From NCBI GenBank assembly GCA_016178595.1, contig JACOSY010000056.1, positions 1-36,422 of the forward strand: 36,422 nt of DNA, written 5' to 3'. Positions within the stretch are counted from its first letter, which is position 1. The number at the start of each line of letters is the position of its first letter. Of the stretch, positions 1-36,422 are shown one piece after another. A program made the translations under genes and the position numbers. The notes under the pieces were generated by a model. The model was not told the DNA's origin and did no database searches. It saw only the letters and a program-made list of their open reading frames with translations. This DNA is from Ignavibacteria bacterium. Lineage in GTDB: Bacteria > Bacteroidota > Ignavibacteria > UBA10030 > SZUA-254.

Positions 1-79
1 AACCACAATTGATGGTCAGTTCAACGTCTTTTTCTGTCATGAACAGATTGCACAAATCAATCTCAATACCGATATTCAT
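1..79 (-). CDS. Unidentified partial reading frame running off the left edge
   Basis: An open frame begins with ATG at 79 and stays open for 26 codons to the window edge, starting MNIGIEIDLCNLFMTEKD. I do not recognise it. It lies directly downstream of the broken hsdR remnant, and a TGA (80-82) closes the restored hsdR frame immediately before this ATG. A weak AGG sits a few bases upstream. It may be the start of a real gene beyond the window or chance open frame in decayed DNA. Confidence 0.25.
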   Translation of the reverse strand, partial: MNIGIEIDLCNLFMTEKDVELTINCG

Positions 80-120
80 TCAACCTAAATGTGTTACCCA
101 TGTCCCCGAACATCCGTTAC

Positions 121-1164
121 CTATCTCTCCGGTCTGTACAAGGCTGTAGGTGTAGACCGGATTGCCGAAGTAGAGATAGGTGTGTCGCGGTTCTCGTCGC
201 GCAACGGCGTCGCAGTCATGCCGAGCTGATACGCCGGCTCGAAGTACTCGAGGATCTCATGCCAGTTGCTCTCGTCGCGGGCGCTGCCGCGATGGCACTC
301 ATCGACAATCACCAGATCGAAGAAGTCACGCGGGTATTCCCTATAGAGACCGGGGCGGCGTTCATCCTTCGCAATGGACTGGTATGTCGCGAAGTAAAGC
401 TCGCGGCTAAAGACGGTCACGCCACCTTCGATCTTGTGGCGTGCATCGCCGAACGGCGCAAAGATTTTGTCCTTCGGGTCATCGACGAGGAAGTTGCGGT
501 CAGCCAGGTAGAGGACGCGCGGCTTGCGTGTGCGATCGCCCTTGGCATTCCACTTGGAAGACCAGAGCTTCCAGCAGATCTGGAAGGCGACGACCGTCTT
601 GCCCGTACCGGTAGCCATCGTGAGCAGGACACGACGCTTACGCTGGAGAATAGCGCTCACCGCCTCATTGATGGCGATCTCCTGATAGTAGCGCGGAGTT
701 TTGCCGCTGAGGTGGTAATACGGGCTCAGCAAGTTCGGTACGGCGCTGTCATCGATCGCCACCGCGTTGCGATGCCGGGCCCAGAGCTCATCGGGAGAGG
801 GGAAGGATGAGAGTTCGCACTCCTTTCCCGTTGTGAAATCAAACTCGATGATGCTGTGCCCGTTGGTGGAGTAAGCAAACTTCAGCCCGAGGATCTCGGC
901 GTATGCTTTCGCTTGTTGGAGTCCGTCGGATGGAGACTTGTACGTCGGCTTGGCTTCAACGACGGCGATGGTGAAGTCGCGCGTATATCGAAGCAGGTAG
1001 TCAGCCCGTTTCTGTGGCTGACGTCTTACTGTCGTGCCGGTCACGATGATCCGCCCATCGGTAAAGGTCCGTTCTTCCGTGATGGAATGGGGTTCACTCT
1101 CCCATCCGACATCCGTGAGCTTCGGGAGTACGTACTTACGGCATGTGTCGGCTTCGGTAATCAT
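121..1164 (-). pseudogene. hsdR: Type I restriction enzyme R subunit (HsdR), truncated and frameshifted
   Basis: Remnant of the ATP-dependent DNA translocase/nuclease subunit of a type I restriction-modification system. The first ~325 residues are well kept: a nuclease lobe with D55 (KRADYLL) and E70-A-K72 (VVEAK), then the helicase motor with Walker A ATGTGKT at 184-190, DECH at 288-291 and motif III TAT at 317-319. The frame then breaks at 180-185, which reads GTGTGT on the plus strand. Removing one GT restores a family-like continuation (DTYLYFGNPVYTYSL), but a stop follows at 80-82. The second RecA lobe and C-terminal region, several hundred residues in intact proteins, are therefore missing. 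A TGA directly before ATG 1164 fixes the start. No hsdM or hsdS is visible. The family is certain; loss of function is inferred. Confidence 0.85.
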
Positions 1165-1364
1165 TCACACCAAGACGTTGAAAGATCCTTGGAACAGTAG
1201 AGACAATAGTCAGTGATTCCTTCACTCGGCATAGCATCGTACCCCGCAACTGGAATTTCTAAGTCGACTTGAGTTCTATCGGAAAGCTTCCAACCAGCCT
1301 TGGCCAGGTTGGGATAAATAAGCCGCTTTCGTGTGACTTGTTCGCTTACTCGGTACGCTGTCAA
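1161..1364 (-). pseudogene. N-terminal fragment of a second HsdR-type protein
   Basis: A 67-codon fragment resembling the extreme N-terminus of another HsdR/DEAD-box restriction family, with YPNLAKAGWKLSDRTQVDLE followed by IPVAGYDA and GITDYCLY. In intact relatives this stretch leads straight into the VVEAK nuclease motif. Here the similarity stops after DYCLY, and a short unrelated tail ends at a TGA overlapping the ATG of the next fragment (ATGA, 1161-1164). The only in-frame start at the expected place is TTG at 1364. It differs in sequence from the downstream fragment, so this is a junction of two different R-subunit genes rather than a simple duplication. Confidence 0.6.
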
Positions 1365-1994
1365 TTTCTCCCATGATCCTCTGTGAATATCCAGCCCGTT
1401 TTCTGGTGCAAACTGTCAAGAAATATAGTCCAATCTCCTCAGAGAATCAACACCCAAGGGAAGTTAGCTTCGCCGGTCCAACAGGCCCAAAAAATCCCAC
1501 AACTGAGTTTTGCAGAGTGTGGGAGGCAACACTCTCGCAAGTGGGTCTCAACTGCGGGACAGTGGTAAAGTAGGATTTTCATCCCGAAAACCTAGGTCAG
1601 CCTAAGAGTCTTTCTTCAAGAAATCATTCGCTCAAAGTCTGGAGAAGTGTGCGTACTTTACATAACGCCGCATTATGAGACTTTATTTCATCACAGAACG
1701 TCGCAAAATTGACAACTTATGGCAGTGCTCTCACCAATGTCGCCAAGACACTACCAACGCACTCATCCATTGTTATATCCTTTCGGTTCTGGTTTTCCAT
1801 GGGGCAATTTCTTCTCAAGGTGCGAAGACTTGCGTCCTGACACCAGCAGAAGATTCCGATCAGCCGTCAGGTCTACGACCTGACGGCTACTCTGAACTCG
1901 GTCTCGGATCCCTCCACACACACATCGTGTGTCGGGATGACGTTCCTCCAAAGCGGACTTAGCTTTGCTTCTCGCGCCAAGTCCAGGAGGAACG
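1365..1994. other. Gene-free stretch with a palindrome cluster at its right end
   Basis: No credible gene on either strand; the short open frames show no family similarity. The left two thirds (1365-1840) hold nothing I can name. The right part (1862-1996) carries three nested inverted repeats that run up to the stop codon of the next gene; the first and third are listed separately and the second (1909-1937) is described with the third. The stretch separates the decayed restriction locus from the T9SS gene and may be further decayed DNA. Confidence 0.6.
1862..1888. repeat. Perfect 12-bp hairpin
   Basis: AGCCGTCAGGTC (1862-1873) and its exact reverse complement GACCTGACGGCT (1877-1888) flank a three-base loop TAC. 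No T-run follows on either strand, so it is not a typical intrinsic terminator. It is the first of three inverted repeats in about 135 bases and may be part of a dispersed palindromic intergenic repeat. Confidence 0.7.
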
Positions 1995-1996
1995 TC
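1909..1996. repeat. Nested inverted repeats touching the stop codon of the BNR gene
   Basis: Two palindromes in a row. In 1909-1937, TCCC and GGGA enclose a small ACACA-TCG-TGTGT hairpin (1920-1932). In 1939-1996, GACGTTCCTCC (1939-1949) pairs with GGAGGAACGTC (1986-1996), and GGACTT/AAGTCC extends the stem after a small bulge. The last arm includes two bases of the TGA of the T9SS gene (1995-1997). Such a structure could stabilise the 3' end of the transcript. Confidence 0.55.
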
Positions 1997-4085
1997 ACTT
2001 CATCAACACCATCTTCTTTACATCTGTAAGCACCTTGCCAACGCTTTCAGCAGTGAGGCGATAGAAGTAGATGCCGCTTGCAAAGTTGTTTGCATTAAAT
2101 TCAACAGCATGTGTTCCTGCCTCATACTGTTGGTTACCGATGAGCATAGCAATTTCTCTTCCGAGTTGATCATATACTCGCAGATTGACCTTTGCATCTT
2201 TTGGCAAATCAAATTGAATACTCGTTGTCGGATTGAACGGATTGGGATAACATTGTTTGAGCGAAAAAGAGTTTGGTATCACCTCTTTAATCTCTTCCAC
2301 TGACGTCGTCGATTCGATGCTTCGAAAAACTCCGTCATCGGTGCCTGCAAAAAGAAAACCCTCAGAATTAATAACAAGGCGAAGGGTATTAGCGCTCTTC
2401 AGGCCTGCATTCAGTTGAGTCCAACTTCGGGCATTATCTGTTGAGCGAAAAACTCCGCCCGTGGCTCCGGCAAATAGTTGTCCGGCTGAATTTGCGACAA
2501 GGGACCAGACAATAGCACTCGGTAGGTTCGTATCGACACGAGCCCAAGTCTCACCGCCATCGGTTGATTCGAATATCCCCCCACCGAATGCAGTACCGGC
2601 AAAGGCGTGGGTGTTTGAATCCATTAGCAAGGATGCAACAAAATTACTCGTCAGCCCGGAATAGACTTGCGACCACATTTCTCCATTGTTCGTCGAACGA
2701 AAAATCTCACCATTGTCAGTTCCGGCAAAAATATGTCCTGCATGACCAACCGCAATGGACCACACGCGAGTACTTGTTAACCCTGAATCGATTGCGGTCC
2801 AACTGCCACCCTCATCGGTAGAGCGATAAACTCCTGAAAAGGTTCCAGCAAAGAGATATCCGTCGGAATTAATAGCAAATTGATAGACAGTGTTCGTTAA
2901 GTAGGATTGAGTCCAACTTTCACCATTATCCGTCGAGCGAAATACGTCCCCACCATACGTCCCCACATAAATATAATTGTTAGGGCTGATGATCAGAGCA
3001 TTGACCTCGCTATTCGGTAAGCCGATGTGTGTCCAGCTTCCACCATCATCCGTGGAGCGAAACACTCCTCCACCAAAGAAGCCTGCGAAGATATGGCCTA
3101 TGGAGTTCGAAGCAAGAGCGGTGATCGTTACATGATTTGCAATGCCAATATTCGTCCAACTTCCGCCATTATCCGTAGAACGGAATATCCCTCCACCGTT
3201 AGTCCCGGCAAAAATATGACCGCTCTGATTGGAGGCAAGTGAACGTACGCCCGTATGAGTCAAACCCACATTCGTTTGTGTCCATGTTGCACCGCTGTCC
3301 GTCGAGCGGAAAATACCGTGACGAAAGGTTCCTGCAAATAATTGCCCATTTGGACTAACAGCAAGTGACTGCACGGTGTCATTCGGCAAACCGGCTTCAG
3401 CCCAATTTACACCGCTATCAGAAGAACGAAATATTCCCCCTCCGCGAGTCGCCGCAAAAATATTACCGCTTGAGGTGGCAGCAAACGCCATGACGTTGAG
3501 ATTCGTCAGGCCTGTATCAGCCTGAAACCAATTTACTCCATCGTCCGTCGAGCGAAAGACGCCGGCGATCGAAGTTCCCGCAAAGACATTCCCACTGGAG
3601 TCGAAAGCAAGAGCAGAAACACCGGCACTCGTAAAGCTGACCATCGTCCAGCTAGTACCGTTGTTGGTTGAGCGAAAAATTCCTCCACTAGTTCCACCAA
3701 AAACATCTCCACTCGGACTAACACCAAGTGAAAAGAGGTTATTCGTTAAACCTGTGTTGATCGGAGTCCAGCTCTCGCCGTCATCAGTTGAGCGCCAAAC
3801 CCCGGCACTATACGTTGAGACAAAGATGTTGCCAGCTAGACTGATGGCAATAGATAAGAAGAGATTATGGATGCCCGTGCCAACCTGAGTCCAGGTTACA
3901 CCATTGTCCGTGGAGCGAAACACTCCGCCACTCGATTCGGCAAAAATGTGCCCCTTAGAACTCATGGCGACATGACCTATATCGCCCCCGTAAGGTCCAT
4001 TGGTCTGTTGCCAAAAATCCTGCGCATGGGATTGTTTTGGAAAGAGAATCAATAGCACTAATACGGAAATCAATTTGTAGATCAT
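1995..4085 (-). CDS. Secreted BNR/Asp-box repeat protein with T9SS sorting domain
   Basis: A 696-residue exported protein. A signal peptide (LISVLVLLILFPKQSHAQ) is followed by about 13 full repeats plus one degenerate repeat of roughly 42 residues, each centred on (G)GVFRSTDNGxxWT. These are BNR/Asp-box (Ycf48/sortilin-like) blades, so the region from about residue 45 to 600 should fold as one or two beta-propellers. The C-terminal ~90 residues are a type A T9SS sorting domain (CYPNPFNPTTSIQFDLP, ASGIYFYRL, KKMVLMK), implying export through the outer membrane and surface attachment or release. The start is fixed by AAAGGAG eight bases before ATG 4085. Ligand unknown. It stands alone, with 255 bases to its upstream neighbour. 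Confidence 0.9.
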   Translation of the reverse strand: MIYKLISVLVLLILFPKQSHAQDFWQQTNGPYGGDIGHVAMSSKGHIFAESSGGVFRSTDNGVTWTQVGTGIHNLFLSIAISLAGNIFVSTYSAGVWRSTDDGESWTPINTGLTNNLFSLGVSPSGDVFGGTSGGIFRSTNNGTSWTMVSFTSAGVSALAFDSSGNVFAGTSIAGVFRSTDDGVNWFQADTGLTNLNVMAFAATSSGNIFAATRGGGIFRSSDSGVNWAEAGLPNDTVQSLAVSPNGQLFAGTFRHGIFRSTDSGATWTQTNVGLTHTGVRSLASNQSGHIFAGTNGGGIFRSTDNGGSWTNIGIANHVTITALASNSIGHIFAGFFGGGVFRSTDDGGSWTHIGLPNSEVNALIISPNNYIYVGTYGGDVFRSTDNGESWTQSYLTNTVYQFAINSDGYLFAGTFSGVYRSTDEGGSWTAIDSGLTSTRVWSIAVGHAGHIFAGTDNGEIFRSTNNGEMWSQVYSGLTSNFVASLLMDSNTHAFAGTAFGGGIFESTDGGETWARVDTNLPSAIVWSLVANSAGQLFAGATGGVFRSTDNARSWTQLNAGLKSANTLRLVINSEGFLFAGTDDGVFRSIESTTSVEEIKEVIPNSFSLKQCYPNPFNPTTSIQFDLPKDAKVNLRVYDQLGREIAMLIGNQQYEAGTHAVEFNANNFASGIYFYRLTAESVGKVLTDVKKMVLMK
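2325..3960 (-). repeat. Tandem ~125-bp coding repeats (BNR blades)
   Basis: About 14 copies of a near-regular unit inside the T9SS gene, each carrying a plus-strand stretch like GTCGAGCGAAA (antisense of FRSTD). Copies diverge in the linkers but keep the FRSTDxGxxW core. The repeats are explained by propeller blades, but their DNA similarity could allow slippage or recombination that changes copy number. Confidence 0.75.
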
Positions 4086-4340
4086 AGTTTTGCTCCTTTC
4101 ACTGAAGTTACTGGCTTTTCTCAGCGTCTACAAACCGGGGGTAAAGAGCAGACCATTAATCGTGTTACACATGGCCTATCCTTCGACGGAAAAGGTTCCG
4201 AGACCAAAAGAGAGAATAAGGAATATGTATCTCATGAATTTTGTGCTTTCGCTATGGTGAATATGCTTTTCAGGACAATGAGAGGCTCGCGTACTCTGCT
4301 TGCAGTTGCTCGTCACACTTGTAAGAATCAATATAACGAA

Positions 4341-6605
4341 CTAATAATTCAAAGTTAATCCTACTCCCATACCCATATCACTGTTGTAATGTGCTGAGAG
4401 TGAAAAATATTTTGTTATGATATATCTTCCACCCACCATATACTCGGCATCCGAATTTACCATGAAACTAAGGCGCAGGCGGCTCGTCATCGAAACGTCT
4501 TCTCTGCTCAACTGAAAGCGAAACTTCCCGTCCGTATCAATTCTAGAATCAGCAATCAGCAACATCGGCAACGTGTATTGCACGCCCGCGACGAATGCCT
4601 TCCTATTGTTCTTGTTGCTTACTTGGCCGAGCCAATTATTTTCCGGAGATTCTACTCTCTTGTAATGATAGTCGAACCCAACATAGGGAAACCACCACTG
4701 CATCCGGTCAAGATATCGGCCAATATTAGTCTCAATTTCGTAACCATGCATGTCGTGATATCCCAAATGCCACATGGTTTGCAGTTTCCAACGGGTATTC
4801 GCATACATCGCTTCACCGTCACTTCCGTTGCTTTCTAAACCTACTCGCGCCATCGGGTGAAACTCACGGTCGTCATCAAACAATTTTTGAAGGGCCGATG
4901 TGGGATCCGGCAAATCAGGATTTGTGGGAGAATTTTCGTAACTGAAGATCCTGCCCATCCCGGACATCATGTGATAAAGAATGTGGCAATGAAAGAACCA
5001 ATCTCCGCCTGACTCTGAGGCAGCAAATTCTATGGTATCTCTCTCCATCGGCATGATGTCGATGATATTCTTCATTGGCGCATATTCGCCTTGTCCGTTC
5101 AACACTCTAAAATCGTGCCCATGAAGATGTATAGGGTGCCGCATCATGCTGTTATTAAAAAGAACAATTCTCAAGTTTTCTCCTCGCTTAATAAGAATCT
5201 TATCGCTTTCGGAAATCGTCTTGTTGTCCATCGTCCACACGTAGCGATTCATATTTCCTGTCAAATCAAATTTCAATTCTCTTACCGGGACTGCAGGTAA
5301 AGTTGTTTTGTCCGGAGAACGCAACATGCCATAATTAAGCGTTACAATGTCAGAATTATCAGTGTCCATCCCTGCCATGGAATGGCCGTCATGGTTCATT
5401 TGCATTTCCTTCCCGTCCATTTTCATTTTGTCATCCATCTTCGTCCCCGGCATCTGGTCTGTTTTCATAGTATCTTCAGGATTTTCTGGACCTGTTATTT
5501 CCGGGTACATGACATTGTTCATATCCATCACCTGATTCTGCATTGTCATTCCCTCCATCTCAACGATATTGCCGTTCATATCCATCATGTCGTTCATCAT
5601 TTCCATTCCGGCAAAATATTTCAACTTTGGCAGCTTTGTCGCCGATACTTTTTCACCACTACCTAACCATAATGAAGCCGATCCGGTACGGTCTTCCGGC
5701 GTCACTAAAAATTCATAACTCTTGTTGTCGGGAATTGTCACTACAACATCAAAGGTTTCCGAGACCGCGATAATTAGCCGGTCAACCTCTACCGGTTCTA
5801 CATCATTGCCGTCGCTGGCAACTACGGTAATTTTACCGCCTGAATACGTAAGCCAAAAATAATCGGATGCACCACCGTTTGCAATTCGCAACCTTACCTT
5901 ATCTCCGGCTTTGAATTGTGGCTGCTCATTTTGGTTTTTTCCGTTTATCAAAAAGTTATCATAGTGCACGTCGCTCACGTCCATCGCATTCATCCGCTTC
6001 CATTCGTTGGCGAGTTTCGTTCCAACATGCCCACTGAGCAATGCTTCGCCGTAACTTTGGGTAGTCCCTTTTTGAATAGCAAACCAGTCTGTCGCGGTTT
6101 TTAAGCTGCGATGAACTTCGTCAGGATTCATGTCAGTCCATTCGCTCAAGACGACAGGAAGCGTATGGATATCCGATTCTTTTTTCTTATTCATGATGAA
6201 AGCACCGTACATCCCTATTTGTTCCTGAAGCCCGGAGTGGCTGTGGTACCAGTGAGTGCCGTGCTGAACAATGGGGAATTTGTACAGATACGTGGTATGA
6301 GGTTCAATAGGCATCTGCGTCAGATAAGGCACACCATCATAACGATTAGGCAGAAATACACCATGCCAGTGCAGGGCTGTTTCTTCGTTCAGATTATTGT
6401 GCACACATATTTCTGCAGTGTCGCCCTCTGTAAATGTCAGCGTAGGCATCGGGATCATTCCATTGACCGCGATCGCACGGGTTGGTTTTTCTCCAAACGT
6501 TACCATCGTATCGGCAACGTATAAATCGTAACGGACGGTTTGTTGAGCAAAGACTGCTGTTGAAGGCCAAAGGAAAAACGATAGAAGGATAATTGTTTTT
6601 TTCAT
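4341..6605 (-). CDS. Multicopper oxidase (CopA-like) with Met-rich insert and C-terminal extension
   Basis: A 754-residue periplasmic laccase/CopA-type oxidase, in such families linked to oxidation of Cu(I) and copper tolerance. Sec signal peptide to about residue 20 (AVFA/QQ). All four copper-ligand motifs are present: HWHG (79-82), HWYHSH (118-123), HPIHLHGHD (490-498) and HCHILYHMMSGM (539-550), where C540 is the type 1 ligand and M550 the likely axial one. A Met/Asp-rich insert at about 334-413 (MEMMNDMMDMNG, MKMDGKEMQMNHDGHSM) before the last cupredoxin domain is a likely copper-binding segment. Residues ~565-754 are beyond the usual oxidase length, alternate polar and aromatic residues and end in GLTLNY, suggesting a beta-rich or barrel-like domain. 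It lies 23 bases downstream of the haem-binding gene. Confidence 0.92.
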   Translation of the reverse strand: MKKTIILLSFFLWPSTAVFAQQTVRYDLYVADTMVTFGEKPTRAIAVNGMIPMPTLTFTEGDTAEICVHNNLNEETALHWHGVFLPNRYDGVPYLTQMPIEPHTTYLYKFPIVQHGTHWYHSHSGLQEQIGMYGAFIMNKKKESDIHTLPVVLSEWTDMNPDEVHRSLKTATDWFAIQKGTTQSYGEALLSGHVGTKLANEWKRMNAMDVSDVHYDNFLINGKNQNEQPQFKAGDKVRLRIANGGASDYFWLTYSGGKITVVASDGNDVEPVEVDRLIIAVSETFDVVVTIPDNKSYEFLVTPEDRTGSASLWLGSGEKVSATKLPKLKYFAGMEMMNDMMDMNGNIVEMEGMTMQNQVMDMNNVMYPEITGPENPEDTMKTDQMPGTKMDDKMKMDGKEMQMNHDGHSMAGMDTDNSDIVTLNYGMLRSPDKTTLPAVPVRELKFDLTGNMNRYVWTMDNKTISESDKILIKRGENLRIVLFNNSMMRHPIHLHGHDFRVLNGQGEYAPMKNIIDIMPMERDTIEFAASESGGDWFFHCHILYHMMSGMGRIFSYENSPTNPDLPDPTSALQKLFDDDREFHPMARVGLESNGSDGEAMYANTRWKLQTMWHLGYHDMHGYEIETNIGRYLDRMQWWFPYVGFDYHYKRVESPENNWLGQVSNKNNRKAFVAGVQYTLPMLLIADSRIDTDGKFRFQLSREDVSMTSRLRLSFMVNSDAEYMVGGRYIITKYFSLSAHYNSDMGMGVGLTLNY

Positions 6606-6628
6606 AATTAACCAGACGAAAGGAAATG

Positions 6629-7111
6629 CTATTGAATTTGTTTGCTTGATCTTTTGAGCATGGCACTATCTTTTGTTTCTTCAATCCAACGAATAAGCAG
6701 ATCCTGCTGCTCTTTAGTTAGTCGTGCATTTTTATGCATTAGTTTGTATGCCGGCAGTGGCATTGTGCCATCCTTAATCATGTTTTCAATTTCCTGCAAT
6801 TTGCTTACACGCCTTCTTGAGGAAAGAGAGCCGAGATCGTTAAAGTTGAGTTTGGCTTTGCCATTTTCAATATCTTGTGCTAACAACCATCCCATTGGCT
6901 GAATATTGGAATACCAAGGATAGTTGGTATTGTTGCTGTGGCAATCGAAACAGGCATTCTTAAAAAGGGTGTAAACATTATCAGGAATGCTGTATGTAGT
7001 CAAAATATCCGACTGCACCGCCTGCCCACTTTGATTGCGGGCAGGCTGCATGAACTGGATGACTATAAATGCCATCAGTATTGCGAACAGTAGTTGCTTT
7101 ACTCGGTTCAT
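6629..7111 (-). CDS. Haem-binding domain protein (Haem_bd family), single CxxCH
   Basis: About 160 residues. One N-terminal membrane segment (QLLFAILMAFIVIQFM) is followed by a periplasmic domain with a single c-type haem site CFDCH and the family pattern NNTNYPWYSNIQPMGW, later DGTMPLPAYKLMHKNARLT. Proteins of this family occur with cytochromes and copper proteins in Bacteroidota and probably carry electrons. I prefer ATG 7111 (MNRVKQLL) over the longer frame from 7144 because the family begins that way and 7111 lies four bases past the stop of the upstream gene, giving operon-like spacing. AGAGGA upstream is somewhat far, about 14 bases from the ATG. Confidence 0.85.
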   Translation of the reverse strand: MNRVKQLLFAILMAFIVIQFMQPARNQSGQAVQSDILTTYSIPDNVYTLFKNACFDCHSNNTNYPWYSNIQPMGWLLAQDIENGKAKLNFNDLGSLSSRRRVSKLQEIENMIKDGTMPLPAYKLMHKNARLTKEQQDLLIRWIEETKDSAMLKRSSKQIQ

Positions 7112-7115
7112 CAGA

Positions 7116-7757
7116 TTACTTGATTTCCTCTTTGACCGAACCACACGTGAGCATTTTTTTGCCGTAGTAAGGATTTTTTATTTCCTTCTGTTCACTCAGC
7201 CAGATTGCGCCCTTTTTATTGTTATACATGGGGCAAAAGTCCTTAAATAACAACTGACTGCCACCAAATGCTTTTATCAAATCGTACATGTCTTTACTCA
7301 GCATATCAAAATGTTCACGCTGATGAGCGATATTACCGGCATTCGCGCCAATATGCTCTCCATGTTCTCTCGCATCATCTTCCACGTCTTCGTATACTTT
7401 CCTTTGCGATGCAGTCAAATTGTTTTTATCAAACTTTTTGAATGCACTTTCCAAAGCAGTCCCTGCGGTCGCTGTTTCTTTTGTTTTGTCATTAGCCAAA
7501 GCATTTTTCAGATCAAGATAGCGCCCCACAATTTCTTTAATTGATGCGGCAGCTTTGGCATCTATAACACGCAGTGCCGATATTGAATCCGCATTTGTTT
7601 TACCGATCGCTGATCCTTTTTTGTCGTACTGCTCATGAGAAGAGTCGTCCTTGCTCATGGGCTTTGTCTCATGATGCTTATGCTGCGTGAAACTGACTTC
7701 GTTTGATGTATATAGACAGATCACTGTCACTGCGAGGAGAACTACAAATCGTTTCAT
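7116..7757 (-). CDS. DUF3347 domain protein, exported
   Basis: A 213-residue exported protein. After the signal peptide (FVVLLAVTVICLYTSNE) comes a His-rich linker (QHKHHETK), then a helical DUF3347 domain at about 65-205 with the family features YLDLKNAL, HQREHFDMLS, FCPMYNNKKGAIWLS, NPYYGKKMLTCG. In Bacteroidota this domain is often fused to or next to copper/silver efflux adaptor proteins, which fits the multicopper oxidase downstream. The start at 7757 (MKRF) has AAAGG ten bases upstream. An in-frame extension to 7793 exists but would spoil the signal peptide. First gene of a three-gene unit with the haem protein and the oxidase. Confidence 0.87.
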   Translation of the reverse strand: MKRFVVLLAVTVICLYTSNEVSFTQHKHHETKPMSKDDSSHEQYDKKGSAIGKTNADSISALRVIDAKAAASIKEIVGRYLDLKNALANDKTKETATAGTALESAFKKFDKNNLTASQRKVYEDVEDDAREHGEHIGANAGNIAHQREHFDMLSKDMYDLIKAFGGSQLLFKDFCPMYNNKKGAIWLSEQKEIKNPYYGKKMLTCGSVKEEIK

Positions 7758-7888
7758 AAATACGCACCTTTCTTTGATCGTTACGTGATTCACTAATTCC
7801 TTGATGGGCTAGCTTTCCAGAGCACTCCGCAAAATCGGAACGTCTCTGAATAAGAAAGTTCAGTTATTGATTAGAAAATAGAAAACGG

Positions 7889-7920
7889 AAAAAATAACTG
7901 GTGCTTGTCAACGACAAGCA
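7889..7920 (-). terminator. Intrinsic terminator after the small exported protein gene
   Basis: On the minus strand a perfect 8-bp stem (TGCTTGTC / GACAAGCA, loop GTT, 7902-7920) is followed by CCAGTTATTTTTT (down to 7889). It lies about ten bases past the stop of the gene at 7931-8323 and separates it from the DUF3347-haem-oxidase unit, which should have its own promoter in 7758-7888. Confidence 0.75.
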
Positions 7921-7930
7921 AGGAGGCGGA

Positions 7931-8323
7931 TCAGATGAGAAAACTACAGAAAAGGACACACTTATCCACCGAAGGCGGACCGGTCTCCTTTATATCTGTG
8001 CTTGCTAATGAGGTTGAATGATGAACTGAAGAGAATTCAGGAGAATCCAGTTGCACTGCGAAAAGCTTTACAAGAGAAGTTTTGAAATCAATCTTCTGTG
8101 AACCGTTAAAGCTATCGCCCGAGAGAAGCTTAATCAAATGCAATTCGTGGTAGGTCTGCGGTGTGGTCTTGAGAACAACACCATTGGGCTGACTGTGCTC
8201 ATGTTGGGCCGCAGTACTCCCGATAGAGTGTTCGTGATGAACAGCAATCGTAAGCCCTGACACTGCAAGCAGGAGAAAACCTGTAACTGAACACCTGGCG
8301 ATATTTTTAAGCAATCTTGACAT
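7931..8323 (-). CDS. Small exported protein of unknown function, His-containing
   Basis: A 130-residue protein that I cannot assign to a named family. It has an N-terminal hydrophobic signal or anchor (SVTGFLLLAVSGLTIAV) followed by two HEH motifs (HHEHS, QHEHS) and ends in a short conserved-looking hydrophobic tail (VDKCVLFCSFLI). Such small proteins occur next to metal efflux genes in related genomes, and the neighbouring copper-type genes fit. A role in metal sensing or binding is only a guess. It forms its own transcript, ended by the hairpin at 7889-7920. Confidence 0.6.
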   Translation of the reverse strand: MSRLLKNIARCSVTGFLLLAVSGLTIAVHHEHSIGSTAAQHEHSQPNGVVLKTTPQTYHELHLIKLLSGDSFNGSQKIDFKTSLVKLFAVQLDSPEFSSVHHSTSLASTDIKETGPPSVDKCVLFCSFLI

Positions 8324-8407
8324 CTTTACTGCTATAAATTAGAAACAATCTTGGAAAGAAACAAGTTCTCCGTGAACGAGCACCTAGGCTGGGTTTTGTA
8401 AGACCAC

Positions 8408-9079
8408 TCAATGGCCACCCAAACCACCACGAGAAAGGTGCAGAACAATAAACAGCAGACCTAAGATGAGCACAATGATCCCAAACATTTTCATCGGGAG
8501 TGGTATGCCAGGAATCAATCCGCGCTTGGTTCCCACGCCAGTTTCGCCATTGGTGTCAGGGTAGGAACTCTGCGACGATCCACGTTGCTGTTTTCGCCGT
8601 CCGTATGGCGTCATGCCCCACGGCTTGTACACCGACAGCGTCGTAGCCACGAGCAACACCATCAATGCAGCACCGGCATCGGCCACGAGTCGAATCCGTA
8701 GTCCCGTGAGGGTACCGCTAGCCAATGTGGTCTCCGCCACTACGCGCGCAAGGTGACCAATTGGCTGCATGTGCACCAATAAGAGAATGGTGGCAGGGAT
8801 GGTTATCAGGAACTTTATCATCACCCAATAGTGCCGAAACAAACCCCAAGTGGTCCCAAGAGACTGCACAATCCCTGTTACCGGCGATGCGAGGCTCAAT
8901 GGAACGATGACAAAGTAGGCGGTAAACTCCATTGCGAAGTAAGCGGTACGAACCATCTCAGTGTCTTTGCTGGTCAGACCGGCAACGGCGAGAGCGAGAA
9001 AGCCACTAACTGCACCAAGCCAACCAACTGAAGAAGTGATATGTCCGGTGAGCGCGAGCTTTCGGAAAAAAGGTGACAT
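8408..9079 (-). CDS. Integral membrane protein of unknown function (DUF2269-like)
   Basis: About 223 residues with five or six hydrophobic segments: HITSSVGWLGAVSGFLAL, TAYFVIVPLSLASPVTGI, YWVMIKFLITIPATILLL, DAGAALMVLLVATTLSVY and a C-terminal MFGIIVLILGLLFIVLHL. The pattern LTGHITSSVGWLGAV and LFRHYWVMIKF matches a widespread uncharacterised membrane family of this size, of which DUF2269 is the closest label I can give. Two ATGs (9085, 9079) precede MSPFFRK; I use the inner one. A promoter with a palindrome around its -10 box lies about 65-100 bases upstream. Function unknown. Confidence 0.75.
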   Translation of the reverse strand: MSPFFRKLALTGHITSSVGWLGAVSGFLALAVAGLTSKDTEMVRTAYFAMEFTAYFVIVPLSLASPVTGIVQSLGTTWGLFRHYWVMIKFLITIPATILLLVHMQPIGHLARVVAETTLASGTLTGLRIRLVADAGAALMVLLVATTLSVYKPWGMTPYGRRKQQRGSSQSSYPDTNGETGVGTKRGLIPGIPLPMKMFGIIVLILGLLFIVLHLSRGGLGGH

Positions 9080-9142
9080 TATCATATTTTCTGTTTCAAT
9101 GTTTCATGGAGCGCCGCGATGCCCTCAAGGCTGTTTCTTTTC

Positions 9143-9182
9143 TGTCCTGTAAGATAGTAAGGACAAAATAACTAAAAATCAA
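9143..9182 (-). promoter_or_regulatory. Promoter with inverted repeat around the -10 box, for the membrane protein gene
   Basis: On the minus strand TTGATT (-35, 9177-9182) and TACTAT (-10, 9154-9159) are 17 bases apart, each matching 4 of 6 consensus bases. The inverted repeat AGGACA/TGTCCT (plus-strand TGTCCT 9143-9148 and AGGACA 9160-9165, 11-base spacer) brackets the -10 box, as an operator would. The neighbouring XRE regulator is one possible binder. Confidence 0.5.
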
Positions 9183-9247
9183 AAATGCGCTCAGGTCCAA
9201 AATGTTAATACTCGCTCTGTAATAAGTTATGACAATGTACATGAGAG

Positions 9248-9676
9248 TCAAGATATCTGGTCTAAAAACCACCTCAATTGCTCTTTAAGTTTTCCAAGTG
9301 GCTCACTTTGCTTTCTCTCCCAACGTGCAAGTGTTGTAGGATCAATTGCCAGCAATTTGGCAAGTTTCTTTATACTCAAACCTTGCTTTCGTCTATACTG
9401 TTTGATTTGCTCCCCGAAGGTAATCCCAACTGGCAAAGGGTCATAGCCAAGGAACTGGATTATTTTAGGTATCATTTGAAGAGTGGGTCCTACTCGGTTC
9501 TTCTCCCAGTTGGTGACAGAGCTCGTAGTCACTCCCATCAGTTTCGCTACATCCTTTTGAAAGAGATTGAGGTCAAGGCGTTTCTTTCTGAGGCGATCCC
9601 CCATTGATTGTAACGACTTCGGATATGCATCAGATGGTGGTTTTTTTGCGGAAAGAGTAACATCGCAGAAATGCAA
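9248..9676 (-). CDS. XRE-family regulator with two helix-turn-helix domains
   Basis: A 142-residue DNA-binding protein with tandem Cro/CI-type domains: the first at about residues 26-75 (FQKDVAKLMGVTTSSVTNWE), the second at about 85-135 (LSIKKLAKLLAIDPTTLARW). The link FLGYDPLP between them is typical of this two-HTH family. The N-terminal stretch HFCDVTLSAKKPP fits the family, so I take the TTG start at 9676; ATG at 9604 would still keep both domains. It lies directly against the 3' part of comM on the other strand, and a decayed paralogue lies at 19867-20217. It could regulate the membrane gene downstream. Confidence 0.82.
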   Translation of the reverse strand: MHFCDVTLSAKKPPSDAYPKSLQSMGDRLRKKRLDLNLFQKDVAKLMGVTTSSVTNWEKNRVGPTLQMIPKIIQFLGYDPLPVGITFGEQIKQYRRKQGLSIKKLAKLLAIDPTTLARWERKQSEPLGKLKEQLRWFLDQIS

Positions 9677-9681
9677 CGCAA

Positions 9682-10167
9682 CCCTGTTTGTGCGGATATT
9701 TCACAGACCCTTCGAAAGAGTGCACGTGCTCGCCCATCCAAATCCAGAAATATATGGCAAAGATTTCAGGACCTCTACTCGATCGGATCGATCTTCACAT
9801 TGAAGTGCCCGCTGTCAAGTACAAGGAACTGGCAAGCAAGGAAAGCGGTGGGCCGTCTCATCGAATTCGTCAGCGTGTCGTTAGCGCTCGTGCCGTGCAG
9901 ATGCAGCGGTTTACCGGACGTAAAGGGATGTTTTGCAACGCAGACATGCAATCAAAAGATATTCAAACATTTTGCAGGCTCGACGCTGCCGGAGAGGACT
10001 TATTGAAGATGGCTATTACGAAACTTGGACTTTCCGCCCGCGCCTATGACCGCATCCTCAAAGTCGGACGCACTATTGCCGATCTCGCGTCATCTTCTAT
10101 CAAACCGGAACATATCAGTGAAGCAATTCAATACAGAAGCCTAGACAGGAATCTATGGCAAACTTGA
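9682..10167 (+). pseudogene. comM: ComM/YifB Mg-chelatase-like ATPase, 3' third only
   Basis: The C-terminal ~160 residues of ComM (about 510 when complete), the ATPase involved in natural transformation. Visible are CLCGYFTDPSKECTCSP, the SGPLLDRIDLHIEVP region that follows the ATPase core, and the C-terminal helical part (LGLSARAYDRILKVGRTIAD, ISEAIQYRSLDR). Walker A, Walker B and the N-terminal domain are absent; the frame is blocked just upstream by TAA, and the DNA there codes for the XRE protein on the other strand. The remaining reading frame is intact, so truncation may be recent. It is the only rightward gene in the window. Confidence 0.88.
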
Positions 10168-10235
10168 AAAACATGAGCAATGCCAAACGTAGATATATTT
10201 TTTCTGAACCTGTCGAACGGATCGAACAATAAACT

Positions 10236-12413
10236 TTAGAGCACAAACAGGTAAGCTGCTTTTGCAATGATCGTCGTCTTGGACTGAAGAATTCTCCCTG
10301 ATGTATCGAATAATTGGTTTACAACAAGATAGATGTCACTTCCTATTTGGGGTATCCAGTGAAGACGTAAGTTCATGCTGATTTCGTTGTCCTCGTTATT
10401 CCACTGGATGAGCAGAGAAGAGTTCAACATGGGTGAAAAACCATAATTAATCGTTGCTCCGGCTTCGTTCGCAGTAAAGTCCGACATCGGAAGCCGCACT
10501 TCGTTTCTTGTATAATCGAGACTCAGCGAAAAGCGACCTCCCAACTTCAACTGAGGTTGAATGATGTAGGTCCGGCGATTGCCGTTGTAATGTCCTCCCC
10601 ACCTGTACAGGAGAAACAATGAAGCATTCCGGCTATCGTTTGTTGCAAATTGTAATTCCCATCTTGACCACCAATAGGTTGAGGGCGGGATCTTGTTTCC
10701 AAAAAATTCAATGCTATCGTGAGGTGTATCGGCAAATCGCTGGATGTTCCACTCAAAGTACTCACCGGAGTTTGTTTGAAATCCGAGAATGCGCCCTTCA
10801 TAGTCAAGTGATTGAACTTCACCATTCGTACCTTTGTAGTAGTTCATTTCAATGGGCTTGAACTCGATGTATTGTATCCCGATTCCCTGCGGTCGCGCGC
10901 GAACACGAAACGTGTAAGAATACTTCACGAAATCGTTCCTGTTCTGAAACCCGACCTGTGGATCGAAATTGCGTTGCACCACGCGCACACCGATGAATTG
11001 ATCAATAAGGTCATTCGGGAAATCTGCATACAACCTGTAGGCAAGGTTGTTTGTGGTAATCCCAGGATCTTCGGTTCCTGCGATGCCTCCCCCAATGATT
11101 AACGTATTGGTGCCGAACACGTCGGATTGGACCCATGCTCCATCAAAACCGAGGAGACGATTGTAGCTCGAAGACGATTGCTTGTTTGTCGCGATAACAC
11201 CAAGATATGACTGCTGGAGGAGGTCTCGCTTCACTCTTGCGACAGTATAGTTCGTCGTTGGTTCACCCGCACTTTCCGCTGTCTGCATTGTGAGCATGCC
11301 GAGATTGTATTGCCCGGCTTTGCCGACGACTCTTACTCCACCAAGAATGGGTATCGCCTCTCCAGCATCACTCAAACCGATTCTTCTACTGTAGAAAGGA
11401 ATGGGAGAATCGCCGAACTGGAAATCGAAAATACCGGCGCCTTCGAGAAAGAAGTCTCTCTTCTCAGGATAGAAGAGAGGAAATCTTGTCAGATTGATGT
11501 GAACACGGTCAGCTTCAACTTGAGCGAAGTCGGTATTGGTCGTGACATCAAGAGTAAGAGTTGACGTTAGACCATAGTTGATGTCCAATCCGATTTTTGT
11601 TTGCGTTGAGCTCACATCACTGAAAGGTGGATATCCCTTTTCTACACCACCAAGTACGTATGGTTTGACCTCGACTCGATTACCGCGATGGACGTTTTCC
11701 AATCCGGTCAGGATTCCTGCCTGGGAGAGTTTTTCAATCGTAAAGTTACGTGAGTATCCCTGCCAGAGATCTTGCTCGCGTTTTCGGCGGATGTTACGCT
11801 CGAAGTTAATTCCCCAAATCTGTTTTGCACCGTCCGGGAATCGAAGTGTTGAAAACGGAATCTCGATGACCGCAAACCAGCCTTGTGGAGTCGTGGTGGT
11901 ACGAGCATTCCACAATCCGTTCCAATCGGAATTTACTCCCTGTCCTTCATCTGTGACCAGAGCATCATAACGCGCTCCGTTCGGATTGATGATGAACAGG
12001 AATCCGTTACGCTTATCGTGATAGGTATCGATGATCACTTTGAAGTTATCCTCAACATCGGTGTTAAAATCACGCTGCATCTCATTCGCTACGATTTCAT
12101 GCGAGACACTGTCATAACACCATACACCAACATAGATTGCATTGTCGTCATAAACGATTCGCACTTCGGTACGTTCTGTTGCGGGCATGCCTTCATGAAG
12201 CTCTCGTTGGATAAAGTTCGTGATTGGAGCGGCTTTGTTCCATGTCTCGTCAGTCAGAATACCACCGAGACTCGGGGGTTTTCCCACTTTGACGGCAACA
12301 GCCACAGCAGAGTCGGCCTGCTCTGCTGAATAGGAGAGCTGAAGAGAGAACAGCGCGGAAAAGAAAAACTGAACGAGCCGCTTCAGATGTGTTTGTTCTG
12401 GGGCAGAGGGCAT
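10236..12413 (-). CDS. DUF5916 outer-membrane barrel with N-terminal CBM9-like domain
   Basis: A 725-residue exported protein. Signal peptide (LVQFFFSALFSLQLSYSA), then a CBM9-like beta-sandwich at about 40-235 (LTDETWNKAAPITNFIQRE, NAIYVGVWCYDS, GWFAVIEIPFSTLRFPDG), then DUF5916 from about 245 to the end, including FYPEKRDFFLEGAGIFDF and many alternating beta strands typical of an outer-membrane barrel. Substrate unknown; the family is common in Bacteroidota and related phyla. ATG 12413 is preferred over an adjoining TTG. Only 15 bases separate it from the YncE-like gene, so it is probably the last gene of the long operon. Confidence 0.85.
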   Translation of the reverse strand: MPSAPEQTHLKRLVQFFFSALFSLQLSYSAEQADSAVAVAVKVGKPPSLGGILTDETWNKAAPITNFIQRELHEGMPATERTEVRIVYDDNAIYVGVWCYDSVSHEIVANEMQRDFNTDVEDNFKVIIDTYHDKRNGFLFIINPNGARYDALVTDEGQGVNSDWNGLWNARTTTTPQGWFAVIEIPFSTLRFPDGAKQIWGINFERNIRRKREQDLWQGYSRNFTIEKLSQAGILTGLENVHRGNRVEVKPYVLGGVEKGYPPFSDVSSTQTKIGLDINYGLTSTLTLDVTTNTDFAQVEADRVHINLTRFPLFYPEKRDFFLEGAGIFDFQFGDSPIPFYSRRIGLSDAGEAIPILGGVRVVGKAGQYNLGMLTMQTAESAGEPTTNYTVARVKRDLLQQSYLGVIATNKQSSSSYNRLLGFDGAWVQSDVFGTNTLIIGGGIAGTEDPGITTNNLAYRLYADFPNDLIDQFIGVRVVQRNFDPQVGFQNRNDFVKYSYTFRVRARPQGIGIQYIEFKPIEMNYYKGTNGEVQSLDYEGRILGFQTNSGEYFEWNIQRFADTPHDSIEFFGNKIPPSTYWWSRWELQFATNDSRNASLFLLYRWGGHYNGNRRTYIIQPQLKLGGRFSLSLDYTRNEVRLPMSDFTANEAGATINYGFSPMLNSSLLIQWNNEDNEISMNLRLHWIPQIGSDIYLVVNQLFDTSGRILQSKTTIIAKAAYLFVL

Positions 12414-12428
12414 CAAGCAATGGATGGG

Positions 12429-13409
12429 CTAATGTTTGACATCGTACACCCAAACAGCCGCGCCTTGGTCACCGCGATGTGGGATGGCAAGGAATAATTG
12501 ATTCAGTTGTAGAGCGAAGAAGGACGTTCGCGCCCCCGATGCTGTTTTGATCCTCGATGTGACGGTGTAGTCGCTCGAATCATTCCGTTCAATCACATCC
12601 AAGAATCCCGATCCGCAGGAGATATAGATTCGTCTGTTCTTCTGATCATAGGAGATATCGTCTGTATCACTGTCAATGTCGACCTTGGATAGAATGCGCT
12701 GCGACTTTGCATCAATTACCAGGAGTCGGGAGGGTTTCCTGCATCCAATGAAGAGGAGATGGAGTTCCCGATCCAACGCCATCGGAAAATTTGCTGATTC
12801 ATCTTCGAGCGCAATGGATGATATCCGCTTCTGGTTCCTGGCATCAAGCACAACAATCTGCTTTGCACTTGGAACATTAACGATGATTCTCGAACTATCC
12901 CGCCCGAACTGGAACGATTCCGGATGCCCGGGGAGAGCTATTCTTCCTATCTCTTTAAACGTCGAAGCATCGATAATTCCAAGTGCACCATCTCCAAAAC
13001 CGACATAAATCCTATTCATTAAAGCATCATATCGAACATTGTCCGCATCGTCAGAGAACTTAACCCGCTCGACTTCCGCAAAAGTCGAACCATCAAAAAT
13101 TCTCACGCTGCCATCGCCTCCATTTGCGACGACGATCCTGTCGGACTTCGGGATATAGCAAATTCCTTGAGGTTCATCAAGGGCGTTGATACTGCGAACG
13201 ACTTTTCCCTGTTTCAAATCGACGATCTCAACGCTGTTGTTGCCCAACGCCACTACAAAAAGCTGCTGGTGCGCCATATCAACGTCCATATGATCAATAC
13301 GCCCTTCGACATGCGGTAATGGAATCTCACGGAGAAGCTCAAGGACTTTTTGAGCCGGTGTCTGCGAGACCCCAAGAGCGGCGAGGAATAAGATCAAGAG
13401 TAGTCTCAT
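12429..13409 (-). CDS. YncE-like beta-propeller protein, exported
   Basis: A 326-residue exported seven-blade-type propeller. Signal peptide (LLLILFLAALGVSQTPAQ), then YVTN/YncE repeats such as LFVVALGNNSVEIVDLKQGK, RIVVANGGDGSVRIFD and NRIYVGFGDGALGIIDAST. Related proteins are periplasmic and sometimes bind DNA or metals; no specific ligand can be read here. The start at 13409 is set by AGAGGA six bases upstream; a second ATG at 13415 overlaps that site and longer frames to 13523 lack a signal peptide. It follows the DUF1259 gene by about 50 bases. Confidence 0.85.
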   Translation of the reverse strand: MRLLLILFLAALGVSQTPAQKVLELLREIPLPHVEGRIDHMDVDMAHQQLFVVALGNNSVEIVDLKQGKVVRSINALDEPQGICYIPKSDRIVVANGGDGSVRIFDGSTFAEVERVKFSDDADNVRYDALMNRIYVGFGDGALGIIDASTFKEIGRIALPGHPESFQFGRDSSRIIVNVPSAKQIVVLDARNQKRISSIALEDESANFPMALDRELHLLFIGCRKPSRLLVIDAKSQRILSKVDIDSDTDDISYDQKNRRIYISCGSGFLDVIERNDSSDYTVTSRIKTASGARTSFFALQLNQLFLAIPHRGDQGAAVWVYDVKH

Positions 13410-13458
13410 TGCCATTCCTCTGCACGAAAGAACCGCAGACCGCGTTTCGCGGGATCTC

Positions 13459-14442
13459 TTACTCATCGTCGTCATCTTCATCCGATTCCCGCTTCTCCTT
13501 TCCACTCTTGCCAAGCTCATCAATCGCAGCTCTGAATCCCGCTGCCAGCTTCTCGGCGGGACCGACGCCCCAGTAATGCAGGAAGATTACCATAGGTCGA
13601 GCGCCAGTCATGTGGTGATGAATCGCGACAATGTCGAGCCCGTTTTTTCGAAGGGTTTTCAAAACCGAAGTTACTTCGGATTCAAGCATTGCGATATCTC
13701 CAGCCACTGCAGCCTTCTCATCCGTGCCGACAAACGCCACCCAAGTGTTCAGTCCCATGCGGGCATTTATGATTGCACCCATTTCCTTCAACTTCAGGTC
13801 ATCACGTCCAATCACGACCTTATAGACAGGACCATTAACATCGCCCTTGTGGCCGATGATTGCATTCAACTTTTCCGTATTTAGCTTTCCCTCGACAACC
13901 TGTACGGCATTTCCTGCGTTGGACATGGCTGGGGCTTTCTCGCTTGCTCCCTCTGAAGAAGTGATATGTCCAATCAAATCTAGGGCAGGTTTCACCTCCC
14001 TTGCAAGATCTGCCGGCTTACCGTGTCCATGGATATGCATGTAGTACATGCGCGGCTCATCCCAGAAGAAGTGGTTGTGAAGCGCAGTTACCTCCAGACC
14101 GTTTTCCAAAAGGGCGGACATGACCGGATTGACCTCCTCCTGCAGCAACACGAGGTCTCCCATCATGACGTTCATGTCCATTTCTCCTTTTGTCATTGCA
14201 CACCATCCGCCAAAACCGAACGACGTTGGCGTCGCTACACCGGCAACGGATACTTTCAAATCGTTGCGCGGTATGTTTACCTTAAGGACGTTATCTTTAT
14301 AGTCGCCCTTCTTACCAAGAAAGGTGAGAACATCTTGATATTCCTTCGGAATATCTTGCGCCAAGACGCTCGTACAAATAATTACTGATAAAATGACGGA
14401 CGGCAACAACAAAGATGTCACCGAACAACATTGGTGTTTCAT
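13459..14442 (-). CDS. Exported protein with two DUF1259 (LppY/LpqO) domains
   Basis: A 327-residue exported protein built from two copies of DUF1259 at about 32-165 and 185-305. Both copies carry the pattern NIPRNDLKV / VIGRDDLKL, a GxxxWxAxxG core, and a His-rich end (HNHFFWDEPRMYYMHIHGHG in the first, HHHMTGARPMVIFLHYWG in the second), which looks suited to metal binding although the family has no assigned function. The C-terminus is acidic (ESDEDDDDE). AAAGGAAAG precedes ATG 14442 by five bases. It lies between the 14-cysteine protein and the YncE-like propeller. Confidence 0.88.
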   Translation of the reverse strand: MKHQCCSVTSLLLPSVILSVIICTSVLAQDIPKEYQDVLTFLGKKGDYKDNVLKVNIPRNDLKVSVAGVATPTSFGFGGWCAMTKGEMDMNVMMGDLVLLQEEVNPVMSALLENGLEVTALHNHFFWDEPRMYYMHIHGHGKPADLAREVKPALDLIGHITSSEGASEKAPAMSNAGNAVQVVEGKLNTEKLNAIIGHKGDVNGPVYKVVIGRDDLKLKEMGAIINARMGLNTWVAFVGTDEKAAVAGDIAMLESEVTSVLKTLRKNGLDIVAIHHHMTGARPMVIFLHYWGVGPAEKLAAGFRAAIDELGKSGKEKRESDEDDDDE

Positions 14443-14469
14443 ATCGACTTTCCTTTCTCTATGATCTGT

Positions 14470-14847
14470 TCACTTCGGTTTCTTTTTTGCTTCCTTTACC
14501 GGTTTGAGATGGAACTTGCAAACATCGCAACCCGGTCCGCAATCTGTGCATCCTTCCGCGCCGCACATACCGCATCCACACTCCTTCGTTGTTAACCCTT
14601 TTGCAGCGCAGTAGAAACAATTCTTCCCGTGACATGGCTTGCAGCCTTTCGCTGCACATTCACCACAGCCGCAGTCTTTGATGGAAGCGGCTTTAACAGC
14701 AGTCGCAATATCCCCGTCCTTTACTGAGTTGATTTTGTGTTTTGCCGAGTGGGCCACTGATTGCGTTTTGGGGTGGGCATAGACATTTATAGAATAACTT
14801 GCCACGAGTACGCAAATACTGGCAATGAGGATTCGACAATAGTTCAT
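14470..14847 (-). CDS. Exported cysteine-rich protein, two 7-Cys modules (metallothionein-like)
   Basis: A 125-residue exported protein that I cannot place in a named family. After the signal peptide (ILIASICVLVASYSINVYA) and a short linker, 14 cysteines lie within about 55 residues. They form two copies of one pattern: CGCGECAAKGCKPC-HGKN-CFYC and CGCGMCGAEGCTDC-GPG-CDVC, that is CxCxxCxxxxCxxC followed by CxxC. The tail is Lys-rich (EAKKKPK). Even cysteine spacing and tandem modules suggest a soft-metal binding or redox role in the periplasm. AGGAAGGAA lies about nine bases before ATG 14847. Position inside the chr operon supports a metal-related role. Confidence 0.75.
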   Translation of the reverse strand: MNYCRILIASICVLVASYSINVYAHPKTQSVAHSAKHKINSVKDGDIATAVKAASIKDCGCGECAAKGCKPCHGKNCFYCAAKGLTTKECGCGMCGAEGCTDCGPGCDVCKFHLKPVKEAKKKPK

Positions 14848-14895
14848 TTGATAAATTCCTTCCTGTTTCGTGCTGATGAAAGATAAAATAGTTCC

Positions 14896-15264
14896 TTATT
14901 TAACAGAACTGATGTAGAGCACTTGCATGCCGCCCTTCTTTACCAGCTTTCCTGTAACGGTCACCGTTTCGGACATCTTATCGATCAGCAGCTCGCGGCC
15001 AGGCTGATGATCGTTGCTTCCCATTGCCACATAAATATTGCCTTTTGCATCGACGATTCCAATCGGGTTTCCTGCCTTTGCACATGTGGTGGCACACTCC
15101 TTATGACTAGCCCCGCGGCTGCCATCATCGAGGTAACACCAAAGATCAACGACCTCTCCTTTTACTGTCTTCTCTTTGCTCTTAGATTGAGCAATTGCTC
15201 CTGCTACACTTGTCGCAAGTAGGACAATAAGTGTTACGGTTATAGCAATTGATTGTCGTTTCAT
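14896..15264 (-). CDS. Small exported protein with Cys cluster, OB-like fold
   Basis: A 122-residue exported protein. Signal peptide (IAITVTLIVLLATSVAGAIA), then a ~90-residue domain with VKGEVVDLWCYLDDG, HKECATTCAKAGNPIGIV and VTVTGKLVKKGGMQVLYISS. The beta-rich ends look OB-like, and three cysteines plus a His (WCY, HKEC, TTC) could bind a metal or haem. Similar uncharacterised proteins occur widely in metal- and cytochrome-related loci. AGAAGGAG precedes ATG 15264. It is about 48 bases upstream of the 14-cysteine gene. Confidence 0.7.
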   Translation of the reverse strand: MKRQSIAITVTLIVLLATSVAGAIAQSKSKEKTVKGEVVDLWCYLDDGSRGASHKECATTCAKAGNPIGIVDAKGNIYVAMGSNDHQPGRELLIDKMSETVTVTGKLVKKGGMQVLYISSVK

Positions 15265-15322
15265 GATTATTTCTCCTTCTGTTGTTGAGGTTGATTATTA
15301 GGTTTTAAAAATTATTGGTTTT

Positions 15323-16108
15323 TTATTTGCCGTTCACCAGAGCTTTTACAGTGAAATCATCGAAGAGAATATAGGAATCTGCTTTCGTCCACACTCCGAT
15401 CTTCCCGGGTCCTTTGAATGTTGCATCATTTTTTTCAAACAATCTGTTGCCGTCAAAGTAACACTCGAGCGTATCTCCTCTTGCCTCCACAACAAGCGTG
15501 TGCCATTCGCTCGTGCTCACTTTTGTATCAGATCCCTCTATTTGTTTCCTGTTGCCATTGACGACTTTGTAAAAGTTCACATTGTCTTCAAGGGCGTTTG
15601 CCCGAACAAGGTAGTAGTTGTTGATGTCCCTGTATCGCCAGACAAGCCCGGCGCCTTGGTCAACCGAACCCTTAATCGCCTTGAACTTCACGCTGAGTTG
15701 TAGATCGGTGTATGATGATGAATCCAGAACAGCGACTGGAAAGCGGTAATCGGTTTGATCCTGAGAGATTTGTGCAAGAACATTCGGTCTCGACGGCGCG
15801 GTTGTGTCTTCCATAACAATCCAGTTTCCGAGCTGGCCATTGCCTGTCCGATCGTGCGACCAGCCCTTTGGAATCCGACGCAAGCTGTCAGTGTCAAAAC
15901 CATAGACTGTTCCACCTTGAATTCCAAATTGGTCGCTATCGGTGTCGTTCACTTGTTCGGATGCAGTTGTTGTGCTTTTGGTTTCATTACCTTCGTGTTC
16001 GTCTCGCTCCTTGTTGGATCCTCCTTTGCATCCAATCAGAGTTAGAGCAAACAAGAAGCAGCATAGCTCGCGTGCACTCTTTGCAAAATGATGTCGTGTG
16101 TGTTTCAT
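15323..16108 (-). CDS. Lipoprotein with DUF1080/LamG-like sandwich domain
   Basis: A 261-residue lipoprotein. The lipobox LIGC places the lipid-bearing cysteine at residue 27. A low-complexity linker (EHEGNETKSTTTASEQ) leads to a concanavalin-like beta-sandwich at about 75-258 with GNWIVMEDTT, DQGAGLVWRYRDINNYYLVR, STSEWHTLVVEARGDTLECY and GPGKIGVWTKADS. This is the DUF1080/3-keto-disaccharide hydrolase-like fold, which often binds rather than cleaves sugars. Catalytic residues cannot be judged. AAAGGA lies upstream of ATG 16108. It sits in the chr operon, where its link to metal resistance is unclear. Confidence 0.78.
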   Translation of the reverse strand: MKHTRHHFAKSARELCCFLFALTLIGCKGGSNKERDEHEGNETKSTTTASEQVNDTDSDQFGIQGGTVYGFDTDSLRRIPKGWSHDRTGNGQLGNWIVMEDTTAPSRPNVLAQISQDQTDYRFPVAVLDSSSYTDLQLSVKFKAIKGSVDQGAGLVWRYRDINNYYLVRANALEDNVNFYKVVNGNRKQIEGSDTKVSTSEWHTLVVEARGDTLECYFDGNRLFEKNDATFKGPGKIGVWTKADSYILFDDFTVKALVNGK

Positions 16109-16164
16109 TTTGGTATCCTTTCAAGTTTGGCAGTTCATTGTCTGTTTCTCATATTAGAATCCTC

Positions 16165-16374
16165 TCAATGCGTATCATGCGTTGAGATCGAATTCTGCTT
16201 CCTTGTAGTCTCGATGTAGTTGCGTACAAAGAAAGGAACCATTGCCAATGCAATGCCAAAAAATTCTATTAAATCTGCATCGTTCATAAAACCATAGACA
16301 ACCATCACTAACCCGATTGCGACAACAAGATACTGAATGACCGTGAGTACAATATTTGATTGATTGAAAATCAT
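16165..16374 (-). CDS. Two-TM mini-protein next to chrA
   Basis: A 69-residue protein of unknown family with two predicted membrane segments (VLTVIQYLVVAIGLVMVVYG and LIEFFGIALAMVPFFV) and a short charged tail (ETTRKQNSISTHDTH). It begins six bases after the chrA stop, which argues for a real translated gene, although no clear ribosome site is visible. Its position suggests a helper subunit of the exporter, which is only inference. Confidence 0.55.
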   Translation of the reverse strand: MIFNQSNIVLTVIQYLVVAIGLVMVVYGFMNDADLIEFFGIALAMVPFFVRNYIETTRKQNSISTHDTH

Positions 16375-16380
16375 CGATAT

Positions 16381-17574
16381 TCAGCCACGATAATGAAATA
16401 ATACGAGACCCAATAACCCAGCCACAATGACGATAATCGGTTCCGGGACTTTGAACTTGAATAATATGCCAAGCGTAACAGCCGCAATCATTGCTGTCGG
16501 GATGTCCATGATCGCGCGGCGGCCCAACACAATGACTGCTCCTGCAATTGCACCAGTGGCGGCAGCCGTCACACCATCTACGAAAGCGATGAGTTGTGGA
16601 TTCTTTGCGTACCGCTCGAAGTACGGTGCAGGTATGATGACGAAGAGATACACGGGCAAGAACACGCCGAGCGCAGCCATCACGGAGCCGGGGAACCCAG
16701 CAATCAGATATCCAATGAATCCAACAGTGATCACGACAGGACCGGGTGTAATCATTGCCACTGCAACGGCATCGAGGAACTGCCGCTCGTTCAACCACTG
16801 ATGTTCCTGAACTACGCCGCCATAGAGAAAGGGTACAATGGCAAGCCCGCTGCCAAAAATAAATGCGCCCGCCTTCGCGAAGAACAGGAACACGTTAAAC
16901 AGGGTTTCAGACTGCGGGATGTTCAATGATTGCAATAGCGATAACCCTAGAGGGGGAATCAGCGCACTCGTTCTGGAGTGGATAAACTTCGGGGGCGCAA
17001 GAACGAAAAGCGCGACAAGACCCGACAGAAGGAAGAGCCACGCAATCTCTTGTTCTGTGTAGGCAGTCGTAACGCACATTATCACGAAGATTGCCCAAAG
17101 AAGTGATTTCCCCTTGAGCGTGAGCTTTGTGAGTTTGTATGCAGACTTGATGATAATGCCGATGACCGCAGCGCCAATGCCGTAGAAGAGAGCTTGCATC
17201 CAGGCGAGACCGCCAAAAGAAACGTAGAGCATTCCAAGCCCAACAACCATAAGAAAAGATGGAACGATGAACGCGATGCCGATGAGTGTTGCACCAAGAA
17301 CTCTCCCTTTAAGGTAGCCGATGTAAATGGCAAGCTGAGCAGCAAGTGGTCCTGGCGCCAGTTGTGCAAGCGCTAAACCTCGCAGGTATTGTTCCTTGCT
17401 GATCCAGCGCTTTTGGTCAACCAGGTCGCGCTCCATATAACCGACCAAAGCAATTGGACCGCCGAAGCCAAACGTGCCGAGCCTAAGAAAATAGAGAACA
17501 AGGTCTCGAAGAGAATAATTATTCAGATCAGAAGAAGGTAGACGTTCATTCATTTTCAAGTCATTGTTTGTCAT
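16381..17574 (-). CDS. chrA: Chromate transporter ChrA (two-domain CHR family)
   Basis: A 397-residue inner-membrane transporter of the CHR superfamily, which exports chromate. Both halves carry the family signature: FGFGGPIALVGYMERDLV with LAQLAPGPLAAQLAIYIGYL in the N-terminal half, and FIFGSGLAIVPFLYGGVV with AVAVAMITPGPVVITVGFIG in the C-terminal half. About ten hydrophobic segments are visible. Length fits the long, bidomain subfamily. ATG 17574 lies six bases after the CDF gene, with a second ATG at codon 8. Together with chrB two genes upstream this identifies the cluster. Confidence 0.95.
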   Translation of the reverse strand: MTNNDLKMNERLPSSDLNNYSLRDLVLYFLRLGTFGFGGPIALVGYMERDLVDQKRWISKEQYLRGLALAQLAPGPLAAQLAIYIGYLKGRVLGATLIGIAFIVPSFLMVVGLGMLYVSFGGLAWMQALFYGIGAAVIGIIIKSAYKLTKLTLKGKSLLWAIFVIMCVTTAYTEQEIAWLFLLSGLVALFVLAPPKFIHSRTSALIPPLGLSLLQSLNIPQSETLFNVFLFFAKAGAFIFGSGLAIVPFLYGGVVQEHQWLNERQFLDAVAVAMITPGPVVITVGFIGYLIAGFPGSVMAALGVFLPVYLFVIIPAPYFERYAKNPQLIAFVDGVTAAATGAIAGAVIVLGRRAIMDIPTAMIAAVTLGILFKFKVPEPIIVIVAGLLGLVLFHYRG

Positions 17575-17580
17575 GCTGCT

Positions 17581-18600
17581 TCAATGCGAGTGGGTGGGCA
17601 GTCCATCGTGAGAATGTTCAACAATCCGATGATACATTTCGCCAACCTTCTCTTCCGGGTCAACATGCACAATGACATCGCCAAGATGCTTGAGGTGATG
17701 CAGCAACTGATGACGAACCTCTTTGGCAATCTCGTGCCCGTCGTTTACCGAAAGATGAGAATGGACTGCAATATTAATTTCCGCGTGCAGTCGATGCCCA
17801 ATCCATCTCGCACGTGTTTCTCCGACGTTTTCTACTCCATCGACATGGTGAGCTGTATGGGTAATTTCCTCCAGAAGCTCAGGCTCAACGCCATCAAGCA
17901 AGCGAATGAATACAGCTTTACTTGATTGCCAAACGATAAAAATAATTGCAACGGTTATACCTATTCCAACCAGTGGGTCAGCGACAGGATAACCAAGCCA
18001 AACTCCAACCGCTCCAAAGAGCACAGCCAGACTTGTCCAGCCATCGACACGCGCGTGGTAGCCATCTGCGACGAGTGCCGCGCTGCCGATTTGTTTTCCC
18101 ACTTTGATGCGAAATACTGCTACCCCCTCATTGCCCAAGAAGCCGATAATCGAAGCTGCGACGACTGCCCCCAAGTAGCCTACCTCCGATGGATGAAAGA
18201 AACGATTGATAGCTTCATACCCGGCGACAACAGCGCTGATAAGGATAGTTAAAACAACTGCAACACCGGCCAAGTCTTCAACTCGTCCGTAGCCATAGGA
18301 AAATCGCTTGTTCGGCTTTAGTCGTGCAAGCGTAAAGGCAATCCAGAGAGGAATTGCTGTCGCCGCATCACCAACGTTGTGAATTGTATCCGCCAAGAGT
18401 GCGACGCTATGCGAAAGCAGTACAACAACAATCTGAAGGAATGCCGTGGCAAACAACACTACGAAAGACCATTTGACCGCCCAAATCCCACGTTGAGTTG
18501 TGACTATAGAAGGGTCAATGATGCCGTGCGAATGTCCGTGGCTCGGATGCTCAGTAGCACTATGTCCAACGTGGTGAGAATGTTCATGATCGGATTTCAT
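17581..18600 (-). CDS. Cation diffusion facilitator (CDF) metal exporter
   Basis: A 339-residue inner-membrane metal/proton antiporter. The N-terminus is His-rich (nine His in the first 30 residues). Six TM segments follow. The TM2 site HNVGD (H74, D78) and the TM5 site HARVD (H182, D186) form the HxxxD/HxxxD arrangement seen in Zn/Cd-type members. The cytoplasmic C-terminal domain (from ~225) keeps GVENVGETRARWIGHRLHAE and ends in a His-containing tail. It lies between chrB and chrA, with six bases to chrA, so translation may be coupled. Substrate is inferred as Zn or a similar divalent metal; its link to chromate is unusual. Confidence 0.93.
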   Translation of the reverse strand: MKSDHEHSHHVGHSATEHPSHGHSHGIIDPSIVTTQRGIWAVKWSFVVLFATAFLQIVVVLLSHSVALLADTIHNVGDAATAIPLWIAFTLARLKPNKRFSYGYGRVEDLAGVAVVLTILISAVVAGYEAINRFFHPSEVGYLGAVVAASIIGFLGNEGVAVFRIKVGKQIGSAALVADGYHARVDGWTSLAVLFGAVGVWLGYPVADPLVGIGITVAIIFIVWQSSKAVFIRLLDGVEPELLEEITHTAHHVDGVENVGETRARWIGHRLHAEINIAVHSHLSVNDGHEIAKEVRHQLLHHLKHLGDVIVHVDPEEKVGEMYHRIVEHSHDGLPTHSH

Positions 18601-18694
18601 TCAATTTTCCTTCGTGTTATTGCCAAGTGGCGTTAATAATAGAGGAGAAGCTCTTGGAACGAGTACGTTTCTGTTTGTCCGGTACTTGACTGTG

Positions 18695-19666
18695 TCATCG
18701 TTTCTTCTTTCCATCGGAAAGATAGTGATAGAGGGCATCGAGCAAAACAGATCCAACCTCAAGTGTCTTTTGGTCGTCGCGAAATGAATCTGAAAGCGAC
18801 CGGATGATCAAATCCACCCCACTCGCCTCTGGTCTGCCAAATTTCTGATCTTTCAAGTCGATGTCATGGACAATTTGAGCGATTGATTTTAGCACCGGAT
18901 CATTGATCCGGAAAGCTGTGAGCAAGGTTTCAAATGTGCAATGGTCACCGTGGTGACTGAATTCTGCCGCGACCACATCGAACGGAATTGTTCCTTTCGG
19001 GATTTTCGTTTCCACGGAAAAAACAAATTTTGCTTTCCGATCAATGAAACGTCGGATAAGCCACGCCGAACATACACGGTCAATGTGAATGTGTTCCCGC
19101 GTTGACCACGTCTTTCCCTGAAATTCTTTCCTGAGATATGTTCTTAATTTTGCTGGCGGGACACGAAGAGGCTCCATTGATGCAATCATCTTTCTGGCGA
19201 CCTCCAACTCTGATTCACAATCAACAGAAAGGGAGTGCCCAAAGAAGTCAGTTCTCTGAATTAAACTGAATTCCTCCTGTAATTTTTTGCATTCCTTTGC
19301 CAGAGTCTTGATCACAAGCAGCGACTGACGGATGGCTTTTGTCTGATCCACCCGTGACTTCAGCGTTCGAATTGATTTCATCAGGGCATCGTATTCTTCC
19401 TTCTTTCCCTGTTCGAAGAGGCTTCGGAGAAGGTTGTCTTCATTCTCATTCTGTGTTTCAGAGACAAATACCGACGCTTCTCCTTTTGAATCTCTGATCT
19501 GTTGTGAGAGCCATTGGAAGTCTTCAAGCCGTTCTTTATTGTACGGCAGAACATATACCGAATTGCGGTAGAGGATTGCTCCGACTTTTTTCGTCATGCG
19601 CCACACTTTCACCCGCTCGCGCGAATTCGGCGTTTGAACTTGGTGGACGAGGAATAACCATTTCAT
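18695..19666 (-). CDS. chrB: ChrB chromate-responsive protein
   Basis: A 323-residue protein with the two-part ChrB layout: an N-terminal domain at about 1-110 (KWLFLVHQVQTPNSRERVKV, GAILYRNSVYVLP), a helical middle, and the C-terminal ChrB domain from ~187 (STREHIHIDRVCSAWLIRRF, FSHHGDHCTFETLL, IVHDIDLKDQKF) with conserved His, Asp and Cys residues that could bind a metal. In proteobacteria ChrB acts as chromate sensor and repressor of the chr promoter. ATG 19666 is the first start after the promoter at 19705-19733. Its Shine-Dalgarno is weak, which could hold expression low. Confidence 0.92.
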   Translation of the reverse strand: MKWLFLVHQVQTPNSRERVKVWRMTKKVGAILYRNSVYVLPYNKERLEDFQWLSQQIRDSKGEASVFVSETQNENEDNLLRSLFEQGKKEEYDALMKSIRTLKSRVDQTKAIRQSLLVIKTLAKECKKLQEEFSLIQRTDFFGHSLSVDCESELEVARKMIASMEPLRVPPAKLRTYLRKEFQGKTWSTREHIHIDRVCSAWLIRRFIDRKAKFVFSVETKIPKGTIPFDVVAAEFSHHGDHCTFETLLTAFRINDPVLKSIAQIVHDIDLKDQKFGRPEASGVDLIIRSLSDSFRDDQKTLEVGSVLLDALYHYLSDGKKKR

Positions 19667-19680
19667 ATCATTTGTCTTTA

Positions 19681-19704
19681 TGTAATGATGTAATGTTCAT
19701 TACA
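19681..19704 (-). promoter_or_regulatory. Palindromic operator candidate upstream of chrB
   Basis: On the plus strand TGTAATG-TT-CATTACA (19689-19704) is a perfect 7-bp inverted repeat, and a third half-site TGTAATGA (19681-19688) repeats it directly on the chrB side. The palindrome abuts the predicted -10 box, so a bound protein would cover the transcription start. ChrB or the XRE regulator are possible binders. Confidence 0.6.
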
Positions 19705-19733
19705 ATGTTATGACAAATATTACACAATTGCAA
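19705..19733 (-). promoter_or_regulatory. Predicted promoter of the chr operon
   Basis: On the minus strand TTGCAA (-35, 19728-19733) and TAACAT (-10, 19705-19710) are 17 bases apart, each matching 4 of 6 consensus bases. It is the best match in the 200 bases before chrB and lies directly upstream of the palindrome. Confidence 0.5.
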
Positions 19734-19866
19734 GGCTCGTGGACAGCCTTTTTAGTTGGTCGAAGGCATGGTGAGTTGTGAAACCGATTTTCTTAGAAGA
19801 ACTCCCTTGCAACTCACGCCCTCGGTTGAAAAAAGGTGAGATTTTCTTGGTGACTGAAGGGGAACC

Positions 19867-20217
19867 TTAGTTTTTGCCTCTCTCACACCTGTTAAGCGAT
19901 GTCGGATCCACACCGATCTGCATTGCCAATTTTCTTTGAGTGATACCATGAGACTTGCGGTAAATGAAAAGCCTTTCACCTAAAGTCTTCGCTTGCAGAG
20001 CGCTGGGATCGAAGCCGAGGAATTGAAGGGTCGCGGGAATCATGTGCAACTGAGGTTGAGTTCGATTCTTTTCCCAATAACACAGTACATCCATCCACAC
20101 CCAAACCTTCAGCAATGTCTCCTGACGAAGTTTTGGTCAAGGCGTTTCTTGCGAGGTCCCCTCGAAAGGGCCATTTCCCTCAAAAGGCCATCACAAAGAC
20201 CCTTTCGAAAATTGTGA
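19867..20217 (-). pseudogene. Decayed double-HTH XRE regulator, paralogue of the gene at 9248-9676
   Basis: The open part (82 codons to 19867) keeps the first-domain end WEKNRTQPQLHMIPATLQFL and a second HTH (TQRKLAMQIGVDPTSLNRCE), with the family link FLGFDPSALQAKTLGERL. Upstream, pieces of the first HTH are readable only by switching frame: RKKRLD near 20150, QET near 20130, EGLGVDG near 20100. At least two or three small indels are needed to join them. It aligns with the intact XRE gene at the left of the chr block (shared WEKNR, HMIP/QMIP, FLGFDP/FLGYDP, IDPTTLARWE/VDPTSLNRCE). The protein also stops soon after the second HTH. Confidence 0.75.
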
Positions 20218-20446
20218 CTGCCGGAAAGTTCGGGCCCCCGAACTGAACCTTCAACCACTTGCCAAGTGCCTCCCAATCCATAACAATCCCAAATGTAAAA
20301 CCATCAAAGTTGTAGCTCGAATACTCTATATAATTTAGCAATGTCGAAAGTCCCTGCTCCGGGCACCCGAGAAAGTTTAGAGGAAGAAAAAGCCAACCCT
20401 CAAGTAACGGGGAGCGGCTTTTGTAATTCTCCGCACTATTCCAATT
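20218..20446. other. Intergenic stretch between the XRE remnant and the T9SS propeller gene
   Basis: No gene seen. With the 5' remains of the XRE pseudogene it makes a stretch of about 330 bases without an intact gene. The only clear element is the terminator at 20388-20422. A 9-bp inverted repeat (TCGAAAGGG/CCCTTTCGA, 20162-20208) lies just to the left inside the pseudogene region. Confidence 0.5.
20388..20422 (-). terminator. Intrinsic terminator after the T9SS propeller gene
   Basis: On the minus strand AAAAGCC and GGCTTTT close a 35-base hairpin with an inner CCC/GGG pair, followed by T and C residues (GGCTTTTTC). It begins 24 bases after the stop at 20447 and ends the GT2-GH26-propeller unit. 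Confidence 0.65.
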
Positions 20447-22561
20447 CTACTTTAGAAGGACCAGCTTGCGCACCCGCGTAAACGTTTTACTCGGATCTGC
20501 GACGCTCGTGGCATCAATCCGGTAAAAATACACTCCGCTCGCGATCGGATCACCAGTATTGTTCCTCGAGTTCCACTCCACCTGCTCGGTTCCCGCATCC
20601 CGTGTTTCGCTCACCAAAATCTTCACTTCCTGGCCGAGCACATTGTAAATTTTCAGGGTTACCTTGCTCTCAACGGCTAACTGATAACGGATAACGGTTA
20701 ACGGATTAAACGGATTTGGATAATTCTGATCGAGCGTGAATGCCGACGGAAGATTCGATGTTCGAAGATCGATGTCCTCATCAAGTGATGGTGCACCGGG
20801 CGGAAGCTCTCCACTGGAAACGATCCGAATCTTCTGGTGTGAACTGCCCGTTCCAACAGTAGATGAGAGCGTGAGAGTACCGTCCGTCGCGACTTTCACC
20901 CAGTAACCACCACCGGGATAGATCGTATCGATCGTAGTATAGGATCCATTGTAGCCAAAGAAGGAGCTCGTTACCATACCGGGAGGTTCGCTGACGACAG
21001 ACGATACCGGCACTGGCTGCGAGATGGAACCGATCATGTTCCATCCAGTGCTGACGGGGATGGTGTCTGCTGTCCGGAGAGTACCTGTAAGCAGGACAGA
21101 TTGTGATACGGCGAATCTCAGCCAGTAGCCGACACCGTTGTGGAGAGTGTCTGCCACGTAATAGCTATCCAGATAGCCGAAGGCACTGGAAGTGGCCCCC
21201 GGGAATAGAATCGTAGTACGATAATCAGAAACATTGAGAGGGACGGAGAGCATGTTCCATCCTGATCTCACGCTGACTGATTCGCCAGATGTAATCGTAA
21301 ATGGAGAGTTACTTACGTCATTCGTCGATGGATTGCCGGTATCACTGATTCGTACAAGTGCCTGTACCGTGCTTATATTCGGCACCGACCAGATATAGCT
21401 CCCCGTGGAGGCCGCTGTACTCGATGTTACGGTCGACCAGGTGGAACCATTATTCGTTGAGTACTCGATCTTTACGGCGGAGATTCCCAATGCAGACCAT
21501 GTGATTGCATTCGAGCTCCCGGCAATCCATGTCTCTCCGCCGTTCGGACTCGTGAGAGTGAGCGTTGGGGGAAACGTCATCGTCGCCAGGTAAAGGTCCT
21601 GCCTATTGTCGCGGAAATCCTGCCACACGACATTATTGCTATCAAGCTGTGGAATGTCCTGATGATCGGGCTGCACCACGATCGGATACTCTTGATTCGT
21701 GATAAGATTGAATCCGTAAATATCTGCCTGGTTCGTACCATTCCGATAGTCTTGCCACACTATCCAGTCCCGGTAAATAGCGGGGTGCGTCTTATAGGCA
21801 GGGAAAGTGCTAATCGCACGCTCTGTGTGCGTGCCCAGATCGTACATATAAATGTCACCTGTGCCATTACGGAAATCCTCCCAGACGATCTTGTCCTCCC
21901 AAATATCCGGGTAAGTCTGGTACGCTGTGTTTGTAGTAATCTGAATCTCCTGGTCGGTGGACAGATCATACATATAAATATCGGCGTTGAGCGTATCGGT
22001 GACGGCGTTTCGATAATCTTGCCACACGATGCGGTCACCCCAAATGGCAGGAAAGGATTGATAGGCAGTGTTTGTCGTGATTTGCCGCGTAAGATCTGTC
22101 GTGAAATCGTACATGTAGATATCGGCATTTTTCGAATTGGTCGTCGGCGTGTTGCGGTAGTCCTGCCATACAACGCGGTCTCCCTGGATGTCCGGATAAT
22201 TTTGAAATGATGAATCATCCGTGAGGCGAAGTGTTTGATCCGTTGACAAGTTGAATGTATAAACATCGGCTTGAGTCGTTGTCGGATAGCCCACCCAAAC
22301 AACACGATTTCCCGAGATCCTCACCTGAGGTTCAGTAAAGCCGGTATGAGTCCTAAACTGCTCTTGCTTCGTATCGATGTTCAGAGTGTGGAGAGAGTAG
22401 TTGAACGCCCGGTAATCATCGAATGCAACCGTTCTACCTGAGAGGGTCGGAATAAGGGGGAATTGTACGCTTGTGTCAAGCACCGAAATAGATATTGTCG
22501 GGGTCTGACTTTGCCCCTGTGAGACCAATACAAAGATTAGACTGATAATGAATCTTCTCAT
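20447..22561 (-). CDS. Secreted TolB-like propeller with T9SS sorting domain
   Basis: A 704-residue exported protein. Signal peptide (FIISLIFVLVSQGQSQ), then about seven repeats at ~30-325 built on IVWQDYRN(G)xxDIYMYDLxT, a TolB/WD40-like propeller. Residues ~335-425 form a beta-sandwich (LTSPNGGETWIAGSSNAITW) of the type found in T9SS and cell-surface proteins. Two GWNM(L/I) modules follow at ~430-580 (SGWNMLSVPLNVSDY, STGWNMIGSIS), then a type A T9SS sorting domain (QNYPNPFNPLTVIRYQLAVE, ASGVYFYRI, RKLVLLK). It starts 12 bases after the GH26 gene, so the two are probably co-transcribed. A role with the polysaccharide system is inferred from position. Confidence 0.9.
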   Translation of the reverse strand: MRRFIISLIFVLVSQGQSQTPTISISVLDTSVQFPLIPTLSGRTVAFDDYRAFNYSLHTLNIDTKQEQFRTHTGFTEPQVRISGNRVVWVGYPTTTQADVYTFNLSTDQTLRLTDDSSFQNYPDIQGDRVVWQDYRNTPTTNSKNADIYMYDFTTDLTRQITTNTAYQSFPAIWGDRIVWQDYRNAVTDTLNADIYMYDLSTDQEIQITTNTAYQTYPDIWEDKIVWEDFRNGTGDIYMYDLGTHTERAISTFPAYKTHPAIYRDWIVWQDYRNGTNQADIYGFNLITNQEYPIVVQPDHQDIPQLDSNNVVWQDFRDNRQDLYLATMTFPPTLTLTSPNGGETWIAGSSNAITWSALGISAVKIEYSTNNGSTWSTVTSSTAASTGSYIWSVPNISTVQALVRISDTGNPSTNDVSNSPFTITSGESVSVRSGWNMLSVPLNVSDYRTTILFPGATSSAFGYLDSYYVADTLHNGVGYWLRFAVSQSVLLTGTLRTADTIPVSTGWNMIGSISQPVPVSSVVSEPPGMVTSSFFGYNGSYTTIDTIYPGGGYWVKVATDGTLTLSSTVGTGSSHQKIRIVSSGELPPGAPSLDEDIDLRTSNLPSAFTLDQNYPNPFNPLTVIRYQLAVESKVTLKIYNVLGQEVKILVSETRDAGTEQVEWNSRNNTGDPIASGVYFYRIDATSVADPSKTFTRVRKLVLLK

Positions 22562-22573
22562 AGCAAAATATAT

Positions 22574-23629
22574 CTAATTCTTTTTGAAGATACCGTATTC
22601 AACTTCACGCTTGAGCATGTCAAGAATCTCCGCATTTTTGTCCACCGACCAGTCGATGACCGAGCCAGCCAATGTTTGGTCAGCAGGATTATTATAGAAG
22701 ACGATCGCGTCCGTCTCATGATAGCGTGTCTGTAGGCCTTTGAGAGCGTCTGCAAACCATTGCGCTTGATTACCACCCAACGGTGAACACCCTATCTCGG
22801 CAATCATGATCGGTTTCTCATAGCGTAACGCACTGCGGTAGATTGGCTCGTAGATGTATTCAAATGATTGCCACACCTCCTCGCCATACGATCCGTAATT
22901 AAACACACCGGTTCCAACCCAATCAACATACTCACCGCCTGGATACAATTCATGAGCCATAGTACCTTTTGGAGACCACACCCACAAAACGTTTTTTGCG
23001 CCCTCATCCTTGAAAAGCTTCCATACGTGTCGCCAAGCATCAATGAACTCCCCCGGCTTTTCTTTTGCTGCCGCCGACCAAGGATACTGAGGATTATTCA
23101 TCTCATGTGCGAATCGCAAATAAAACGGCTTGCCGAATACCACGGCATCTCTGGCCCAAGAGCGGACATAATCATCGTATACCCCATCAGCAACCTCCTG
23201 AAGATCTGTTCGATTGTTTTGAATACCCGGTTTCTTGTTACGCGCAAATTCTGTTATCCACGGCTCCCAGGTGATCAGTGCAATAGCGCCATGCCGATCT
23301 ATGGCTCGCATCAAGTCAAGCTGAAAATTATCTTCCTCTCGCTCTCCCCATGTTTGGTAGAACGAAAAAATGTCGAATTTTCCCCCGAGCATATTTTCCA
23401 GCGAATCTACTCTCGTCATCGAGTAGGGGACTTCCGGCTTATAGATTCCCAGCATGATGGCATTGTTTTTTGGCACGACACCGACAGACGTTCCTATTCT
23501 TCCTGCAGCCACGCGCAGGTACGAAAGAACACTTGTAAATGCTGCGTCAAAGAGTGGAAAAGACAATAGCAACAAGCCGATGTAGAAGACCGGTAGCAGC
23601 GGTTTGATGATGTTCTTGGTTGATGTCAT
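22574..23629 (-). CDS. Glycoside hydrolase family 26 (beta-mannanase-like), membrane-anchored
   Basis: A 351-residue GH26 enzyme; characterised members are mostly endo-beta-1,4-mannanases, with some acting on mixed-linkage glucan or xylan. The acid/base E176 lies in FYLRFAHEMNNPQYPW and the nucleophile E278 in PIMIAEIGCSPLGG, both in the usual context. Residues ~10-32 (PLLPVFYIGLLLLSFPLF) form an uncleaved-looking signal anchor, placing the enzyme in the periplasm or on the inner membrane. The ATG overlaps the stop of the GT2 gene by four bases (ATGA). This pairing resembles synthase-hydrolase pairs such as BcsA-BcsZ, so trimming of the nascent polymer is more likely than food digestion. Confidence 0.9.
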   Translation of the reverse strand: MTSTKNIIKPLLPVFYIGLLLLSFPLFDAAFTSVLSYLRVAAGRIGTSVGVVPKNNAIMLGIYKPEVPYSMTRVDSLENMLGGKFDIFSFYQTWGEREEDNFQLDLMRAIDRHGAIALITWEPWITEFARNKKPGIQNNRTDLQEVADGVYDDYVRSWARDAVVFGKPFYLRFAHEMNNPQYPWSAAAKEKPGEFIDAWRHVWKLFKDEGAKNVLWVWSPKGTMAHELYPGGEYVDWVGTGVFNYGSYGEEVWQSFEYIYEPIYRSALRYEKPIMIAEIGCSPLGGNQAQWFADALKGLQTRYHETDAIVFYNNPADQTLAGSVIDWSVDKNAEILDMLKREVEYGIFKKN

Positions 23630-25146
23630 TGCGACCTCTGTCCCCGTTGAAATAGTGCAGAAAAAGCAGCAGCAATCGTGGGCAACATAAGGAGAGAATT
23701 TAATGCCGCAAAAAAGATCATCAGTTTCGTTCCATCGAAATCTCTTAAGGGAGAATGCAACCCCCAGGCGATACTGGCAACTGAAAGCACAACAATCAGA
23801 ATATGGGGAAGCACGAGTAAAGGGAATATTCCTCTTTGGCGCTTCTTAGAAGTCGGCAAATATGAAACTTTTATACCGAGCATGGCAAACAGGAGTGAAA
23901 GCAGATAGATCGGCCAGGAACCGAGCTTCAAGAGCAGACCGCGCCATTGCCATCCTCGCTCGCTCCGATCGCGCATCCACTTCTGTGAATAACGATGGAT
24001 AATGAGGAAGGTGGCGGCGAAAGGAATAAGGTGAATCATATAACCCCGGATCGGCATCTCGACTGCCCATATTCCAAAAAAGAGAAACACCACCGGCAAC
24101 ACGAGGTTAACACTTATCGCCAGACCAACGAAGTAATACGTGCTGCTCATAAGATAGCAGAGTTTTTGCCACCCCTTCAGGCTAACGACTATCTTCGGCA
24201 GCATGGTAAAGAGCACTTGAAACATTCCGGTTGCCCATTTGAGTTGTTGATTGAAATAGGAATTAATATCTTCCGGCACCAAACCCCTTGCAACGATCTC
24301 AGGGACGTAGACCGAGTTCCAGCCCTCAGCATGCAAGCGCAGCGACGTCACAAAATCTTCCACTAAGTGAACAGCATGCCCGCCGATGGACTCTAATGCC
24401 TTCCTTCGAAACGTGCAATTGGCGCCGATCACGAGTGGAGATCCATAGCCGTTCATCCCCATCAAAATCTGGCCATAAAAACCATACGTCTGTTCCGCGG
24501 CGGCACGTGCAACAAACGATGCGGACTGATTGTAATATGCTTGAACTACTTGAACAAATCCCACTTGTCGATCTTCGAAATGCCCGAGTACCGTATCGAG
24601 AAAATGAGGTTCTGCAATATGGTCCGGATCGATGACAAGAATGATCTCGCCAGAGGTTTGCTTCAACGCATAATTGATCTTGCCCGCCTTTGCCCCACCG
24701 ACATCTGTGCAGTCGATGCGTTCAACAGCAAACCTCTCGGCTAGGGTCTTGAGTTGTGGATTGCCACTACCATCCAGAAGATATGTTTTATGGGGATAGG
24801 TAATTGCAACAAGGGCGGGCAGTGCCTTTTCGAACATTTCGGCAGGTTCGCCTGGAGCTGCGGTTGTGAAGACATCGACTGTAATTCCATTTCCCGGTGG
24901 ACGACGCTCGGGTATTTTAAGTCCCAAGAGATAAAACCAATATATCGATGACTCGTACATTAGCCAGAATGTTGCAAACGACAACGGAACAAAGAACACG
25001 AGACGCACATGGTGTTCCGGATCGAACCACCAGATAGCAAAATAGAGAATTGCTTCGGATCCCACGAAGACAAGCAGCCACGTTATGACTCGCTCGGTAA
25101 TGCTGATGCAGTCTCGGGACCGGCCGGGAGGGGACTTTCGATGCAT
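23626..25146 (-). CDS. Processive GT2 glycosyltransferase (cellulose/mannan synthase-like)
   Basis: A 506-residue inner-membrane polysaccharide synthase. Two N-terminal TM segments, a cytoplasmic GT-A domain at about 88-320, then five or so C-terminal TM segments. Catalytic motifs are complete: D91 (VDVFTTAAPGE), D173-P-D175 (VIDPDH), VED at 262-264 as the general-base motif, and QQLKW at 300-304 in place of QxxRW (Lys for Arg, seen in some branches). No PilZ domain is present, so cyclic-di-GMP control would need a partner. The GH26 gene overlaps its stop. The polymer cannot be read from sequence; beta-mannan or glucomannan is suggested by the GH26 partner. Confidence 0.9.
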   Translation of the reverse strand: MHRKSPPGRSRDCISITERVITWLLVFVGSEAILYFAIWWFDPEHHVRLVFFVPLSFATFWLMYESSIYWFYLLGLKIPERRPPGNGITVDVFTTAAPGEPAEMFEKALPALVAITYPHKTYLLDGSGNPQLKTLAERFAVERIDCTDVGGAKAGKINYALKQTSGEIILVIDPDHIAEPHFLDTVLGHFEDRQVGFVQVVQAYYNQSASFVARAAAEQTYGFYGQILMGMNGYGSPLVIGANCTFRRKALESIGGHAVHLVEDFVTSLRLHAEGWNSVYVPEIVARGLVPEDINSYFNQQLKWATGMFQVLFTMLPKIVVSLKGWQKLCYLMSSTYYFVGLAISVNLVLPVVFLFFGIWAVEMPIRGYMIHLIPFAATFLIIHRYSQKWMRDRSERGWQWRGLLLKLGSWPIYLLSLLFAMLGIKVSYLPTSKKRQRGIFPLLVLPHILIVVLSVASIAWGLHSPLRDFDGTKLMIFFAALNSLLMLPTIAAAFSALFQRGQRSQ

Positions 25147-25316
25147 CTATTTTCGCTTCTGAGTTTCCACTTCGCGGTAGTTTGTCACCTTCTTCTCGTA
25201 TCAATCCTTATTATCCCACAATGCCCGGCACGCATCGCCGCTGTTTTTGAACTCCATCTAAGTGTAAGATAAACTGCAGTCCACACATTACTGATGATAT
25301 CTAACTGTGTTAGAAG

Positions 25317-26207
25317 TTATTGCACCCACATTAATTGCAAGAGCTTTGTCTTTGCAGCCTTGTGGTTTGGCTGAATTTGCAAGATTTGTTCATAGTACGA
25401 CTTTGCCAGACGATACTGCCCCGTCCATTCACATATTTCTCCCAAGCCAAAAAGAGCGTCGGTGTTTTTTGAGTTGGACTGAAAGGCCTCCTTGTAGCGT
25501 ATAATTGCCGTATCGAATTCACCCTGCCAACTCAGCACCTGCGCGAGACGGCTTGTCGCCTGACTCTTTTCTTTGGGATCCGTTGTGAGCTTGGCAGCAC
25601 GCTCATACTCTTCAATCGCTTCGTGAAATTGTTTCTTCCAACTGATTGTTTGTGCCAAACCCATACGGGATTGAAATTGTGTCGAATCAGTACTCAAGAT
25701 TTGAGAATATTGGTCGATGGCAGCATCATAGTCCTTTGCCCAAGCCAGCACTCTGGCATAGCCAAACCGGATTTCGGTCTTCGTAGAACCTTTAGAGAGT
25801 ACGTCCTTGAAGAGCTGGATTGCCTCATCGAATTCTTTATTCCAACTCAATGCTTCTGCGAGGTGCGCTTCGATCTCAAGATCTTGAGGCGCACGCTGCC
25901 GAGCGTTCCGCAATGAGCGGATCGCAGCAGGCATATTCCATAACTTGATGTATGAAATTCCGATCTTCTTAAGAACCTCGGCTGAGGTCGGCGCATTCTC
26001 ATACTCTTTGATCGCATCAGCATATCTCTCCGCCCGGAAAAGGCTGTCCGCTTTTCCAAGCAATCCACTGTCGGGTTCTACAGATTGAGCATGAATGGTG
26101 CTCGTCATGCAAAACGTGAGGAGAACGAACAGTACGTAGAACGATCCTTTGACCCTGTTGTGGAAGAAATCCAAAGGCAACTCGATTAAATGTACTTGTG
26201 GCCGCAT
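25317..26207 (-). CDS. Exported TPR-repeat protein
   Basis: About 296 residues. Signal peptide (FYVLFVLLTFCMTSTIHAQ), then six or seven TPR units through to the end, many with the LSWxKxFDEAIxxY variant (ALSWNKEFDEAIQLF, VLAWAKDYDAAIDQY, ISWKKQFHEAIEEY, VLSWQGEFDTAIIRY). This variant is typical of the periplasmic TPR part of BcsC/PgaA/YaiO-like polysaccharide export proteins, but no barrel domain follows. ATG 26207 is chosen because the signal peptide begins soon after it; upstream codons to 26330 look non-coding. It lies 170 bases before the GT2 gene, same direction, so a role in export of the polymer is plausible. Confidence 0.83.
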   Translation of the reverse strand: MRPQVHLIELPLDFFHNRVKGSFYVLFVLLTFCMTSTIHAQSVEPDSGLLGKADSLFRAERYADAIKEYENAPTSAEVLKKIGISYIKLWNMPAAIRSLRNARQRAPQDLEIEAHLAEALSWNKEFDEAIQLFKDVLSKGSTKTEIRFGYARVLAWAKDYDAAIDQYSQILSTDSTQFQSRMGLAQTISWKKQFHEAIEEYERAAKLTTDPKEKSQATSRLAQVLSWQGEFDTAIIRYKEAFQSNSKNTDALFGLGEICEWTGQYRLAKSYYEQILQIQPNHKAAKTKLLQLMWVQ

Positions 26208-26660
26208 TTTATCCACTAATATACCGTAATTTACAAGATGATTCAAGAACGGTTCAGGCATACTGTGAAGTAGTTGGACTGCAAAGTGTTTTCGAATCGG
26301 AGCGCAGCTGTGACATCCGAACATTTTCAATCGCCTGGTGCGAAGAGGATAAGAGACTCAACATCGATTCGGAAGTCGGCGCCGAAGCCAACATTGAGAG
26401 GAATGAGACATCTGGGAATGAGGGGATAGGGTAAGAAAATAATCAGGCTCGAGATCGCAGGACGCGAAGTTTTATCGCTCACCGAGAACTTTTGTTCGAT
26501 TGTACTTGGGAGGTCGAGTAAAAAGCCCGCCGAAAATAGACGCGTCACAGAATGCCCAGCCCCGATTTGACGATCTTTTTATTTTCATCGCCCCGCTGCC
26601 CGGTCCCACACGCCCGCACGTGAATTATCGTAATCGGGCAGCGAGGACGATGAATAGTCA
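26208..26660. other. Intergenic stretch with one long-loop inverted repeat
   Basis: No convincing gene. A 9-bp perfect inverted repeat, CGCTGCCCG (26594-26602) and CGGGCAGCG (26635-26643), with a 32-base loop lies about 18 bases past the stop of the next T9SS gene and may act as its 3' hairpin, though no T-run follows. A 73-codon open frame on the minus strand (26327-26548) has no family similarity. Confidence 0.5.
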
Positions 26661-29426
26661 TCATTTCATAATGAGCATCCGTTTAACATCGGTGAAATCA
26701 CCTGCGATAATCTTATAGAAGTAAACGCCGCTGGAAAGGCGCGATGCATCAAATGAAACCGTGTATGTACCGGCTGTCTGCCGTTCATTCACGAGGGATG
26801 CGATTTCCCGACCAAGCAAGTCAAAGATTCTTAATTGCACAAAGCTTTCTACCGGCAGACTGTACGAGATGTTCGTGGTTGGATTGAACGGGTTAGGATA
26901 ATTCTGGCTCAAGCCGAATCTGGCCGGTGAGGATCCGTTTGGTACAACCTTCAGCGCGAGCGATTGCGCATCACCACCTGAAATCACGACCGTTCCATTA
27001 CTGACTAAGCTGTGAGAAGCAATAATGTTGCCAGATTCAACTTCTTCCAACACAATTCCTTTCCCGTCAGCATTTCTTATGTTGAACTCGACGGACAACG
27101 GGTACTCAGGAGCCTGCAGGACGATGGGAAACCTCGCCGTCCCCTTCATGTCCGAGGGATATGTTTCCAGCATTCGTTGACTTGCATACCGAGCAGTGAA
27201 TATCCCCGCTGGCGGTGAGGGCGGCAACTCAAACCGATTGAGGTCAAGGCTACCACCGGCATCCTCTGTAATATACAGGGTCTGTTTTCTGCCAAGTTTA
27301 TCGGCGATTGTAAAACTGCTGAAGGAACTCATGTCGGAGGTGGCCTTAGGGCTTGACGTCCCTCCACCAAGAGTAATTGTACCGGCCGTGCTCGTCTTGA
27401 TCCAGTACCCTTGGCCAGGGCTCAAACTCGTTACAACTGCATAGCCATTGGAATACCCGAAGATATTGGATATTACAACACCACCGGTGGGTGTCGCAAC
27501 TTCATGATCGACAGATCCTATCAGGTTCCAGCCTTGATTCACGGTAAGTTCAATCGATGGGAGAGGTGCACCTGCAATATTTTGACTCACCGCTGACGGG
27601 AAACTTGTCCAGTAACCCCAGCCTGGCGTAAGAGTATCCACCGGAGAGTAAATGCCATTGTACCCAAAGGTGGTTCCAGCCATCGCAAATGGGAAAACAG
27701 AAGATGCTCTATTATCCGTTCGTTGAACGGGAACGGAAACAAGATTCCATCCAGGACTGAAACTTGCCATCACACCACTTGTCCCAGTCCTCCCCGACGC
27801 AATACTTGTCGAGGTCATCACGACATCGGAGAAATGCGATACCTCGGCACTTACAATATGTAGGACGGAATCCCGTATTGTCGTGCGAATACCCGTCGTG
27901 TCGAAATTGCCCGTTGTGTCCCGGTAACTCAATACTAAGGCACTCACCTGTCGACCAATCGAGGCGGGCAATGAATCTGGAACGCGCAATGTCAATTCCA
28001 CAGGGAGATCAAAGACAAACGGACTCACCGCGTTCCCACCGCTCAACACTGTAAACCTCACTGCAGTGGCTATGCTGTCGCCAAAATTCGGTGCGTTGGC
28101 TGACAGGCTTGCCCAATCGGGAAGCGTAATCATTACAGTGACATTCGCATGAACAGAGCCAACAGGAAAGGTGAGCTTTCCTCCATTGAGATATTGAAAT
28201 GGATATGGAAACCCGGTGAATGGAAACGTGTCCCCTTCCAGGAGCGTATCGACCCTCGTGAATTGATTGTTTGGGAGCTTTACTTTCACCACAATCGTAT
28301 CGGGATTACCACTCAGCAAATTGGATGAGGTCATAACGACATCAGAGAAATGCGATACCTCGGCGCTCACAATATGTAAAACAGAGTCTCGAATTGTCGT
28401 ATGGATTCCCGATGAATCAAGGTGTCCCGCCGTATCGCGGTAACTTAACACTAATGCGCTGACCTGGGATCCAATCGACGTTGGGAGCGAGTCGGGGATA
28501 CGCAGTGTCAGATCAACAGGTACGTTGAACGTAAATGGGCTGACCACAGCTCCGCCGCTCAACACTGTAAACCGCACAGCGCTGGCGATACTATCACCGA
28601 AGTTTGCTGCATTGCCGGAGAGCGTTGCATAATCAGGAAGCGTAATCATGACGGTCACGTTGCCGCTAACAGAACCTACGGGGAAAAAGAGCTTACCTCC
28701 GTTCAGATACTGGAACGGAAAGGGGAATCCGCTAAATCGGAATGTATCTCCAGCCCTGAGTGTATCAAGTCGTGCAAGTTGTCCGGTTGGCAATTTTACT
28801 TGAACAACAATTGTGTCACCGGATGGAGGAGTAGTGACGAAGCGTGATGAGGTCATAACGACATCAGAGAAATGCGATACCTCAGCACTTACAATGTGTA
28901 GGACCGAATCCCGTATCGTCGTGCGAATACCCGTTGTATCGAAATTTCCCGACGTGTCCCTGTAGCTTAGCACCAAGGCACTTACCTGCGGGCCAATCGA
29001 TGTTGGCAGTGGATTTGGAATCGGGAGAGTTAATACCACCGGAATATCAAAGGTGAACGGACTGACGACCCGTCCTCCGCTAAGAACAGTAAACCTCACT
29101 GCATTGGCGATGCTGTCACCGAAATTCGGGGTGTTACCGGATAAGCTGACCCAGTCCGGAAGCGTAATCTTCACTGTTATGTTCCCGTGCACAGAACCGA
29201 CAGGGAAGAAAAGCATTCCTCCATTCAAATACTGAAGAGGAAACGGAAATCCCGTTAACGGATATCCATGCCCTTCCACGACGGTGTCAACGCGCGCAGG
29301 CGGCCCGTTTGGCAATTGGACCTGTACAATAATTGTATCATTCGTATTTCCCTGAGCACGAACTGAATCATGCATCGCCATTGTCACTAACAACGCACTT
29401 AGCAAAGTTATGATATATAGTCGCAT
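26661..29426 (-). CDS. Large T9SS-secreted protein with three internal repeats
   Basis: About 921 residues. Signal peptide (LYIITLLSALLVTMAMHDSVRAQG), then three tandem ~173-residue repeats, each starting DTIIVQVQLPNG and running through FPxQYLNGGxLFFPVGSV, FGDSIANAVRFTVLSGG, VSALVLSYRDT and IVSAEVSHFSDVVMTSS. These look like beta-sandwich adhesin or stalk modules; I do not know a family name. Then two GWNL(V/I) modules (SPGWNLVSVPVQRTDN, NQGWNLIGSVDHEV), a further beta-rich region and a type A T9SS sorting domain (QNYPNPFNPTTNISYSLP, SSGVYFYKI, KRMLIMK). GAGGAG nine bases upstream supports ATG 29426. Confidence 0.88.
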   Translation of the reverse strand: MRLYIITLLSALLVTMAMHDSVRAQGNTNDTIIVQVQLPNGPPARVDTVVEGHGYPLTGFPFPLQYLNGGMLFFPVGSVHGNITVKITLPDWVSLSGNTPNFGDSIANAVRFTVLSGGRVVSPFTFDIPVVLTLPIPNPLPTSIGPQVSALVLSYRDTSGNFDTTGIRTTIRDSVLHIVSAEVSHFSDVVMTSSRFVTTPPSGDTIVVQVKLPTGQLARLDTLRAGDTFRFSGFPFPFQYLNGGKLFFPVGSVSGNVTVMITLPDYATLSGNAANFGDSIASAVRFTVLSGGAVVSPFTFNVPVDLTLRIPDSLPTSIGSQVSALVLSYRDTAGHLDSSGIHTTIRDSVLHIVSAEVSHFSDVVMTSSNLLSGNPDTIVVKVKLPNNQFTRVDTLLEGDTFPFTGFPYPFQYLNGGKLTFPVGSVHANVTVMITLPDWASLSANAPNFGDSIATAVRFTVLSGGNAVSPFVFDLPVELTLRVPDSLPASIGRQVSALVLSYRDTTGNFDTTGIRTTIRDSVLHIVSAEVSHFSDVVMTSTSIASGRTGTSGVMASFSPGWNLVSVPVQRTDNRASSVFPFAMAGTTFGYNGIYSPVDTLTPGWGYWTSFPSAVSQNIAGAPLPSIELTVNQGWNLIGSVDHEVATPTGGVVISNIFGYSNGYAVVTSLSPGQGYWIKTSTAGTITLGGGTSSPKATSDMSSFSSFTIADKLGRKQTLYITEDAGGSLDLNRFELPPSPPAGIFTARYASQRMLETYPSDMKGTARFPIVLQAPEYPLSVEFNIRNADGKGIVLEEVESGNIIASHSLVSNGTVVISGGDAQSLALKVVPNGSSPARFGLSQNYPNPFNPTTNISYSLPVESFVQLRIFDLLGREIASLVNERQTAGTYTVSFDASRLSSGVYFYKIIAGDFTDVKRMLIMK
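27811..29345 (-). repeat. Three tandem ~516-522 bp coding repeats
   Basis: The motif GAGGTCATMACGACATCRGA recurs at 27811, 28327 and 28849 on the plus strand (periods 516 and 522 bases), and long stretches around it are nearly identical. The first and third copies match each other best (for example both end GTGCGAATACCCGT), the middle copy less. The repeats encode the three beta modules of the T9SS protein. Confidence 0.8.
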
Positions 29427-29758
29427 GGTATTGTTCTCCTCTTTCATTCGTCGTCATCGACATTGAATTTTGCTTTGGACCGGGAAGAATCTTGCAGATT
29501 TCATTCCACGCAATGTTCAGGACCCAACCTCTCAGCTATCACCGGACTTGAGGCTGGGCCCCAGTTCACCACAGCACTCATTGCAAGACATCAAATTGCT
29601 TTAGGAAAGATATAGTGTGCGAGCCTACGATCAAAGAGTCGCTTGTCGTAAATAGACCTCTGCTCGTGTAGGATAAAACCCACGCTGCTATTCAGCGAAT
29701 AGGTGGAAGGAAGAAGGATTTAGATGGGGGAAGAAAAGAGGATGAATACTATTGCTTA
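29427..29758. other. Intergenic stretch between the response regulator and the repeat protein
   Basis: No gene. A weak hairpin (CGCTG 29683-29687, CAGCG 29693-29697) followed on the minus strand by TGGGTTTTAT may terminate the response regulator transcript. A second imperfect inverted repeat (CCCAACCTC 29523-29531 with GAGGCTGGG 29550-29558) lies in the leader of the T9SS gene. Promoter boxes are not clear. Confidence 0.45.
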
Positions 29759-30412
29759 TTACCCAACGACATTATTTTCCACTGCAAATTTCACAAGCTC
29801 TCCCGTATTCTTCAAATTAAGCTTCTTGAGAAGGCGGGATCGGTAGGTAGAGGCGGCGCTCTCGCTGATATACATCGCCTGAGCGCATTGCTGGAGGCTT
29901 GATCCTTTTCCCAAAAGACGCAAGAGTTCAAATTCCCTTTGAGAGAGTGAAGAGAGTCCCGATTGTTGCCTATTCTGCCGGCGTAACTGCTCGGCGATCT
30001 TTTCGGAGATGGTTGAGGATACATACATTTTGCCCGAGAAGACACATCGAATTGCCTCGACAAGCTCAGATGCTGCAGAAGCTTTTATCATAAAACCATG
30101 CGCTTGCGCTTCGAACGCTTTGATTGCATAATGTACATTTTCATGAACCGTGAGTATAAGGATCTTCATCGCAGGCAACAGCTTGCGCAATTGTTCGATT
30201 GCGGAAAAGCCGTCAAGCTTGGGCATGGTATAGTCAAGAACGATGACGTCGGGTTTCATTTTTTCTGCCAGTTGAATCGCTTCGAATCCATCTCCGGCTT
30301 GACCGACTACTTCAATATCGTCGGTCTCTCCGAGAAGTTGTGCTAACCCTTCGCGGACCATTACATGGTCATCGGCAATGAGCACTCTGATTATCCGAAC
30401 CGATGCAGTCAT
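29759..30412 (-). CDS. NarL/LuxR-type response regulator
   Basis: About 217 residues. Receiver domain at ~6-122 with the acidic pair DD (14-15), phospho-acceptor D60 (VIVLDYTMP), T88 and K110, followed by a LuxR-type HTH at ~148-210 (LSQREFELLRLLGKGSSLQQ, ISESAASTYRSRLLKKLNLK). It is the natural partner of the histidine kinase just upstream. ATG 30412 lies 16 bases past the kinase stop and gives the standard MxxxxRVLIADDH start; the frame stays open to 30517 inside the kinase gene but that part is unlikely to be translated. Targets unknown; the polysaccharide and CDP-sugar genes on either side are candidates. Confidence 0.92.
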   Translation of the reverse strand: MTASVRIIRVLIADDHVMVREGLAQLLGETDDIEVVGQAGDGFEAIQLAEKMKPDVIVLDYTMPKLDGFSAIEQLRKLLPAMKILILTVHENVHYAIKAFEAQAHGFMIKASAASELVEAIRCVFSGKMYVSSTISEKIAEQLRRQNRQQSGLSSLSQREFELLRLLGKGSSLQQCAQAMYISESAASTYRSRLLKKLNLKNTGELVKFAVENNVVG

Positions 30413-30428
30413 TGTTTCGGTTGATCTT

Positions 30429-31850
30429 TCATGATTGCACAACACTATTACGGATGGGGACAACAATGTGAATCTTGGTTCCTTGCCCCCGACTTGTTTC
30501 GAGCGTAAAGGTTCCACCCATCAGTTCGGCACGCTCTTTCATGCCCAAGAGACCCAATGGTTTTCTTTTTTTCGGAGAAGTTGCGTACGTAAATCCACAC
30601 CCTTCATCTTCCACGGAAAGTTTGACGCAATTATTCGTACTCTCCAACTGGATATGAACACTCGTTGCACCGGAATGTTTGGAGACATTCGTCAGTGCTT
30701 CCTGGAGAATCCGGTATATCCCCGTGCTGATCTCCTTGGGAATATTTTCAGTTCCGATTCTCACACTGGACTCTGTGGCAATACCGGTCTTCGACTCGAA
30801 GTCTTCCAAGTACGTTTCAATCGCCTCTTTGAGACCAAAATCATCGATGATCGGTGGTCGAAGTAATACTGCGATCTCATGGATTCGCGCCAGAACGCCT
30901 TGTGCAGCATTCAGAGCATGATTGATTAATTCCTTCCTCTTCTCTTCATGTTCTGCGCTCATCGCACGTTCAAGGTCAATGCGAACCAACGTGACTACTT
31001 GTCCAAGATCATCGTGCAGATCTCTTGAGAGGCGCTGGCGTTCCTCTTCATGCGCACGTTGGACAGATAGGGCAAATCTTTGGAGATCTTCTTCACGCTG
31101 CCGTGCAGCGTCATCCAGCTGCTGCCGTAACTGGCGCTGCTCTGTTATATCTCGAGAAATCAGCGCAAAGGCAATAGGTGTTCCATGCGGGTCGAAGATT
31201 GTCGACGTACTGACCATAACAGGAAATATCTCGCCAGTGCTTTTGATGTGGATGATCTCTCCGTGCCATCCGCCTTCAAGCATCTCTTTGGAAATGATAC
31301 TCCCGGCAACGCTCTCGCTTTCCGGGGGGGATAGAATTCTGGCTTCTTTCCCAATAATGTCCTCTTCACGATATCCATAGGCAGCAACAAAGGCTGGGTT
31401 AATGAATATAATGCGATGTTTCCGATCGGTAATCACTACGCATTCGTGCATGCTCGTGATCGTATGGGCGAACATCTGTATCCGCTGCTCTGCACGCTTC
31501 TCTTCTGTGACATCCCGTGCAATAACGAGAATTTCTTTTGCTCTTTCCGCCTTGTCATGAACAGTAGTTTCGAATCCACAGATTCTGCATTCTCCGGTTT
31601 TCGTCAATAGCCGGAATTCTTTGATTGGTTGTGTTCTTCCTGCAATCACCTCTCGAACGCAGTGTTGCACATCGGGGACATCATCAGGATGAAGAAACTG
31701 CGTCAACGGCTTGCGAAGACATTCTCCACGGGATGAACCAGTCACCGACTCAAAGACCGTATTGAGCGATGTAATGGTTCCTTCCGGTGAAATCGTGAAG
31801 ATGATATCTTTCGCAGAGTCCATTGCAATGCGCATTGCTATTTCAGACAT
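30429..31850 (-). CDS. Soluble PAS-PAS histidine kinase (NarX/DegS type)
   Basis: A 473-residue kinase without membrane segments, so a cytoplasmic sensor. Two PAS domains at about 5-120 and 125-240 (SPEGTITSLNTVFESVTG, TDRKHRIIFINPAFVAAYGY), each followed by the DVTEEKRAEQR / DITEQRQLRQQ type link. A HisKA_3 dimer domain carries the phospho-acceptor H279 in RLSRDLHDDLGQ. HATPase_c follows with the N box QEALTNVSKHSGA and G boxes VEDEGCGF and GLLGMKERAELMGG. C46, C64, C88 and C91 are present in the first PAS region, but no haem or flavin site can be claimed. It is transcribed with the response regulator, 49 bases after the epimerase gene. Confidence 0.92.
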   Translation of the reverse strand: MSEIAMRIAMDSAKDIIFTISPEGTITSLNTVFESVTGSSRGECLRKPLTQFLHPDDVPDVQHCVREVIAGRTQPIKEFRLLTKTGECRICGFETTVHDKAERAKEILVIARDVTEEKRAEQRIQMFAHTITSMHECVVITDRKHRIIFINPAFVAAYGYREEDIIGKEARILSPPESESVAGSIISKEMLEGGWHGEIIHIKSTGEIFPVMVSTSTIFDPHGTPIAFALISRDITEQRQLRQQLDDAARQREEDLQRFALSVQRAHEEERQRLSRDLHDDLGQVVTLVRIDLERAMSAEHEEKRKELINHALNAAQGVLARIHEIAVLLRPPIIDDFGLKEAIETYLEDFESKTGIATESSVRIGTENIPKEISTGIYRILQEALTNVSKHSGATSVHIQLESTNNCVKLSVEDEGCGFTYATSPKKRKPLGLLGMKERAELMGGTFTLETSRGQGTKIHIVVPIRNSVVQS

Positions 31851-31899
31851 ACTTGGAAATTAACTGCTTGAAGAATTCGACATGTAGTGTTCTCCAATT

Positions 31900-32853
31900 T
31901 CACGCCAACATATACCGTTCCCTGCACCAATTGATTGTTTGGCGAAGTCCTTCTTCTAATGTCGTTTTCGGTAACCATCCAAGCAAGCGTTGTGCCTTCT
32001 CATTGCTACCGTACAACCGCCAGGCTTCGTTTTGTCGGTACGGTCGCGCGCCCACGAGCAACCGACTTTTTCCTTCCATCAGCCGGACAATGAGTTCTGC
32101 AACCGTTCGGATCGCGCGTTCTTCTCCCGACGATACATTGAACACTTCGCCATCGACATCCTTTGCCGTCGCTGCCGCAAGGATGCAATCCACCACATCT
32201 TCCACGTAAACAAAATCTCGGGTTTGTTTTCCCTCAGTCATACTAAAATCTTTTCCTTCAAGGACTGACTGAATGAGTTCGGGGATCATCATCGCTGGAG
32301 GCTGTCCCGGACCATACACGATGAACGGTCTTAATACTACAACGGGAAGATCAAAAAGCCGGTGATACAATAGTGCAAACTGTGTTGCAGCAGTTTTGGA
32401 TGCAGAATACGGCGAAACGGGGTTCGAGGGCTGATCTTCGGTAATCGGCAAGACCTTCGAGTTGCCGTACTCTTCGCTTGTCCCGAGCATGACTATTCGT
32501 CCCCGCCCACCGAGGTTTCTTCCGAGCGAGCTGAGAAGATTGTGTGTGCCGAGGAAGTTGACCACCACCGCCTGTTGGGCAAACTCAAAACTACGATCTC
32601 CGCCCAGCTTGGCGGCAAGATGGAAAACAATATCGGGTTTATTCGCCTTGATTATGGTTTCGACCGCCTCTGCATCGGTGAGATCGGCGATGCTCCAATG
32701 GATATTCCCCTCCCACTGCCGGTTTAGGTCTGGCCGATAACGCACTGCTGTCACAGCAATTCCTGCTTCGACAAAACGTCTCAGGAGGTGACTTCCGATG
32801 AAACCAGTTGCGCCAGTAATGAGAATGCGTTTTCCGATGAGCGCTTCGATCAT
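31900..32853 (-). CDS. NAD-dependent nucleotide-sugar epimerase/reductase (extended SDR)
   Basis: A 317-residue extended short-chain dehydrogenase. Rossmann motif GATGFIG (14-20), FHLAAK, a TSEEYG stretch and the catalytic pair YSASK (Y150-region), with the C-terminal part WLPKTTLEEGLRQTINWC. It directly follows the cytidylyltransferase and CDP-glucose dehydratase genes, so the likely substrate is CDP-4-keto-6-deoxyglucose or a product of it. Reduction or epimerisation of that sugar is an inference; dTDP- or GDP-sugar substrates cannot be excluded. Confidence 0.85.
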   Translation of the reverse strand: MIEALIGKRILITGATGFIGSHLLRRFVEAGIAVTAVRYRPDLNRQWEGNIHWSIADLTDAEAVETIIKANKPDIVFHLAAKLGGDRSFEFAQQAVVVNFLGTHNLLSSLGRNLGGRGRIVMLGTSEEYGNSKVLPITEDQPSNPVSPYSASKTAATQFALLYHRLFDLPVVVLRPFIVYGPGQPPAMMIPELIQSVLEGKDFSMTEGKQTRDFVYVEDVVDCILAAATAKDVDGEVFNVSSGEERAIRTVAELIVRLMEGKSRLLVGARPYRQNEAWRLYGSNEKAQRLLGWLPKTTLEEGLRQTINWCRERYMLA

Positions 32854-32880
32854 GGTCGAACTACAATGAATACCTATTCC

Positions 32881-33987
32881 TTAAACTGACCAAAGCTGCT
32901 CTCTCTTCTTCGCAAGCTCGGTGTACTCCCTGATTTGATGGAGACAAAACTGATACATGTTGGTATTGCTGTAATCATAGAAATACTTGTACCACTTCGT
33001 TGTCATGCGGACATTCTCATTGAAGGAAAGAATAGCCGACCACGGTAGCGCTACATGAGCTTTATCGCAGGAGAGACGGAGCCAACTTGCTTCGTGCAGG
33101 CGGTGATCATTCGTGTCGGAGACATCGACCCATTCGCCGGAACCCCACTCGTTAATGATCTCCCCGACGAGGTCGCGGACGGAATTAGTGACAGTGTCAG
33201 CTGGTCCAAAATTCCATCCGCCGGAAAGCTGTTTCGGATTCTCACCGAGGCGCGCCCCAAGCCACAAATATCCACTGAGAGGCTCAAGGACGTGCTGCCA
33301 CGGGCGGACCGCCAACGGATTGCGCACCTTAATCGGCTCCTTGTCATGCAGTGCTCTCATGCAGTCCGGCACAACACGATCCTTTCCCCAGTCACCGCCG
33401 CCGATCACGTTACCGGCACGAACCGTCACAGCACCCAACGATTCCTGGTGACGAAAGAACGAGCGCAAGTACCCCCGGAAAACTAATTCTGCCGCTCCTT
33501 TCGATGCACTGTATGGATCATCCCCTCCCATCGGGTCGCTTTCCTTGTATCCCCACACTTGTTCACGATTCTCATAACATTTATCGCTCGTGATAACAAT
33601 AATAGAGCGGATTCCGGATACGGTGCGCACAATTTCAAGTACATTGACTGTACCCATCACATTGGTATCGAATGTGAGTTTGGGATTTTCATAAGAATGT
33701 CGAACCAGCGCCTGTGCGGCCAAGTGGAAAATGATCTCCGGTCGAAATTCCTGAGTTACTTTCGTCATGCATTCAAAATCGAGAATATCACCATGAACAT
33801 GCTGAATCTTGGAACTCAGGTTGGTGCTATCGAAGAGGTTTGGCTCAGATGGTGGATCGAGCGAGTAGCCAACGACATCCGCTCCCAATTCCTTCAACCA
33901 GATCGACAACCACCCTCCCTTGAACCCGGTATGTCCCGTGACCAATACTCGCTTCTTTTTGTAATATCCTCTGAATACGTCTTCCAT
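32881..33987 (-). CDS. rfbG: CDP-glucose 4,6-dehydratase
   Basis: A 368-residue SDR enzyme converting CDP-glucose to CDP-4-keto-6-deoxyglucose. Family features: GHTGFKGGWLSIWLKELGA (the FKG after the Rossmann motif is typical of RfbG), FHLAAQALVRHSYENP, TSDKCYEN, YSASKGAAE and AVRPWQHVLEPLSGYLWLG. ATG 33987 lies three bases after the stop of rfbF, with GGAAG upstream; a start at 34008 would overlap rfbF by 19 bases. The C-terminal ~25 residues (REYTELAKKREQLWSV) are longer than in enteric homologues. Confidence 0.95.
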   Translation of the reverse strand: MEDVFRGYYKKKRVLVTGHTGFKGGWLSIWLKELGADVVGYSLDPPSEPNLFDSTNLSSKIQHVHGDILDFECMTKVTQEFRPEIIFHLAAQALVRHSYENPKLTFDTNVMGTVNVLEIVRTVSGIRSIIVITSDKCYENREQVWGYKESDPMGGDDPYSASKGAAELVFRGYLRSFFRHQESLGAVTVRAGNVIGGGDWGKDRVVPDCMRALHDKEPIKVRNPLAVRPWQHVLEPLSGYLWLGARLGENPKQLSGGWNFGPADTVTNSVRDLVGEIINEWGSGEWVDVSDTNDHRLHEASWLRLSCDKAHVALPWSAILSFNENVRMTTKWYKYFYDYSNTNMYQFCLHQIREYTELAKKREQLWSV

Positions 33988-33989
33988 CG

Positions 33990-34775
33990 TCACTTCCAGA
34001 CCTTCCATGGAGCTTTACCGGACTGCCATAAGGCATTCAAGAGTTCGTACTCTCTCAGTGTATCCATGCATTGCCAGAAACCATCGTGCCGGTAACTCAT
34101 AAGCTGCCGATCTCTTACCATGCCGGGCAGAGATTCCTTCTCGAAGTTGAGGTTGTCATCGGGCCAGAGATAATCCCACAACCGCTTCGCATCAAAGATC
34201 ATAAAGCCGCCATTGATCCAGCCTGCACTTACATTCGGCTTTTCAGCAAATTGTTCAACAATTCCTCCTTCGATAATAATCTCGCCAAACCTGCTCGCGG
34301 GTCTAACACTGGTGACTGTCCCGATTTTCTTGTGCGAGGAGTGGAATTCGAGAAGCTTTGAAATATTGATATCTGCGACGCCATCACCATACGTTAAACA
34401 GAAAAGCTCTTGATCTTCAAGGTACTTTCGCACTTTCCACAACCGGGCGCCAGTCATCGTATCATCGCCCGTTTCGGCGAGTGTCACGCTCCACTCACGT
34501 TCAGCAACGTCGTCATGAAATGTGAGCGATTGGTGATCTCCCAGACACACCGTCACATCATTGCTCATGGCTTTGTAATTGAGAAAATACTCTTTGATTT
34601 TCCACCCTTTATATCCCAGGCAAAGAATGAATTCCTTGATGCCAAACTGCGCATACGTTTTCATAATATGCCAGAGGATCGGACGATTGCCGATGAGAAG
34701 CATCGGCTTCGGCAAAACTTCGGAGACATCGCGTGCTCTTATGCCTCTACCTCCGCAGAGAATTACTGCTTTCAT
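33990..34775 (-). CDS. rfbF: Glucose-1-phosphate cytidylyltransferase
   Basis: A 261-residue nucleotidyltransferase making CDP-glucose from CTP and glucose-1-phosphate. The N-terminal motif is AVILCGGRGIRARDVSEVLP followed by KPM; GGRGIR replaces the more usual GGxGTR. Further family marks are TYGDGVADINISKLL, ARPASRFGE-type VRPASRFGEI, GWINGGFMIF and DGFWQCMDTLREYE. AAAGGAG lies nine bases before ATG 34775. It heads the CDP-sugar genes and is the first committed step of the pathway. Confidence 0.95.
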   Translation of the reverse strand: MKAVILCGGRGIRARDVSEVLPKPMLLIGNRPILWHIMKTYAQFGIKEFILCLGYKGWKIKEYFLNYKAMSNDVTVCLGDHQSLTFHDDVAEREWSVTLAETGDDTMTGARLWKVRKYLEDQELFCLTYGDGVADINISKLLEFHSSHKKIGTVTSVRPASRFGEIIIEGGIVEQFAEKPNVSAGWINGGFMIFDAKRLWDYLWPDDNLNFEKESLPGMVRDRQLMSYRHDGFWQCMDTLREYELLNALWQSGKAPWKVWK

Positions 34776-34837
34776 TCAATCACACTCCTTTATTGCGCAA
34801 GATACAATTGATTCGAGCGACGGCCACAATTGTCTCA

Positions 34838-35995
34838 TCAATGAAATGCATACTGAATATTGATCCCAAGCGCACGGTTAATATAATACGGTTTCTCGAA
34901 ATATTCAAAGTTGAGCCGAACCATCAACGGATTGATCAGATCTGTCATAATACTCGCTTCATACTGCTTCGGCTGTACATCATCGGCGTCATAGTACACT
35001 CCATAATCAATCGGGGCTGGCGCATTACCAGTTGATGGAAAATATTTCATCAGGCCTCGTGACCAAAACGGAATTGTTGCTTTTGCATAAAGGTTACAAT
35101 GATCGATTACTTCCCACTGCAGAATTCCAATAAGGATATGCCCATGTTCTTTAATAGGCGTGAAGTACGGGTAGTAAAAGTAAGAATACTGATACGTGAT
35201 TTCTCGTGTTATTGGATTAAATGCAATGCGTTTCGTGTCTGTCAGTCGCCAATTATCAAATAAACTGTTTGAATACGCAAAGGCATACCCAAGAGAGATT
35301 GCAGGATCCGAGATAGGCTGAACTACTGCATATGCATACGCAATGGTTTTTTGGTTCTCATCGGAATAATATTGCCTCGCGAATTTTCCTGCGACTTCAA
35401 TAAACTTCCTGCAGCTGACATCTAACTGAACCGATAATTCTTTGTACGAGATTTGTTCATCGAGCGCTGTGGCAACGGTGACTTCCCGGTGACGTGCCGC
35501 CTCGGCTTGAAGTCTTGCTGTGACAAAAGGTTCGCTACCGGGATCTTCAAAATAAGACGGTGAATACTGCGCCCGAACAAGGTAATCAGCTATTGGGGGA
35601 ATATCGGGGGAAAGATTCAACAATCCCTGTGCGAACAAATCTACTCGCTGAGGAAGCAACCGAGCTCTCAAGCCGGCCTCCAGAGAATAGAGGGTTTTTC
35701 TGAGTTGAGGGATTCCATCGAAAAGATCTTGATGGACAAAGAAGTAACGGCATCCCACCTGAGCGGAATAGCTGTTTGAAATAGGAACGATCAGCGACGA
35801 AGATATCTGTTGAATGCGAGCAGGAATATTATCATTGAGGAAACGCGTCGTAAGTGTCAGGGTTTGTGCACGAGAGAACGTCGACAGAAAGAGCAGAATT
35901 GCAACGGTACAAACGGCGCAGTCAAAGTTGAAGGAAGGGTTGATAGTTGCTGGCTTGTTTCTCAAAAATGTCATCGAATTTTCTTGAATCGTCAT
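34838..35995 (-). CDS. Predicted outer-membrane beta-barrel protein, unknown function
   Basis: A 385-residue protein of no recognised family. After a long N-terminus a signal peptide is visible (VCTVAILLFLSTFSRAQ); the frame has ATGs at 35995 and 35974. The rest is rich in alternating aromatic/polar strands (IAYAYAVVQPISDPAISLGY, ITYQYSYFYYPYFTP, INIQYAFH) with tight turns, as in outer-membrane barrels. It could be a YaiO- or channel-like partner of surface sugar export given the CDP-sugar genes 62 bases downstream, but sequence alone does not show this. Confidence 0.65.
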   Translation of the reverse strand: MTIQENSMTFLRNKPATINPSFNFDCAVCTVAILLFLSTFSRAQTLTLTTRFLNDNIPARIQQISSSLIVPISNSYSAQVGCRYFFVHQDLFDGIPQLRKTLYSLEAGLRARLLPQRVDLFAQGLLNLSPDIPPIADYLVRAQYSPSYFEDPGSEPFVTARLQAEAARHREVTVATALDEQISYKELSVQLDVSCRKFIEVAGKFARQYYSDENQKTIAYAYAVVQPISDPAISLGYAFAYSNSLFDNWRLTDTKRIAFNPITREITYQYSYFYYPYFTPIKEHGHILIGILQWEVIDHCNLYAKATIPFWSRGLMKYFPSTGNAPAPIDYGVYYDADDVQPKQYEASIMTDLINPLMVRLNFEYFEKPYYINRALGINIQYAFH

Positions 35996-36090
35996 CTGGT
36001 TTCATTTCACGATCATCGGCCTGACAATATAAAGAAATAGTTCGAATCGGATGTACTCTGAGACGTGTATCCTAACTCTCACCCGCAATC

Positions 36091-36127
36091 GTGAAAACAA
36101 AAGAGCCGACCCAAAGCGAGTCAGCCC
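36091..36127 (-). terminator. Intrinsic terminator after the right-edge T9SS gene
   Basis: On the minus strand GGGCTGAC and GTCGGCTC pair (two G-U pairs; the stem extends by two more pairs toward a GCTTT loop; 36103-36127), followed by TTTTGTTTT. It starts about 24 bases after the stop at 36152 and isolates the gene at 34838-35995. Confidence 0.75.
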
Positions 36128-36151
36128 TTGTATGATACATTCACGAAAAAA

Positions 36152-36422
36152 CTACTTCAATAACATCATCTTGTTTACCTGGACATTCTTTCCGGCTTCG
36201 AGCTTATAATAGTATAAGCCGCTTGATAGACCGGATGCGTCGAAGGTAACGCTGTGCTCACCTGCGCTCTGCAAACCGTCTACCAGCGTTGCCACTTGCT
36301 GACCAAGCAGGTTGTACACAACGAGATGCGCGTTCGACTCTTCCGGCAAATTGTAGGAAATCAGTGTCGATGGGTTAAACGGATTGGGATAGTTGGCATT
36401 CAAAGCAAAGGAATGCGAGACT
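36152..36422 (-). CDS. C-terminal T9SS sorting domain of a gene cut by the window edge
   Basis: The last 89 codons of a larger protein that runs in from the right. They are a complete type A T9SS sorting domain: FALNANYPNPFNPSTLISYN, VVYNLLGQQVATLVDG, SSGLYYYKLEAG and NKMMLLK. The frame is open to the edge, so the ATG at 36403 is internal. The cargo part is not visible. Confidence 0.9.
   Translation of the reverse strand, partial: VSHSFALNANYPNPFNPSTLISYNLPEESNAHLVVYNLLGQQVATLVDGLQSAGEHSVTFDASGLSSGLYYYKLEAGKNVQVNKMMLLK

Follow-up and report, generated by a model that had tools for sequence, protein, structure and literature searches.

Derepression by ChrB and chromate efflux by ChrA are established for those protein families, and we address here two open questions, the fate of chromate after ChrA has exported it to the periplasm, and the reason why chr loci hold so many genes for exported proteins. 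In Arthrobacter sp. FB24, chrA and chrB are accompanied by chrJ, chrK and chrL, the last encoding a DUF1259 protein of the LppY/LpqO family; constructs without chrL or without a chrK-containing segment are less chromate-resistant, chromate induces every gene of the cluster, and ChrK has been proposed to act in regulation (PMC2751784). Plasmid pMOL28 of Cupriavidus metallidurans CH34 has the order chrI-B-A-C-E-F-O-N-P-Y-Z, in which chrY and chrZ lie downstream of chrF and, together with chrP, are chromate-induced (PMC2864759). A concanavalin-like exported protein, 'cep', is encoded in Cupriavidus chr operons (PMC7060636), with the arrangement chrB-A-C-E-F-cep(-chrL) in C. neocaledonicus STM 6070, C. 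metallidurans Ni-2 and Cupriavidus sp. USMAA2-4, and DUF1259 is present in the first two of these clusters. The closest named match to the combination of genes described below is plasmid pA27BH1 of Pedobacter sp. ANT_H27B, with the order chrB-chrA-chrB_C-chrL-ABC-cep-CBM9/DUF5916 and an adjoining Tn3-family transposase; its annotation gives the CBM9 protein no chr link, and no paper in the open literature that we searched mentions DUF5916. A preliminary description of the present locus, which took known chr operons to consist of chrB, chrA and sometimes chrC or chrF, was therefore incomplete, as chrL/chrY, chrK/chrZ and cep were already published.

The window analysed here, a stretch of 36,422 nucleotides from an Ignavibacteria bacterium, contains a run of ten open reading frames on its minus strand, from 19666 to 10236. 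The features are as follows, in order from the promoter (L numbers denote loci compared with the window):

19728-19733, minus strand: -35 box TTGCAA of the predicted chr promoter, with a 17-nt spacer (from the sequence; same layout in L087 and L089)
19705-19710, minus strand: -10 box TAACAT (from the sequence)
19689-19704, minus strand: predicted ChrB operator TGTAATGAACATTACA, abutting the -10 box (sole TGTA-N8-TACA in the window)
18695-19666, minus strand: chrB, chromate-responsive regulator (PF20229, PF09828)
17581-18600, minus strand: CDF cation exporter, His-rich (TIGR01297)
16381-17574, minus strand: chrA, two-domain chromate exporter (PF02417 twice, TIGR00937)
16165-16374, minus strand: two-TM mini-protein, directly after chrA (homologues in the same place in L035 and L138)
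15323-16108, minus strand: lipoprotein with a concanavalin-like domain, 'cep' (PF21708/PF06439-like)
14896-15264, minus strand: small exported protein with 3 Cys (80% identical homologue in chr locus L138)
14470-14847, minus strand: exported protein with 14 Cys, a candidate for metal binding through thiolates (chr locus L085 has a homologue of 66% identity)
13459-14442, minus strand: chrL, double DUF1259, LppY/LpqO family (PF07485, 272 bits)
12429-13415, minus strand: chrK-like YncE/YVTN propeller, exported (Pfam/NCBIfam; 42% identical to the chr-linked propeller of L086)
10236-12413, minus strand: DUF5916 protein with a CBM9-like N-terminal domain and a predicted beta-barrel (PF19313, PF06452)

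The ten frames stand at the coordinates given in the preliminary description, and its same-strand run with short gaps is confirmed. From chrB onward the intergenic gaps measure 94, 6, 6, 56, 58, 48, 27, 43 and 15 bases, the gap before the propeller gene being counted from ATG 13415, which we consider the more likely start (AGAGGA stands upstream of it, and the alternative TTG 13523 overlaps the DUF1259 gene). No terminator-like stem was found within any of the gaps, and in a simple sigma-70 scan the promoter-like matches on the minus strand inside the run all fall within open reading frames and occur at chance frequency; internal promoters may nevertheless be present. We also note that copper-type genes, including one for a multicopper oxidase, lie 2.4–5.9 kb downstream of the run.

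The TGTA-N8-TACA palindrome at 19689-19704 occurs once in the window, 22 bases before the chrB start and directly behind the -10 box, with the -35 box 17 bases further up, and an identical arrangement with the same 17-nt spacer precedes chrB in L087 and L089. Among seven full-length chrB genes of the same class, six have an upstream site matching at least seven of the eight consensus positions, compared with 7 of 358 control open reading frame upstream regions, and the sites lie 23 to 38 bases before the start. On pMOL28 the sequence TGTAGAGATCTCTACA is found ahead of chrB. ChrB from O. tritici binds to the region of the chr promoter, where an inverted repeat overlaps the -10 (PMC3817168), and that repeat is similar to the operator predicted here. 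Because the palindrome is the sole operator-like sequence of its kind, abuts the -10 box and is kept before related chrB genes, it points to a single, putatively ChrB-controlled promoter for the whole run.

Pfam and NCBIfam profiles bear out the families first assigned to chrB, the CDF gene, chrA, the double DUF1259 gene, the YncE-like propeller and the DUF5916 gene. Both ChrB domains score over their cut-offs (44.2 bits for PF20229 and 153.8 for PF09828). ChrA matches PF02417 in two stretches and TIGR00937 with 389 bits against a cut-off of 171.7, which identifies the long two-domain form, and it is the only CHR-family gene found in its genome. The CDF protein matches PF01545, PF16916 and TIGR01297 (225 bits) and contains 31 His. 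The DUF1259 protein is exported and matches PF07485 in two stretches, and in an alignment of 13 ChrL sequences both repeats have an invariant His-x-His and a further His, residues that would suit metal or oxyanion binding. A fold search with a ChrL model (pLDDT 84) returned only weak and mutually unrelated alpha/beta PDB matches (best Z 7.8), and we claim neither a fold nor a mechanism from it. The lipoprotein matches mainly concanavalin-like domains, and the two-TM mini-protein matches no Pfam family above cut-off. The DUF5916 protein scores 74.8 bits against a cut-off of 22.6 for PF19313, covering only positions 4-97 of the 572 in the profile, and also matches PF06452 (CBM9_1).

Three of the seven cargo genes behind chrA thus belong to known chr accessory families. 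The window shares with Arthrobacter sp. FB24 the ChrA protein, the ChrB domains and ChrL, and its propeller resembles the signal-bearing YVTN/WD40 protein ChrK (Arth_4252); however, the Arthrobacter cluster has a split ChrB, a small CHR gene and chrJ, its host has one membrane, and its description includes neither a concanavalin-like protein nor a CDF, Cys proteins or DUF5916. With pMOL28 it shares chrB, chrA (62% identical) and ChrY (42% identical to the DUF1259 protein of the window), and its propeller is 26% identical over 282 aa (E 1e-29) to the YncE protein ChrZ (Rmet_6194), although such propellers are widespread. On this pairwise identity we class the propeller as chrK-like, a putative member of the ChrK/ChrZ family. 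pMOL28 also has chrC, chrE, chrF, chrO, chrN and the MFS gene chrP, but lacks the CDF, the Cys proteins and DUF5916. The Cupriavidus cep clusters have cep in common with the window, and no DUF5916 or Cys proteins are annotated in them. On pA27BH1 the DUF5916 protein is 44-45% identical to that of the window; this plasmid carries an ABC transporter and the transposase alongside, but no Cys proteins or CDF were seen.

Recurrence in other genomes was examined with a profile survey of the 53 loci from a ChrA scan of named genomes, together with the ChrB loci of the class and phylum. ChrB and close relatives of ChrA were chosen as the survey set because the wider CHR subtypes would have masked recurrence; most ChrA relatives in the phylum are about 30% identical, have no chrB or cargo around them, and represent other CHR subtypes that are unfit for this purpose. 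The chr set is rare in the class, with ChrB_C present in 10 of the 391 genomes sampled. Within Ignavibacteria, one metagenome-assembled genome has chrA with the two-TM, small Cys, cep and chrL genes (L138), another locus has chrB, chrA, the two-TM gene, the propeller and DUF5916 with a divergent chrL (L035), and in a third, L092, DUF5916 is divergent from chrB, chrL and chrA. A member of the same family (L085) combines ChrB_C, chrA, a cytochrome-like gene, the 14-Cys gene, cep and chrL, and L086 has chrB, chrL and the propeller. Four Gemmatimonadota loci keep the order chrA-chrL-cep-chrK (L157, L164, L165 and L184, the first three with chrB upstream), and in two others, L176 and L258, chrL-DUF5916-chrK is divergent from chrB. 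The survey, of a kind proposed with the preliminary description, finds DUF1259 and DUF5916 recurring with chrA, and the Cys proteins in one or two other loci. Both DUF1259 genes of the source genome are in chr loci, the second with an MFS gene, ChrB_C and chrL and without chrA. We left out some HMM matches to 'cep' that overlap chrA (among them those in L154 and L158 and the one at 5705 in L164), as they lie in the wrong frame and are artefacts.

For the two-TM, CDF and Cys genes, no more than one or two further chr loci each were found. In both L035 and L138 the two-TM gene directly follows chrA, and a Chloroflexi metagenome-assembled genome (L179) has a CDF gene 62% identical to that of the window directly before chrA; a CDF found in L189 by HMM was not significant by BLAST and was dropped. 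The 14-Cys protein has 16 Cys in total, two of them in the signal peptide, and its homologue in L085 retains all 14 of the mature region. This retention of all 14 in its only close relative is consistent with Cr(III) or another metal being bound through thiolates. Outside its own genome, no strong match and one marginal match to it were found among 294 sampled genomes of the class, and none in the plasmids searched. For the small Cys protein the only plasmid match is weak and partial, and the wider family (about 40% identical) occurs without chr linkage in four control loci; a supposed third genome with this protein proved to be L138 itself.

The linkage of DUF5916 to chr genes follows its phylogeny. 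In a tree of 32 proteins, a single clade (support 98/97) unites the chr-adjacent copies of Ignavibacteria and Gemmatimonadota with that of the Pedobacter plasmid, and the chr-linked copies of Acidobacteriota and of L092 fall just outside it. Widening the clade to include these brings in two more proteins, one from Pseudoalteromonas and an Acidobacteriota paralogue on a short contig that has no chr gene on it; with that one exception, the remaining DUF5916 paralogues of the same genomes group elsewhere. In L089 a DUF5916 gene stands 4 kb from chrB; we initially took it for a recurrence and then rejected it because it groups with unlinked paralogues. In Gemmatimonadota, 12 of 20 high-scoring DUF5916 genes have a chr-type gene of any kind nearby, and among those with lower scores the count drops to 3 of 20 (p 0.004, one-sided Fisher test); for chrA or chrB the counts are seven and none, again of 20 each (p 0.004). 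In eight of these linked Gemmatimonadota loci (L260, L263, L266, L269, L274, L284, L286 and L289) DUF5916 is accompanied by chrL or the propeller, while the stretch examined contains neither chrA nor chrB; the exported module is thus not strictly tied to ChrA and may be able to function in its absence. The AlphaFold model of the window's DUF5916 protein is of low confidence (mean pLDDT 57); its N-terminal part is rich in beta structure, and about 24 long strands come after it. All significant Foldseek matches (E up to 0.001) are to outer-membrane barrels, with TM under 0.4, and we accordingly treat the outer-membrane beta-barrel, and any pore in it, as predictions.

We propose that the run is an extended chr operon controlled by ChrB, whose exported proteins handle exported chromium, and we regard this as likely. 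ChrB would occupy the single palindrome ahead of the run and let go of it in the presence of chromate, so that the ten genes are made together, and ChrA would pump chromate into the periplasm. ChrL, the ChrK-like propeller, the Cep lipoprotein, the two Cys proteins and the DUF5916 barrel would then act on chromium outside the inner membrane, and the CDF probably removes divalent metal released or met with during chromate stress. In the version that we hold most likely, the periplasmic proteins would bind the exported chromium, and the barrel would pass it across the outer membrane or display it there, blocking re-entry; the outer-membrane exit step, taken alone, is a tentative and rather doubtful part. 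Gene content, the predicted operator, recurrence and the DUF5916 clade support the proposal at the level of sequence, and the deletion and induction results from Arthrobacter and C. metallidurans agree with it; co-transcription, chromate induction in the source organism and the function of each exported protein are inferred. The rarity of the chr set in the class and the regulatory role proposed for Arthrobacter ChrK weigh against it. The earlier suggestion that the exported proteins behind chrBA form one unit is supported by the single ChrB-type operator, the tight spacing and the recurrence in relatives.

The main rival to this proposal is that the exported proteins serve in sensing or signalling: rather than handling chromium, they would detect chromate or envelope damage outside the membrane and raise chr expression via ChrB. 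Induction of chrA in Arthrobacter is higher with chrK and chrB parts, and a signal-transduction role has been proposed (PMC2751784), but the construct concerned had lost several genes together. The cargo of the window has no transmembrane signalling protein besides the two-TM mini-protein, and a large predicted barrel and a 14-Cys protein suit signalling poorly, so that we consider a sensory role unlikely.

A general system of metal capture and export, serving zinc, copper and chromate, is somewhat more improbable. The Cys proteins would bind thiophilic metals, the CDF would export divalent cations, and ChrA would be one of several outlets. The presence of the CDF and the 14-Cys protein in the run, the copper-type genes downstream and the CDF before chrA in L179 would all agree with such a system; however, the regulator and operator are of the chr type, and the loci in which chrL, chrK, cep and this DUF5916 clade are found again mostly contain chrA or chrB. 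Only the CDF and the Cys proteins suggest cations, each in at most two other loci, and the nearest homologues of the small Cys protein outside chr loci have no chr genes around them. Periplasmic metal capture and export in this general form, as first suggested for the locus, is thus weaker than the chromate reading, given that most partners recur with chrA or chrB and that both DUF1259 genes of the genome lie within chr loci. A chance collection of exported carbohydrate-related proteins (concanavalin-like, CBM9-like and propeller) behind chrBA is highly improbable, since, common as the DUF5916 and small-Cys families are in the source genome (four and three genes), the survey makes it unlikely through recurrence across phyla and on a plasmid, the clade-specific DUF5916 linkage and the published chr membership of three families.

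Under the chromate reading, what stands of the earlier claim of an undescribed unit is the DUF5916 clade, which is new as a chr partner in several phyla on the present comparisons, and, on slighter evidence, the CDF exporter, the two-TM mini-protein and both Cys proteins; the chrL/chrY, chrK/chrZ and cep parts had been described. Chr loci of two-membrane bacteria gain a candidate outer-membrane part, and its presence next to chromate genes in three or more phyla suggests an unstudied outer layer of chromate resistance in these bacteria. We think it possible, with more doubt than confidence and less than we grant the exit step in the window, that the clade is the outer-membrane part of chromate efflux, which together with ChrL, the propeller and Cep either extends ChrA across both membranes or makes a surface chromium sink in Bacteroidota, Gemmatimonadota and Acidobacteriota. 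Linkage of the clade to the accessory set in at least three two-membrane phyla gives this family a testable function. The accessory set itself (chrL, chrK-like and cep) is found in chr loci of many phyla, and the lipoprotein of the window is 37-46% identical to the cep copies of plasmid chr operons, with homologues in chr loci of Ignavibacteria, Gemmatimonadota, Omnitrophota, Rokubacteria and Chloroflexi as well as of Cupriavidus and Sphingopyxis plasmids.

The ten-gene chr run lies between an XRE-type HTH gene and a frame-broken relative (E 5e-17, tblastx), and this flanking pair may be the marks of an insertion. The features bordering the run are

9248-9676, same strand as the chr run and as its upstream relative: XRE-type HTH gene, downstream of the run
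9688-10167, plus strand: putative ATPase remnant, downstream of the run
19867-20140, same strand: frame-broken relative of the XRE-type HTH gene, upstream of the run

Read by eye, the remnant looks like the C-terminal part of a YifB/ComM-type ATPase, and no second copy of it was found in the same genome.

This genome has a second chr locus, which lacks chrA and adjoins a thiL-like gene:

contig C15, 3321-5980: L088, with an MFS transporter, the C-terminal ChrB domain and chrL (the DUF1259 gene)

Because larger chr clusters in two Ignavibacteria loci (L085 and L138) have the same thiL-like neighbor, L088 may be a reduced copy.

In six Gemmatimonadota loci (L260, L263, L266, L274, L286, and L289) DUF5916 occurs together with chrL and/or the propeller gene, and neither chrA nor chrB was found within the stretch seen; in L266 an MFS transporter is placed between chrL and DUF5916. 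In two plasmid-borne chr clusters, cep, encoding a concanavalin-like exported protein, adjoins an ABC transporter with an extracellular solute-binding protein:

L191 (Pedobacter plasmid), 8916-12215: ABC transporter and solute-binding protein
L333 (Sphingopyxis plasmid), 6620-9953: ABC transporter and solute-binding protein

Copper-type genes, as read by eye, also lie near the chr run:

4341-7793, minus strand: a large multicopper oxidase that contains Met/His stretches, and two exported proteins, one a small Cys/His protein and the other His-rich
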